Assembly: GCA_905221615.1 (NCBI GenBank)
Contig: CAJNDT010000003.1
Location: forward strand, 1-64,000
Origin: Symbiodinium sp. CCMP2592
Lineage: Eukaryota; Sar; Dinophyceae; Suessiales; Symbiodiniaceae
Direction of reading: 5' to 3'
DNA: 64,000 nucleotides
Position numbers and translations under genes: made by a program. This document shows positions 1 to 64,000 of the stretch, one piece after another. The notes beneath the pieces are model-generated. The model made no database searches. It was given only the letters and a program-made list of their open reading frames with translations, and was not told the DNA's origin. Position 1 is the stretch's first letter; every line of letters begins with the position of its first letter.

Positions 1-2492
1 TTTCGGCCTTTGCCCGCGGTGTAGTCATAGTAGGTGTTGGCGTTCCAGCCTCCATGCTGTTCATCTCCGGTTCTCTCACGCCCTTTTGAAGGTCCCTTGG
101 CCGAAGAAGCGCTTGCACGTTCCTCCGTAGTGACAGGCGTGTCCAGGATGGAAGTACCACCTGGAGGGAGATAGTCAGCGGCCGCAATGTGGTGTAGGGC
201 TTCAGTACGCTTGGTCGTCGGGTTTTGCTGTCTCTCAGCCTTGGATCTGTTCAATCTGTCCATGAAATGCGCAGGCATTTGCACATTGTGGTCCACCAGC
301 AATCCGATGGTCTGGACTGAATGATCGGAATGAGTCAGCAGGATACCGACGGGGTCGATGTACAATAAGTCCACCGGTCCAGTTGGCGTTGGTCGTAGCA
401 CTGAGAATTGTTGGTGTCCTGTCACCATCGGAATCACCTCGCACAGGACGTTCAGGCAACAAAAGTGCATAGCCTTCACATCTTCATCCCTTTGGCTCTT
501 CAAGTACGTAGTAGGGTTGAAGTTGTCCCTGCCAATTCCCATCATGTTGGCTCCCCGTGTAAGCAATGAAAGCATCTGATTCGTCCGGAAGCGCTTCAAA
601 GTGTAAGTCCCGTTGGGATCGTACTGCTTGAGGTTCTCAGGTTCTTTGGCAAAGCGAATGATCTCCTCATCAGTCACATCCCTGCTCACACCAGTCTCTC
701 TGTCCACTACAGCCAATGATCCCCACTTTCCAAGCACATCATAACGTTGGCCAAGCGCGAAGTTCTCCTTCATCTGAAACAACGGCATAGTAGCCCACTT
801 CGCGAAGCCTGACCAAGCCTTGTAGATGGTCCTGCATACCACGAAAGCCATATACGAAAGAGCGACCATGTTGGCGTCGATGCAATGGGCATTTCGCTTC
901 CCTGAGTAGTAGGATGGCTGCATGGCGGTACGTGCGAGTTGTAGCTCAGGATCGATGTTCAAAGACTGGCCGGTAATGAAGACGGGACGGCGCTCCTGTG
1001 CAACTGCATCTGGTACTGCGTCATCAAAGTCCTCTCCTGGCTCTATGTCCATTTCTTCATCAGGTTCCTGTTCTGGATCGTCCTCCGCGATGACAGATGG
1101 TTCTGGGATTTCCTCAGGTTCCGCAACGGTCTCTACCTCCATGGCCTCCTGCTCCTCTTCGGGCGCCTCAGGCACTGCTGCTGCCGCGGCTTCCATTGTC
1201 TGAGCAATGAAGTCACTGGGGATCTCCGTAGGAGTCTCCCGTTGTGGAGAACCTTGGTAATATCCGCTAGAAACGAACTGTGACCAGCAAGACGTGCATC
1301 GGGAGAAACATGCTGGAACTATGTTGTAGCATGCCGGGCACACCCTCATTCTCCTTCCATCCTCGTCTCTGCGTAGGTCTTCGGGTCGCCAATTCTTGAT
1401 GACAAACTTGATCCCTTTGTCCATGTAGTGATGCCGAACCGTGTTCTCCCTGTGGGACTCCAGGACAGTCGTAAGGTCTCGAATGATCTGTTCCTTGCTG
1501 GTGTCGTGGGGTCCAGGAGGCATCTCGCAAAGCAATTCCATGATCTTGCTCGGCGTTCGGTATCTCTCGAACTCAGGGAGCAATGGTGATGCATTGTAGT
1601 CCAACACCAGCTCTTTCTCCAACCGTTCATCGTAGATCTTTTCCACCAGAGCGAAAGAGTGTGTATCTTGAGGATCCGGGACGCAAAACCATACCTCCTT
1701 GACGAAATGGAACGGTATCGTCCGGCCAACGATCATGATGCCGCTGTCTGTGATACGTCCATCTTCTCGTGCAAGGTCCTGCGATGGGACATGGAGGACC
1801 GCCAATGGCATGTGCTTGGCATCTCGTCCATGCACCCGCATCTTGGTTGTCGCGTTCCGGTGATCGAACGGTGCAAACACCCCCCAATAGCTGTGGAGTC
1901 TGCCGCCTTGGTTGCCTCGAAATTGGCGCCTATGGTCGAAGTCCCCGTCGGGGTCCTCCGAACCAGGCATGATGCCTTGCGTGACAATGGAATCCAAGTT
2001 GCGGCATGCCGTAGCGTGGAACGCGCCTCCAAGACGTTGCAAGAGGGTCATAGATGGAGATATTGCGAACCTGTTCTTGTCCAACTGAAGCAAATTGTTC
2101 TGGGGATCTGAGTGCGCAGAGTGACCACTTGTAGCCCGAACTGCCCATGGCTTCACCCAGCCGTTGCAAACGTTCAGGTACCTCTGGCTGTGCCGGCAAT
2201 GATCATTGTTCTGGATCTCCGTGATCTGGTCAGGAACCGATACCAACATGTTCGAACCTGCTGATCCAAGAGTTTCCGTGCCGGGGTCCTTCACTCTCAC
2301 TCCCAGGAACTGCAACCGAATCTTGCCCTTATGGCGTTTCGTGGCTGCGAGCATGTTCCCTTGGAACAATAGCTGAAGTCTTTCATTGTACACTCTCTTC
2401 TTCTGTTGCTCATCGGTCCTTGAGACCGCTTCGGTGATGCGTCTGCTTTCATGGGTCCATAGTTGCTCATGCCTCACCAAGTCTTCGATCAT
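1..2492 (-). CDS. Tpt1/KptA-like (RNA 2'-phosphotransferase) segment of a polyprotein-like gene, runs off left edge
   Basis: From the ATG at 2492 the minus strand stays open for 830 codons to base 1, so the 3' end lies outside the window. Residues about 115-265 resemble the Tpt1/KptA core, which removes a 2'-phosphate from RNA using NAD+. The matches are VRATSGHS (R119, H124; family IRAxQGHS), AFHAT (H159) followed by an I-x-x-x-G-I-x-P-G strand, and ITDSGIMIVG (family S-x-N-G-V). The N-terminal part of the same fold (LRH at 2590-2585, then GGWV) lies in the preceding frame. Next come a four-Cys zinc-ribbon-like patch (VCPAC...CTSC), an acidic Glu/Pro-rich linker, and an unrecognised conserved-looking C-terminal region. 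The start overlaps the upstream stop as TGATG. Loss of one base, a -1 frameshift or reinitiation would all fit. The Tpt1 likeness is fairly convincing; activity is unknown. Confidence 0.7.
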   Translation of the reverse strand, partial: MIEDLVRHEQLWTHESRRITEAVSRTDEQQKKRVYNERLQLLFQGNMLAATKRHKGKIRLQFLGVRVKDPGTETLGSAGSNMLVSVPDQITEIQNNDHCRHSQRYLNVCNGWVKPWAVRATSGHSAHSDPQNNLLQLDKNRFAISPSMTLLQRLGGAFHATACRNLDSIVTQGIMPGSEDPDGDFDHRRQFRGNQGGRLHSYWGVFAPFDHRNATTKMRVHGRDAKHMPLAVLHVPSQDLAREDGRITDSGIMIVGRTIPFHFVKEVWFCVPDPQDTHSFALVEKIYDERLEKELVLDYNASPLLPEFERYRTPSKIMELLCEMPPGPHDTSKEQIIRDLTTVLESHRENTVRHHYMDKGIKFVIKNWRPEDLRRDEDGRRMRVCPACYNIVPACFSRCTSCWSQFVSSGYYQGSPQRETPTEIPSDFIAQTMEAAAAAVPEAPEEEQEAMEVETVAEPEEIPEPSVIAEDDPEQEPDEEMDIEPGEDFDDAVPDAVAQERRPVFITGQSLNIDPELQLARTAMQPSYYSGKRNAHCIDANMVALSYMAFVVCRTIYKAWSGFAKWATMPLFQMKENFALGQRYDVLGKWGSLAVVDRETGVSRDVTDEEIIRFAKEPENLKQYDPNGTYTLKRFRTNQMLSLLTRGANMMGIGRDNFNPTTYLKSQRDEDVKAMHFCCLNVLCEVIPMVTGHQQFSVLRPTPTGPVDLLYIDPVGILLTHSDHSVQTIGLLVDHNVQMPAHFMDRLNRSKAERQQNPTTKRTEALHHIAAADYLPPGGTSILDTPVTTEERASASSAKGPSKGRERTGDEQHGGWNANTYYDYTAGKGR

Positions 2493-4900
2493 CACCCACC
2501 CTCCTTCATCACATCGAATGACCTGTTGAATGCCACCTGGCACCTGTTGTCAAGCCATTCCGAGCCTGGGCGCCTTGCGATTCTGTGACGTAGGTCAGAT
2601 TGGATGCATGATAGCGCCCAATCCGCGTTTAGTCTGCGCTGACGGGTGATGTTGCGAAGGACAACTTCGTTCACGATGTCCCATCGATTGTTGATGAAGC
2701 TTGCACCCCTGGTTGGGATCAGGTCGAGAATCCCGCACCGGATTGGCCTTCCGCCGCCGATGCATTCATAGCCTGCATTGGTGTAGCCCTGAGTGGTATC
2801 GTCAAAAGCAAAGCTAGGACGGTCTCCTCGTTGAGGTAGGCGTCGGTCGCGATGGTCCGAAAGCTGCTCAATGAGGTCCACCACCCGCTGGCTATTCTCT
2901 GGTCCTGATTCCTGCAGTGGTACGCCACAAGCATCATGTAGGCCCCGACGGTTTTCCACATCCGTGCAGAGATTGTGTTTGTTCTCATAACGGATCAAGA
3001 CCACATCACCCCGTACGGCTTCGCCTCCGCGTCGCGGTCGGGCTTTGGCCTTGGGTCGTCGGTCCGAGGATGCAACACTCACATGGTCTGTGGTGTCAAC
3101 GTCCATTGGCTCAGCCTCTTGTGGAGGTACTCGACGTGGATATCGAAGAAGGCTTTCCTTGATGATCTGGATGCCTCGAAGTACCAGATCCCGGGTTGCA
3201 GAATTTTCCGTGCAATTGGACAGAGTGTGTAGATCACTGCCACAAGCGATACAGAACGTGAGGCGGTCAATTCCGACCGACATTTCGCCTTGAGCGAGCA
3301 CTCCCACATAGTCCTGAAGCTGTGCGACAAATCCTTCACGAATCGCCTGCCTGGGATCAGGGCCTTCTGCACCTTGTTCTTCTTCGGGTTGCGCATCCAC
3401 ATCTACATCCTGTGCAGGTATTGGTGGAGCAACGGAGAACCCTGGATCGTCCGTGACGTTGTCAGCGGCCTGTGTCTCGTCGGTTCTCGCAATCTCTACG
3501 GGGTAGATATCACCATCGACGATCACTGTGAAATCAATCACGAGGTCAGCGGACATGTTGTTGACGATCTCAGCGACTGCTTCATTCTTCTTGGGCGGTG
3601 TCCTTTTGCGTGGGGAGTCAACCGTGATCAGCTCGATAGCTTCGGCCGACGCGTAGCGGAAGAATGATCTTTCGATTCCCCTCACGCACGCATTTGCTCC
3701 CTCAAGGCCACCCCAATTCGGAAAATGACTTGGATGTCTCATTGCAATTGTAAGAAGCCCGAGCGCCAGCTCCACCGTGTCACCCAGGAGTTCCTCCTTG
3801 GGCAAGGCTGACCCTCTGTAGCATTCTTGGCGCTCTTCCGGAGTCAAAAGCATTCTCATGAAACCAGCATAAGCGCAGTTCCCGGCATCGTAGTAGCAGA
3901 TGTAGCATGTCTTGCCTTCGGAATCGTATCCTCTGTCCCATGCCAACTGTTTGGCCTTTCCCCATGCCGCGTACTCGATGGCCTGACTGGCTGTGATTCG
4001 GAGACCACCGTAGTGAGAAACCGTCTTGCCAATGTCTTCGTAGACCACTTCCGCACAAGCTTTGAGGAACTCCTTGATGTCCATGCGAGGGTCCACAAAT
4101 TGAAGCCTCAGGTCATAAAGGTGCTTTGCGCAAGCCAAGGTGTACTTCTGGGACGCGACCAAGTCATTGAAGGAGCCGATTTGATGCTGCATCTTCAAGG
4201 CTGAAGTATGCGCGCACCCAATGCAGTGTCCAGGATACCCGTTTCCGGTCGGCTTGAAGAAGGCCTGTGCGTAGCACTCAGCCAACTTCATCGCTTCACA
4301 TCCAGGGCAATAGAACGTTCTCCCTTTGACATAACCGGTGTTCGGGGTCGCATAGGTGTCGATCCGGAACCAGTAGTGCCTGTTGTCGTAGTAGGCTTCG
4401 GGAACGGTCATGGCGATGTCAAAATCCTGCCAGGTGACTGTGGACGATTCAGCGACCGTGTCACCCTGGGCACCCGACCTGATCTGTTGCTGCTGTTCTC
4501 CCGTAAACCATGTCTGCGAAATCTTGGTGGACGTCTTGACTTCACTCTTGTCCTCCCAAATCTCGACAAGCGACGGGTGAGCGACTGAGTCGGCGCGGAC
4601 AGTTTCGTCCCATGAGCGAACTTTCGATGCCTCAACAAAGCACGTGGATACCATCTTCTCGCAGAACAGCTGCTTCTCGTAGATAGCGAAGCCCAATTTG
4701 AACCTGACCCGATTGTCCGCTCCATCTCGGAGGCGGCCGCTCGCTCCTCCCCAGTGTACGGGCCGCGATCCTTGCAGCAAACGGACGGGGGCAGCGGTGC
4801 TGGCACCTTTTCGGCTGACAGTGTATGCACGCCTGACGACGCATGTTTCATCTGGCTGTACATTCTTGACCAAAACGAAGATCCATGAATCACCACGCAT
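2492..4900 (-). CDS. Central segment of the same polyprotein-like gene, with zinc-finger-like patches
   Basis: An 803-codon open segment from an ATG at 4900 to a TGA at 2494-2492. Protein-like sequence includes three Cys-rich patches: FYCPGCEAMK...HCIGC, TCYICYYD and FCIACGSDLHTLSNC (zinc-knuckle-like). An acidic, Pro-rich linker and a Lys/Arg-rich stretch (KAKARPRR) follow. The last 60 residues contain DLRHRIARR and end ...MKEGG, which match the start of a Tpt1/KptA fold; reading continues as GWVMIEDL in the next frame. The ATG at 4900 is probably not a true start: the preceding frame (…YIELELRARA) reads straight into this one at about 4900, so a one-base lesion is likely. I do not recognise the central region. 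Confidence 0.6.
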   Translation of the reverse strand: MRGDSWIFVLVKNVQPDETCVVRRAYTVSRKGASTAAPVRLLQGSRPVHWGGASGRLRDGADNRVRFKLGFAIYEKQLFCEKMVSTCFVEASKVRSWDETVRADSVAHPSLVEIWEDKSEVKTSTKISQTWFTGEQQQQIRSGAQGDTVAESSTVTWQDFDIAMTVPEAYYDNRHYWFRIDTYATPNTGYVKGRTFYCPGCEAMKLAECYAQAFFKPTGNGYPGHCIGCAHTSALKMQHQIGSFNDLVASQKYTLACAKHLYDLRLQFVDPRMDIKEFLKACAEVVYEDIGKTVSHYGGLRITASQAIEYAAWGKAKQLAWDRGYDSEGKTCYICYYDAGNCAYAGFMRMLLTPEERQECYRGSALPKEELLGDTVELALGLLTIAMRHPSHFPNWGGLEGANACVRGIERSFFRYASAEAIELITVDSPRKRTPPKKNEAVAEIVNNMSADLVIDFTVIVDGDIYPVEIARTDETQAADNVTDDPGFSVAPPIPAQDVDVDAQPEEEQGAEGPDPRQAIREGFVAQLQDYVGVLAQGEMSVGIDRLTFCIACGSDLHTLSNCTENSATRDLVLRGIQIIKESLLRYPRRVPPQEAEPMDVDTTDHVSVASSDRRPKAKARPRRGGEAVRGDVVLIRYENKHNLCTDVENRRGLHDACGVPLQESGPENSQRVVDLIEQLSDHRDRRLPQRGDRPSFAFDDTTQGYTNAGYECIGGGRPIRCGILDLIPTRGASFINNRWDIVNEVVLRNITRQRRLNADWALSCIQSDLRHRIARRPGSEWLDNRCQVAFNRSFDVMKEGG

Positions 4901-6440
4901 GCTCGGGCCCGCAACTCCAGTTCAATGTACATTCCCAGCGCGTGGAAACCGTTGAACAGAGAAGCTTTGTGCTGAAGGTAATTGCTAGCTGCTCCAACGA
5001 ACCGTAAGTCGTGATTGATGTTGACAATTGGAGGGCGCGTGGTACGCTTCCCTGCCGCAATGATAGGGTCAACGTACGTGATCTTGAGCTGTCGCTGCAA
5101 GTCAGTGCGAATTGCTGCTCCGTCTCCAACCTCACTCATCGGAAAGGACATGTTCTCGATGAGGATCGCCTGGAGAGACAGATGGTAATGCAATGTGACG
5201 GTTGCAAGCTGCTCTTCAGTCAAGCCATCCAATGTCGCATTCACAGATTCCAACGATCCTTTTGTGACTTGGAAGTTGTAGTTGGCACCTGCGGTGATCG
5301 ACGGGCTCACAATGTAGACCTCGCTCCATCCATGCATGCCGAGGTTCTCTCTCACCGTGTGCGTTGATCCCCTGGTCCTTGCAACCATGTCAAAGTCTTG
5401 GACGAGGATTGTGCACTGAGAGCGCATAGTTGCGGCATCGGGTTTGCCACCCATGCCCAAACTATTGCGAAATCCATTCAGCGTGTTCATGGTGTTGATC
5501 CTTGCTTCTTCCGGAATTTCATCATTGTCGACAAGATCGGTGTCTGCCTCGATCATCACTGCCGAGGTAAGCATCGGAGGAGAAGGAAGATGCACGCATG
5601 ACACCAATGCCAATGCATGGTACAGCCGTGAATACATCCGTAACCACACCTTTGTACTCAGCTTCACGTAGACCTTCAGGTTGAGACCCTTGTCATCATT
5701 TTGAGAGACGGAACGGATCCTTGCCAAATAGGTCACCAGTCTTCTGACGTAATGCTGAATCGGTGTGGTCCCCACGTCGTGGTTGGCCACAAACTTTGGC
5801 GTCTCATCAATGGTAGGTGGGTACTCGTCTTGATCGCGGGTCGTCGTCAGCAAGATCGAGCGACAACCCTTCTCATCGATGTTGACATAATGGTACCAAC
5901 TTTCCTGAGCGCCAGCGGGGATTGGAGCTTCCTCCCATGTCGGTTGCGATGGTTCCTCTTCCGGTTGCGAAGTCGGTTGTTGTGGAGGAGGTGCCGCAGA
6001 AGATGACGACGCCGATGCCGTTGCCTCGTCCGTCCTTGCCCTCTTTGGTCCGTGGCTAGGGGTGGCTCGAGGTCCGGCAGCGGATCCTTGCGATTGTCCC
6101 GGCGTTCTTCCATGCTCAGGGTGCACGATTCCTTCCGGTTCGAGGTTGCTTGCCGTAGGCATCGCAACCCTCCCCGTTGAGTATACCCAGCTAGGATGCC
6201 GTTGAAGGTTGGGCGGAAATAGGCCATCATCTTGCATAAGCGGATTTGGTGCCCTCATCTGTTGGAATTCCGCTTCCCATATGCCCAATGTGGCGCGTTT
6301 GGTAGAGCAGTCGACCACGTACCCAGATTCAACTCCGCATTGATTCCAGGTGTAGCCACGGAACGCATCCGGCAATTGGAAAACCGTTCTTGTCCTGAGC
6401 TGCACATACTGCATCCACATGGTGTTTGAGGAAAGCATAC
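4890..6440 (-). CDS. Second segment of the polyprotein-like gene, unknown function
   Basis: This is the credible part of an open frame spanning 6549-4408. From about 6440 it reads as a folded protein (TRTVFQLPDAFRGYTWNQCG), then a Pro/Ser/Gln-rich linker with a basic PKRARTD stretch, then a long mixed helix/strand region ending near 4900. Below 4900 the frame turns into Arg/Ser-rich shadow translation while the neighbouring frame becomes protein-like, so the coding frame moves there. No family was recognised. It is in the same frame as the segment starting at 7470, separated from it by a TGA at 6619-6621 and by the short stretch in another frame. Confidence 0.5.
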
Positions 6441-6640
6441 GTGGTGTAGTCGGAATCAGGGAGCACGTCGTTAGACCATTTGTAATGCGGGAGTCCAGTT
6501 TGTGGATCGACCCATGATACGTAGGAATGAAGCACGTGGAGACAGACACTGAACGCCTGGAGTGAGTTCATCGCAAAGGCGAGCGGATGTCCCATGCCTT
6601 GAGGCAATGTGCGCATCATCAAAGCCAGCTGGTGACGTTG
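6400..6640 (-). CDS. Short frame-shifted bridge within the polyprotein-like gene
   Basis: Between the TGA at 6619-6621 and about 6420, sensible protein sequence continues in a different minus-strand frame (HQLALMMRTLPQGMGHPLAF, then SYVSWVDPQTGLPHYKW). It then returns to the original frame near the codons for FQLPDAFRGY. Two compensating one-base changes explain this most simply. An intron is unlikely because sequence is continuous in the alternative frame. Confidence 0.45.
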
Positions 6641-7470
6641 ATTGGCGTAGCGCCATCGTTGCTCGCTGCGCATTCCTGGTTGTAGGTCCGAAGTCCATAC
6701 CCAGTGTGCTTTGCGAACATGTACATCAGCTTGCACACCCTACATAACGTAGGCTCTCCCAACAAGTCGGATTGGTCAGGTGCTCTGCCTGACATGGGCA
6801 ACTTGTGGTAGTAGTCCTGATTCACCGTATACCATTGTTGAATTCTCGTGTCTGTCACGGTCTGGTAGGGCGTCTCCACGGAGTTGATGAGAACGGCGAG
6901 ATTGTAGTACACGTCCGCGCTGACGATGTTCCTGGTCGCAGTGTTCAAGTCGAACCGAACTTGTTTTCTTTCTTGTTCCAGTTCAACCACAGCCAACTTT
7001 GCATCATCGCGGATCACTTCCTCGTCCACCATAAATCTTGTGATGGCACTGAACTTCCCTTCGTAGTCAGCAACAATGTGTTTGAGACCTCCACCAAACT
7101 TGATGACCATGGCGAGTATCTCCCCATAGGGCTTGTCCATGTACTCCTCCGGGGCAGCAAATATGCAAGCTTTGAGGATTTCTCGGACTCGAATGGAAAG
7201 ATCCCCTCCTGGCGACAGATTTGCACACGTGAACAGCAAGACCAACGGAGGTGCTTTGAAAGCTGCCCATGTGCGAATGAGATCATTGTCGACCACTTTG
7301 TCTTTCGTAATCTTTGGCGGGAGCGAAACGCTCTGCGACGAATCCCCAGAATACATCTCCAGGAACTTGTGGAACTTCAGAAACGTCCGCAGCATCCCAC
7401 CAGATGGGAAAACTTCTTCGTGGTCCACTCCTTCGAAGGCCAGCTCGTAGGCATTGTAGCTTTCAGCCAT
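6619..7470 (-). CDS. N-terminal segment of the polyprotein-like gene
   Basis: 283 codons from an ATG at 7470, which is preceded by non-coding-looking sequence and is the best start for the whole 7.4-kb gene. The product is helical and mixed-charge with few low-complexity tracts. It includes a Glu/Gln-rich probable helix (VVELEQERKQVRFDL) and a CRVCKLMYMF patch. No domain was recognised. It ends at a TGA while the reading continues in another frame. The position at the head of a multi-kilobase polyprotein would suit a gag-like role, but that is inference only; no reverse transcriptase is visible because the downstream end is outside the window. Confidence 0.55.
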   Translation of the reverse strand: MAESYNAYELAFEGVDHEEVFPSGGMLRTFLKFHKFLEMYSGDSSQSVSLPPKITKDKVVDNDLIRTWAAFKAPPLVLLFTCANLSPGGDLSIRVREILKACIFAAPEEYMDKPYGEILAMVIKFGGGLKHIVADYEGKFSAITRFMVDEEVIRDDAKLAVVELEQERKQVRFDLNTATRNIVSADVYYNLAVLINSVETPYQTVTDTRIQQWYTVNQDYYHKLPMSGRAPDQSDLLGEPTLCRVCKLMYMFAKHTGYGLRTYNQECAASNDGATPINVTSWL

Positions 7471-7582
7471 GGCTCGGGGTTCGGTCCTTCCTCCGTAGGA
7501 GAGAAGTCCCTACACCCTACTCGACTTCACGGTTCCGGGTTCTCCGTAAGAGGCACCCTTCCCCGATCCGTCTGGTCAGACC

Positions 7583-8032
7583 TTAGTTGTTCCTTAGTTG
7601 GGGCTGTCTAATAGCCCCTTCATCAGCGTCTACACACTGATGTTGCTGCCATGCAATGTCCTCAGATTCATGTGCATCGTGACTGACACTGACATGAGCT
7701 CGAACAAGGCTGCGAACGTTTCTCGCAATCGACCGCCATGAAACATCAATGCGCTGCAACAAACTGCTCTTCGATTCATGGTCCAAGCAATCATCCAGTC
7801 TCACCATCAAACGATCCGCTTCAGGCATGTTAGAGAACATGATCCTGCGTCCACCACCATCGCCACCAGCACCAACATGGTCATCAATCTTAACCTTCGT
7901 CACTTTGCCACTTGAAACAAGAGCATGCAACTCTGGCCAAGACCAACATGAACATGAAGAAGGCATGTCAAGCGAAAAATAGACGTCGGCAAATTCCGCA
8001 CACTTCTTCAGCAGGCGTTTGAGAGATTTCAA
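7583..8032 (-). pseudogene. Fragment resembling the accessory module of the two copia elements
   Basis: A 149-codon open stretch without a convincing full gene around it. The pattern VYFSLDMPSSCSCWSWPELHAL, then KVTKVKIDD and a Gly-rich loop, resembles the hydrophobic strand-E/D-x-P-...-W order seen in the accessory modules near 25.64-26.14 kb (IIIEVPPRV) and 56.60-57.19 kb (VTVELSERNQAW). The likeness is weak and based on a few residues. It lies immediately upstream, in transcription sense, of the 7470 start. It could instead be an unrelated exon. Confidence 0.3.
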
Positions 8033-8141
8033 GATACTTCTGAAAACCTTGTACTCTAGGCTTTTAAGTGTTCCGGGTGAAAAAAGTCAATACTTTTTCA
8101 ATGGTTTGTGTTGGGGGTCTGGGATTTAGGTGTGTGTGTTG

Positions 8142-8957
8142 CTACCTGCCGATGCATGCACAGCGGTCCCCTCTTTTCGCCCGGCCGACGAGCTGATCAG
8201 CCGCCGCCGGTGCCGCCGCTGCCGCTCGCCGGGCCGGTGCCGCCGCTGCCGCTCGCCGGCTCGGCGTCTTGCCTCGGATTGTGTCTTGCTGATGATCAAA
8301 GATGGCTCCGGCTGGATTCCGGCTCTGCCCTGTGTCTGCCCGTGCAGCTGAAGTGCCGTGTAAAGGAAGTGCAGAAGAGCTGCACGGCGAGCGGGACCTT
8401 CGGATTTGGTTGGAATGACCTGACTGATTTGAGGTGATGTGAAGCCGGCCTCCTTCTTCTCCTCCTTCTCCTTCTTTTTCAAGAGGACGGCAAGATCGCT
8501 GCAGAGACCTTATTTGCAGCAAGCGGCAGCACAAAACAAAGCACCCAAGCCGCCTGACTGCAGCCGTGATTCTGCCTTGCTGGAAACTCATCGGCGTGCC
8601 ATCCTTGAGGTCATGCGGCAGCAGAATACCATAGTCGTGAATCTTCTGCAGCTTGATGCCCTTCATGGTGGCCGACTCCGCCAACTCTGTGCTATCCGTC
8701 GGCATGACCCGCTTGTCTCTCAAAACCCAGCTGTTGCCTGTCTGCATCTTGCGATGCTCATCCAGATTGCGCCCTCTCTGATTGCCCGGCTCGCCTTGGA
8801 ATTTAGGAGAACAACAGGCTTCAGTGGTTTGTGTGCAAGTCGTTGCAATCAAGTGGCACTTGCTACATGGGATGCCTTTCCTTCGGCTCTTGCACCCGCA
8901 CTTCGGGCAGGTGTATGGAAAAGACGGCATTCCAACTTCCTCAGTGTCTTTCTGCAT
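8142..8957 (-). CDS. Hypothetical protein with N-terminal zinc ribbon
   Basis: 271 codons from an ATG at 8957. Near the N-terminus is a CPKCG...CSKC zinc-ribbon-like motif; the middle is unremarkable. The C-terminal third is Ala/Arg-rich with a duplicated RRAAAAAPA block, encoded by a GC-rich direct repeat at about 8190-8265. The first 170 residues look more protein-like than the rest, so the true exon may stop near 8480. A plus-strand frame at 8439-9098 overlaps and looks less convincing. Function is unknown. Confidence 0.4.
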   Translation of the reverse strand: MQKDTEEVGMPSFPYTCPKCGCKSRRKGIPCSKCHLIATTCTQTTEACCSPKFQGEPGNQRGRNLDEHRKMQTGNSWVLRDKRVMPTDSTELAESATMKGIKLQKIHDYGILLPHDLKDGTPMSFQQGRITAAVRRLGCFVLCCRLLQIRSLQRSCRPLEKEGEGGEEGGRLHITSNQSGHSNQIRRSRSPCSSSALPLHGTSAARADTGQSRNPAGAIFDHQQDTIRGKTPSRRAAAAAPARRAAAAAPAAADQLVGRAKRGDRCACIGR

Positions 8958-9379
8958 GCCATGAGAATTGAAACCTTAAGGGTCTTAAGGCCCAGGATTG
9001 CAGAGTACGGTGCTAAACCGGACATCAAGTTTAAACTTGTAGATTCCCTGCTGTTTCATCAGAATCACTTGAACTGCCACTTTAATCAAGTGCCTTGACG
9101 AGTCTCAGCAGGGCAATCACAGCCGAATGGCAAGTCCTGCCCAAGTTACAGGCAGCACCATCGCGTAAAACTATCCAAACATGTTGCTCTCAGTCCCGCC
9201 TTTGAGGCGGACGACTCGGCACGTCTCAGCCAATGCCTTGTTTTCAAACATAGCACAGTTCTCTGGGTCAAGTCCAATGAGCGAGATCAGCAAGATTCAA
9301 TGCGTTCCCATTAACACAGTCCAAGGAGGTCAGGAGTGGAACCCAGCATTTTGGGCGTTGGACGGCCACAATTCCTCAG

Positions 9380-9660
9380 CCAATTGTGGTTGCCCGACCA
9401 ATTCTTCAAAAACAGCGTCGTTCAAGGGATTCGAAATGGACCTGAAAAACAACGACCGTTCGCGCCGAACGCTCGGATACGACAAATCCACGCCTTTTAA
9501 AGGTGTTTGAAAGGAAAAAAATTTTTTGTTGCAGGCTCCGCCTTGAAAGAATTGGGAGGGCAACCACAATTGGGGACTGGCCTCAAGGGTCCTCCGAAAT
9601 CCAATTGTGGTTGTCTCCAATAGACCCTCCCAATTGTGGTTGTCCTCCCAATTGTGGTTG
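9380..9660. repeat. Array of CCAATTGTGGTTG motifs
   Basis: The 13-mer CCAATTGTGGTTG occurs at 9380-9392, 9601-9613, 9630-9642 and 9648-9660, and inverted at 9561-9573. Each contains the palindrome CAATTG. Nothing like it was seen elsewhere in the window. The 9.1-9.96 kb stretch otherwise shows no convincing gene; a short minus-strand frame runs through it. Confidence 0.8.
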
Positions 9661-9787
9661 TCCCCTGCTCCCTGCCCGGCTGTGCCCTGCGTCAAAATCA
9701 GCTAGAAACCCATTGGATGAAAACCGCCCGCTCTCCGTGGCTTTTGCTTCTGGTTGAAATGAAGCACACTTCACGGGGAAAGTTTGA

Positions 9788-9823
9788 GGGACCATCGGTC
9801 CCCGCCTTGGGTCCGTCGGACCC
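9788..9823. repeat. Hyphenated palindrome pair GGGACCATCGGTCCC / GGGTCCGTCGGACCC
   Basis: Two 15-bp interrupted palindromes lie at 9788-9802 and 9809-9823. The arms GGGACC/GGTCCC and GGGTCC/GGACCC surround a three-base centre (ATC or GTC followed by G). The same motif class recurs at 21.90-21.99 kb and 24.58-24.66 kb, always between gene units. Confidence 0.8.
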
Positions 9824-10774
9824 ATTACATCCGTCAAATCGAAACCCCAAATCGTCTCGAACAGGGCTCCAAGATCTAGACTGGTGGATTGGAAGGCACC
9901 ATCGCACAGGACTTGAAAAGCATCTCAATGAAGACTAAGGTTGATGGACTCGTGCTCCTACAGTCATGGATTCATGGAGCATAAACGAAAGCATCTTGCG
10001 GGCAGAATCAATCACGTGCTAAGCTTCCAGCTCCAGAAGAAAAGCTTCAGACAGTCGCAACCTTCAGGCCTCGGCAGCAACACCCGCCATTCGACTTGAC
10101 ATCACACACCACGCTGCGGAATTTGAGGCCAGTGCTCTGATGAAACTGGACTCGGCAGCCATGTGACTCCAGCACGAAAAGCTGAGATGATGCGAATATG
10201 ATTTGTTGACAGCCGTTTTTTTCATATGATGGGCGGCCGCACACGGCACTTTGGTTGTTGCTGCAGACATGGGCTGGTTGCTGCTAGAGTGTGCCAGGCC
10301 GTCGTCATGGAAAACTGACAGCTCTGTATTGATTGAGCGTGCGACTGAGTGGACTGCCATGCAAGAAACATGAGACTCCGGCATAGAAATGGCTCCTGTT
10401 TTCACTCCCTCGGGGCTGCCACTGCCGTGTCAAAATCTGAGATGCAAGCTGAAGCCGTGAAAACCCCGTTCTTGTATTTTAGAGCTGTCTCTTTAACATA
10501 TTTGCCAACTGGCCTGCTTGCGATCTCACTGTGCCAGGCGAGCAGCGTGCTTGCGACGGATATCATTGCACGAGTCGCAAGTGCAATTGGAGCAGTATTT
10601 GCTCTGAAGGTCCTGCCGGGCACAACAGGCAGCATCTTATCAAGCACGTGGGGCCCCCAATCCCGCCTTGATGGGCGATGGATGGTCCGCTTTGTACTTC
10701 TTGGCAGCCAAAAGCCTGCAAGTTAGAGTCGCAAGGAGTTCCAGACGATGAGGTGAGAAACCTGCAAAGTTTAG

Positions 10775-11560
10775 CTAGTTAATGCCACCGAGTTTCATGA
10801 GCCTGGGGCCGGATGCCATTGCCTCTGGAAGCGTCATCATCCTCACATCTGGACCGGCCTTCGGGAAGCCGGCACCAGCGAGGGCCCTCTGCACCTCCCC
10901 CATCTTGAAAGCACCTGCACCGGCATGGCGTAAGATGATGCAAAGCCGAGGGGAATTGGCCGCCACCCATGTCCACGGCAGCCGGCTGTCGACCGTCACC
11001 ATTTTGCCAGCATTCAGAGTGTTCACAGCAGAGTCCTTGCAGGAGGAGAGGTAGGTCCATAGCTGCGGCCCTGCGGCTCCTGCCACATGAAACATGTACA
11101 GCTGAGCATCAGATGGCACTGTTCTAGGCGAATGAAGCATTTCCTGGCCTTCGGCGGCGGGCATTGGAGCCACCACGTACATGGGCCGTGAAGCCGAGGG
11201 AATGCCAGCTTGCATCCCGGCCGCGCCCCGTTGCGGGGCATACACGATCTCGAAAGACGTGTACGTCACACTGGGATTCATCAGCTTCAGCATGTGATTC
11301 ACGGCTTGCTGCATGTTCGGCTTCGAGAGCAGTGAGCAAAACATGTAGTGCTTTGTCGTCTGCGCCTTGTCAGGCTTCCCAGCCTTCTTCTCTCGCTCCT
11401 GCAACTTGACCTGGGCTGTTCGCCCTTTTTTGGCAGGGCTCGCCGGGCCCTTCGAGTCGTGGCGGACGGATGGCTCCGCCGCCTTGCCATCCTCCTGCTT
11501 CGCTTCCGGCTTGGAAGCCGTTTCCTTCGCACCACAGAACCTGGGAGTCAACTTTTCCAT
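10775..11560 (-). CDS. Hypothetical protein, basic N-terminus, uninterrupted exon
   Basis: 261 codons from an ATG at 11560 to a stop at 10775. Residues 1-70 are Lys/Ala/Glu-rich and probably disordered (SPAKKGRTAQVK, then KAGKPDKAQTTK). Residues 70-261 look like a compact domain with several hydrophobic strands (MYVVAPMPA, LCIILRHAG, VRMMTLPEAM). No family was recognised. It lies downstream of the gene ending at 11780, in the same direction, inside the minus-strand cluster. The frame is clean, so it may be a terminal exon or a single-exon gene. Confidence 0.5.
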   Translation of the reverse strand: MEKLTPRFCGAKETASKPEAKQEDGKAAEPSVRHDSKGPASPAKKGRTAQVKLQEREKKAGKPDKAQTTKHYMFCSLLSKPNMQQAVNHMLKLMNPSVTYTSFEIVYAPQRGAAGMQAGIPSASRPMYVVAPMPAAEGQEMLHSPRTVPSDAQLYMFHVAGAAGPQLWTYLSSCKDSAVNTLNAGKMVTVDSRLPWTWVAANSPRLCIILRHAGAGAFKMGEVQRALAGAGFPKAGPDVRMMTLPEAMASGPRLMKLGGIN

Positions 11561-11779
11561 ACAGTGAGAAATCTCGCGAGGATGTGAGAAATCAGCATGT
11601 AAGCACGGGGCAAACTTTTGGAAGAGCTCTTCTTCTTGGCGGGAGCAGACCTTGCTTTCAGAGACAATCTACGTTTGGCTCACACATCTTATTATGAAGC
11701 TTTGAGGCTCGCACGGCTCAAGCTGGTCACACAAGCTCCAGAGTGTTTCGGGATCGGACTGCCAATTGAGATCTTGACT

Positions 11780-12131
11780 TCAGGTGCTTGACACAAAGTT
11801 CCGGAGCACCTGCTTCAGGGAAAGGATGGTCTTCAGCCGGTCAGCCGACATGTCGACGACCTTCGAGCCTGCAGCTTCAACCATGTGCTGGCAAGGTTTA
11901 GATGCACTACGTTGGTTCTATAAGGTTCCGGCGTCTCGGAGCGGCCCCCGTCTGGACCATGGCAACAGCATCGGCATCTTTCTGCGACATGCCAGCACTC
12001 GAAAACAAAACTGAAAGCCGCCAGAGGGCCCGGAATCTTAAATGGCTGCTCTTCCACATGATCGAAGCTCTGATACTGTCAAGGGCCATGCAAGCCATGT
12101 GGCAGTGCTCGTAAAGTGAATCTGTCAGCAA
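11780..12131 (-). CDS. Two-part hypothetical coding region
   Basis: A protein-like stretch at about 12131-11907 (SLYEHCHMACMALDS, then LRFRALWRLSVLFSSAGMSQ) is followed, in another frame, by a well-formed C-terminus at 11895-11780 (HMVEAAGSKVVDMSADRLKT, ending LRNFVSST and TGA). A small intron or a lesion near 11,900 would join them. The true start is unclear. No family was recognised. Confidence 0.35.
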
Positions 12132-12291
12132 TTTCCATCATCGGCCTGTCTGTGCAGCGGGAGTGCCAATGGCAGCCTCCTGCATCGAAAGCCTGGGCCC
12201 TTGCAGCAGAACGGCTGTCTTGTTGGCAGAATTTATCTGTAACACTATGTCTGACACAAAACCTCTCGCTGCACGGTCCTTAAAATTGTGT

Positions 12292-15200
12292 TCACACTGG
12301 CGAGTCAATGTTTTGCAGCATCTCCGTCAAGTCATCCATCGGTTCCTCCGCGTCCTCCTCTTCTTGAGCCGGCTCATCTTCATCATTGTCATGTCGCGGT
12401 GCTGCAACGATCGCTGGCGCCGGTGGCGACGGGGCGGCTGGCACTGACATCGCCTGCCCTTGCTGGTAGAAGCGGCTGCAGCTCGGGTCCAGCATCTTCA
12501 CAAGAATCGCTGCTTTCAAGTACTCGTCCAAGATCTGCATGTGTCTCGTGGAGCGGCATAGAACAATGGCGCAAACCCTGCTCTCCTCGGTGTGTGAACG
12601 GCCCCAGGCCGGCATCAGTTTCTGCAGCACACAAGTGGAAAGCGGCCAAAGATCTGCTAAGTGGCAACTGCAGCCAGCAGCAGTGTTGGATCCGGGCTCC
12701 ACAAAACGAGGCAGCAGGCCTGCAACAGGTGCATCAATTCCTTGTAGAGCGTCTCGTGCTTGCTCCAGTAATGCAGTGGAACGAGGTCCTGAAGGCAGCG
12801 AGTCATGACGGCAGCTGGAGTCCAAAACTCCAAAGACACATCAAGTCTGAAGAGGCCTCCTTGCGAATATCATCGACAAAGTGCTGCAGAGGAGGCTGGT
12901 CGTGGACGACTTTGTCTTTGTTTGCTTCGTCTGATTGCGACAGAAGCACCTTGCAGGCAGGAGGATTGCACCATATAGTTGAACTAATCTGCACACAAAT
13001 CCGCCTGCTCCTTGTCCTCTCGGGTAACCATCGGTTGCAGATCGGCCGGGAGTAGCAAAGGCGTGTGCAGGTACGGGTAGGAGGAGTCGGTCCTGCCAGG
13101 TTTTATGTTCATCTACGTCCTTTACGACACAAGGACACAAGGCTAACGACGTGGCCCCCAAAGTGTCCCGGCGGCCATCGACAAGAAACGAAGCTCGCGA
13201 GCTGGCAAAGTGAAGCCGGCACTGAGCACGAATGCCCCTTCGGGGCCCCCGAGACTCGCGAGGCTCGCGGCTCGTTTGCGCTTTCTGCCGCCTCTGGCAT
13301 CGGCGGGGTTCCTGGGAAGGGGAGTCATTGGATGATCCCAAGCATTGCGACGTTCCAGCCGAGTAGCTCGCTCGATCTGAATTTCGCCCTGGCTTCCAAG
13401 TCGAGCTGGCTCGAGGGCAACAGTGACCAGGAGGTCTGGCCCCAAGTCTCATGCTGCTTCTGTAGCTTGTTGAAAGATCGCCGAATTTCGGCTGCACCTT
13501 TCGATGATCCAGAATCAAAGGCCAAGAACATGTCTTGGGCATCCGAAGCCGTCTGGGCGAACAACTTCAAAGCAGTCTGCCTTGGCTATGACAGTTAGAG
13601 TCTAGAGGTTGGCAAATGTGCTACTCTCGTCGATGTGCGGCACAGCCACAAAGCAGCCTTGGCAAAGGGAGGGGTTCGGCTGTACACGTTGTGTGTGGAG
13701 CTCCATGCAGCTCCGGTTTCCATCAACATCGCACTGTCAAACACCCAAACACGATGCTCCCCATTGTTGTTGCGGGGCTTCAGCAAATCCAACATCCTTA
13801 GTTTAGGGGCGCAATGCGGAAACAAAGAGCCGTGGCAGCAAGCTTCCGTTACCAAGGCTCGGGGTCAGCGTGGTGGCGACACCGTTGCTATCCAACACGT
13901 CGTTCACCACCAGGTACTTGACATGCCTTCGCGCCTCCCTGTCAACTTCATTCCGAAGCTGCTTGTGCATTGCCCCCGGGTCAACGGATCCCGGAGTTGC
14001 CGGGGGCTCAATCATATCACCATCGTTCCAGGCCGGAGGCCCTTCATCCGGCACCGGTGCCGGTGCAGGCTCCGGCTCGGTCACTGCGGTGGGTCGCAGG
14101 AATTCTTTGCCGTACCTGGGAAGCAAGGAATGAGGCAGGCATGAAGTCTGAGATGTGCCCTTGCTGCTGCTGTTGCTGCCCGGCGACTCTGCAACCGCCT
14201 CACGGACGATGGCCTGAACTCGCGAGTCGGACCATTGTGAACTCGCATTGTCCACATAGCCCGACACGGCTTGCACGACCTTCAAGTGTTTGAGATCGTT
14301 CAGGTCCTGCAGCAGCTGCAGGACAGCCACCTGGCTGTCGCTCTTTCCGAGGAAAGCATCCGACACATGGCTGCCATCAACCTTCGTCACAGGAACCGCA
14401 TCGGGCAGCAGCATTTTTGACAGTGCATCCGTCCAAGACTTATCCTGTCCGGCGGCTGGGTCCCCGCCGCACTCCTTGGCCACTCGGGCCATGATGCGCC
14501 TTGTCGCCAGCAATGCTTTGCACGTCGATTCCACCTGATCCCTCGTCATTTGACCCACAGGCTTGACGAAGCTATCCTTCACCTCCTCCGGGCAGTGAAA
14601 CCCCTTCGCCAACTGCCTGATCATATAGGCGAAATCCTGAGGATCTTTGGATGGCCCGAGAACCCTCACAGCAGTCGCCCACTTGGACATCCACGTCGGA
14701 CCCTCGGTCGACCGTTGCATTTCCCGCATCGTCTCCCATACCCCCGCCTGAGTGGAGCGTTCGCGTAAGCGGAGGAGCTTGGAGATCATGTCAGGGCTGC
14801 GGATCTGGCAACGAATGTGTGTGGGCAGCAGCTGCTAAAAGTCGTAATTTCCCAGCCTTGCTCTCTTCACTGGCATACCTGAGCTTGCCGTCCGCCACTT
14901 TCGCCTGTGATTGGGCGTGCGGGCTTCACGACTTCACGGGTAACACAAGTTAACACAAGCCAAACCCACCTGGAACTCCTGAAAGATGTCCTCTGCCGTG
15001 TGGCGCTTTCCGACGCTCTTGAGGAGGCTCTGCAATCTCAGTGTTAGTTAAGTTACGCCATGGAGAGAGAAGCAGTCCAGTGAGTCGTCCCCCAATCTCA
15101 ACCGAGTCGCTGATGCAATCTGTCTGAGAGACGCATGCAGTATGCATTGCTCTCCTCTTGCGCGATTTTTTCAGCGTCTTCGCCAAACGCGTGGACCTGC

Positions 15201-15968
15201 CAAAAGCAATCGGCGCTGTCGCCCGCGCCTTTCAACAGGCGCATCGTGATGGCCTTAGATTCTTTAGATGCGGGAGCTGCCCAAGTGCCACAAGCGATCA
15301 ATGCAAACCGAGGCACACCGGCAAGCTTCTTGAACTGCTCGCGTCGGGAGTCCGTTGTCGCCGAAGCCCATTCGACGATGAAGGCTGCAATCATCGCCAA
15401 GCGGGTGACCGGATGGAAGCCCCCCCTTGGCATAGGAAGAATAACATCAAATGGGTCCACACTCAGCAAACCTAGCATTGGACGAGTCGCTTCTCAGTTT
15501 CATCCGTGTACAAAACTGTCAGCATCGGAAGCTCGCGCGGCTCGGAGGAGCCACCGTACCAGTACTCGCGGGCACCAGCGATGTCAGATCTTGAGATAGA
15601 CATTGCAGCGAAGCCCGGGGTCTGAAGCTCGAGGTCTCCCAAAACACCGACACAGTGAAGAGACCTAACGAAGAACTCTCCGTGTGTGCACGACACCACA
15701 CAGCCAGGCGGCAAGAGCTATTGCTGCTCAGATTCGGCGTGTCCACGGGGACATCCCTGCCCTTGAAGTCATTCGGCAAAACATTTGTCAAGCCGGGCAC
15801 AGTTCCCGGGGCAGTGCCGCTCGACACCCATTGCCCACTGCTCTTCAGAGAGTCAATAGCCGAGGTCACCGTATCCCAGGCCTTAGCATACTCTTCCACA
15901 ACAACCGGGTCTCCACTCAGAGACTTGGCCGGCGAGGCTTTCGGAGTCGACTTGCGACGGGGCGCCAT
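12292..15968 (-). CDS. Multi-exon hypothetical gene
   Basis: Protein-like segments in several frames, all minus strand, suggest one spliced gene. The start is the ATG at 15968 (MAPRRKSTPKASPAKSL); further parts are at about 15714-15480 (YGGSSEPRELPMLTVLYTDE) and 15478-15130 (VDPFDVILPMPRGG). A short exon at 15036-14966 ends in a GTGGGT donor. A large segment at 14789-13860 (MISKLLRLRERSTQ, with a Pro/Glu-rich linker) follows, then 13830-13610, 13580-13330 and 12840-12660. The last part, from about 12640, contains an acidic tail (DEDEPAQEEEDAEEP) and ends IDSPV-stop at 12292. Exon joints are mostly not resolved; the change at 15478 could be a one-base lesion. No known domain was recognised. 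Confidence 0.4.
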
Positions 15969-16518
15969 GCCCACAAGGAAAACTTGAGTCCTGAAACCCT
16001 ACGGTCAGCATCAAGCGAGATGATGCCTGCACACAGGATTTCGGATTGCACAGGCCAGGTTGAACTTGAATGCCAAGGTTGCCGCGGATCCATTTTGCAA
16101 GTCAGCGACCGGAGTTGTTCAGGCCGAAACTCCGCATCCCGACTGATGACTGGCAGTCGGGCTGAAGATAAAAGCCCCGTAAAGAAAGCCCCGAATCATT
16201 CCCCGTCACGATCCAAGCACAGGATCTTTCGCCCCATCAGAGCTGTACAAAAGGCCCACACAAGAAAAGATCTCAGATCCACCTGGGCAAGCAAAGCAAC
16301 ATGCACAACCTTTGCGGAATTCCGTAAGGGGACACCAATGTTGGGACAAGAGGCTGGCTCAACTGCAGGAGGCAGTCCTGCGCGGAAACCAATCGTCCAG
16401 GAATCTTGTGCTTGACCAGGTTTCGCCGAATTCCCGGCGAAGCATCCGGGACCACGATCATGGTCCGCTTCCTCCTTGGCAAATCCGGGTCAAAAAGAAA
16501 GTATTCTGAAAACCCCAT

Positions 16519-16757
16519 TCCTGTCGCTACACTGGTTCCGGGCCGTATGCCGGTTTCCGACAGTGGGTCACTGACCCGGCGTCGCTGGGGAGGGTCCGGC
16601 GCGGAGTGGCATGTCCGACAACAATCGCTATATAAGGCTTAGTCTTACGAAGTTCTTGTCGCTACAGCGGCTCCGGCCCGGATGGTCTCCTCCGACAGTG
16701 GGTCACTGACCCGGCGTCGCTGGGGAGGGTCCGGCGCGGAGTGGCATTTCCGACAAG
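16519..16757. repeat. Tandem duplication of about 104 bp containing TCCGACAGTGGGTCACTGAC
   Basis: Copies at about 16519-16621 and 16654-16757 have a period of 135 bp. The shared core, from TCCGACAGTGGGTCAC through GGCGCGGAGTGGCAT, is almost identical, and each copy begins near (C/T)TGTCGCTAC. The inter-copy spacer holds TATATAAGGC at 16629-16638. A near-palindrome GGGTCACTGACCC sits in each copy. It lies between the gene ending at 16811 and the start at 15968, so a promoter role is possible but only inferred. Confidence 0.8.
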
Positions 16758-16810
16758 TTCTGGGTTTAGGAAAGAAAGTAAACACTTTTAATATTCTTTC
16801 GGCTGCTGCT

Positions 16811-18014
16811 TCAGGATTGAATGCAGGCGAGAATCAGCTGCTTCTTCTTCTTGTCCCGCAAAACCATGGAGACATTTGTACCAATTCGACTGTCCACAAG
16901 ACCTCGGTGCAGTCGCGCCCAGAACTGGCCGACCCAATCCGGCATCTGCTTTCCCAGGTAGATTTGGTGTGGGCTCAGAGCAGCCGCACGGAGCTGCAAA
17001 ATGGGAGCCTGGCAGACTACCAAAATGCAAGCAAGCAAGGACAGCGAGAAGCACAGCACTGTCCCAGTCAAGAGGCTGGCAGTGGCTGTCCGGAGTCATT
17101 GCCGGGAAAGCAATCCAACCAGCTTGTGCCACAGACATAACCGCCCAAGAGCCGGGTGGCCAAGATGATGTGGCAGTTCTTCTTGTCCTTATCATCAGGC
17201 TCGGCAGTCACGTCGAGGACAGGGTCCGTCAGCCAATGCAGAGTCTTAGATTCGCAGCACAGGTAAACGATCTGAGCGGGCAGATGTTCGTAGAAAGCAG
17301 GCTTATGCAACTCGCTCAAGAAGGAAGTGCAGCCGTGGATGACAATGTCTCGTCGGGCCCTACACACCTGCAGGATTCGCCTCTTGAGAGCTTGCTTCTC
17401 CTCCGGACTGTCACCCAGAATCACAATGCAAGTCGGCCCCGGCTCCAACGACTTGCTGTGCCGGGCCATCTGTCGCCGCTCCATTTGGGACAACTGCTCG
17501 GCATTCCGAAGAACTTGCTGCTCGAGCTCCTTAAGCTTGGAAGCACCTTCGTGATGCGGGCCGTGAATGAAAGCCTGCTGCCTTTCGCGGGCTTTCTTCT
17601 TGAGGGCAAGGAGGACATCAACCTGCTTCTGCGAAGCACGATCCTGCCATGAACGAGGTTGCACCAAGCATTCGGTCGAAGCAGGACACGCAGGACAAAA
17701 ACAGTGCAGACACAGTCCTGGGCTGACTGCTGCGCCACGGTGTCCAGGGCCACCATGGTTTCGACCTCACGAGCTTCCAAAGGCTTGGAGAGCTCGTCCG
17801 CCAGAGCTGCCACCTCACCGCTTCTGCGACGATCGAAGGCGTTCATGCCTGTTGATCGCAGTCGTGACTTCATGAGCCGACGGGGGAGATCCTTAGACTT
17901 CGTGTTCTTCCCCTGGCCGCCGTGCAGACGACGGTAGGTGTGGAGGACACGGCTGCAAAAGGGCGTGGCTTCGTAGCATTGGCCAGCCCCGGTTGGCTTT
18001 GCTATCCTTAGCAA
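16811..18014 (-). CDS. Multi-segment hypothetical gene
   Basis: Three credible minus-strand segments are seen. About 18014-17670 includes SRVLHTYRRLHGGQGKN and an acidic helix ELSKPLEAREVETM. About 17650-17110 has a charged coiled-coil-like run (ASKLKELEQQVLRNAEQLSQ) followed by a possible alpha/beta domain (TCIVILGDSPEEKQALKRRI, IVIHGC, QIVYLCCES). The segment from about 17010 to 16811 ends LRDKKKKQLILACIQS-stop. Joints between them change frame; introns or lesions are possible. The alpha/beta part has a vague BRCT-like rhythm, which I do not trust enough to call. Confidence 0.4.
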
Positions 18015-18099
18015 TACGACACAGAGTAATGCCTAGTAGAATGCGGCGTGGCAGACGAGAGTCTCATGCGGCAAAGGTGAGTCACAGAACACCTTCATG

Positions 18100-18810
18100 T
18101 AGGAATCGCGATGGGCCTCTGTGATGGAGCCCTTGACCCCCGAAGTCAAAAGCCGATAGGTGGAGAAGCCGCTTTCGACGGCAGAGGTCGAGTCGAAGAT
18201 GCAAAGCAAACAGCGAACCTGAACACCGTGATAGTGATCTTATATCCAACAGGTCCAGCACAGCCTTTGCAGACTTGGAAGAGAAGATAAGGCCAGAGCA
18301 ACTTTGCAAAGCACCGGGAGCCGGGACCCCCAGTGGCTCATAGTTTGAGGCCAGTAATCACAATTGCCAGCCCTGTGCAAGCATGTGTAAGTGCCGAGGA
18401 GAAATGTTCCGATTAGCTTGCCCACCTCGCCAAATGCAAAGCGGTCGGCCGAGCGAGGAGAAATTCAGTCTGCAGTTGGGCAGCATCCACCTGCAGCATT
18501 TCCGCCAACGGGCCGAAGCAGTCTTTCCTTGGAAGACAATCAACGATTCAATGCGGGGCACAACATAACCTACAGAGGCGAACTGTACTCTGGCGCAAGC
18601 TAGGGGCAGGCAGTCATCTTTCCGCTTCTTGCACCACTCCAGCACATCAAAGGGGCACAAGCTGCCCGCCAGTCCGGTGGTGTGCCAAACTGCGATGCTC
18701 TGGACGAAGACGTGGGAAATATTATGAATACTACCCAATTCTTTGCACAGGTCCTCCTTGAAGTTGCTCTCGTCGTGGCCTGTCGAATCCACGTACGATA
18801 AAGCCAAAAC
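18100..18810 (-). CDS. Candidate exons, unknown function
   Basis: A credible stretch from about 18807 begins MALSYVDSTGHDES and continues through LGSIHNISHVFVQSIAVWHT and LCPFDVLEWCKKRKDDCLPL. Protein likeness fades below about 18500. Nothing recognisable was seen in 18100-18400. It may belong to the hAT-like gene upstream. Confidence 0.3.
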
Positions 18811-18828
18811 GTGATCAGAGGCTGAGTC

Positions 18829-19880
18829 TTATGCCAGTGCCTGCATAGTGCTGCAGCAGACGGCCGTGTGCAATAGTTGCTCGCTCCGAACCTGGCAAAG
18901 CGATGCAATCGGAAGCAACGGACAAGAACGAACCAATCCCATAGCCGGGAAGCTGAACCTCATCGCTCGCTCGGCTATAGAAACATAGCCAGCAGTGTAC
19001 TTGGGGTTGAGGACATGAGGTACCTGGGCCTGCCCGGAAAGGCTCTTCAGCTCGAACATGTCGTTCAACTCCTGCAGCAGTCACGGCTTAGAAACCCCAA
19101 GATGCAACCGGGAGCCATGCGGGGCACAGGGTGTCCTTTTTCAGAAGATCGGCCAGGGAGGAGCATCGGGCGATGTTGCCGATGCAAGCCGTCGGCGAGG
19201 AGGCCTTGACAGGGTCCTTGTCGTACAGATGAACGTAGCGGGAGCAAAGACTCAACCACTCCGTCAGCAGGGCCAAAGCCCTGATATTTGGAGCCGTAAA
19301 CACCTGCAGCCATGGCAGGAAAAGGTTCTCTAACACATGTTGGAACATCGGTTTGGCAGGCAAGGCGCCGCCAGTAGCTTGGTAGCCCACTCTTGCTGGC
19401 AGTTTTGGAAGGAAGCCGTCTCCACGAGAAGTTCCAGAACACTATCCAAGTTCAAAACTATCTTCTTGACAGCCGATAGTATGCTGTCGAATCTCTGTGG
19501 AGCCCACGAGGCCGACGAAGCCTTTCCAACCAGCTCATCCACAGCATCTAAGTTTGCACGGGCCTTCTCGTCGAACTTGGCTTTGAGGCGACAGCAATTG
19601 TGCAAGGCTCGCGTCAGGGAGCCGGGATCCTTGACATTGTTAATGGCGGAGTAGCGGAAGACCAAATCGTCCAGGAGCTTTGCCAGGGCAGTGTCTGATT
19701 TCACGGCTGCCTCCAGGGCTCGTTGAGCCGAGTGCATCATGCACCTATGGGTGCAGAGCAGTCCGGGAAACACACCTTTCACCTCAGCCGCTGATTTCAG
19801 GCAGACACAAGTGGGGAACAGAGACACCAGAATAATTTCATTAGCATTGCAAAGCAATAAGGAAGAGGAGCAGCAGCCAT
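18829..19880 (-). pseudogene. hAT-transposase-like (C-terminal region) fragment in several frames
   Basis: The segment at about 19880-19400 reads CTHRCMMHSAQRALEAAV, then a helical region, then SWAPQRFDSILSAVKK. That order (Cys-x2-His-like head, helix, R-[FW]-x-S) is like DUF4371/hAT-dimerisation-type transposase-derived proteins. The reading continues in another frame at 19390-19090 (PAKPMFQHVLENLFLPWLQV) and in a third at about 19068-18829 (LNDMFELKSLSGQAQVPHVL). Either small introns or decay explain the frame changes. The family call is tentative; no catalytic triad could be assigned. Confidence 0.35.
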
Positions 19881-19958
19881 CCGACCTGCGAGGGTCTCGG
19901 CGGATTCGCCGTCTGTTGTAAACACCTCCACAGCTGAACGTCAAATCAACCTCAGACT

Positions 19959-20709
19959 CAGTCTAGAAGACCACCCGCCTGGACGATGTTTTGAAAATGC
20001 GCACGTTCCCCGTCATCTGGGATCACCCTCTGCAAAGCGGCTTGGATGATCTCGCACTTTTCGAGGGCTGTCTGGGAAGGGGTAACATCATATGACAATC
20101 AAAAGCCAAGACTAAGGCCCGAAATGATAGTGAGGCCTTCTTGCCATGGACACAGCTGATTTGAAGATGCCGGCAATGGACATTAAAGGATTTGTCCACA
20201 AGTTTCACCCGCATAGAAGCGTAGTCTTGAGAATTGTCCTGTCAAATGCACATGAGGAAAAGGCAACACATCGTAACAATCGCCCATGCTGATTACAGGA
20301 CAAAGCCCGCCTGCGAAAAACCAGCTGATACACATGCCTTGAAGAGCTCGCGGTCCATGTCGAGGAGAGTCTGTGCAATGGCTTCAATTATTCTTGGATG
20401 TTCTGCAGCTCCGCTTCGGGCGAGGGGGTAGTTGACAGGGTCGCCCCGCCCTGCAAGTTCACACTTGGAAGTATAAGTCGAAGTCTGGCCAGCTGCTGGT
20501 GCAAGCACGACTTCCACACTGACTCGTACTTGTGCCGGAGTGGGAACTGTATTATCAATCTTCTGCTGCACAGGATCAGTCGGCAGGGAAGCACAAAGCG
20601 ATTGCAACGAATGGAAATGCAAGTCGCTCTGTCCATGACGCCGTAAATCTTCCAGCTGAAGGCGGTCACCGTACTTGCAGCTTGAGGCCACCTCAGGAAA
20701 GGCAAGCAC
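19959..20709 (-). CDS. Multi-exon hypothetical gene end
   Basis: Segments at 20709-20320 (EVASSCKYGDRLQLEDL, later EHPRIIEAIAQTLLDMDREL), about 20215-20120 (MRVKLVDKSFNVHC) and about 20080-19959 (EKCEIIQAALQRVIPDDG, ending QAGGLLD-stop) are each protein-like and in order. Short introns of about 40-100 bp would be needed. No family was recognised. Confidence 0.35.
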
Positions 20710-20828
20710 GGCACTCTAGATTACCAGACTGTCTTTCGTGCTGGAACTCCGAACGAAAGCCCAACAGATGCCAAGGGACGTCTTGCTGTCTACCTTTCGT
20801 CCCTCTGATGAATGCAGACGAAGCAGTG

Positions 20829-21128
20829 TCAGGACTGGAAGCCGCCCTGTTGCAAACGACGCACAGAAGACCCCACGGCTGAGTCGAGCTTGTCTCGGCA
20901 AGCCATGGCACAGTCACACCATCGGGCCTGCACGTGTGCGTTGGCAGCACTAGAAGTAACCCGCGAACGATGGAAGAGCCGCCTCGTCCACGTAAGACCT
21001 CGGCACCATTTGGCACCGTTCTTGATGAACTTGCATCTGTTGCAATGTTTCACCGCCAGCTTGGCCTGAGAGCAAAGTTCATTGCACATGCAGCATGTTC
21101 TGAATACGGGACATGTGTCCAGGGACAC
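20829..21128 (-). CDS. Candidate Cys-rich exon
   Basis: An open stretch with CPVFRTCCMCNELC and CNRCKF spacing suggests a small zinc-binding module, followed by KWCRGLTWTRRLFHRS. It could be the 5' part of the gene ending at 19959. Upstream, 21050-21480 has a competing open frame without clear features. From 21.5 to 21.9 kb I see no convincing gene. Confidence 0.3.
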   Translation of the reverse strand: MSLDTCPVFRTCCMCNELCSQAKLAVKHCNRCKFIKNGAKWCRGLTWTRRLFHRSRVTSSAANAHVQARWCDCAMACRDKLDSAVGSSVRRLQQGGFQS

Positions 21129-21895
21129 GGCACTGCCATGCTTCTCGATGCATCTCCGGCAATGGGCACCTGCGGGGGCAAACGACGAAACACTGTGATA
21201 TCGGAAGTCTTCATGTGTGGTATTCGTGCATCCGAGCTGCCGTCAGGGCTTCGTGGCCGGGCGACTGCCATGTCTGTCCAAGTGTCCCCGAACAATCGTG
21301 TTTGTTTGCATCCCGATATAAAAGAAACCCTCCATGACGAGATGCTAAAATCTGAAGCTGCTAGACCGCTAGAGAATAGAGAAGAGAGACCCTCCCGCGT
21401 AATTGAAAAATGGTTCGTGTTTTCGCACTGCCGGACAAGAAGAGCTAAGGCCCCGAGCTTGAAGTGACAACAATGTGGCAAGCAATGGTGAAGACACTTG
21501 TGTCAAATGTTCGCAATTCACTCTCAAGCTGCTCTTTTGGACCGGAGCACCAATGCCGGCATGGAGCGGAAGGGATGTGCCTCAGATATAAGGTTAAGGC
21601 TTCAGGCTTGGAGGTTCATTCAGCGTTCACATTCACACAATCGCAGCTAGGAGGCTGCATCTCCATCATGCACTGCTTTGTGACGAGGATCTCGAATGAA
21701 ACCTGCGCAAAGCTCAGGATGGTAACATAAGTGCGGAGCAACATGAACCACCGACCAACCGATCCCGGCTCGCCTGATCAAAACCGGATGCACTGAGGAC
21801 CGTCCCACTTGGGAAAGCATGAGGGCGTGATAAGGAAATGACAAACCGCCCGAAACCCCAAACCACCAAACCAAAACCACAATGCTGCAAGCCTT

Positions 21896-21986
21896 GGGGA
21901 CCATCGGTCCCCCGCACTCGGGGTCCGTCGGACCCCTACCCAAAACTTGTGGTCCATCGGACCAATTCCCTCAGGACCGTCGGTCC
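21896..21986. repeat. Cluster of four GGACC/GGTCC hyphenated palindromes
   Basis: Sites are at 21896-21912 (GGGGACCATCGGTCCCC), 21920-21936 (GGGGTCCGTCGGACCCC), 21951-21963 (GGTCCATCGGACC) and 21974-21986 (GGACCGTCGGTCC). Just after, GAACAAAACCTG at about 21993 is shared with the cluster at 24.58-24.66 kb, so the whole unit is a dispersed repeat. Confidence 0.85.
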
Positions 21987-22344
21987 CGCCCCGAACAAAA
22001 CCTGGATCGAAGGGCTAAGGCGGCTAAGGCTGAGGTGCAAGCACTTGGAGCAGCCTGAGCGGACCTGACCGGAAGCCCAACTCGAAACTTTCTATGCGAC
22101 GATGGGTCATTGCCAGGCCTCGAGGTAGCATCCAAGACCGACCTGGATGGAAGGAGGAACGAGGAACGAACATATCTGAAGCCAACAAACACGAGAGCTT
22201 TGCACGAGGCCGGCACGATGGCAAGATCGGCAACTGACACGGCCTGGGCGAGACATGTCAATGGCGACTCGATCTTAAAAAAGGAATCTCTCAAGCAACT
22301 CACTTCTGGCTCGGCTCAACTTTTTTCCATCCCTCGGCCGCCGC

Positions 22345-23771
22345 TGGCTCACCGCTTGGCCCGCTTCGGATTGGGCGTGCGGCTTCGCGACTTCTGTCCG
22401 CCTCCTCCACTGGCCGATCCACTGGCCTTCTGCTCATCGCCCTTCTCCCCGCCACTGGCCTTACCGCCCTTGGCACCAGCCTTCGGAGCCTTCGCCGCCA
22501 CATCGCTGGCATCGCCCTTGGCACCAGCCTTCGGAGCCTTCGCCGCCACATCCTTGCCGATCTCGCCGCCCTTGCCCGCACCAGCTTTCGGAGTCTCGCC
22601 GCCCTTGCCCTGAGCACCAGCTTTCGGAGTCTCGCCGCCCTTGCCCTGACCACTGCTGGTATATCCACGTGTTACCTGAAGTCCAGCACGACAAGCATGA
22701 CAGGAAGATCAAGCCAAAGCATAAAATCCAAACAACAAATACATGCAAACATAAATTGCCCGAGGTGCTTCCACAGCAGGAGTCTCCACGAACGATCCCG
22801 GAAGCCACTGGGACAACACTCTCCGGGCCAGCACAGCAGTTTCAAAGTGAGGATCCTGAGCCGCGATCTCGCTGAGCACCGTGACGATTCTGCCATTCTC
22901 GAAGAGCCCTGACAAAGACTTAAGCCGGCAGAGACAAACCAAGAGGTGGCACCTTGAAGAAGCAGCTTTCGTCAGCCAAATAACCAGCTGCTCCGAGAAC
23001 CGCTCGGTGTTCACCACCTTATGAAAAGCCTCTATGGGCATGTCCACCAGGGCATAGAGAATCTGCCGAAGCTCGCCCGAATTTTTGCATCGATCGACCA
23101 GCTGGTTGACTCGATGCACTTCCTCGGTCAGTGAACTGATACTACATCACACAATTGACTGCATCCCAAAGCAAAAATGAAAAGTAGCAAAGAGTTCATG
23201 CCATCCAACAAAGCGAGGCTCCTGCTTCAGCTCGTCCCTGGCAGCATTGGCAGCGAGCACAGCTTGTGCAGCTGCAGCGCCACGGGCCTTAGCCGCTCTT
23301 CTGTTTGGCAAGTTGCGAAATTCAAGATACGAGAAGCCCTTAAGTATTAAGTGCAGGGAGGCGGCTTCCCAGGAAGATGATGGCGACTCCGAAGCTGGCG
23401 GAGCCTAAGCTTCCACTGCATCAACAATGAATCAACAAAGCCTGCAAGCACTCACTGTTTTCAGACAAGAAGCCTTCGGTGGCACTGGCGATGGCACTGC
23501 TGGCGCTGGTGCCTCAACCCAAGGACGAAACTTCCATGCCAATCAAGCAAAAAACCCGAGCCAATGCCAACAAGGAGCTTTGGCCTGCTGCTGCTGCAAG
23601 GCCATCACCTCCTGGAGCTGGGCCTGCACCTGTGCCAGCTGCTCCTGTCAGGATCCAAGCAAGGAGAAGAAACCAGTATGATGCATCTACGAACTCGAGC
23701 CCGTCCTGAGTCTTGCGAGCAGCAAACTTCGCCTGGGACACGATCTTCGACTTCCGTCCCTCGCCCGGCAT
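22345..23771 (-). CDS. Multi-exon nuclear-type protein, possible TFIIS-N-like helical domain
   Basis: The first exon begins with ATG at 23771 (MPGEGRKSKIVSQAKFAARK, to about 23676). A Gln-rich coiled-coil-like exon is near 23650-23560 (LAQVQAQLQEVMALQQQQAK). An exon at about 23330-23200 reads YLEFRNLPNRRAAKARG, then an Ala-rich helix. The exon 23119-22755 (VNQLVDRCKNSGELRQIL to VLARRVLSQWLPG) has a helical-bundle rhythm a little like TFIIS N-terminal/LW domains. The last exon (about 22650-22345) has repeated KAPKAGAKG blocks and a basic tail PNPKRAKR, a likely nuclear signal, then stop. Splice joints are only approximate. The TFIIS-N suggestion is weak. Confidence 0.4.
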
Positions 23772-23838
23772 GGCTGCAACGAAGGTTGGCGATTAAACCC
23801 AAATCTGAGCTGTTGCCCTCATGAGCTGCTGCCCTCGT

Positions 23839-24027
23839 GAGCTGGTGCCCTGATGTTGTGAGCTGGTGCCCTGATGTTGTGAGCTGGTGCCCTGATGTTG
23901 TGAGCTGGTGCCCTGATGTTGTGAGCTGGTGCCCTCATGTTGTGAGCTGGTGCCCTGATGTTGTGAGCTGGTGCCCTCATGTTGTGAGCTGGTGCCCTCA
24001 TGTAGTGAGCTGCTGCCCTGGATTACT
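23839..24027. repeat. 21-bp minisatellite, unit GAGCTGGTGCCCTGATGTTGT
   Basis: Eight full units start at 23839, 23860, 23881, 23902, 23923, 23944, 23965 and 23986, with a decayed ninth and shorter related units at 23823. The only frequent variants are TGATG versus TCATG. It lies directly upstream of the minus-strand start at 23771. The open frames across it are a by-product of the 21-bp period. Confidence 0.9.
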
Positions 24028-24309
24028 GTGATGAGTTGCTGCCCTCGAGTGTTGAGCTGCTCTACGATCGTGGCATGAACATGGCATGTAGATTGAGCCA
24101 GTGCCGAAGCATGCGCACAACCGCTGCTTCAACATGCCAACACCGCTGACTCAAGAAGGCCGGGTGCAGGCTGCTGGGCTCCTGACGGATGGCGCCAGGA
24201 GCAGCAGGAGGCCGAACCAGGCACCTGGCGGGGCAGAATCAACCCCCCAAATCAGCCACTGCAGCAGAGCACTAGACCAGGCCTCTGGCACCTTCGGGGG
24301 GTTCGAGGG

Positions 24310-25130
24310 TTCCGGGATTAGGGAGTAGGAATTTCAGGGTCGTAGTGTGCAGGGCGTTTAAGGTCTTAGGGTTTCGAGCGGTTTAGGGGCATAGAGCTTC
24401 TGGGCATTAGGGCTTAGGACACTTAGGGGCTCAGGACGTTCGGTGTTTAGGCCCTCAAGGGTTAAGGGTTTGCGGGTTTTCAGGTGTAGGGCTTTTAGGG
24501 TTTACACGGGGCGTAGGGTTGTCCCCTAGCTTACAAGCGAAACCCTATAATCCCTATAACCCACTCAAACCAGGAACTTGGGGACCATCGGTCCCCCACC
24601 CCGGGGTCCATCGGACCCCACCCTTGGGTCCATCGGACCCATTCCCTGGGGACCATCGGTCCCCGTGAACAAAACCTGAATTCCGAAGTCCCTGAAAAAC
24701 CCTATGAATCCTATAAGCCTTAATATACTAAACCCTACAAATTATTTATTTAGTTTAACGGCGCCGGCGCCACGTCGATGGCATCGAAGAGGTCGTCGGT
24801 CGTCATCAGGACACATGTAGGGGCAATTAAGGGGTGTGGGGGCTTAGGGTTTAAAGCTGATAGTTAGTAAGTGTTCAGGGTTTGGCAGTGGTCTGGGGTT
24901 TTAGGGTTGGCTCGGGGCGTAGGTTTCAGAGGTTTAGGACTCAGGGTCTTAAGGTATGGTGGGATTTAAGGTTAAAGATTTATCGCGCACACATCAGACG
25001 GCCTAAGCAGCGAGAAGGTTAAAGATTTAGGTTTCAAGGCCGGGTTCCTGGTGCTCCAGGGTTTCGGGGTTGACCCTAAGTTCAGGAGGGATTCCGTTGT
25101 TTGGGGTTCAAGGTCTGAGGCTGTTTCGCT
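24310..25130. repeat. Degenerate telomere-like (TTTAGGG-type) tract with palindrome cluster
   Basis: Motifs such as TTTAGGG, TTAGGGCTTAGG and GGGTTTAGG recur imperfectly over 24310-24560 and 24820-25120. Between them, at 24580-24596, 24603-24619, 24626-24640 and 24648-24664, lie four GGACC/GGTCC hyphenated palindromes. No gene is visible in 24.1-25.2 kb apart from the end of the retroelement. Confidence 0.75.
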
Positions 25131-25225
25131 ATACATCCAGTGATATGCAAACGTCCCCTGTAAGCCATATACTACAGAAATAAATCACATACAATTAAAA
25201 AGTATTAAAGTTTCCACACCAAAGC

Positions 25226-28200
25226 CTAGTACTTCCCACCGGAACGTTTCTCACCCCCCACGCAAGCCCCTTCACTACTTCCAGGACCAGCACCTGATCG
25301 CAAAAGCGATGCCACGAATAGCACAGGTGTGCGCAGGTCATTCCGGCACGCATTCTTCATTGCACCGATAAGGTTGTCCTCATCGGCCTTAGAGCCAATC
25401 AGCTCCTTGCAAGTTATGCGAGCGCATCCCTTAGTGGACTTAGGCACGGCGTAGCCATTACCCAAGCCACAAAGGTCAACAATCATGCGGTCTGGCTTTC
25501 GTCCACCAGTCTTCGACGGCATGGCTACCAATCTCCCATCGCCCGTTGCCTGAAATTTCAAGGCTTTAAGCAATCTCCTGGAGATTTGGCTAGTCAACTC
25601 GCATTTATCAGATCGATCCTTAGCGTCCGAATCAGTCATGTGCAAATGTTTGGACGAGCACACGTCAGACGACTTAGGATGCAACGCGACGTTTGCGGCA
25701 ATGTACTCCCATTCATCCTTGCAGTAGCCGAGCTCAACGGCGGTTCCGGGAGATACAGGATCCCGAAAGGTATAACGTTGCCCGTGAGTGCATCCTTGGA
25801 TCTTGATGCTCTTCCACATGACATCTTCCTGAAGTCCCTTGTACTGCTTGGTTTCCTGGACTGATACTCGAGGAGGTACTTCGATGATAATTTGGAACCC
25901 CCATGATGCCGCTCTGCGCGCAATTCTTTGGACGACCTCCCCCCATGGGTAGTCTGTCCGCAATTTGGCCTTTTCAGGGTTGTCAGCGATTTTCCGACTC
26001 AGCCACGAATTCTTGCCTAACACCCCTGCACCAATGAAGATCACGGAGTTAGGGTTGATTTTCCTTGCTTCCACCACATCGAAGAGGTAGGCGCACATGG
26101 CGTCGTCAACTTCTCGCCCCATACTCAGAACATTTACTTGCAGCCCAGGGTCATAGTGAGAATCGGGAGCATGCTGTGCAATGCAATCCTTGCCTGGAGC
26201 ATACTCATTCCACCAGTTCTCCTCATCGACCCCTACCAATGTCCACACCGTCACTGCTTTTGGAGCATCTTTGATAGTGATACGGTATTTCCACCGGCTG
26301 TAAGGATTCTTGTAAGTATGGACCAACCCTCCATCGTGGTCGAGGAATTGGATCACCAGGCCCTCCTTGGGCTTGTTTTCGGCGAAATTGACCACGTGGG
26401 GCACAATTGCTCCATCATATCCTTGATATTCCCGTTTCTGTTCAGCCGCATCATGCCATACATCCTCGTACACTGACGACCATTGGTCATAACCGAATTG
26501 AGAGGCTTGACTTTTGGACTGGCCGTTGAAACAAAGAGGCAATGAAAAGCCCTGGTACCCCCCATGGATGGCACGCGCCAGTGTGACAACCACCGCTCGC
26601 CATTTGGCGGGCAGGGCGCGCACATAAGACTGTCCCAAAGGCGGTTCAGGAGGAGGCAAAAACGGCGGCGCAAGGACGTCCGCGATAGCTGCGGGGCGCA
26701 AATGCCCCCGGACCGGATGGTACTGAAACACAGCACGCTCCACATAGCGGTCGAACTTGCCCGGTTGATCAAGGATAGCAGCACGATCCTCCATCTGGTG
26801 CCACTGCCCTTCACGAAGAATCCAAGTCGACCGAAGGTAACGACCAGGCGGCAACGCGGAAGGCGGCCCCCGCAACATGCGCGGGAACTTGACAACCAGG
26901 ATGGGGTCCACACTGTCATGTTCTTGCAAGCCTTCCTTACTCGACAATCCAGCGCGATACAACACCTGAGGGAGGATCGGCGTCTGCGTGTAAGGAAAAC
27001 AAGGCACCTCGCTCTTGAACGAGTAATGCTGTTGCCCCTTCTCATCCGTACTTTGGGTATGAGTAGGGCGCATCAGATCCATAATCTCTTGGGAGCCAAT
27101 GAGAGCCGGCGGAAAAATGTTGATGAGCTGACACGCATGTGTCCAGGACACAGAATCCTTGAACGACTTGGTGTGTATGTCCGCGGACATCTTGGCAGTG
27201 ACCTCATAGGCAAGAGAAACGTAACCTTCCTGAAAGATAGAATGCATCCATCCAATGCAGATACCGTGGGTACGTTCCAAGTGACGCATAGTCGGATTCT
27301 TGCCCGTGCGAATCACCCCGATCATGGTCTGGTTGTCGTCGTAGAAGACGAAGTTGGGGTCTTGCCCCCCAAGCTGCTGCCACAACGTGATAGCAGGCAA
27401 TCCAAGACGTGACATGGCAAAGTCGGCCGCGACAATCTCGGCCTCAGGTGTGGAATGACTCAAGCACCCCTGCCTTTTGCTAAGTCCCGCCAAGGGAAAT
27501 CTTGTATGAGAACCTTGAATGTGCAAATGAGCACCGGAGGTAGATTTCAAACTTTCTCCACAACCTGCATAGTCCGCATCTGCAAACAGCCCGATGGACG
27601 AGTCCTCCAAGGAGTTCCCGACCCATCCAATCATCATGTGATGTTTGGACTGGTGCACATAGGCCATGAGATGATGAAGAAGAGCATCCTCCTTCTTGGT
27701 CCATTTCGTGATCTTGCGTGCGAGATTGTTGATACTGCGCAGAAGATCAAAGCGGCAAATGCGCGCGGCATAAAGCAATTTCATGAGAATGCTTGCTGCC
27801 TGCGGAGCAAGTGCGCCGCGATTAGCCTCGTTGATCTCCTCTTCCTCTGGCGCCTTGGGAATAGGTGGAGGCGGAACAAGCCGACCGTCCTTATCAACAG
27901 GCATGGTGTGTCCACACCACGTGCATCGATGGCTTTTACCTGACTGTGCCGGAGCGCGAGCTGGGTGATTCTTAGTCTCCTCAGCCGGACTCGGCGATGG
28001 TACCGTCTTGAATTTTGTCGGATCGAACCCAGTCACGTCGCAGTACTTCTTGACTGTCATGTCCAGGTACGTCTCCATGTCGTAGGTAACGGTCTGCACC
28101 TTCGTTTTGTCATGCAACGTTGCCTCGCCCTTGGAGATGCGACAACCCAGATACAAACCCAGTGGCGTTTCTTCTTCCAATCGGAGTTCTTGGCGCAGCA

Positions 28201-31200
28201 TGTCCCAGCCCTTGGGTAGATTCTCTTTGGGTCCTGCCATCTTGAGATCATCCACGTAGATGACAAGTAAGAGCTTCATTTGCGGGTGGAAATACAATGA
28301 TGGCCATTCGTCGCCAATCGGCTTGAATCCTACTTTCTGTACCGCGGTGTGGCAATGTTGTTCCCACATGGTTCCTGCGTCAGGATGTCCGTACAGAGCT
28401 TTGATCAGGCGGCACACAGGTCTGCGGAATTTATGCCGTTTCGCAGATGGATGCCAGGCTTCATCAGGCAGTTCAACCCAACATGGAGTTCCCGATAGTC
28501 TCGCCTGAATGTATGCTTGGATAGCATCCGCCATCTGGACATCGTTGCCAGGAAGGCATCCGTAATAATCTGCCCACCGTGAGGCGTCAAACGTAGCCGG
28601 GGAATTCCCCAAGTCCTGAAACAATGCGGCTTCCATGTTCTGGTCTTTGACCTGATCACCGAGTAGTACACCTCGCCCTTTGAACTTCCTGGCAGGATCG
28701 TCCTCTTTGAGCTGATAGTTCTTCTCGTATATCAGTCCATGTACTCGCGCCATATGTACTTTCTCACCTTTCTTCTTTGCCTCAGCGACGACGTCGTCAT
28801 ATTCACGCGTAGTTGAGAAATCAAACACCTCTTGGTCCCACAATCCCTTCCATTCTTTCATGAAAGCTTCCATGGCCTTGGGGTTGTTGACCATCTCCTT
28901 GCGTGTGACAGGTCGAGTAACCATGGCATTGAAGCATGATCCTCCTGCCTGATTCTTTTCCCGATGTACGTTTCTGTGAGAAGTCGTACACGGCATAGAC
29001 GGAATCCAGTTGTCATCCATGACCATGTGTGCCGGAACAGCCGGCACGACGTCCGCCAAGAATTGTTCTTGTGTGTATTGATCCACATAGGATTGTGCCC
29101 AAGACCATCCATCGTCGTCGTCGATGGACACGTTGAGTTGCAGATCGATTTCTTCACATGGAACAATCTTGGGAAAGATCATGTTGTCCAAAATCTTGGT
29201 GACTATCTTCTTCCCTATCACAGCCTTCTTCCGGTCTTTCTTGGCAACTCGAGCTTTGTCTCGTTTTTCCTTCTTGTACGCTGCCTTCTTCTCCGCTTCA
29301 CTCATTTTCTTCCATGCTTCCGGAGAATAGGAATGGATAGGTCGCCGTGTAGGAAGTGTTCGTCGACCATCACTTCGGATCTTGTACGGAACTCCCCTTT
29401 TGTCGATCTTGCAGGCTTCACCATCGTCGGTGAGATATACAATGCCGTCCCCTTTCTTCCCCGTACTCCAATGTTCAATCTCCTCGGGAGCCAACTTCTT
29501 TTCTTTCAAGATCTTGATAATCTCTCCAGGTTCTTCGATGTCTCCTTCGGGGATGAGTCTACCGGTTGGACCGACTTCGCGGGGCGATCGTCGATCTTTT
29601 CCAGTGACCTTTGGTTCAGAAGGAGGCGGTGCTGCACGTAGACCTAGTTCTTCGTCTAGTTCTTCGAGTCTTTTGTCTCCTATAGCATCAATAGCTTCAT
29701 GTTCTGCTGACTTGAAGACTTCGCCGGACGGCTCCGTCTCTATGTCAGATGGATCTATGTCCTGTAAGTCGGGATCTTCTCCGGGATCCGGTGGAGGAAG
29801 AAGACCATCTTGATCATCATCATCCCCGTTGCCACCATTTCCTCCAGGCGGACCGTCATCCCCGTCATCGACGTCTTTTATCTCCTTGCCAGCAAGGTCA
29901 ACGTTGTCCCTTAGTCCCTCAATGGTTGAGTTCATCCTCTCGTACTCGGCTTTCAGGGGAAACGTTATCTCCTCTGGGAAGTAGATAACTTCTGTCTCGT
30001 ACGGTCTCATCAACTTCCTGGGAACAGATGCGTCCATTGACAAGTTCGCATTGGCAAATTCCTTCATGTCCCACACGCGATACTTCTTGGACCATCCTTG
30101 ACCAGCAGTGATGATGTATCCGGCGAAAATGCCTGGGATCCCCTTTGGATCGAACTTGTTGCCATATGTCTTCGGCCTTGTATCCGTAGGCTTGAAGAAG
30201 ACTTTGGCCCCAAAGGGTATGGCTTTTCCCTCGAAGTCCTTTCCAGTCATACGTTTCCATGCTGAATCACCATCGCCCTCCACGTCTTCGATGTTGAGGT
30301 TCTGCATCACGCAATTCAGCGCAAAAGACCAGTATTGGGCAGGTAATCCGGCGTGTAGCATGGATGCTGCGACTGTGTTGATCACTTCTTGATTTGACCG
30401 TTCAGCGAGTGAATTGTTACTGGGTTTCCCTGGAAGGGAATGATCTATCACGATCTTCAACTGCGCCATAGCTGAATCGAACTCTGGTGCTTCATCACTG
30501 TACGCCATATGAATCTTGCGTCTTCCCATAAGGCGTCTGATGGCCATGACGACTTCGTCAGTGCTCCTTGAAGCCGTGGGAATCGCTGCGATCATTTTGG
30601 TGGCGATGTCTCTGATGACTAGAACTTCACGTGCTCCATCATCGAGTCCGATGCCTGCTTCGGCGGCCTTGCGCATATCAAGGAAGTCGAACGTCACAAG
30701 ATCTCCCCAGTGTTTGATCACACGTTGAAACGCACCTCGTTGTGTCCGTAAGTGCTTCATCTTCGCGCGTATGCACGATTCGCAATATGGGTTGCGGTAG
30801 CGATGAGTACACAGATGTGCCAACGTCTTAGCTTCGGCTTTCAGTGTTCCGACTCTGGCCTTGCGGCTCGGCGCACCGTCGCCTTCTACATCAATGATCA
30901 CCTCATCGTCACCGTCCAATGGAATTTCACCCACTCCTTTTCCTTCGTCGTCGTCCGGAGGTCGTCCGGCCTCGGACTCTGGCACTTCTTCTATAGGAGG
31001 TTCTTGGGGTTCAGGATCAGGAGGCCGTTCATGATCGTCACCTTCTTCTTCTGCTTCAACCTCGCTTGGTGCAGCTTCAGCGGCAGCTGCGACACCGACG
31101 TCAACGTTGCCCGCTGTTAGCGCACCCTTGAAGATTTCGGTGATCGCTTTGGCCTCCGGATCATCATGAACCAATGACTTAGAACTCCCGGCACGAACGT

Positions 31201-34200
31201 ACGGGATGTCACCGTTCACGAACAGAGATATTCTCTTGCCCTGCGGGTTGATCATGAATGGTTCCCTTCCGGGTGGCCACACAAACCCGTAGTTAAAGTT
31301 CATACATCTCTTGCCAATGGAAAGCACCGATGGTGTGTCGTCCAACACGTAAGCGTTGATCGGTTCCTCGAACGACTCAGTCTGGAAGTTCGACACGAGA
31401 TCGGTATCGGTGATTCCATTTGCTGTCTGAAATGATATGGGCTCTGGAGTCACGAGTGTCTCGAGACTATGCTTCTCGATCTTCTTCTGAGATATGAGGT
31501 CGTGGCCACACCCAGTGTCCATGAGAAACTTGATCTTCTTCTTGAGGATGACTGGTTGAACCATGCATTTGCATACACCTTGATTGATGATCCGCTTGCT
31601 GTGCGCAGCATCGAGTTCACGCTCAACGATGGAATCCTCACCGTCGTAGAAGGAGACTTCCTCCACCCGAGACGTTCCTGGGATTCGCACGAATGAAACT
31701 CGATCTCCACATTGATCATCATCGTCGTCAACCATGTCTCTCATAATCTGTGCCCTCAATCTCGCTTTGTGCTTGGCGAATTCCAAATTCACGGCGCGAT
31801 CCTCATCGTTAACAAGCGCTTCCATGTCGACGTACTTCACCTTCCGCTCTTTGTCCTTCTTCGATCTTCTAGGACACGAAGAAATGAACTTCACGTTATC
31901 GGCGAATGTCACATTACGCTTGATCCCTTTTCGGGTCGACGTAGTCGGTCCCGAGGATTCGTCGTCTGTTGAACAATCCGAATCAGCGTCGCTGTCAACG
32001 GATGGGCAATCTGACTCCTCCTCATCCTGTCTTGAAGATCGCTTCCATATCGCCGGAGCTGATGGATTCCACCTTCGGCACAATCTGATGGCGGGTGCCG
32101 CAGGGAGCGCCTTGGCCTTGGCATTCGGCTTCGCTGGAGCTGCCTTCGCTTCGGATTTGGCTTTAGCCTTTGCCTTTGGTTCCGGAGCTGGGGTAGCTGC
32201 TGCCTCATGCTTGAAAGGACAATTCTCTCTTGAGCACGAGCCTGTGTTCTTGAACGAGTAGCATATCCTGTTTCCTCCTCCTCCAGATGGACTCGGAGTT
32301 CTCGTCCTCGGCGTAAAGGGTCGCTCTGGAGTCTTCTTCGAGTGACTAAATGGGCACTTGTCACCATTTCGACACCCTGCATCTGTGAAATGGAACTTGC
32401 AGCGGATTTGCTTCTTGCTCTTGTCACCTCTGTTGTCCGCTGACTCACTCCTCGTCTTCTTCTTGGGTTTTGGCTTGGTTTTCGCATGACTCTTCGCTTT
32501 GCTTTGAGGTAGTACAGGTGTTGCTTTATCCGGCTTGGTCGGCGAAGCCTTGACCTTTGCGGATGGAGCTGCGTTAGGCGTTGGTTTCTCAGGTACCTTG
32601 GCCGGTGCAGCAAGCAAATCCTTGCCCTCAAGCATCTGGCGCAAGCCAATTTGGGTCTGAGTGAGATTTGATTGTTCTCGTCTCCGCATGATGGTACGGT
32701 CAATGATCTTCATCAAATTGTCGTACGATCGGTCTTCATGATTGTAGGGCAAGTGTTCGTAGTGCATGCCCAACTCCATCTTCATTGCGGGCGAGTCCTT
32801 GATCTTGCTGTACAAGCAATCACGGAGAGCTGTTTTGGATGGTATGTCTTCTGGCCTCATCCGTCCCAGAACTTCCAACCACGTCTGCTTGAACGTATGA
32901 AGCTTGTTGTCGCCTTGGTACTGGAGCTTCACCAGATACTCGAGAGTGATGATCATGTCGAGACGATCATGCGTTCGAAAGCTTTCATACATCATCGCAA
33001 TGATTTGTCGTCCTTTGATGATCTTCCCTTCGGGCCTGCTGATGTAATCGTTGGCCTTCCGGTTCACCTCCAAGTACAGGTCAGCAGATTTGTCACCACC
33101 AGCACGTAGCATTGCGACCATTGCGATCCCCAATTTGACGTCTACGCTCTTAAACTTCTTGTGTCCTGAATCGTTCAGTGCTTCGACATCAGGGAATGGG
33201 TTGAATGCTGGTGCCAGCCATAACATCCAGTCCTCATGATTTGGATCGGCTGATGCTCCTAAGACATTCGCCGTGCATACGGATCGCCAGTTGTTGAGGT
33301 GAGTGAGAGTAGGCCATGGAGGTACGGTCACTTTGTCGGCCTCCCTCCTGGAAATTCTCACTTCCGTGACTTCAGGATCTGCGTCTCCATCAGGATCACG
33401 CGCATGAGATCCAGGATCCGATTCAGGTTTGCCTCCACCGCTTTTCTTCTTATCATCATCATCATCAGGCGGGTCAGGAGGGTCATACCCCGTGCCGGTT
33501 CCTTCATCGTGCTCTCCATCTTCGTTCTCGTCGCCAGCCTCGTCACCGTCATCGTCTCCATTATCCTCCTGAATCGTTTCAGCGAATAACTTCCACTCAT
33601 CACGATCAGCTCTGAGACGTTGTTCGGCTTTCTGGGCCTTGAGTACTTCGCTTCGCAGATCGGCAATCTTCTCCTCGTACCGTTCCGCGACCTCTTTCTC
33701 GATCTGACGTCTCCTTGCTTCATGAATGGAATCGTCATAGGCAATAGGGGGACCGATGAGGTCGTTGCCCTTCGTAGATGCGGTGATACCGTCGACACCA
33801 ACAGGTCTTGAGGAGCTGGCAGATGCTGTGGACTTCGATCCCAACATCCCGCGATCCTCCAAGAGTTCGCGTAGCTGTCGATCACGCACGGCTGCCGCAT
33901 CACTTTTCCCATGAAATCCGCTTGGTATGCCGAACAAAGTGGCTGCACTAGGCGTGGAACGCGCAAGTGCTGGGCTGCTAATACCTGGCACGTAGTGCTC
34001 GGGCATTGCATCCGCCACGATTGGCATTGAACTGCGGCCAGTGAAGAAGTTTCCACCGGTGAATGGAATTCCATCCATCACAAGGTTCTTGTCCTTGTCC
34101 GATTCCGAGAATGCGAACTTCTCTTTGGCGACTGGACTAACTTGACTTGGGGACCGTATTTCAGGGGATCGTACCTCACCTCCTACGGAAAATGCAGGCA

Positions 34201-35653
34201 CTACTTCCTTTCCTACGTGCTCCCAGCCAGACTCAGTAGTCCTCGAAGACATGGGCATGCTTGAAGGCCGTGTCGCTCCTCCATAGTTGGAGTTCCGCGC
34301 TGCCTCCAATTCGCTGCGTGTCCTCGCTTGAAGATCTTCTTGTGCTTTGAGCGTTTTCCTGAGTTCACTCAGCTCGTCGTGCAAGGTAGGCAATGATCGC
34401 CTTGCATGATCTTCATTCTGATGAAGTCGGTCCTCTGCATCTTGCATCCTCTTCACAGCCATTTTGCGGTACTCTTCCTCTTCACCAAGACGTTCGCGAA
34501 GCCGAAATCGTTCTTGATCAATGGCTGCGCTGTTTCCAGCTAGCCCTTGGATCTCGTTCACGGCCCGCAACTCCTGGTTCTTGACCAAGTGGAATCGTTC
34601 CTGCATTGCTTGTAAGGCTTGTTCCGAACTTGCTGTGTTTGACCGGAGGACCAAGTTCTCTCTGGCATGTTCATGAAGTTCATGAGTCAGACGCTCATAC
34701 TCACGTGCCATAAGCTCACCATCGCCTTGCGCTCTTGCCTCCAACTGCACAAAGTTAGTGGCTGCCTCCGTGCGGAACACGTGTAGCTGTTGAGCTAACT
34801 CCTCGGCAACGGCATGTGCTTGACGTTGTTGAGCAGAGTTCTGTTCATCCATGCGAAACAAAGCTGTTTCATAGTCTCGCTTCATCTCCTGATTGACATT
34901 GTTGATGTGCCTCATGGCTAAGCATGCATGGTCACGTTGTCGTTCCAATTCTTCAATGCGAATCCCAGATCCTTCATCTTCTTGTTGCATCTCCTTGATC
35001 TTGTCCATCAGGGTCTGAACAACTCCTTCGTATTCTTGCATCTGACTGCGATAGTACATCTGCTGCGCAAGGTTAGATGCTTCGAGCTGTTGCGAAATCG
35101 TCAGTTCCTGATAGGCATTCGGACCATCGGCTATGGCTGGCGTGGTCACCGATGACGCATCACCACGTGCTGGGATAGTGTCCAGAGTCATATCCAGATC
35201 GTCAGCATCACGTGGTTGATTGGTAACCATCCGATTCCAAGTCATGGATTTGTCACGCCCACGAGTAGCCGAAGTCCTCGATCGTGCTGAAGAGCTTCTC
35301 GAAGATGATGGTCTTGACTTCTTTTCCAAGGTCTTCACTCCTTTGTCCTTGGCCCTGGACGTAGTCCGAGGTGCCTGAAAACCAGACGCTTCGGCTCGTC
35401 GTTCGGGAGCCTTGCCCGTCCTCGAACCTGTGGATGTCGGACGCGAAGGCGTAGATGCTCTTGGTAGACTCTTTGCTTTCACCTTGGGAACTGCCTTTGC
35501 AATGGCAAGCGCAGAAGATTGACCTTTGTCATCTTCCGTGGAGCTATCAACGGATTGCACCACTGTGTCATCAGCTGTTGACTCACCAACGGCTGGCGCT
35601 GCCACATCGGCACCGAAAGTCATTGTCGTATCTTGGCTTGATCCCGAGTTCAT
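25226..35653 (-). CDS. Intact Ty1/copia-type Gag-Pol polyprotein, 3475 codons
   Basis: A single open frame from the ATG at 35653 to the stop at 25226. Order by residue: disordered basic N-terminus; coiled-coil region about 185-440; gag-like helical region about 765-1005; two CCCH zinc fingers (C1085 and C1131 first Cys; C-x8-C-x5-C-x3-H and C-x8-C-x4-C-x3-H); retropepsin-like FLMDTGCG with D1379; integrase zinc-binding patch with CESC at 1627; integrase core D1656, D1720, E1751; reverse transcriptase with YVDD at 2466-2469; RNase H with FADADYAG (about 2692) and STPEAEIVAADF. A C-terminal extension of about 660 residues follows. The PR-IN-RT-RH order defines copia type. CCCH fingers instead of a CCHC knuckle are unusual. 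The absence of stops over 10.4 kb argues for recent activity. No LTR pair was found by eye within 0.5 kb of either end. Confidence 0.9.
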   Translation of the reverse strand: MNSGSSQDTTMTFGADVAAPAVGESTADDTVVQSVDSSTEDDKGQSSALAIAKAVPKVKAKSLPRASTPSRPTSTGSRTGKAPERRAEASGFQAPRTTSRAKDKGVKTLEKKSRPSSSRSSSARSRTSATRGRDKSMTWNRMVTNQPRDADDLDMTLDTIPARGDASSVTTPAIADGPNAYQELTISQQLEASNLAQQMYYRSQMQEYEGVVQTLMDKIKEMQQEDEGSGIRIEELERQRDHACLAMRHINNVNQEMKRDYETALFRMDEQNSAQQRQAHAVAEELAQQLHVFRTEAATNFVQLEARAQGDGELMAREYERLTHELHEHARENLVLRSNTASSEQALQAMQERFHLVKNQELRAVNEIQGLAGNSAAIDQERFRLRERLGEEEEYRKMAVKRMQDAEDRLHQNEDHARRSLPTLHDELSELRKTLKAQEDLQARTRSELEAARNSNYGGATRPSSMPMSSRTTESGWEHVGKEVVPAFSVGGEVRSPEIRSPSQVSPVAKEKFAFSESDKDKNLVMDGIPFTGGNFFTGRSSMPIVADAMPEHYVPGISSPALARSTPSAATLFGIPSGFHGKSDAAAVRDRQLRELLEDRGMLGSKSTASASSSRPVGVDGITASTKGNDLIGPPIAYDDSIHEARRRQIEKEVAERYEEKIADLRSEVLKAQKAEQRLRADRDEWKLFAETIQEDNGDDDGDEAGDENEDGEHDEGTGTGYDPPDPPDDDDDKKKSGGGKPESDPGSHARDPDGDADPEVTEVRISRREADKVTVPPWPTLTHLNNWRSVCTANVLGASADPNHEDWMLWLAPAFNPFPDVEALNDSGHKKFKSVDVKLGIAMVAMLRAGGDKSADLYLEVNRKANDYISRPEGKIIKGRQIIAMMYESFRTHDRLDMIITLEYLVKLQYQGDNKLHTFKQTWLEVLGRMRPEDIPSKTALRDCLYSKIKDSPAMKMELGMHYEHLPYNHEDRSYDNLMKIIDRTIMRRREQSNLTQTQIGLRQMLEGKDLLAAPAKVPEKPTPNAAPSAKVKASPTKPDKATPVLPQSKAKSHAKTKPKPKKKTRSESADNRGDKSKKQIRCKFHFTDAGCRNGDKCPFSHSKKTPERPFTPRTRTPSPSGGGGNRICYSFKNTGSCSRENCPFKHEAAATPAPEPKAKAKAKSEAKAAPAKPNAKAKALPAAPAIRLCRRWNPSAPAIWKRSSRQDEEESDCPSVDSDADSDCSTDDESSGPTTSTRKGIKRNVTFADNVKFISSCPRRSKKDKERKVKYVDMEALVNDEDRAVNLEFAKHKARLRAQIMRDMVDDDDDQCGDRVSFVRIPGTSRVEEVSFYDGEDSIVERELDAAHSKRIINQGVCKCMVQPVILKKKIKFLMDTGCGHDLISQKKIEKHSLETLVTPEPISFQTANGITDTDLVSNFQTESFEEPINAYVLDDTPSVLSIGKRCMNFNYGFVWPPGREPFMINPQGKRISLFVNGDIPYVRAGSSKSLVHDDPEAKAITEIFKGALTAGNVDVGVAAAAEAAPSEVEAEEEGDDHERPPDPEPQEPPIEEVPESEAGRPPDDDEGKGVGEIPLDGDDEVIIDVEGDGAPSRKARVGTLKAEAKTLAHLCTHRYRNPYCESCIRAKMKHLRTQRGAFQRVIKHWGDLVTFDFLDMRKAAEAGIGLDDGAREVLVIRDIATKMIAAIPTASRSTDEVVMAIRRLMGRRKIHMAYSDEAPEFDSAMAQLKIVIDHSLPGKPSNNSLAERSNQEVINTVAASMLHAGLPAQYWSFALNCVMQNLNIEDVEGDGDSAWKRMTGKDFEGKAIPFGAKVFFKPTDTRPKTYGNKFDPKGIPGIFAGYIITAGQGWSKKYRVWDMKEFANANLSMDASVPRKLMRPYETEVIYFPEEITFPLKAEYERMNSTIEGLRDNVDLAGKEIKDVDDGDDGPPGGNGGNGDDDDQDGLLPPPDPGEDPDLQDIDPSDIETEPSGEVFKSAEHEAIDAIGDKRLEELDEELGLRAAPPPSEPKVTGKDRRSPREVGPTGRLIPEGDIEEPGEIIKILKEKKLAPEEIEHWSTGKKGDGIVYLTDDGEACKIDKRGVPYKIRSDGRRTLPTRRPIHSYSPEAWKKMSEAEKKAAYKKEKRDKARVAKKDRKKAVIGKKIVTKILDNMIFPKIVPCEEIDLQLNVSIDDDDGWSWAQSYVDQYTQEQFLADVVPAVPAHMVMDDNWIPSMPCTTSHRNVHREKNQAGGSCFNAMVTRPVTRKEMVNNPKAMEAFMKEWKGLWDQEVFDFSTTREYDDVVAEAKKKGEKVHMARVHGLIYEKNYQLKEDDPARKFKGRGVLLGDQVKDQNMEAALFQDLGNSPATFDASRWADYYGCLPGNDVQMADAIQAYIQARLSGTPCWVELPDEAWHPSAKRHKFRRPVCRLIKALYGHPDAGTMWEQHCHTAVQKVGFKPIGDEWPSLYFHPQMKLLLVIYVDDLKMAGPKENLPKGWDMLRQELRLEEETPLGLYLGCRISKGEATLHDKTKVQTVTYDMETYLDMTVKKYCDVTGFDPTKFKTVPSPSPAEETKNHPARAPAQSGKSHRCTWCGHTMPVDKDGRLVPPPPIPKAPEEEEINEANRGALAPQAASILMKLLYAARICRFDLLRSINNLARKITKWTKKEDALLHHLMAYVHQSKHHMMIGWVGNSLEDSSIGLFADADYAGCGESLKSTSGAHLHIQGSHTRFPLAGLSKRQGCLSHSTPEAEIVAADFAMSRLGLPAITLWQQLGGQDPNFVFYDDNQTMIGVIRTGKNPTMRHLERTHGICIGWMHSIFQEGYVSLAYEVTAKMSADIHTKSFKDSVSWTHACQLINIFPPALIGSQEIMDLMRPTHTQSTDEKGQQHYSFKSEVPCFPYTQTPILPQVLYRAGLSSKEGLQEHDSVDPILVVKFPRMLRGPPSALPPGRYLRSTWILREGQWHQMEDRAAILDQPGKFDRYVERAVFQYHPVRGHLRPAAIADVLAPPFLPPPEPPLGQSYVRALPAKWRAVVVTLARAIHGGYQGFSLPLCFNGQSKSQASQFGYDQWSSVYEDVWHDAAEQKREYQGYDGAIVPHVVNFAENKPKEGLVIQFLDHDGGLVHTYKNPYSRWKYRITIKDAPKAVTVWTLVGVDEENWWNEYAPGKDCIAQHAPDSHYDPGLQVNVLSMGREVDDAMCAYLFDVVEARKINPNSVIFIGAGVLGKNSWLSRKIADNPEKAKLRTDYPWGEVVQRIARRAASWGFQIIIEVPPRVSVQETKQYKGLQEDVMWKSIKIQGCTHGQRYTFRDPVSPGTAVELGYCKDEWEYIAANVALHPKSSDVCSSKHLHMTDSDAKDRSDKCELTSQISRRLLKALKFQATGDGRLVAMPSKTGGRKPDRMIVDLCGLGNGYAVPKSTKGCARITCKELIGSKADEDNLIGAMKNACRNDLRTPVLFVASLLRSGAGPGSSEGACVGGEKRSGGKY
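25640..26135 (-). other. C-terminal accessory module of the 25-35 kb element
   Basis: Within the extension after RNase H, the pattern NPNSVIFIGAGVLGKNSW, then GFQIIIEVPPRV, then a GC-T/A-x-G turn (IQGCTHGQRY), then Cys and His residues (CSSKHLHM) follows the same order as the block at 56.60-57.19 kb of the other element. It suggests an alpha/beta fold with an E-x-P-like loop. Function is unknown; an enzyme such as a nuclease or methyltransferase-like protein is possible but not shown. Confidence 0.4.
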
Positions 35654-35969
35654 TGTGGTCGTAGTAGATCAAGTAGTCGTTGCTGTAGAAAGGCAGAGCC
35701 GCGTACGGCTGATAACCTGCGTGGGGGATTGATCTCGACTAGGTTGCTGCTCTCCCCACCAGAGCTGTAATGAATGTAGGTGTGGCTGGCTTGCACTCTC
35801 CACAGACTGGACCCTGTCTCTCTTACACTTCCACGTGTGCAATCCTATGCAGGCAGAACCGGCGGCCGTTCCTTTTGCACTCACTGCCGGCGGCGGTTCG
35901 TCTGTGCAACGGGATAGCTCTGATTGCTCAGGATAGAAGACACTTATAGCACTTAGCTATGGGCATTGA

Positions 35970-35980
35970 CTTGAGCCAAA
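35970..35980 (-). other. Possible dinoflagellate spliced-leader relic
   Basis: On the minus strand, TTTGGCTCAAG is identical to the last 11 bases of the dinoflagellate spliced leader (which ends TTTTGGCTCAAG). It lies 317 bp upstream of the retroelement ATG. The 5' half of the leader is not matched. An 11-base match in 128 kb of strand is expected by chance a few percent of the time. Confidence 0.25.
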
Positions 35981-36014
35981 CGTTGCGTGGGCGGTCACAT
36001 AGAAAGGTAAAGAT

Positions 36015-36068
36015 GAGGGACGCGTAGCGTGCCCCCTTAGAGTCGAGGGACGCGTAGCGTGCCCCCTT
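36015..36068. repeat. 30-bp direct repeat
   Basis: GAGGGACGCGTAGCGTGCCC plus CCTT occurs at 36015-36038 and 36045-36068, both copies identical. It lies upstream of the retroelement and could be part of its leader or promoter. The rest of 35.66-37.1 kb shows no convincing gene. Confidence 0.85.
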
Positions 36069-36766
36069 CTCTTGCACTTTACACGGTCTTGCTCACAGCT
36101 CTTATAGTGACACCTTAGAACTTGACAAGGCATCGCAGTCCGTTCGCAGGAGTTGCGTAAGGCGCTGTGGGCATTGAGGGCATATGGCATTATCGTCAAT
36201 AAATGATCTCCTTCGTGAGCTTGCAATGGTCGTGGTGAAATAAGCCCTCATGGAGTTTCTCGATGGCCCTAAACACCCAAACCCACCTTGAAGTTCTTTG
36301 TGTAGCGCATGAGGGGCAGCACATGTTTCAGCTGCACCTGCGCAGGACTTGGCTTCGGGCTTTTCGAATCTGGGGAGCACTGTGTTGAGGGGTCTATAGA
36401 GGTTGTATAGGGATTTCGCAAGGGTTTTCGTAAAGGCTCTATACGGTTTCTCTCAAAACTTCCACGAGCTCTCCGGAGGGGTCCTTGTTGGCAGTCTTAG
36501 CATTCCATAACGGTACAAGAAGGCACTGCTGCTTGAGCAGACGCCGGCTTCCAACAATGACAGGCAACCATGCACACCTTTACCCATCCTGCCTCCCCCC
36601 GCCTCAAAATTCATAGACTGACAAATACGGAACCATACAGTGAAAACAGAACAATAACACTGAAAATGATGTTAACGCTAGCAGCAGCCATGACAGCAAC
36701 AATAACAACAAACACAGCCGCTGCATACATATTTATACATGTATATACTTAAATATACACACACAC

Positions 36767-37001
36767 ATATATATATATATATATACATATGTAATATACG
36801 CAGCAATACTACTAAGAAGAGAGGAACTGTTTAATGCTACGTGATATTCCCATTTTGAATGCTACTATTGCTAGGCCTCATATACGGTGTACTATAGCAA
36901 TAGCAACATGTAAACGAATACCTGGACACATATCTACATGCATATGAACATCAGATATAAACAAGCAACAAATGAATATCAGTATGTTGTCACCTACACC
37001 A

Positions 37002-37040
<39 letters not shown>

Positions 37041-37050
37041 CACACATACA
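36767..37050. repeat. TA/CA microsatellites
   Basis: Pure TA runs lie at about 36767-36790 and 37002-37040, with nearby ACAT/CATA-rich sequence. Open frames here encode only Tyr-Ile or Thr-His repeats and are not genes. Confidence 0.9.
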
Positions 37051-37154
37051 TACGTATATGTACATATACATATGAGCATACATGTCATATCCGTATATAC
37101 ACATACATACAAAAATACAAAACCATATAACCATGTACATCTTTGTATACATAC

Positions 37155-37288
37155 GAGGATTTTCATGTTTAAGGCGCTGCCCGCCTTCATCTCAACTCTG
37201 GCAATGCTCTCGACCGGATCATCCGGCTTCTTCAGCACGTAGCGCTTCTTCCCGAACCTTAGACACAAGAGGGCTCCACAGTAGATCT
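37155..37288 (-). CDS. Candidate exon, unknown gene
   Basis: Bounded by GTCAG/ and /GTATGT on the minus strand. It reads IYCGALLCLRFGKKRYVLKK, then PDDPVESIARVEMKAGSALN, with no stop. Composition and spacing are protein-like, unlike the flanking microsatellites. No family was recognised. Confidence 0.45.
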
Positions 37289-37399
37289 CTGACACCAAAT
37301 TCCGAACCCCTGATTTCTCAAGCAAAAGCTCAAAGGGTAGCTCAAACCCTCTTAGTCCGCTGCGATTGCAAAGCTACGCCGACGATGCTTGCCGTGTAA

Positions 37400-38110
37400 C
37401 GTGTCAAGCACTGCTTGAGGTCAGGGGTTCAGGATTAAGGGTTTAGGGCTCAGGGCTAAAGGGTTCTATGGTTTAGGATACACAAACCTTGCAAAGCCCT
37501 GGGCTCCCTGACTTTGAGGATCTGCCTGGCACGCTCACAACATGAATCAAGCCGAGCCAATCGTCTGACAGCATGAGCGGGTCGACATATGCTCACAACA
37601 TCGTCAAGCCTAAGCAGCTTGCAGCCCTAAGCAACCGAACACCCTCCACAAGCCAACACCCAGCAACACCGGAAAACAAAAAGCAACACCAAAAAACAAA
37701 CAAATCACCGTTTAAACAAAAACAACACACAACAAGCGGACACTCCCGGAAGGATCTCGAAACGAGGAGCGGAAAACCCCACATCTATCCAACAACACCA
37801 AACTCTACACCCGGTAGATGAGCCGACCCCCGAGAGGCGGGCGTATCGTTGGGAAACCGAGTGAAGCAAGACGACCTCGAGCTTAGGCATTCAGGGTTTG
37901 GGTCAGGGCATGAGCTGTATGTGTTTCGGTTGCAAGGTCTCGGGTGCAACAGTTTAGGAGTGTAGGATTTAGCGCTTCAGACTGTCTCAAGGCTCTTAGG
38001 TGCTGGCGTTTGGGCTTTGGGGCGGACGGGGGGTTTTTAGGTTCGATTCTAGGACTTCAGGATCATTGCTTCAGGGCCACACCCTAAACAAGAATGCTTA
38101 GTAAGGCATC
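37400..38110. other. Telomere-like and simple sequence without a clear gene
   Basis: Short TTTAGGG-like pieces (about 37425-37480) and AAACAAACA-rich DNA (37670-37735). I see no supported gene. Confidence 0.5.
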
Positions 38111-38157
38111 CTGACATCTCCCGGCCGGCCCACCCTCAACGCAGAGGCACGCGCCCG

Positions 38158-38318
38158 CAGACACACACACACACACAAACACACACAGACACACACAGAC
38201 ACACACAGACACAAAGACACACACAGACACAAAGACACACACAGACACAAAGACACACACACACACACACAAAGACACACACACACACACAAAGACACAC
38301 ACACACACACACACGCAA
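38158..38318. repeat. Compound CA / CACAGACACAAAGA microsatellite
   Basis: Long CA runs alternate with AGACACA and AAAGACACA units. All frames stay open through repetition (Cys-Val or Thr-His), so the apparent proteins are artefacts. Confidence 0.95.
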
Positions 38319-39798
38319 ACGCAAAGCCCTCAGACCCGAACCCCGCAGCCTACAGCCCAAATCCTAAATTTCTAAATCCAATGAGCCGCCACGCGCCGAA
38401 ACGCTATACAAAAACCTTGACATCATACCATCATACACCGGGATCTAGCCCCAGTCCGGGAAACAGCATAGCCACCTACACTCGAAAGGTGAGTATTATA
38501 TACCCCCTAAATCCGGGGCCTTGAGTCTTAACCACTACTAGAATAGGGTTTTGGGGCCCATTGTGCTATAATTATCGTGAAGAACCCCCAAAATTGTATT
38601 GGCGATGGTCTTTTGAACCCCTTAAATAGACTCAGGACCATGCGAGTAGTAGCCATGCACCGGGATCAGCGCATTCTCCCTGTGGGCACGTGGTCAACAT
38701 CGCAGTTCGACAGCTAAGGGTGTTCCGGCATAAATGACGACACCCACCACCCCTCTTACCATGTTCAGAAATCTAGATGCTGTAACTTCTGAACTGCCAA
38801 ACTCTTACCTACAACTGATGACCGCTTGTACAGGATGCATGATTCGAAAGGGTATGTTGTGATGGCACAAAGAGCAGCGAGGCTGCTAAGTACAGGTTTA
38901 GAGAAAGAACCCTGTGAGCTTGACTGTCACTATCATTTGCGATGCACCTGGACAGCATCCCGTAGCCTAAGTCGAAATCCTGAGTAGACCCTGCAACTCA
39001 GAAATACAAAACATCCTGAAGCCTGCAGGCCGAATGCTCTACTGACAGCGAACTGGCCCAAAACCAAAGACGGCCTTCAAACCATGATGCCTATCATCAT
39101 CGCTACCAGCACCACCGCCACCTCGACAACCACCGCCATCATCATCATCATCACCACATACAGCCACGGTAGTCAAGCTCACGCACTGGTAATTACTCAC
39201 GACACAGATTCTGTGATTTCCAACCGATGTCTGACGTCACTTTCCGGCCTCTGGCGCTGCTTGAACTTCTCGTCGTCTCAGCGCAAAAGGGTGGTTTAAG
39301 GATCCTATACAGGAACACCTTAAAGAACGATGTAAACACCGCATATGTACATGGATCCTATGTAGCCCTGTAGTGAATCCCATACATAACCCCACAACGA
39401 AAACCTAATGAACGTCTTAATAGTCAACATCAAGAGATTGAACGCCCCGTCAACCTGCGAAATCAACGAACTAGCTTGTTTCTGAAAACGATGAAGGGCA
39501 AGTCACGAAAACCAGCATCGAACAAACACACAACAAGCAAGGCTTGCACGCATGTGTTGTGTATTGTTGATTTGTTGTTGTGCGTGTTTCGCTCGCTGCC
39601 TCAATGTCGTCTTCACAACAGTTGATAATTAATGGCATTTTATCTTTTCATGATATCCCAGAAGCTACCCTCATGGTCGTGGCTTACTTGTGATTCTTGA
39701 TCAGAGCCTAAGGGGCCTGGGGTTAAAGCTTGGTGCGCAAGACTGAGAATTGATCAAGGCATGCTGGCCGGGCTACATCTCGGATGAGAGCTTTCGGG

Positions 39799-39931
39799 AC
39801 CCAAAGGGTCCAAGTATCGTTATGGTATACTTACAGGGTATTTTGGGGGTCTAAGTATCGTTATGGTATATACTTATAAGGTATTTTGGGGGTCTAAGTA
39901 TATACCATGATGATACTTGGACCCTTTGGGT
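39799..39931. mobile_element. Foldback (MITE-like) element, ACCCAAAGGGTCC family, copy 1
   Basis: Ends ACCCAAAGGGTCCAAGTATC and its inverse GATACTTGGACCCTTTGGGT; 133 bp. The interior has two tandem copies of GGTATTTTGGGGGTCTAAGTAT. It shares terminal sequence with 51871-51985. No coding capacity. Confidence 0.75.
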
Positions 39932-40010
39932 GAGGTTTGGGGCTGAGAGTTCATTGTGTCCGCTGTCAGGGTTTAGTCTTTCGGGATTCTCGCTTTACAT
40001 AAAGGGAACT

Positions 40011-40095
40011 CCAGGAAGTTGGAATATGGATTAATGGTAGGATCCCCTATAATTTACCTTAAAGCGATTACGATAATGAAATTCCAACTTTCTGG
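40011..40095 (-). mobile_element. Foldback element, CCAGAAAGTTGGAATAT family, copy 1
   Basis: 85 bp with inverted ends CCAGGAAGTTGGAATAT / ATTCCAACTTTCTGG. It is the near-exact reverse complement of 63171-63255. Flanking similarity (AAAGGGAACT on one side, CTTCTACTGTA on the other) extends the element to about 109 bp. Confidence 0.85.
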
Positions 40096-40271
40096 CTTCT
40101 ACTGTAGGTGCCGTTAAAAGAAATCGACAAGAGCCCTGAAAACACATGAACTCCATCATGGCCACTAGCTCCTCCTCTTCCTGCGGGCGAATTTTTGTCA
40201 ACAGCACACTTGCACTATCCTTTTATGGTTCCTTGGTGTGAATTCCTTATTATGAGTCCTTACAGTAAAAG

Positions 40272-40356
40272 CCAGAAAGTTGGAATATGATTATCCTAAA
40301 CCCTTTATGGTAAATTATAGGGTATCCTACCCTGAAACCATATTCCAACTTTCTGG
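40272..40356 (+). mobile_element. Foldback element, CCAGAAAGTTGGAATAT family, copy 2
   Basis: 85 bp, ends CCAGAAAGTTGGAATAT and ATATTCCAACTTTCTGG, a perfect 17-bp inverted repeat. It is more diverged internally than copies 1 and 3 but of identical length. Confidence 0.85.
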
Positions 40357-40518
40357 AGTTCCCTTTAAAAGGGTAGGTTCTTTTGGGCCAAAAACTCCAA
40401 AGTCAGTAAGACCCAAGAAATCCCATATTAGGGGTACCTTATTTTGGGGGTCCTTATAATAAGGATTCTACCATTTAGGGTACTATCTTAGGGTCCCCTA
40501 TTGTTAAACCTTAGAAGG

Positions 40519-40604
40519 GGGCCCCACCCTGTATTAGTGGTATAATAGGAATATAATAGGGGCCCTAATGTAATCCTTATAGTCGCTATTACAGGGTGGG
40601 GGCC
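40519..40604. mobile_element. Foldback element, GGCCCCACCCTGTA type
   Basis: The inverted ends GGCCCCACCCTGTATTAG and CTATTACAGGGTGGGGGCC flank an AT-rich centre with an internal palindrome around GGGGCCC. Single copy seen. Confidence 0.65.
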
Positions 40605-40614
40605 GCTTCCAACC

Positions 40615-40725
40615 CATATGGGTGATTATCAAAATTAGGGTCGCTTCTGGGGTCCCCTAGATAGTAAGTGCCGCATTTTTTTTGGGAACCAAAAAAGGAC
40701 CCTTATTTTGACAACCGCCCATATG
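40615..40725. mobile_element. Foldback element, CATATGGGTG family, copy 1
   Basis: 111 bp. The left end CATATGGGTGATTATCAAAA and the inverse of the right end (CATATGGGCGGTTGTCAAAA) match well. Same length and plan as 41278-41388. Confidence 0.75.
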
Positions 40726-40850
40726 TGAGCTTCCTACTTGTCGGGTATCAGTGATCAGGGAGAACCAAAGGTTACTCTTTTTGGTTATATTGGGAGTATA
40801 TAGGGACTCTACCAGCCAAAAAAGGTTATATAAAGGATACCTACTCTACT

Positions 40851-40962
40851 ACCTAGAGGGTCATATCCTACCCCTTTTTCAGGGTACCTAGTTTTATGGC
40901 TAGGTTCTCTTATATAGAAAAGTAGGTACCTTAAAAAAGGGGTAGGGTATGACCCTCTAGGT
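40851..40962. mobile_element. Foldback element, ACCTAGAGGGTCATA type
   Basis: Left ACCTAGAGGGTCATATCCTA and right inverse ACCTAGAGGGTCATACCCTA form a long near-perfect hairpin of about 112 bp. Single copy seen. Confidence 0.7.
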
Positions 40963-41277
40963 ACTAGGCCTTTTGAAAAGCCGCAGCTCCAGAGACCCTG
41001 AACCCCAAAGCCACAATCAAAGCATCCAGGAACCTGGGCCTCTGAGCTATTTCAGTTCAAACCCCGCCCTCGGTAAAACCGAGGAGACCTGGTAAGAAAG
41101 AGCCGTGAGACCACAATAAGCAATCCGAGACTGAGACCGGACTTGAAGAAGATGCCATGGTCGAACATCACCTGGGGGGGCGGTTAGGGTTTTGGGGGGG
41201 TTTAGGTAGAACTTCATAGACGGTTTTGGTATGGATGTGCCAAAGCCCTGATCTAGAAGTCATAGGGGCCATGGAAC

Positions 41278-41388
41278 CATGTGGGTGGCTGTCAAAATTA
41301 TGCTCCCTTTTTGGGTACCCTAAATAATAGGTGCCGTATTATAGCAGGGACCCAAAAAGGGACCATAATGTTGACAACCACCCATGTG
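41278..41388. mobile_element. Foldback element, CATATGGGTG family, copy 2
   Basis: 111 bp with ends CATGTGGGTGGCTGTCAAAA and the inverse of GTTGACAACCACCCATGTG. The centre is diverged from copy 1, with GTGCCG conserved in the loop. Confidence 0.75.
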
Positions 41389-41801
41389 TTGAATGGATTG
41401 CCAAACCCAAACTTGATATAGGACATGTGCGCGCCCTACGGCCCTACGGAAGTTCTAGCGCGGCCCTACTGGAAGATCCCTCAACTCAAGGTCCATGTGT
41501 TAAGACAGTATATGTGTAGACCGTGAACTACTTGTATAGGGACTCTGAGAGGATTACTAGACTAGCTCCTTCAGGGGCCCGTGTCTCAAGCGTGAATGTA
41601 GGTGCATGGACCAAAGGGATCATTAGGGCTTGGAAACCCAAATGTGGATCCCGAAGGTTCAGATATCTGGAGACTTCCTGAATGCCGATTTTTTGGGCCA
41701 CAGAAAAGTTTCTGGAATCCACCACGGCGCTTGAAAATCCCTGAAGTCCGGCGACAAGAAGATAGCCTTAATTAACTCCGAAAGCTCTGAAGCCCTATAG
41801 C

Positions 41802-41921
41802 TTAGGTACGGCCCCCATACAGTAAGAGTCTATATTAGGGCTACTATTAAGGTCCTACTATATCGCATATCTATATAGTATGAGTGTTCTTCAACTATTA
41901 CTGAGTGGGGGCCGTACCCAA
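41802..41921. mobile_element. Foldback element, TTAGGTACGGCCCCCA family, copy 1
   Basis: 120 bp. Ends TTAGGTACGGCCCCCATACA and the inverse of CTGAGTGGGGGCCGTACCCAA. Shares CAGTAAGAGTCT and ACTATTACTGAGTG with 52081-52194. Confidence 0.8.
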
Positions 41922-41936
41922 CCTATAGCCATCAAC

Positions 41937-41997
41937 CTTGGCTCGCAGCCTTGCGCTCATTCTTCTCTGGCTTGTCTGACTCTTCCCACCATGGCTC
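41937..41997 (-). CDS. Candidate micro-exon
   Basis: 61 bp bounded by CTGCAG/ and /GTTGAT on the minus strand. It reads EPWWEESDKPEKNERKAASQ, a highly charged protein-like sequence. It directly abuts a foldback element, as expected if the element sits in an intron. Confidence 0.45.
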
Positions 41998-42263
41998 CTG
42001 CAGAAAGCTCCAAGGTTTAATAATGCTTGTTCTAACACATAGGGCTTCTAGCATGGGGCTTTATAAGATATGTGATTAATAGGTTTTAGGATTTTTGTCC
42101 AGTCTTTACGGCAGCAACTCAACACCTTCATTCCAATATTCTCTACCCTACCCTCCCATTGTAGTCTTCTGCCACCCTCTGCAGGATAGTATACAAGCTC
42201 AGGGACGCCCTTGCAATGATGCAATTGGAGCGCTGAACGTCCGAAACTCAAACACTGACTACT

Positions 42264-42369
42264 AAAGGGCTTTAATTAGAATAGTGTTTTGGGGCCCATA
42301 ATAATAACTACAATAAGGAACCTCTAAAATAGTAGTATAGGTATAGGCAGTTATTAAGGCCCCTCTTTT
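42264..42369. mobile_element. Foldback element, GGGGCCC family, copy 1
   Basis: Ends AAAGGGCTTTAATTAGAATA and the inverse of TTATTAAGGCCCCT. The shared interior TTTTGGGGCCC and AAGGAACC...AAAATAGTATAGG is also seen at 47239-47378 and 50783-50886. A related, more decayed piece is at about 38514-38612. Confidence 0.7.
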
Positions 42370-42397
42370 TAGAAACCCCTAAACCGTCAAAACGAAC

Positions 42398-42461
42398 CCA
42401 ACGTCTCCTCCTCATCTTCATAGAGATCCTCGAACTTCATGAGGCAGAAGGTCAGAAGTTC
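42398..42461 (-). CDS. Candidate micro-exon
   Basis: 64 bp bounded by TTTGAAG/ and /GTTCG. It reads ELLTFCLMKFEDLYEDEEET then Leu. Acidic, clearly unlike the surrounding telomere-like DNA. Confidence 0.45.
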
Positions 42462-42476
42462 CTTCAAAGGGGTTCG

Positions 42477-42835
42477 GTTTAGGGTTTAGGGTTTAGGGTT
42501 CATGTAGGGTCTTTCTAGACGCTCCATACATGCTTATAGGGGTTAGATCGGGATTTGCTTACAGTCTCTTCTTATGTGCTGTCTAAGGGATGTAGTTTGG
42601 TTTTGCAGGGCTCTGAAAAACCTTTTACAAGGGGTTCATAGGGTGTTGAAGCATAATGTATGACAGGGTCCTATTATACTCAGCAAAGCCCTGAACAAAG
42701 GACATTGAGGGCTTAGTTTACCTTTTTCTGTAGGGGTATTTGGGGCTTTCAAGAACACCAAACCCCAAAAACTCTACATCCTAAGGCTTACTGAAACTCG
42801 AAGGCTGCAAAACCCTAAACCCTAAACCCTAAAGA
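42477..42835. repeat. Interstitial telomere-like tracts
   Basis: Three to four near-perfect TTTAGGG units at 42477-42502 and three CCCTAAA units at about 42811-42832, in opposite orientation. Confidence 0.85.
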
Positions 42836-44003
42836 TTGAGGCCAGCACGTCTCCGCCCTCGGAGGTTTCCCCAGGCAACTGCACGGGACGCTGGGGGGAC
42901 AGAGGGGCCAATCTCAGTTTACAGAGAGGCCTGCTTGGGCCACATAGCAAGTTGGTTGTTCGTTGTCTTTGCCAGCAGGTTGGGGTTCAGGGCTTGAGGG
43001 TGTTTGGCGTGGGCTTTGCGATTGTAGCGCTTTCGATCGCAGTTCACGGTGTAAGCTTACAAGAGCCTGCTCTCTTTGTAGGGGTCCCAATAAAGTCCCT
43101 GATGCGGCTTCTGACGTAGTTATGCTTACCCGAACGTGTAAAAACACATGTATCATAACTTTATAATGATACAACGAAACATGTGTATCCATTCATGGGA
43201 AATATTTACATGCATACATATCGCTGGGTCTATCACTGTATCTACCTGCCTGCCTGCCTACCTTTTTACCTACCTACTTCTCAGCCTACCTGCCGACTAT
43301 CTACCTATCTACATCATCTTTTTATGCACGCACCCGTAACGGGAGGGTTGGCATGACCAAGGCAGGTGCTTGTAGTGATCAAGTATAGCCATCGAGGCTC
43401 TCGTCGCAAACCGCCATGACGCCGACATCTTCATTTACTGGGGGCTAGACAACAAGAAAGACAAGATTTCACGCCTAAACACGACGCCCTGAGCGCTAAA
43501 CACCGTATAAAACAATGCACGGCAAGGAAGCTTCGCACTCAGCAACCGTTAACTAGTACCCGAAACCCGAAACCCCAAACCCTAAGCTAGTGATCGATAC
43601 AACCAATGCTGTCGAAGCGTAACGCGGCAGTCCTACTAGAGCAGATTTTTCGGGTTCTAGAACTCTCGGTATCGTTAATCTTATGTCAGTATCGCTTTCA
43701 CAAATGCAAAAGCTGTCACTGTTGATATTATCATTATTGTGGATGACTATTATTGTTGTTGCGACTGTTGTTTGTACAGTTATTGTTACTGTCTAGCATC
43801 GAAATAATCGTTGACACCGTGAACATTATCAGCATTGTGCTCTTGGTCAACACCGCAAGAACGATCAACACATAAAGCCTGATCCGAAGCATCAACCCCG
43901 AAATCCAAGGCCTTAAACTGTGCCCTAAGAACCCCTCAACCTAACATTTGAAGTCATGTAAACCCTGAACCCGGAACCCAAAACCCCAACAACCCCGAAG
44001 CAC

Positions 44004-44071
44004 CTTGTTGCTCTCTCCGGGCTTCTCGATCTCCACTAGGATCTCATCGAAAGGCTTCCTCAAACGGGGGA
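44004..44071 (-). CDS. Candidate micro-exon
   Basis: 68 bp between CATCAG/ and /GTGCTT. It reads PRLRKPFDEILVEIEKPGES then NK. Protein-like strand/helix pattern; family unknown. Confidence 0.4.
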
Positions 44072-44298
44072 CTGATGGCCGCAGCGCCCAGGGCCGATAA
44101 CTTGAGAGTTTAACCTAAAACCCTAAACCTTAAGTCCTAATCCCAAAAAACCCTAAACCCTGAACCCTAAACCCCGAATCCTGAATGCTAAAGCCTGAGC
44201 AAACCCTGTTTAAACCCTGAAAGGAGCCATTAATCAAAGCCAGGGTCTGCTGACTTAAGATTTGTAACTTCGGATCCAACTCTCACCTTCTGGAGATG

Positions 44299-44402
44299 GG
44301 GGAGTCTCCGAAAATGAGGGGTTCCATATTTTGGGGTCCTGAAAAAAAGGATCCTAAATTATTCAGGGTGCTATATTAGCATCCCGATTTTCGGAAACTC
44401 CC
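44299..44402. mobile_element. Foldback element, GGGAGTCTCCGAAAAT type
   Basis: Left GGGAGTCTCCGAAAATGAGG and right inverse GGGAGTTTCCGAAAATCGGG form a hairpin with an AT-rich loop. Single copy seen. Degenerate telomere-like CCCTAAA repeats lie just before it, at 44110-44180. Confidence 0.65.
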
Positions 44403-44540
44403 ATGTGGAACTCAAAGGCCTGTAAAGGTTCCTCGCACCAAGACCCCCGAAATCCCTTTGATTGAGCCCTTGCGGCCCCGAATAGTGGGTACTTAGGGTA
44501 TAGTAGAGGGCAGTTGGGGGGTCTAGGCATGCTTCAGGGC

Positions 44541-44790
44541 TTAGGATTTAATTGAATGTTTGATTGCAGACTGAGGCTTATCAGGTAGAGAAGGAGCGCC
44601 TGGCAGCGATACGCTACTCGGCAAATGCAGTGTTTTGCATTTGAGGGTGACGCATGTTTCACAGTTCTTGATATAGGGTGTCTGGTTTACGGTGCAAGCC
44701 CGAGACAGGCTCCAAATATCAGCACCATCAACAAGTGTGTGTGTGTGTGTGTGTGCGCGCACATCTTCCAGAAACTAAAACGTCTCCGCA
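44541..44790 (-). CDS. Candidate terminal exon
   Basis: Following AG at about 44790, the frame reads STQCGDVLVSG, crosses a short CA microsatellite as Thr-His repeats, then DGADIWSLSRACTVNQTPYI and KNCETCVTLKCKTLHL to a stop at 44541. Phase is compatible with the exon ending at 44870. The microsatellite inside the frame lowers confidence. Confidence 0.3.
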
Positions 44791-44869
44791 TTGCGTCGAA
44801 CTAGCCTACAATTTGTCGGTCCAAAAAGCTTCCGTCTGTTATTGGAAGTAGCCAAGCCCAAAAACGCAC

Positions 44870-45083
44870 CTGACCCAATCATAATCTGTTGAAGCTACTA
44901 TCCCTGGCCTTGTGAGCTGCAGCGGCTGAGCTCCAGACGCAACTGCCATGTCCAAGGTGTGCTCCTTCTTGAAAAACTTGACATGCTGCATTTTCACCCA
45001 TTCGAGCCTGAAGTGGGCGAACACTTGCAAGCATTCTGAACCATCAATGGGTACGAGTTTTCTAGACGGGTGGTCACATGACA
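44870..45083 (-). CDS. Candidate exon
   Basis: 214 bp between ATGTAG/ and /GTGCG. It reads SCDHPSRKLVPIDGSECLQV, then FAHFRLEWVKMQHVKFFKKE and a further 30 residues without a stop. Phase matches the preceding exon (45298-45406). Unknown family. Confidence 0.5.
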
Positions 45084-45297
45084 CTACATATGTATATATA
45101 TATATATATATATATACCATAATATACATATATATATAAACATGTTTTATACAATGTCTAACCTAGTCTATATGTAGCCTTTTGCCCGGTTAAGGATGAG
45201 GATTTGCGGTCACAAGGCTTCCTTCCACTCCTTCCCACTGCCAATGCGGCTCTAGGGGTACAATCTTAGACACCAAACTGGTCAGTGGCAAACTTAC

Positions 45298-45406
45298 CCA
45301 TGCCCTGTGCAACAGCAACGAACATCAGAAAACCACCGGCGCCTCGTGTAGAAGCTGCATAATATGCTAACGTCCCAGCTTTTCTGCTATGCTTCAGTCG
45401 GGCCAT
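45298..45406 (-). CDS. Candidate exon with ATG and strong GTAAGT donor
   Basis: From ATG at 45406, MARLKHSRKAGTLAYYAAST then RGAGGFLMFVAVAQGM and a GTAAGT donor at 45297. A hydrophobic FLMFVAVA run suggests a buried or membrane helix. The ATG may be internal to a longer exon or the real start. A CA microsatellite (45411-45433) lies just upstream. Confidence 0.5.
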
Positions 45407-45539
45407 GGTGACACACACACACACACACACACTAACTAAGAGTAACAACGACAGTTGACAATAAGACTACGTGAGATAGTTTCACACCGATGACTTGTTT
45501 GAAGAAACTCAACATACAACACATACGCCCCGAAGCAAT

Positions 45540-46145
45540 CCTTCAACACACCTCAACCCGTTAAGGCCCCGAACCCTGAACTGCTACTACTACCTGAGGC
45601 CCTCCCAGCCAGAACTCAAGAGAACCCTAAAAGCACGTAGCCACTAGACTAGCCCTGCAAAAACCAACAGCCCTATGCCGTAAACCTCTACACACGGTAG
45701 CTTTAGAGAACCCAAAAGCCGTAAACCTTAAATCCCTCCACCCCCGAACCAGCGCAGTAGCCTTGTAGAACCCAAAACCCTTTAAACCCTTCAAGCCATA
45801 CGGTAGCCTTATAGACCCAAACCCTGAACCCCAAACCTAAACCTCAAACCCCCAAAGCCCTACACCCTAAAGCCCTACAGTAGCCTTTTAGAACCCCCAA
45901 ATCCCCTGAACCCCTTACAGTAGCCTCATACAACTACAGAGCCGAAAAGCCTCAACCGCTTAAAGCCCTGAACTCGAAACCCCTAAAGCCCTACAGTAGC
46001 CTTATAGAACCCCCCCCAAAAAAAAAATCAGCTACTACAGATCCCCATTTTTGGTATCGCATATTTAAATCCCTTCAAGAGGAACCCAAAGCCCCCAGCT
46101 CTATACCTTACACCCTGAATCCCAAACCTTAAACCCTAAACCCTC
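45540..46145. repeat. Degenerate CCCTAAA-type repeats
   Basis: Recurring CCCTAAACC, AACCCTGAACCCC and (C)AGTAGCCTTATAGAACCC, the last as a loose repeat unit with at least five copies spaced roughly 60-100 bp. No gene seen. Confidence 0.7.
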
Positions 46146-46152
46146 ACAGAAC

Positions 46153-46208
46153 CCAAAGAAGGATTCCGGGATCTCGACTTCAACTTCAGCTCCGTGTAGC
46201 CGAGCAAC
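46153..46208 (-). CDS. Candidate micro-exon
   Basis: 56 bp between CACCAG/ and /GTTCTG. It reads LLGYTELKLKSRSRNPSL. It sits between two telomere-like tracts (upstream one at 46230-46345). Confidence 0.35.
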
Positions 46209-47238
46209 CTGGTGCGCTCAGGAGAGGCAAGGGTTTAGGATATGTGGGTTTAGGGTTGAGGGGTTTAGGGCTCAGGGTTAAGGATTTGGGGGTTTAGGGT
46301 TTGGGATTACGGATTTTGGGTCTAAGTTTACGGGTTTAGGGAAGTAGTGTGAATGAGCAGGCTTCAGAGGATTTTAGGGCTGATTTTCTGTTGGAGCTCC
46401 TTTTTCTGTGGTAACGGTTTCGGCTTGGGGCTTCATGCAGGATTCTATACTGGATCTGTAGGGGCTCTATATGTTCTGTACAGGTTTCAGAAGGGTTTAC
46501 AGTATCCGTTGTAGTAGTTTCTTGGCGTTCTGAGTTTACCTTCAGGGTGCAGGTTTCCATGAAAGAAACCTTGTTAAAGAATTCCCAGCACCGGAACTTC
46601 TGAAAGGAACCCTTAAAGAATAATCCGGTAGGCGGTCTATGAAGGTTTTGGGTATTCTGGCTGCTCGAAATGCTCATGCATTCCTAGAAGGGTTCTCTAA
46701 GGGTTCTGTAAAGGCATGTAGGGTTTAGGACTTTCAGGGTTTGGGGCTTCAGTGTTTTGTGTCCAGGGCTTCCGGGTTGAGTTTGGGATTCAGAGTTTCT
46801 CCTTTTCTGCTTTCGGGCCTAGGGGTCTGAATGATATAGCGATTCAGGGACGCGGTTGGTAATCCACTTGCCTTCAGAGTTCCTTTGGGGGGATTATTGA
46901 CGTCACCAAAGGCGGAACCCGGAGTTTCAAAGAAGAGGAGATCGGCAAGGTGAACCCCGAAAAGATCAGGGTTCTGAGTATGAGCCAGTCATCATCAGGA
47001 AAGCCATTTTTCAAGAAATCCCACACAAGGCTTAGAGGATGGGCTTAGTGAGGACTAGCTGTGAACCTCACCTTCAAACCTCAAACCTAGGAGACTAGCA
47101 GGCAAGATGTAGGATTACTCTGTTCAGCCCTCTGCAGCCACAACGCGATCTGTCTTGACCTCCAAGGCAGTTCCATATCTGGGTCGATCGGTTTTTGCTG
47201 GCTGGAGCCTTTGTTTGGACTCTCATGCCATGTAATGT

Positions 47239-47289
47239 AGGGACCTAAAAGTATCAAGAATAGGGATTTGGGGCCCGCAATACTATATA

Positions 47290-47331
<42 letters not shown>

Positions 47332-47378
47332 ATATAAGGAACCCTCAAAATAGTATAGGCAACTATTAAGGCCCCTTT
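47239..47378. mobile_element. Foldback element, GGGGCCC family, copy 2, with internal TA expansion
   Basis: Same ends and interior motifs as 42264-42369, but the loop holds a TA microsatellite at about 47295-47328, making this the longest copy. Confidence 0.7.
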
Positions 47379-47419
47379 CTTCGGGGCCCGGAGAGGTTTG
47401 CTGGAGGGGTCTGGGGCTT

Positions 47420-47490
47420 GAAGTCTCCGACTTGGCTCCCAGCCCTTCCCAAACGAACTTCCGGATCTCGTTCTTCTCGTCCCACGGAAT
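47420..47490 (-). CDS. Candidate exon
   Basis: After GGCAG/ at 47491 the minus strand reads IPWDEKNEIRKFVWEGLGAK then SETSSP. The 3' boundary is not clear. Protein-like. Confidence 0.4.
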
Positions 47491-47503
47491 CTGCCGGCCG
47501 CAA

Positions 47504-47612
47504 GGTTTAGGGTTTAGGGTTTAGGGTCTAGGGTTTAGGGTTCAGGGCTTAGGGTTTAGGGTCTAAGGTTTAGGGTTTAGGGTTTACGGTCTAGGGTTTA
47601 GGGTTTAGGTAA
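47504..47612. repeat. Interstitial telomere array, about 15 TTTAGGG-type units
   Basis: Mostly exact TTTAGGG with variants TCTAGGG, TTCAGGG and TTTACGG. This is the longest such array in the window. Confidence 0.95.
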
Positions 47613-47697
47613 TATAGGGACCTTAAATCGTTACTTACAGTGATTTGGGGATCTGCAGGCCGTAAGGGTTTAGGGCTCAGGGTCCAGGGCTTAGGGT

Positions 47698-47803
47698 CTA
47701 CCTATAGTCTCCATTGTAGTTCCTTTTTTTGGTTTAACAAATTATATATTAAGGACACTATAAGGTAACCCCAAAACGGAACTACAATGGAGACTATAGG
47801 TAG
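47698..47803. mobile_element. Foldback element, CTACCTATAGTCTCCATTG family, copy 1
   Basis: 106 bp. Terminal inverted repeat of about 26 bp starting CTACCTATAGTCTCCATTGT; AT-rich loop with TTTAACAAATTATATATT. Matches 50137-50240. Confidence 0.85.
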
Positions 47804-48792
47804 GGTTTAGGTAATATAGGGTCCTTCATAATTTGCTTATATTGTTCCGCGGGCTCCTTCTTATAATCATAGTATAGTGGGCCCCTATAGTAGCTGTGTT
47901 TGCCGTTCATGCCCTGTTGTTTGTTGATTTTTGGAGGTGGGCTGGTCGTGGTAGAAGCAGGGAAAGTAGAAAGGGTAGTAGTCCTCGTCCTCGCAATGGC
48001 AGTAGCATAGTAGCAGTAGTAGCAAAGGAAGTGTAATAGTGGTAGCAGCAAGTCGTGGTAGTAGCAGAAGACGTGCGGTAGTGGTCGATGGTGGTGGTGA
48101 AGGTTCCACAAGTGAACATCGAAACAGGCCGGATATCAATGCGGAACGAAACAAACACAGTGCGATATTAGGTAACACAGAAGTAACTGCGCAGACTTCA
48201 GCCAACGAGGCCTCGAGGTTCATGGCTCGGTTGTTTGGGGTGGGCCTCCTTCATTGAGTCGAGTTTCGAACTGATTACAACAGGATGGCTACAGACAGGA
48301 CGACGAACCTCGAACATGTTACATGCCCTATTGTCCCACATACCTACACTGACTTCCAAAATAGTTAGATGTCGACAGCTTGCACTCTAGACACTTGGTG
48401 CGCAATGAGACATGCCGGGCTGTCTTCTAACGTGCAGGAAAATCCTGCGCTCTGGCTGTGAAGGCTTTGGACAAAGTAGATTCGACTATGTTGGAAGGTC
48501 GTCTTCCGCAAAGGGTTTGCGTTGAGTTTGCACGCAGGCTTCACTTCTCGGTCCCCCGTTTGCCACGGACCTGTATAAAAGAAGGACCGAATATTCACAT
48601 GACAACTAGAAGAAGTGCCATAAATCCTAGACCCTGAACCCTATATTCTATGAGACCACATGGACACAAGAGACCTATTAAACCACGATCATACCCTCCC
48701 TACAGAGCCCGATTGCACCTCCCCTAAACCCTAAACCCCAAGACCCCTAATAACCGTAAACCCTAAACCCAGGCTTTCCAAACGACAGGCAC

Positions 48793-48831
48793 CTCTCTGA
48801 AGACTCGATCTTTGTAGCGCTTCATCATGTT
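48793..48831 (-). CDS. Candidate micro-exon
   Basis: 39 bp between CTGCCAG/ and /GTGCC. It reads [13 protein letters not shown]. Very short, so chance is a real alternative. Confidence 0.35.
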
Positions 48832-48889
48832 CTGGCAGCAGAGGAACGACTAGACTCGTGAAAACGGATGTGGGGGCTCTACATGTATG

Positions 48890-48907
48890 TGTACATATAT
48901 ATATATA

Positions 48908-48950
<43 letters not shown>

Positions 48951-49001
48951 GTACGCAACCATAAACACGTACATACAAGCATTACATGTATACATATACA
49001 A

Positions 49002-49045
<44 letters not shown>

Positions 49046-49073
49046 AGTATGTATGTATACATACACAATGTAA

Positions 49074-49115
<42 letters not shown>

Positions 49116-49720
49116 ACGCACACGCACACGTACACGTACACGTGTGCGTGTCTGTGTGTCGGTGTGTGCGCACACATGTGTGCGAGTGTGTGCGAGCGTG
49201 CATGGCCCATCTACATATCTACCCATCTAACAGACTAACTACGGATGAACCTACCTGTTTATCAGGACCTATCTACCTATCTAATGAGCTGTCTACCTGT
49301 CTATCTATCTTTCTTGTGTCTGTCTTCCTGCCTGTCTTGCTATCTACCGATGCGTCTGTGCATGCAGGTAGGTCTGCATGTGCGTGTGTGTCTACATGCT
49401 GCATGTATGTATTATATATGCATATGAGCATGTATGTCCGTATGTATGTAGGCATGCATGTATTTATGTACGTATGCATGTTGCTGTATGCCCGTATGCA
49501 TGTATTGCACATCTGTGTGTATGCGAGGATCATGTATGATGCTAGATGTGCACATGCACATAATGTGTATGTACACTTACACATGATGTGTATATATATA
49601 TATATACATGTATATGTACACATATATCAATGCTTAGTATGTGCATGCTATGTGTATGTGCCGGTCTAGATGGATGGATGCACGGATGCAAGGCTGGGCA
49701 TATAAAGGACGAGTAGAGGG

Positions 49721-49775
<55 letters not shown>

Positions 49776-49780
49776 CAAAT
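48890..49780. repeat. Microsatellite block: TA, CA/CG, CTAT and GGAT
   Basis: TA runs at about 48895-48945 and 49005-49040; CA then CG-interrupted CA at 49078-49150; CTAT/CTAC at 49220-49330; GGAT/GGAC at about 49665-49780. All long open frames here are low-complexity artefacts. Confidence 0.95.
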
Positions 49781-50136
49781 GGCTGTACGGATGGACAGAG
49801 GTATGGATGTACGGACGTACGGACGTATGAGAGCATGTACGGATGAACTACTGCATGATTTAATATATGTCTGTATGTATGTATGTATGCTCCTATGTTG
49901 AGCTTGGATCCAACTTCGGATTCTCTCGCTTTCTTGCGTAGCCGTTGGGACTGATGCATTGCGGAAGTACATATCCGAACACGAACTCCAAAGCATCTGC
50001 TTGTGCTCAAGCCCTGTGAAGAAGGACCCTCTCACATTCTCTAAGAGTTGAGTAACAGCAAATAGCAGTACCGCAATCTAGCGAAGCATGGCCAGGAGAT
50101 TCGCAGCTCTGTGAACCAAACACTTATCCTGAAACC

Positions 50137-50240
50137 CTATCTATAGTCTCCATTGTAGTTCCATTGTTTGGGTTTAACCAATTATATATTTTAGCTGTAA
50201 TGTAACCCCAAAAAGGAACTACAATGGCGACGATAGGTAG
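50137..50240. mobile_element. Foldback element, CTACCTATAGTCTCCATTG family, copy 2
   Basis: 104 bp with ends CTATCTATAGTCTCCATTGT and the inverse of ACAATGGCGACGATAGGTAG. Slightly decayed relative to copy 1. Confidence 0.85.
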
Positions 50241-50349
50241 CTTCTTCAAACCAACACGAAAGCCTTCATCCCTCCCTCCGAACCAGAAACCATCAGTCAG
50301 ATAAGGCTATAGGAAGCTCGTGCCCCAAGCCCCACAGCCCGAAACCCAC

Positions 50350-50577
50350 CCTCTCGAAGATGCGGTAGAGCGGGATGTCATCCTTGGCCACTTTCTTTAG
50401 CCTGGGCCATGGTTGAAAAGTAGCTTGAATCGAATCCTCCTTGAGAGCAGCCTTCCCCAGGCACTTGATGCAATTCTGCTGCTTGGGCCAAGGGACTTGA
50501 AGTGAATGGGCGGGAGATGACAGTCGTTTGCGGAAAGCAACAGGGCTTCGTCGGGAGACTGAGACTCCATGAGCCAT
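50350..50577 (-). CDS. Candidate exon, possible gene start
   Basis: ATG at 50577 and a GTGGGT donor at 50349. It reads MAHGVSVSRRSPVAFRKRLS, then PWPKQQNCIKCLGKAALKED and LKKVAKDDIPLYRIFER. One of the longest clean segments in the repeat-rich half. Unknown function. Confidence 0.5.
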
Positions 50578-50782
50578 GGTTCCTAACATTAACAGTACAC
50601 ACAAAACCCTGAAGCACATTACCAACACAGAATTTTGAAACACAAATCCTGAAGACGCAGCCCTGGGCAATCAACAAGAGCAGACCCTTAGAAAGATCTC
50701 TCTATTTACTTATTTATACATATGCTTTTTTGCTTCAACATACATACGCTGAAAGGGCTCCCAACGCCCAAGCCGGGTAATA

Positions 50783-50886
50783 TAAGGGCCTGAATGATTA
50801 GAGTAGGGTTTTGGGGCCCGTTATACTATCGTTTGAATAAGGAGCCCCGCCAAAATAGCATAGCTATACGTGATTATTTCGGGCCT
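50783..50886. mobile_element. Foldback element, GGGGCCC family, copy 3
   Basis: 104 bp; TAAGGGCCTGAATGATTAGA at the left and TTATTTCGGGCCTT at the right, with TTTTGGGGCCCG inside. Confidence 0.7.
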
Positions 50887-51119
50887 TGTAGTACAACAGC
50901 TCAGCAGAACGGTATAGGATTTAGGCTTCACACAGAACCCAATCCTGCATCGTCCTCTACCTCAAGGAAACCTTAGCCGCCCTAAGTCTTGATCAAAACT
51001 CTCCAAACCATAAAGCCTGAACATTGAATCCGAAATCCTGAATCCTGAACATTCCTGAATCCTTAAGCCTAATGTTGAACCTTAACTCCTACACCCCTTA
51101 ACCCTAAACCCTAAACCTT

Positions 51120-51200
51120 CACACCGAATACTTTCAGTGCAACCCGAGGCTCCCAAGCAAGTTGATTTCGTTCTCCGACTGCTCATCCGCATCTCAGCTA
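51120..51200 (-). CDS. Candidate micro-exon
   Basis: Minus strand after a GTAG at about 51200 reads MRMSSRRTKSTCLGASGCTE. Boundaries are uncertain. A second possible exon (STLNPSKNCGPDLETSNGAL) lies at about 51385-51305. Confidence 0.3.
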
Positions 51201-51870
51201 CTGATCGGAATATGACTAGACCCAAGAGTAATAAAAAGGGTGCCCTTTTTGGGTTAAAGGGGCTTATAAGGGGAACTGAACCCTTAAAAAGGGAATAAGG
51301 GCCTACTCTAGGTCGTAGATGAGGGCTCCGTTGGAGGTTTCGAGGTCGGGTCCACAGTTCTTTGACGGGTTCAGTGTCGAAATCGAGGCTACTTTCGAGG
51401 TATCTATGATAACCTCTCAAGACATAGACTTGCAATATCATGTGCGAGGCAGGAAATCATGGAAGGAAAACTAGCTCCAACTCCCAATTACAAGCAGCCC
51501 GAACAATGGGAATGGCGTCGTGTCACATGTACATATGTTTGGGCAGGATGCAAGAATGACAGCAATAGATATGACAGCGATGCTTGTTTTAGCTGCCCGG
51601 CCCTTTGTTTGTTCCGGGCTTTTCCTTTATCATAATGCTGTGGCTTCGAGGCCTGCATGTGTGAACCCAAACGCCCTGGAGAGTCCAGGGGCTGGCTGAT
51701 AGGATCGCAGCCCATTCAATTTCGGATCACGCTGTGCTAGACCGAACACTTGTAACAGGCATCTTCTTTTGAACCCCTTAAGTTTAGACCGCAAGCCCAA
51801 ACTCCTGGACCTGAAATACGGCATCCTGAAGTTCCGAATCTGAGGCCTTCAACTGACTTACAAATTTCGG

Positions 51871-51985
51871 ACCCAAAGGGTCCTATGTACCGATATAGTA
51901 GAATGTCATTAGGGTTTCCATATGAGGAATTACTACTATGACTTAGGGAAGTATCCCCCAAAACAGTACATAGGACCCTTTGGGG
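51871..51985. mobile_element. Foldback element, ACCCAAAGGGTCC family, copy 2
   Basis: 115 bp. Ends ACCCAAAGGGTCCTATGTAC and the inverse of GTACATAGGACCCTTTGGGG. Same termini as 39799-39931, different loop. Confidence 0.75.
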
Positions 51986-52080
51986 GATAATATTCAGGGG
52001 GCAGAGAAACGGGGTGCGCCGACAGACACGGGCTCTCACTGAGAATCGTCAAGCACCTCTGTAGGGTTGTCTGCTCCGAC

Positions 52081-52194
52081 TTAGGTACTGCCCCCATGCA
52101 GTAAGAGTCTGTAATAGGGCTCCTATGAAGGTCTTAATGTAATTATACTATGAAAAATCTTCTTAAACTATTACTGAGTGCGGGCCGTACCCAA
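52081..52194. mobile_element. Foldback element, TTAGGTACGGCCCCCA family, copy 2
   Basis: 114 bp, TTAGGTACTGCCCCCATGCA at the left and TGAGTGCGGGCCGTACCCAA at the right. Confidence 0.8.
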
Positions 52195-52653
52195 GCTCCG
52201 ACCATCAAGATTACAAATCAACACTAGCCTAGCACAAGATCGTGTGCATAAACCAGTGCATAGGCAAATCTGTATGTGTACGAATATAACATCAGATATA
52301 GCACCCCCGACCGCACAGGTGCATGATTGCAAGGATGCCTGTTGTGTGACATGTCTTTGTATCCTGAATTCTACTGATCGCAGCGTTACAGTTTGCTCAA
52401 GGTAACGTGCTTGGCAATGACAGCGAAAGGGGAATTGCAACCCCCGAATAAAGGCACTAAACCATGTGGAGTACAAAAAACATAATGAAAAATCAGGCGC
52501 CCTGGTGGAAAACGGTGATTGTAGCTACACCGGCTTGTATCTTAAGCCCGAAACCCTGACCCCAAACTCCAAAACCCTAGACCCCAAACCCGAAACCCCA
52601 AACCCTAAACCCCTAAATCCCAAACCCCCCCAAAACCCAAAACCCGGGAAGAC

Positions 52654-52724
52654 CCCCAGGATCCAGAGAGCTTCTGCCAGGCCCCCGGACGCCAGGGCAG
52701 CTTCCACTGGTCAAAGTAAATCCA
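52654..52724 (-). CDS. Candidate micro-exon
   Basis: 71 bp between GGCAG/ and /GTCTTC. It reads WIYFDQWKLPWRPGAWQKLS then GSW. Trp-rich and clearly protein-like. It lies next to telomere-like CCCTAAA sequence and upstream of the LTR element. Confidence 0.45.
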
Positions 52725-53087
52725 CTGCCTGCAGCTTCGCCGGGCACTGTTGTAGTAGGACCAGTAGGAAGAGGAGGAAGGAGGAGGAGGAGGAGGAGCG
52801 GGAGGGAGGAGGGAGGAGGAGGAGTGGGAATAGGAGTAGCGGTAGTAGTAGGAGGTACGTAGTAGTAGGTAGTAGCAGTAGTGGAGCAGCAAGCTTCGAA
52901 CCCAGACCCTGAAAAATGCAATGGCCAACCCGTTTAAGTATTTGGCCTAGGCTGACTTGATCCGCGCACCTGAAGACCCAAAACCCTTAACCATTAACTT
53001 CAAACCCTAAACCCCAAACCCGACACTTTCAGATCCTAAACCCGACTTGACGCCTGCTGGACTACAAAACCCTGCACAGTGACCCTA

Positions 53088-53092
53088 AACCC
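53088..53092. repeat. Target-site duplication, left (AACCC)
   Basis: AACCC directly before the 5' LTR equals AACCC at 61744-61748 directly after the 3' LTR. The empty site reads as a telomere-like CCCTAAACCCTA. Confidence 0.9.
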
Positions 53093-53287
53093 TGCCAGTG
53101 AAATCCTGGTGCTGCTCCTCTCATTCATGAATGACTGGACACGCAGCATTCTGATCAAGGAAAAGAGCCGATTGACGTCCATAGATTGTGCTGTTCGCCG
53201 CGCCATACGGACACTGTCTCTCAGCGAACTCCTAAAGCAGTCAGCTTGTGTGCGACCGGCTACCACCCAACTACGTTGCTGCCTGCA
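53093..53287 (+). repeat. 5' LTR, 195 bp (TG...CA)
   Basis: Starts TGCCAGTGAAATCCTGGTGC and ends CGTTGCTGCCTGCA. Base-for-base the same as 61549-61743 on visual comparison. Confidence 0.97.
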
Positions 53288-53300
53288 TGGTAGCGGAGCC
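53288..53300 (+). promoter_or_regulatory. Primer-binding site, initiator-Met tRNA type
   Basis: TGGTAGCGGAGCC begins immediately after the LTR. It is complementary to a tRNA 3' end GGCTCCGCTACCA; eukaryotic initiator-Met tRNAs end in GCUACCA. Confidence 0.8.
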
Positions 53301-53364
53301 CGTGAAGGGCTCGTGAGCATTCGATCCAGGGACCAGTCTGCCAAGCGTTCGCCCTTGGCAGAAG

Positions 53365-55269
53365 ATGGCGGCAAGCGGAGGCTTGGGCAACCGTAACAAA
53401 GACGGCGTGCCCATCTGGGATGGTGAAGCGGCAAGCTTCAACGATTTTGAGGAGGCATGCTTGATGTATGAGCAGTCAGTGGCCAGAGAGAAGAGGTACC
53501 TGACAGGTCCCAAGATACTGGCAGAGCTGACTGGCTCAGCGAGACGACTAGTGGCGGGCAAGAGCGCCACCTGGCTCTCGTATAGCGGAGGAGTACAGAC
53601 CCTGCTCGGACATCTGCGATCATGTTTGGGGCGACCGCAGATTTCGGAGCTTAGTGACTACCTCAACCGCTACTTCAAGCATAGCAAGAGACGCCAGCAA
53701 GAGTCTATCAACGACTACGTGACCCGGAAGTGCGAGATCTACCTAAGAGCACAACAAGCACTTCGGCGTGTAGCACCCTTCCAGCAACCTTCGAAGACTC
53801 CGAAGGAAAGTGCTACCTCATGGCCTCGAGCTTGGACCGGTTCCCGAAGAAACAGCTATGATTCCCAAGGTGAGCCAAGGACAACTGAGGCCCGGACAGA
53901 AGTTCAAAGCGCGGCACCTGTGGTGGGGAACACTACTGCGGCGCCTGATGAGGAGGCAGACGAACCGGAGGACCAAGCCGAGACCTGGGGCTGGGAATCT
54001 TACCAGCCTACTACGAGAAGCTGGAGCGAGGGATGGTCTGGACAGAGCTACTACTACGGCTCCTGGGGCTCATGGAACCCCTGGAGTAGTGGCAGTTCCT
54101 GGAGTGCTTATGACTGGCACTCCAGCCGGTCCGAGCCTGTGGAGGAAGTGATGCCAGAACTTCTTCCCGACTACGTCCAAGGATGGTATCTTCTTCAAGA
54201 TGCAGGACTCACAACGCAAGAGAAGAATGTGGTGCAGACGGCGCTGCAAGGAGACTTCAGTCCCCAACGTGTGGCTCAGGAACTGAGGAACCAATGGTCG
54301 GGCAATGAGCTACTTCGTCGAGAACCTGCCGGACGCCAAGGAGGCTACTTGGGGGAGTACCGGGACGATGAGGAGGATGAGGAAGGCGAGGACCAGGAGA
54401 ACGTGGACGTGACCTTCGAGGACCTGAACCCCGAGGACCAGGAGCTTTGGACCGAGGCCGAAGGTGACGTACAAGGAGCCATGGCGGCGATGCACCAAGC
54501 ACGTCGCACCCTGCGAGACGCACGTGCCCGCCAGACCAGTGTGAGATTGTCACGCCAGTACTACAATCCAGGTCGGAAAGGTGCTGGTCGCGGGAAGCAA
54601 TCTCATGGCAGCCGCGATGACTCAGGAATGACCTGTTTGCGATGTGGAAAAGAAGGCCACCGAGCGGCTAACTGTCCACATCCACCTGTCTCCCAGGCAA
54701 ACGCCAAGCCGGAAGCGACTTCATCCTTCATTTGCTTCAATGATGTTGCGGTGGAGGCCTACGCTATGGAAGTCACGACCACGGCCGACGCGGTGAAACT
54801 GGGAAAAGCAGTTGTGGATGGTGGGGCCACAAGGACTCTGGCCTCGATCGCGGCTATGGAAGCGATTATGAAGATCAACAAGCAAAAGCATGGCGACACC
54901 CGGCTCGCCGAGTTAGACATGGAAGAGAGGCCAGTGTTTGGGTTCGGCAATGGATCCGAGAACCGCTGTGCCTCCACGGCTCAGCTGGCGATTCAGGCAA
55001 ATCAACAACCAGGACGCCTACGCGTACACTGCCTTGATCACGGAGATGGCCCACTGTTGCTCTCAGTCGACTCTCTGAGGAACTTAGGAGCCATCATAGA
55101 TTTTGAACATGATTTGATTTGTTTTAGGAAGCTGGATCCGACACGGCTGGTGAAAGTCGAGCGCTCGGCTACCGGTCACCAGCTGCTAGACATGACCGAA
55201 GACTGGTACAGGGATTCAGTCGGCACTCAGCAAGCAGTGCCCAGCCTAGCCGATTTCGTCGAGGGCTAG
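53365..55269 (+). CDS. Gag-protease of the young copia element
   Basis: 634 codons from ATG at 53365 to TAG at 55267-55269. Residues 1-200 are a helical gag region (NDFEEACLMYEQSVAREKRY and following). A Trp/Tyr/Ser-rich stretch (about 205-255) and an acidic region follow. The CCHC knuckle is C424-L-R-C427-GKEG-H432-RAAN-C437. Next is the retropepsin-like motif VVDGGATRTLAS with the predicted catalytic D485. So protease is encoded in the gag frame. The stop is in the same frame as pol, which is open from the next codon. Confidence 0.9.
   Translation: MAASGGLGNRNKDGVPIWDGEAASFNDFEEACLMYEQSVAREKRYLTGPKILAELTGSARRLVAGKSATWLSYSGGVQTLLGHLRSCLGRPQISELSDYLNRYFKHSKRRQQESINDYVTRKCEIYLRAQQALRRVAPFQQPSKTPKESATSWPRAWTGSRRNSYDSQGEPRTTEARTEVQSAAPVVGNTTAAPDEEADEPEDQAETWGWESYQPTTRSWSEGWSGQSYYYGSWGSWNPWSSGSSWSAYDWHSSRSEPVEEVMPELLPDYVQGWYLLQDAGLTTQEKNVVQTALQGDFSPQRVAQELRNQWSGNELLRREPAGRQGGYLGEYRDDEEDEEGEDQENVDVTFEDLNPEDQELWTEAEGDVQGAMAAMHQARRTLRDARARQTSVRLSRQYYNPGRKGAGRGKQSHGSRDDSGMTCLRCGKEGHRAANCPHPPVSQANAKPEATSSFICFNDVAVEAYAMEVTTTADAVKLGKAVVDGGATRTLASIAAMEAIMKINKQKHGDTRLAELDMEERPVFGFGNGSENRCASTAQLAIQANQQPGRLRVHCLDHGDGPLLLSVDSLRNLGAIIDFEHDLICFRKLDPTRLVKVERSATGHQLLDMTEDWYRDSVGTQQAVPSLADFVEG
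55267..55269 (+). promoter_or_regulatory. In-frame TAG between gag-protease and pol
   Basis: The frame after TAG is open without interruption to 61530 (first codons GGA CAG CTC). Pol could be made by stop readthrough or by reinitiation at ATG 55306. Confidence 0.6.
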
Positions 55270-55305
55270 GGACAGCTCCTCCATCTCTCCCGTCCCGTGG
55301 GGAAA

Positions 55306-58300
55306 ATGGAGGTCAATAGTGCAACGGGACCTGTCGGCAGTTTGCAAGTGGAAGCTGCTGATGTAATTCATGCAGAGATCAGGAACCAAGGGAATAAGAG
55401 TAGGAAACCTAGGGGTAAAGTTTCTTTCGCTTCTCCCTGTGAGAGTGCCTGTTGCGGTGCAAACTCTGATGCTTCGTCCAGGAACGCATGTGTCAGTACT
55501 GTGAGAGGCCATTCAGCTTCAAGCAGTTCCTTGCCCCGCTCGTCCTGTCCAACTTCTGGACCACCAGCGCGCCATGTACAAGATGACAAAGGCCCAGCTG
55601 ACCGAGGAGCTCTACAAGTACGGAGAACATCCGGCCAAGTCATGGACCAAGGTGGAGATCCGTGCCAGGCTGCTCGAACTACAGGGCCGAGATGTGGAAC
55701 AGACGCAGCGCGAGATGAACTCGACAACGCTCGAGATGATGACGAGGGAAATGCGGAAATCGACCAAAACCAAGAGCATGCTGGTCACCTACTGCACCAA
55801 CGAGCTGGAGATGGAGTTGACTGGCAACGAGACGAAGCCGCAACTGGAGATGAAGGCCATGAAGGTGATCCTCCAGAAAGCCCCGGCCGAGGCTCGCGAC
55901 ATTGTGGGGTTCGGCCGTCACGGGGAGATGCGCTACATCGACATCCAGACGGACTACAAGGAGTATGCCAGGTGGGTGATGCAGACGGCCCGCGAGGGGC
56001 CGAACGACTGCGATCCCCGTCTTCGTCGTCTTGCGACGTGGTTGGAGACGCATCCACCAACCGCCGGAGGCCAGGACCAACAGGCCCTGACAACATGGAG
56101 AGAGCCCCCAACAGCAAAGGGCTACAGCTCCCGTCGACCCTCGAGTACGGCAGCTCCACCGGCTCCCAAAGGAATGGCTCGTCCTACCGGACCCCTCTTG
56201 ATCGAGAAGAACCAGGCCGCCGAGTCCAGCACGTCCTCTCCCGAGGTGATTGCCGATGCGGACAAGAAGTTGGCGGACCAGGCCAAGAAGATGGAAGAGA
56301 TGGCAGCGATGTTGGCACAGATGCAGGAGGAGATGAATGCGATGAAGTCGGAGCCGCCGCGGAAGCAGGCGATCCAATCCGACGACGACAGCATGACCGA
56401 CCGCTCCTTCGTGGCGATCAAAGCCCGTTCTCCAAGGACCGGGGACTGAGTGTTGCCAGTGAGCCTAGCGAACCAAGTTCTAGCCAGGACCGGCCCTCCG
56501 GTAAGAGTGTTCCCTTAGGTGAACATAAGGCTCGCAATCTGGATGAGGCTGCTAGTAGAGTTGTTCCGGAGATCTTCCAGGCCCTGGCGGGATATGATCG
56601 GCCTGTTTTGATGGAGTGTGGCGACCATTCCAACAGCAATCTTGCTCAGAGGATTTGCGAACTGACCAAAAACCCTGAAGCTGCTGTTGTTTGCGGTAAA
56701 TGGAACGGATGCGACTTAGGGACCAGTGAAGGCCTCAAGCTCCAACTGAGTAGGATCAGGCTCGAAAGACCCCAACATGTGTGGATCAACCCGGCGTGTA
56801 AAGGTTACTGTCCCTATCAAAACATGAACATGAAGGACCCCCAACAAAAGGCCCAAATCCTCAAGCAGCGGGAAGAAGATGTGCGAACCCTGGTAGGTGC
56901 TGCCTGTGTGATTGCCTTATGTATACAGAGCGGTGTTCATGTTACGGTGGAACTGTCTGAGCGCAATCAAGCTTGGCGGTTACCTGTGTGCCAGCAGTTT
57001 GCCACGAAGTACAACATGTTGTCTGCAGTCACCAAGGGATGCGCTGTCAACCTGAGAGACGTTCATGAGCATAAGCTAGTTCAAAAGGGATGGCGAATCA
57101 TGACAACCAACAAGCGCCTGGCTCAAGACATGTCGTTACCATGTAGATGTGACAAACAGTACAAACATGGTAATTGCCAAGGAAGGACGCTGATAGGACC
57201 AAGCAAGTACACCACCGAGTATGTCGCCCGAGCGGTACGAGCAGTCACCCAGGAGTTGTCCCATCAAGGGGCATTACAGGAGTGCGCAGGGATGTCGCAG
57301 CTTTTAGAGGGCTTTGGAGAAGGAGAGTTCTGTACATGTGGAGAGGCGACAGGTATGAGGATTCCAGTTGCGTGCGCGAGTTGCCTTCGGGGAAGAGTTG
57401 AGATGGGTTCAGAGAGCACGACGGAAACCGGTGCAGAGGCTTCAGGGCTTGAAGGATTCGGAAACGAGTTGGAAGACCCTCAGGAGGCCCTTGTGTGTAG
57501 TTCCGAGGCAACAAGAAGCCTTGAGTCCCAGGCCCAGGCTCTCCTCCAGAACACCAACTTCCAGCACGAAGCTTGTAGACAACTCCTGAAGCAGCTCCCC
57601 TTCAAGCCTTCCAAGCAACACCGAGGCCCCATTCGCGAAACCAAGCCACGCTACATTGCTTTCGGACTGTATTCCCACGGAAACCATTATGGCGTCACAA
57701 AACACAGCCAAGCCTTTCCCAGGGTTTGTAGGTATGTGTTGCGCTATCTTCAACATTGGAGCCCTGAAGTTGTGCATTGTACTTCTTTTGTCGTCAACGA
57801 TAATTGTCACTTAGAGCTTCACAAGGATGTGCACAACCTTCCCGAAAGCCCCAACTATGTAGTAGGACTCGGAAACTACCAAGAAGGTGAGTTGTGGGTG
57901 GAACATTCAGAAGGGGACGCTTCTGAGGGAATTTCCAGTAAGCGACTTCTGAAGGGACATTGGGTTCAGGGCCAAAAGTTGGATGTGTTTCAGAAGATTC
58001 AGAAGTTTTCCGGTAGGAAGTGGCATGGTACTCAGAATTGGAAAGGCGATAGGTTGACGGTGAGTGCCTACAGTAGCAGGGGTTGGATACAGGTTGATGA
58101 AGGCCTCAAAGAGCACCTCCGAAGCTTAGGATTTCCAGGCCCTCCACCGGAGACTGTTCAGTCAGCGCATGTGCTTCGTAGCGGCAAAGCATGGAATGGG
58201 CCCCTCAAGGCCCAGAACAACAAGCAAGATGAAGCCATCAAGAAAAAGCTGTACCTTCTTCATGCTGCAACTGGACATGGAAGCATTCGACACATGGTAG

Positions 58301-61300
58301 AGGCTCTGAAGCGTAGGAACGCGAGTCCCAAGGTCCTTGAGCTTGCAAAGTCCTTTAGATGTACCGTGTGTGATGAGAAGCGGAAAGTGCAACCTCGACA
58401 AGTGGCTTCATTGGAGCCGCTTCCCCCAAAGTTTCATACTTTGACGTGCGATATAGGGCATTGGCATCATCCTACCTCAGGAGAACAACAGAACTTTATG
58501 GTGATTGTGGATGAGGGATCCCGATTCAAGATGGCTAAGATCCTCACCAAAGGTAAAGCTCAAGCGCCCAACGCCGTTACCTGCCTGAATTTCCTCAATG
58601 AAGGATGGATCCAGACTTTCGGACGACCAAAGACGTTGAGGCTCGATCCAGCAGGAAGTTTTCGGGCGCAAGCTGTAGAAGGGTTTTGTGATCGCCATAG
58701 CATCTACTTAGACATCATTCCTGGAGAAGCACATTGGCAGATTGGAGTGGCTGAGCAAGCCATCCAGGGAATCAAACAACTGATGTCAAAGATGAGCCAG
58801 ACAGACAAAGATCTGGGACCAGAGGAGCTCTTGAGTATCGCTGTGTCGGTGTTCAATCAAAGAGAAATGGTCCGTGGATTCTCTCCTACGCAACATATTC
58901 TGGGACACAGCCCCGATGTTACAGGGAGCCATGTGAATGTTTTGCAAGCTGTGGCACCCGAACCGGTGCTCAATCGTCCCCTGGAGGATTTTGCAAGGGA
59001 AGCCCGATTGCGCGCGGAAGCAGAAAAGGGCCTGGCAGAATGGATGGCAGAGCAGCGCATTCAGAGGGCTCTGCATTCTCGAGCACGACCTACACAGGCA
59101 TACCAGCCCGGCGATCTAGTGTATTTCTGGAGGACACAAGAGTCCAACAAGAGCAAGAAACATCCTGGAACCAACCAAGGACGGTTCCTTGGCCCGGCTC
59201 GTGTGCTGGCCATGGAGTCTCGAGCAGATGAGGCAGGACACAGTCGCGCAGGTCATGCCATCTGGTGTGTTCGCGGAAGGAGCCTCATTAAGTGCAGCCC
59301 GGAGCAACTGCGGCCAGCAAGCCAGAGGGAGGAGCTGGTAGAGGCACTGACGGAGCACCAGCAAACTCCGTGGACTTTTACGCGTCTGGCGGAAGAAGTC
59401 GGCGGAAACCAGTATGAAGATATCAGCGCAGAGATCCCCACCACCGAGGAGTGGCGGAGGGCACAAGATCCTGAACAAGAGGTCCAACCGACCCGGCGCC
59501 GATTGTCGACCAAGCGTCCCGCGGCCGCACTGCATCCAGAGGACCAAGAGATGGAGCCAGCTGAGGCCACCGGCTCCAGCCAACCCAGCAATGTGCGACG
59601 AGTGGGTCAAGCAGAACCCGACTGGGACCTACATGTCAACACGCAATACTGGTGGGAGAAGGTTCCCCAGTCAGCCTGGATAGCTGAACACACCAGTTTC
59701 TGGACCGACGAGAGTGCCGCGGTGGAAGTGGAAATCCCACTCCCAGAGAGCCGGCGAGGCTTGGAACAAGCCTCTCGCGACCTACACGGCTACTTTGTTG
59801 GGGCCTTCAAGCGGAAGGCCATTGAGGTGAGCGAGCGCCGCTTATCTCCCGAAGATCGGGAAAAGTTCCAAGGAGCCAAGAGCATTGAGGTGAAGAACTT
59901 TATAGCGGCCAAAGCATTTGAAGCCTTACCAGAAGGAGTGAGGCCCAACAAAGAACAGGCAGTGGGTATGCGGTGGATTCTCACATGGAAAATGAAAGAA
60001 GACGGGAGCCTTAAACCTAAGGCACGAGCCGTGCTACTTGGATACCAAGACCCTGGATATGAACATCGTGCAACTACGGCTCCAGTCATGACTCGTCAGA
60101 CCAGACAGCTAATGTTGCAACTCTGTGCTAACAAAGGTTGGCGGCTGCGAAAAGGCGATGTGAGTGGAGCATTCCTTCAAGGCCGCGAATATCCTTCTGA
60201 GCTCTACTGTCTCCCTTGCGACGAGATCTGCGAGGCCATGGGACTGCCCACGGGCTCAATCACTAGGTTGCGGCGTGCGTGCTATGGTTTAGTTGATGCA
60301 CCTCTTGAATGGTACAAGACAGTCGCCGAGTTCTTGGAGAGCATAGGATTTGAACGCTTGTGGTCTGATTCGTGCGCTTGGATGTGGCGAAAAGATGGCC
60401 AGGTTCGAGGCATGATCTCTGGACATGTTGATGATTTCATGTTCGGTGGTGATGATGAAGATGCTGAATGGCAGGCGATGCTGAAGAAGATCCAAGAACG
60501 GTTTAAATGGGGAGATTGGGATCAGGATTCCTTTGTCCAATGTGGGGTTCAAGTGGAGGCCTGTGAGCAGGGTTTTCGGCTTTCCCAACCCAAATACGTG
60601 GATAACATTGACATGATACATGTGAGCTCGTCACGAAAGAAGGCCCGGAAAGCCCCCACTACGGATCATGAGAAAACCAAATTAAGAGCACTTCTTGGAG
60701 GACTGAGCTGGCACGCGCAACAAGTTGCCCCACACGTTTCGGCCTCCGTTGGACTGTTGCTCTCTGAGGTCAATCAGTCCACAGTGGACACGTTGGTGAA
60801 AGCCAATCTCTTACTCGAGCAGGTGAAGCAGCGCAAGGATCATGCTATGCTAATCACTAGACAGTCTTCTGAGATGCACTTCTTCGCGTGGGTGGATGCT
60901 TCGGATAGGAACCGCATTGATGGGGGAAGCACCCAGGGAATCTTCATAGGAGCCTCCACCGGTGACCTCATGAAAGGAGAGGTCTGTCCTATAAGCCCCA
61001 TATCGTGGCACTCTACACGCATCGACAGGTCCTGCCGTAGCCCAGGTGCAGCTGAGACAGCTGCCGCCGTGAATGGAGAAGACGCCTTGTACTACATCCG
61101 CTACCAGTGGAGCGAAATGATGTACGGTCAGGTAGATCTACGACAACCTGATCAAGTAGTTGGTCGCGTACCAGGATGTGTCGTGACCGACTCCAGGAAC
61201 GTATACGACAAGCTCAACACAGCCACCCTGAGCATCAATGGAGCAGAGAAACGATCCAACATCGAGCTCTTGAGCCTCAAGGAGTCCCAAGGATCCACCG

Positions 61301-61530
61301 GTGTTGCCATCAGATGGGTACACTCAGAAGCCCAGCTCGCCAATGCACTCACCAAAACAGGCGAGCACAAAGAACTGGAGCTTTACTATCGCATGCAGCA
61401 CCAGTGGCGCATAGTGGAGGACGAGAACATGCGTTCAGCCCGGAAGCGCAAGTCAGAAGGACTTGCACCTCTTCAGGACTCTAGGGAGGAGTTAAAGAAA
61501 GAAGTTGAAACCGTTCCTGATCTCTTCTAG
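55306..61530 (+). CDS. Pol: accessory domains, integrase, reverse transcriptase, RNase H
   Basis: Open from 55270; first ATG is 55306. Numbering below counts from the codon at 55297. Residues about 90-385 look like shadow translation of the overlapping SAP frame. Residues 434-631: accessory module (VWINPACKGY, VTVELSERNQAW, KGCAVNLRD, KGWRIMTT, CRCD...HGNCQG). Residues 784-931: dioxygenase-like domain with H842-x-D844, H910 and R919. Integrase: His pair LHAATGH (about 987), CTVC, then D1052, D1117 and E1153 (D-x64-D-x35-E). Reverse transcriptase from about 1557, KGDVSGAFLQG and HVDD with D1712-D1713. RNase H: FAWVDASD, GAAETAAAVNGED, VTDSRNV. No internal stop. Confidence 0.92.
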   Translation: MEVNSATGPVGSLQVEAADVIHAEIRNQGNKSRKPRGKVSFASPCESACCGANSDASSRNACVSTVRGHSASSSSLPRSSCPTSGPPARHVQDDKGPADRGALQVRRTSGQVMDQGGDPCQAARTTGPRCGTDAARDELDNARDDDEGNAEIDQNQEHAGHLLHQRAGDGVDWQRDEAATGDEGHEGDPPESPGRGSRHCGVRPSRGDALHRHPDGLQGVCQVGDADGPRGAERLRSPSSSSCDVVGDASTNRRRPGPTGPDNMERAPNSKGLQLPSTLEYGSSTGSQRNGSSYRTPLDREEPGRRVQHVLSRGDCRCGQEVGGPGQEDGRDGSDVGTDAGGDECDEVGAAAEAGDPIRRRQHDRPLLRGDQSPFSKDRGLSVASEPSEPSSSQDRPSGKSVPLGEHKARNLDEAASRVVPEIFQALAGYDRPVLMECGDHSNSNLAQRICELTKNPEAAVVCGKWNGCDLGTSEGLKLQLSRIRLERPQHVWINPACKGYCPYQNMNMKDPQQKAQILKQREEDVRTLVGAACVIALCIQSGVHVTVELSERNQAWRLPVCQQFATKYNMLSAVTKGCAVNLRDVHEHKLVQKGWRIMTTNKRLAQDMSLPCRCDKQYKHGNCQGRTLIGPSKYTTEYVARAVRAVTQELSHQGALQECAGMSQLLEGFGEGEFCTCGEATGMRIPVACASCLRGRVEMGSESTTETGAEASGLEGFGNELEDPQEALVCSSEATRSLESQAQALLQNTNFQHEACRQLLKQLPFKPSKQHRGPIRETKPRYIAFGLYSHGNHYGVTKHSQAFPRVCRYVLRYLQHWSPEVVHCTSFVVNDNCHLELHKDVHNLPESPNYVVGLGNYQEGELWVEHSEGDASEGISSKRLLKGHWVQGQKLDVFQKIQKFSGRKWHGTQNWKGDRLTVSAYSSRGWIQVDEGLKEHLRSLGFPGPPPETVQSAHVLRSGKAWNGPLKAQNNKQDEAIKKKLYLLHAATGHGSIRHMVEALKRRNASPKVLELAKSFRCTVCDEKRKVQPRQVASLEPLPPKFHTLTCDIGHWHHPTSGEQQNFMVIVDEGSRFKMAKILTKGKAQAPNAVTCLNFLNEGWIQTFGRPKTLRLDPAGSFRAQAVEGFCDRHSIYLDIIPGEAHWQIGVAEQAIQGIKQLMSKMSQTDKDLGPEELLSIAVSVFNQREMVRGFSPTQHILGHSPDVTGSHVNVLQAVAPEPVLNRPLEDFAREARLRAEAEKGLAEWMAEQRIQRALHSRARPTQAYQPGDLVYFWRTQESNKSKKHPGTNQGRFLGPARVLAMESRADEAGHSRAGHAIWCVRGRSLIKCSPEQLRPASQREELVEALTEHQQTPWTFTRLAEEVGGNQYEDISAEIPTTEEWRRAQDPEQEVQPTRRRLSTKRPAAALHPEDQEMEPAEATGSSQPSNVRRVGQAEPDWDLHVNTQYWWEKVPQSAWIAEHTSFWTDESAAVEVEIPLPESRRGLEQASRDLHGYFVGAFKRKAIEVSERRLSPEDREKFQGAKSIEVKNFIAAKAFEALPEGVRPNKEQAVGMRWILTWKMKEDGSLKPKARAVLLGYQDPGYEHRATTAPVMTRQTRQLMLQLCANKGWRLRKGDVSGAFLQGREYPSELYCLPCDEICEAMGLPTGSITRLRRACYGLVDAPLEWYKTVAEFLESIGFERLWSDSCAWMWRKDGQVRGMISGHVDDFMFGGDDEDAEWQAMLKKIQERFKWGDWDQDSFVQCGVQVEACEQGFRLSQPKYVDNIDMIHVSSSRKKARKAPTTDHEKTKLRALLGGLSWHAQQVAPHVSASVGLLLSEVNQSTVDTLVKANLLLEQVKQRKDHAMLITRQSSEMHFFAWVDASDRNRIDGGSTQGIFIGASTGDLMKGEVCPISPISWHSTRIDRSCRSPGAAETAAAVNGEDALYYIRYQWSEMMYGQVDLRQPDQVVGRVPGCVVTDSRNVYDKLNTATLSINGAEKRSNIELLSLKESQGSTGVAIRWVHSEAQLANALTKTGEHKELELYYRMQHQWRIVEDENMRSARKRKSEGLAPLQDSREELKKEVETVPDLF
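55574..56449 (+). CDS. Overprinted frame: SAP-domain protein, 291 codons
   Basis: In the +1 frame relative to pol, from ATG 55574 to TGA 56447-56449. Residues 5-38 fit a SAP DNA-binding motif (AQLTEELYKYG, then KVEIRARLLEL). A second SAP-like helix pair is near 69-104. Residues 112-137 read GFGRHGEMRYIDI...YKEYARWV, a pattern common to a small domain of the form FGKH-G-x-Y. Residues about 228-258 form a Met/Glu/Lys coiled coil (KKMEEMAAMLAQMQEEM). The pol frame in the same interval is Arg/Gly/Asp-rich and domain-free. This frame therefore looks like the real protein here. How it is expressed (internal start or frameshift) is unknown. Confidence 0.75.
   Translation: MYKMTKAQLTEELYKYGEHPAKSWTKVEIRARLLELQGRDVEQTQREMNSTTLEMMTREMRKSTKTKSMLVTYCTNELEMELTGNETKPQLEMKAMKVILQKAPAEARDIVGFGRHGEMRYIDIQTDYKEYARWVMQTAREGPNDCDPRLRRLATWLETHPPTAGGQDQQALTTWREPPTAKGYSSRRPSSTAAPPAPKGMARPTGPLLIEKNQAAESSTSSPEVIADADKKLADQAKKMEEMAAMLAQMQEEMNAMKSEPPRKQAIQSDDDSMTDRSFVAIKARSPRTGD
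56599..57190 (+). other. Accessory module in pol, shared with the 25-35 kb element
   Basis: Motifs in order: HVWINPACKGYCPYQNMN, a helix (QILKQREEDVRTLVGAACVI), GVHVTVELSERNQAW, TKGCAVNLRD, KGWRIMTT, and CRC...HGNCQG. See 25640-26135 for the likely relative. Probable alpha/beta fold; function unknown. Confidence 0.45.
57649..58090 (+). other. Predicted 2OG-Fe(II) dioxygenase-like domain within pol
   Basis: HLELHKDVHN (H842, D844), NYVVGLGNYQEGELWVE, then FSGRKWHGTQNWKGDRLTV with H910 and R919. The order H-x-D, about 65 residues, H, then R about 9 residues later is the metal and 2-oxoglutarate pattern of double-stranded beta-helix dioxygenases. The HxD-x-x-N and E-G-E-L-W pattern is closest, by eye, to the TET/JBP-like group. 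Motif-level evidence only. Confidence 0.55.
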
Positions 61531-61532
61531 TT

Positions 61533-61548
61533 GCGGGGGAGGGGGGCA
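61533..61548 (+). promoter_or_regulatory. Polypurine tract
   Basis: GCGGGGGAGGGGGGCA lies directly before the 3' LTR, as expected for plus-strand priming. Confidence 0.85.
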
Positions 61549-61743
61549 TGCCAGTGAAATCCTGGTGCTGCTCCTCTCATTCATGAATGACTGGACACGC
61601 AGCATTCTGATCAAGGAAAAGAGCCGATTGACGTCCATAGATTGTGCTGTTCGCCGCGCCATACGGACACTGTCTCTCAGCGAACTCCTAAAGCAGTCAG
61701 CTTGTGTGCGACCGGCTACCACCCAACTACGTTGCTGCCTGCA
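61549..61743 (+). repeat. 3' LTR, 195 bp
   Basis: Identical to 53093-53287 by eye; followed by the target duplication AACCC at 61744-61748. Confidence 0.97.
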
Positions 61744-61749
61744 AACCCT

Positions 61750-62136
61750 ATAGACGTCAAAACTCCGGCGAAACTATGCTGAAGAACACCAGCACCCTAA
61801 ACCGGAAACACCCGAAGATACTACAACGAAATACGTACCTGTGACCTTGAATTTACAGAAGGGTTGGGAAAGCCTATGCAATCCCAACTGCATGACCTTA
61901 GACCGTAAGCACCACCCAGCAACCCTCAACCCCTTGTCTAACCCTTCTCAAATTCGGAGGGGCGGGTTTTGAGATCCATTTTCTCAGGACTTCCAGGATG
62001 GTGGCCAGCAACCCAGACCCCCAACTGGTTGGCGTAGCTTGTAAGTGGCCCGCCATTGGGTCGCCGCCTGAGTCGGGCCTGCTGTATCTGGCCGCCAACC
62101 ACATTGCCTGGCCCAGGGTGCACCTGGACCCCCCAA
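61750..62136. other. No supported gene
   Basis: Scattered CCCTAAA-like pieces. A short minus-strand frame near 62123-61938 (LGVWVAGHHPGSPEKMDLKT) is weak. Confidence 0.4.
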
Positions 62137-62153
62137 CTACCCTCTAAGATACC

Positions 62154-62648
62154 CTAAATACCCACTATTAAGGACCATAAGGGCTTTATTAAAGGGTACT
62201 TGGGGGGTCCTGGTGCAGGCCCCGACGGTCCAGGCCAGGGCAGTAGATGCACCCTCTGGTCGAAACGCTTCCAGTCCGTGCCGACTGCGCATTGCTTGCG
62301 CCTGAGGACGAACATCGAGGGCGTACAGAGGGGAGCGTCGCCCAGCGCCCAACAAGGTCCATCGATGCCATCCTTGACTCCGTTCATGAGGCAACTGTCG
62401 AGGAGTGAGAGGTCGCGCTGTGCCACAGCGGTGGGTCTGAAACGGATGAGGCCGGAGGGTCCTGGCTCGCCGCGCCGATCGCGCGCCGCGAGGTCGTAAG
62501 GTGCGTGGCCAGCGGAGTGACTCGCCATGGAGGCCATCCAGCCGCCAGAGAGAGAGCAAGCGAGCTCCATGTGGGCCCCGGTAAATTCCTTGATTAACGG
62601 GTTGTGGATCCCGAGCCTGACCAGCCGGCCCTCTGACTCGTCGGACAC
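62154..62648 (-). pseudogene. Open fragment, faint ankyrin-like pattern
   Basis: 164 codons without a clear gene context. GWMASMASHSAGHAPYDLAA resembles a single ankyrin repeat (G-T-x-L-H-x-A-...-G-H-...-D-x-A). The rest (LIRFRPTAVAQRDLSLLDSC) is unassigned. A competing minus frame (62137-62709) overlaps. Confidence 0.25.
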
Positions 62649-62892
62649 ACCTGACAGAACTACAGCTAGTCACACTAGACACCCGAAGCCCGCAACCACA
62701 GAAGCACACACCCTCACCAGGAAGCCCTCCCTAAACTAAATCCCTAAACTCCATCAAACCCTACATGCCTAAACCCCAATGCCTAAACCCTAGTACCTAA
62801 ACCCACCCTGGAACCCAAACTGAGGGCACGGCCACTTGTCGGCATACTTCTTGCCTGTCGGACCTGGGACTGGAACCCAGAAGAGGCACTTT

Positions 62893-62980
62893 ACCCAAAG
62901 GCCCCAAAGCAGTTCCTGTTTGGGGTTCGTATATAGACCCTCGTATACCCAACAAGGAACTACTATGGGGCCTCTGGGTA
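62893..62980. mobile_element. Foldback element, ACCCAAAGGCCCC type
   Basis: ACCCAAAGGCCCCAAAGCAG at the left; the inverse of the right end reads TACCCAGAGGCCCCATAGTA. 88 bp, single copy, imperfect hairpin. Confidence 0.6.
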
Positions 62981-63170
62981 TAGTACATGGATGGCATATA
63001 GCTTTTTATAATATCTTTGTATTTAAGAGTATAGTAGGAGAGCCTAGTACAGGAGCTATAATGGCTATATTGAACCCAGAATGCAATAATACTGAGGAGC
63101 CAGAAGGAATGATGTTGGTAATGTTGTTCCGACTCGTACAATTCTGTCTGCTTACGGTTTACAGTAGAAG

Positions 63171-63255
63171 CCAGGAAGTTGGAATATCATTATCGTAACC
63201 CCTTTAAGGTAAATTATAGGGGATCCTACCATTAATCCATATTCCAACTTTCTGG
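63171..63255 (+). mobile_element. Foldback element, CCAGAAAGTTGGAATAT family, copy 3
   Basis: 85 bp, CCAGGAAGTTGGAATATCAT at the left and ATATTCCAACTTTCTGG at the right. Near-exact inverse of 40011-40095, 23 kb away. Confidence 0.85.
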
Positions 63256-63507
63256 AGTTCCCTTTAGAGCGTTGCCATTCTGGCTTTAAGGTTTTAGCAT
63301 CACTCATGTTGCTTCACCATGGTTTTAGGCTTTGGGGTCTTTGGGTCCACGGTTTGGATCCCATCATCCCAAAGCGCAGCGGCGGCCTATGACATTCACA
63401 GCAGTTTAGGAACGAAGCACTAACAACGCCACACAAAATCTCAAAACCGTAAACCCCTAAAACCCTAAAGACCTAAACCCGATGCCCGACACCCCGAAGC
63501 CCGAAAC

Positions 63508-63549
63508 TCATCCGGCCTTCTTGGTCTAACATCTTGTCGAACCTGGCAT
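63508..63549 (-). CDS. Candidate micro-exon
   Basis: 42 bp between TTTTTCAG/ and /GTTTCG. It reads ARFDKMLDQEGRM. The preceding pyrimidine tract is a good acceptor. Confidence 0.4.
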
Positions 63550-63719
63550 CTGAAAAACGATTGACACCATTCCGGGGCCTCTCTTTTCGGGGAGAGGTTG
63601 CCCATTTTCAATCTAAGGATGAATATAGGGGTTAAGCCGTTAAGCTTAGCGTTTATAAGGGTGACGGGGCAGAATGCGGCGATGAGTCTATGGATTCGAA
63701 GGGTTCTTTCAGATGTTAC

Positions 63720-63759
63720 TGCCGTGCATCGAACTTCAGGACTTTCTTCACGAAGAAAG
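63720..63759 (-). CDS. Candidate micro-exon
   Basis: 40 bp ending at a GTAACA donor; reads FFVKKVLKFDAR. The acceptor (CCCAAG/) is weak. 63.76-64.0 kb shows nothing else convincing. Confidence 0.3.
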
Positions 63760-64000
63760 CTTGGGAAGCGCTGCATAGGATTCTCTTGCGGTTGAACAAC
63801 GGCTTATGGCGTTCGACAGGTAAACATCTTGCTTATACGTGAAGGAGATCGCTTTCCTGATCCTGTGCACTCAAGATGGTTACCCTTTTGCACCCTACAA
63901 ACCTGAAAGTTTGCAACCGTCATCAAAAACTTCAGCATGCCAATGCTTTGAGCCCTTCTGCCGGTGGATCGACACTGCACTGCTTCTCCCCACATACAAG

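Follow-up and report, generated by a model that had tools for sequence, protein, structure and literature searches.

An LTR element with two overlapping reading frames

The window, by which we mean the whole stretch of 64,000 nucleotides analysed here, contains at 53093-61743 a complete-looking LTR retrotransposon. The LTRs have TG...CA ends, the target duplication is short, and the integrase (a weak match) precedes a reverse transcriptase of the RVT_2 type (a strong match), identifying the element as Ty1/copia-type. The element is young, and its host is probably a Symbiodinium. Its features are as follows.

53088-53092 and 61744-61748: target duplication AACCC, 5 bp, read from the sequence
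53093-53287, plus strand: 5' LTR, 195 nt, TG...CA ends, a direct repeat 100% identical to the 3' LTR
53365-55269, plus strand: gag-protease ORF, 634 aa, with its ATG at 53365 in a frame-1 ORF of 53317-55269 that ends in UAG
55270-61530, plus strand: pol frame after the UAG, 2086 codons in the same frame as gag-protease, with the stop TAG at 61528-61530; in order, a linker, a conserved domain without a Pfam match, integrase, reverse transcriptase and an RNase H region (by eye)
55270-56448, plus strand: pol-frame linker, stop-free, about 390 codons of nearly neutral sequence
55574-56449, plus strand: overprinted +1 ORF, ATG-started, 291 aa (stop to stop 55505-56449), inside the frame-1 pol ORF
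61549-61743, plus strand: 3' LTR, 195 nt, with a purine-rich tract immediately upstream

The first-pass annotation had described two same-strand frames as open across 55574-56449, and these coordinates are right, the +1 ORF lying inside the frame-1 ORF of 55270-61530. Pfam placed a CCHC zinc knuckle in gag (zf-CCHC, 21.1 bits against a cut-off of 20.8), and a protease motif, VVDGGA, was identified by eye in the gag-protease ORF. RVT_2 matched pol residues 1559-1780 (83 bits, 3.2e-23; Pfam). The rve-like match at pol residues 1057-1145 was weak, 15.6 bits against a cut-off of 32.6; rve matched 6 of 13 related pol proteins, the best at 1.1e-05. Between the overlap and the integrase, at 56450-58240 of the window, about 600 residues of pol are conserved and rich in cysteine but gave no significant Pfam or PDB sequence match. 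Motifs such as PPCGPYS, seen in relatives, and an H-x-D...H pattern are loosely reminiscent of a methyltransferase and a dioxygenase.

AAACCCT-like repeats adjoin the element (52540-53090), and the target duplication AACCC fits them. Elsewhere in the window, at 25226-35668 of the minus strand, one uninterrupted frame of 3480 codons represents a second, different copia-type element, in which gag and pol share one frame with matches to a CCCH zinc finger, an aspartyl protease, a retroviral SH3-like domain and RVT_2, some of them below their cut-offs. The same strand has long open frames at 2492-4921 and 4408-6567 (809 and 719 codons, overlapping by 514 nt), neither with a Pfam match at E<=0.01.

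The 1.1-Gb genome of the window holds 126 places that match the +1 protein. We read 50 of them, namely 30 loci from the search, the window copy among them, and 20 that were fetched. A non-redundant set of 23 loci, again including the window copy, was defined by requiring identity below 85% across 120 nt counted from the TAG. Database homologues of the +1 protein numbered seven (E 1.3e-134 to 1.7e-31), five of them 271-297 aa long.

Stop avoidance and selection in the two frames

Pol-frame stop codons were compared with the numbers expected from synonymous shuffles that keep each ORF's own codons. The window copy, with 314 codons scored, had 0 stops against a mean of 10.2 expected, and 0 of 2000 shuffles reached 0. 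In the 23 non-redundant loci, two stops (in L033 and L034) were observed against 160.8 expected, the lowest of 2000 simulations being 124. The third frame of the same loci contained 281 stops against 296.1 expected and showed no such depletion. The first-pass annotation had judged the openness too long for chance even in GC-rich sequence, and these counts bear it out. A second frame that merely happens to be open in GC-rich coding sequence would be in keeping with the GC3 of the +1 ORF (0.78) and with an antisense frame that is open there for 261 codons, but the depletion of stops in the pol frame, not comparably seen in the third, makes the chance of this practically negligible. Very recent copies of one sequence are excluded as well, because the 21 other aligned loci are 27-65% identical to the window +1 protein.

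The avoidance of stops was visible in codon choice. In the ATG-started ORF of the window, a T-ending codon stood before 0 of 82 codons starting with AA, AG or GA and before 28 of 208 other codons; the 23 loci together gave 2/1920 and 580/4406. The window's gag (26/171 before AA, AG or GA) and its pol after the overlap (93/451) showed only a mild bias of this kind.

Locus by locus, 49 of the 50 had no pol-frame stop across the matched +1 region, where the third frame has 5-18 stops, and 47 had none as far as the end of the +1 ORF, the exceptions being L030, L033 and L034. The +1 ORF of L030 is broken and the merged frame stays open. L033 and L034 each contain a single pol-frame stop, that of L034 lying near the end; in L033 the post-TAG peptide and the +1 ORF share a frame, and in L040 the +1 ORF is truncated. 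Homologues with either frame broken, which the first-pass annotation had named as evidence against it, were within the overlap limited to these four single copies among 50. Pol is broken downstream of the overlap in some further copies, e.g. L009, L011, L042 and L048. The few disturbed copies fit decay of individual insertions, not a pattern of the family. In L030 and L033 the +1 and pol frames have been merged, apparently by indels, and the long frame is still open; P0054 and P0070 resemble frame-disturbed copies elsewhere.

We also examined a wider set of 67 pol ORFs, from which 16 with long N-terminal extensions were picked and 15 tested against the +1 family profile, asking which +1 residues each pol ORF's residues permit (12 shuffles each). 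The profile was matched by 14 of the 15, with scores of 132-323 against a shuffle maximum of 58; because the extensions had been picked for length, these matches show that the overlap exists there and give no estimate of how often the pol frame is open. For reference, the window scored 556, the wrong frame at most 62, and two negative pol segments 39 and 40. The remaining extension, P0075, scored 66, about the wrong-frame level.

As the first-pass annotation had proposed, we measured selection separately in the two frames, using 19 close-copy pairs with 355 differences (some loci used twice, transitions weighted 2). In the +1 frame, 149 non-synonymous differences were observed against 246 expected and 206 synonymous against 79.3, giving an omega of about 0.23. 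By comparison, the protease gave an omega of 0.12, pol downstream of the overlap one of 0.15, and the linker upstream of the overlap one of 0.76. The same pairs created 0 pol-frame stops against 15.6 expected. With the +1 class fixed, differences that replace a pol-frame residue were no rarer than silent ones (observed/expected NN 0.59 and NS 0.64; SN 2.61 and SS 2.27), and divergence at four-fold sites, taken from distant pairs, was about the same in the +1 ORF as elsewhere. Purifying selection on amino acids was thus found in the +1 frame, the pol frame being approximately neutral apart from stops. Pol-frame identity exceeded the shuffle mean by a small margin (z averaged about 0.8 and was positive in 14 of 19 pairs, which share loci), so that the pol-frame amino acids across the overlap may be weakly constrained.

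Taken together, these results demonstrate that both frames are maintained across diverged homologues and that sequence conservation is confined to the +1 protein; in the pol frame, selection acts essentially only against stop codons. The need to keep pol open that the first-pass annotation had postulated therefore holds for a stop-free path, and does not extend to a pol segment clearly conserved as protein. Over the overlap the pol frame is in the main a stop-free linker rather than a conserved domain.

The UAG codon and the pseudoknot downstream

The gag-protease ORF and pol share one frame, separated by a single UAG. The features around this codon, all on the plus strand, are as follows.

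55267-55269: UAG separating gag-protease from pol, with GGACAG after it; putative site of readthrough
55270-55277: 8-nt spacer from the UAG to stem 1, from the alignment
55278-55284 with 55306-55312: stem 1, from covariation, also predicted by RNAalifold alone
55287-55290 with 55299-55302: inner helix, from covariation, also predicted by RNAalifold alone
55292-55298 (apical loop) with 55324-55330: pseudoknot stem 2, from covariation

Every one of the 50 loci has a single TAGGG[AG]CA close to where the +1 region starts, and in 46 the pol frame is bounded by the TAG of this sequence; in L013, L030, L033 and L042 another stop is nearer or the frames are shifted. The pattern for the protease motif matched in 36 loci, 33 of which have the motif in the pol frame (14 loci gave no pattern match).

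Aligned over 80 nt counted from the TAG, the 23 loci need a single gap of three columns, ahead of the second stem, besides gaps at the trailing end. Three helices make up an H-type pseudoknot in this alignment, namely a stem of 7 bp pairing columns 12-18 with 40-46, an inner helix, and a stem 2 in which columns 26-32, the apical loop, pair downstream with 61-67. With the structure drawn by eye from the same sequences on which covariation was scored, 91.8% of 414 cells pair, against 37-55% with slid partners, and 14 of 18 pairs have changed on both sides, for a covariation score of 0.578 against at most 0.199. Stem 2 alone has 93.2% of its cells paired and 6 of 7 pairs changed on both sides (score 0.634, slid at most 0.173). 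Across all 50 loci, at least 6 of 7 pairs of stem 1 form in 48, and at least 5 of 7 pairs of stem 2 form in 50 when two registers are allowed, as against 12% at random places. RNAalifold, which cannot predict pseudoknots, independently gives the same hairpin. A single-sequence energy fold of 55255-55335 (81 nt), a method that cannot show pseudoknots, was no better than shuffles (z 0.01).

Run over the 64 kb of the window, a model built from these copies gave a single strong hit, which is the copy used in training (68.9 bits), besides a weak match (11.4 bits, E 0.55). Genome-wide, a 16-nt TAG signal, its pattern drawn from loci among those it then matched, gave 95 matches against 2 for the reversed pattern, and 77 of the 95 sit 229-1000 nt upstream of a +1 homologue. 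The TAA/TGA form of the signal gave 60 matches (8 reversed) and none within 5 kb of the 126 +1 places. Fifty of these are one repeated 16-mer, TAAGGACAACTCCTTC, which recurs at 50 places genome-wide, none within 5 kb of a +1 homologue, and may be the mark of a different repeat family whose TAA sits in comparable surroundings.

An in-frame UAG between gag and pol, followed by an 8-nt spacer and a pseudoknot, is the arrangement of the murine leukaemia virus (MuLV) type. Since the UAG and spacer are conserved and the pseudoknot covaries, the alignment points to MuLV-like readthrough as the route by which pol would be made. The UAG could instead simply be a sense codon in the host or the element, as the open frame that follows it in frame in 46 of 50 loci would allow. 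We consider this extremely unlikely. Pol itself terminates in TAG at 61528-61530, the +1 ORF ends in TAG in L007, L008, L012, L022, L038 and L043 among the 22 loci listed, the window's gag and pol contain no other in-frame TAG, and a sense codon would need no pseudoknot.

Pol could also be started independently, downstream of the UAG, from an internal AUG or a separate mRNA and without readthrough. In some loci, e.g. L028 and L029, the pol frame does contain an AUG close to where the +1 ORF ends, and a minor junction promoter is described for Tca2 in the account given by PMC2194720. However, the window, L005, L010, L024, L043 and L046 have no AUG in the pol frame shortly before the +1 ORF ends or in at least the 50 codons that follow it; in the window copy there is none between codons 275 and 447. 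An independent start would require neither a stop-free linker nor a pseudoknot, and we regard it as very unlikely. Readthrough of the UAG has a counter-argument of its own, from the similar junction of Tca2, which gave no readthrough in S. cerevisiae; the study, as far as its account in PMC2194720 goes, also found no evidence for the pseudoknot and did not assay the element's own host.

The +1 protein, its expression and related systems

The +1 protein contains the motifs GFGRHG..Y and RLRRLATWL and a C-terminal coiled coil, so that the FGRHG...Y motif and the coiled coil named in the first-pass annotation are present. The SAP domain named with them did not find support in Pfam. The window protein had no match to SAP (PF02037), and the best member of the +1 family reached 13.1 bits against a cut-off of 23.9, which sets the family apart in sequence from the SAP/LEM/Rho-N helix-extended-helix domains. 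The SAP model matched 4 of 27 family members at E<=1 (best 0.079), and an unrelated model, BRK, also matched 4 of 27 (best 0.021). The predicted structure of the +1 protein suggests two helix-extended-helix units, which align to folds that we take to be SAP-like. The SAP label would thus be a weak one, drawn from low, unspecific sequence scores and a predicted fold.

We then considered how the +1 protein is expressed. Its ATG, picked by hand from an alignment motif in 22 loci, is found 244-337 nt downstream of the TAG; 20 of the 22 have a purine at -3, and 20 have C at -1. The stretch before this ATG has the following position in the window.

55524-55573, plus strand: stretch before the +1 ATG, a possible splice acceptor region by analogy with the 22-locus average

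In the 22 loci, the 40 nt before the +1 ATG are richer in pyrimidines (0.54-0.64 against 0.44), and the best AG site scores 10.6, where random windows give 8.75 and a stretch of linker gives 9.4. These signals fit a splice acceptor, used in cis or by a spliced leader. Reinitiation after the UAG is another possible route; other AUGs lie between the UAG and the +1 ATG in 21 of the 22 loci. In the window, a TGA in the +1 frame (55502-55504) rules out a direct frameshift from gag into the +1 ORF.

Splicing might also account for the whole locus, if introns joined gag-protease to the +1 frame and then to pol, giving a gag-SAP-pol polyprotein, and the pol frame of the overlap were never read. Four public gene models of the same genome, P0025, P0053, P0062 and P0078 (loci L027, L013, L008 and L009), are built in this way, and the high-scoring AG sites before the +1 ATG would suit it. 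The intron donors, however, differ from model to model, and some of the introns cut away stretches of pol that elsewhere are both open and conserved. Such splicing would leave the avoidance of pol-frame stops unexplained, and likewise the conserved UAG and pseudoknot, both of which the introns would remove. We therefore take the four models as prediction artefacts and splicing of this kind as unlikely, though it is the main rival. The models carry the names RE1 or GIP, and their removal of the UAG and pseudoknot as introns hides the arrangement.

What very probably explains the data jointly is a pol made by readthrough with the aid of the pseudoknot, across a stop-free linker that houses a separate +1 protein translated from its own AUG. 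Ribosomes would read through the UAG at the end of gag-protease, aided by the 8-nt spacer and the pseudoknot, cross about 390 linker codons and then reach the conserved pol domains, and the +1 protein of 291 residues would be made from its own AUG inside the linker. It would come either from an mRNA of its own, produced with a spliced leader or by cis-splicing to an acceptor just upstream, or by reinitiation. We infer that readthrough occurs at some rate and that the +1 protein would bind nucleic acid. The core of what the first-pass annotation had suggested, a readthrough or continuous pol combined with an internally started or frameshifted protein, agrees with the conserved UAG, the covarying pseudoknot and the two open frames; its frameshift option, as a direct shift from gag, fails in the window.

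A fuller reading, to which we give about equal weight for and against as a whole, is that a dinoflagellate copia lineage uses the readthrough linker as the home of an overprinted accessory gene with its own mRNA. The gene would encode a tandem SAP/HeH-type nucleic-acid-binding coiled-coil protein, which might anchor the particle or the integration complex on the chromatin of dinoflagellates, itself unusual. If this is true, translation traffic holds the second frame open while the protein of the first frame evolves.

Pseudoknot-aided stop-codon readthrough and overlapping-frame genes are both known in retroelements and viruses, and Tca2 of Candida albicans is a Ty1/copia-type element. At the gag-pol junction of Moloney murine leukaemia virus, a UAG is followed by a purine-rich spacer and a pseudoknot, with readthrough of about 5%, in the accounts of PMC2194720 and PMC5009743. 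The element described here resembles these accounts in its in-frame UAG, short spacer and pseudoknot just downstream, and in a pol that is proposed to arise by readthrough. It differs in that host and retroelement are unrelated to those of the virus, the protease precedes the UAG, a long linker with an overprinted gene follows it, and readthrough here is a prediction from sequence. Tca2, as described in PMC2194720, likewise has an in-frame gag stop, an 8-nt spacer and a putative pseudoknot, but its stop is UGA rather than UAG, and that description mentions no overprinted ORF. Sireviruses, including SIRE1, are likewise LTR elements with in-frame stops or with covariant stems at recoding sites, and SIRE1 appears in a list of elements whose in-frame stop falls between gag and pol or between pol and env (accounts in PMC5009743 and PMC2194720). 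They are plant elements, however, the sirevirus sets described have pol in the +1 frame, and the descriptions in the two sources include no SAP-like ORF within pol. For the Symbiodinium copia elements of PMC5890265, the account given there describes no readthrough, overlap or SAP-like protein.

In titles and abstract openings of the open-access literature, we found no large conserved overprinted gene in the readthrough linker of a copia element. Relative to the literature searched, an overprinted gene in this linker, with its host frame kept essentially only stop-free, was not found described. It looks like a natural experiment in dual coding, in which over about 250-310 codons in each of 23 diverged loci one frame is constrained in sequence and the other essentially only in its avoidance of stops. 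The junction adds a covariation-supported candidate readthrough pseudoknot in a copia-type element of a dinoflagellate, the earlier candidate, Tca2, being without support for its pseudoknot in the account of PMC2194720. The UAG-pseudoknot site also offers a ready test site for stop-codon readthrough in dinoflagellates.
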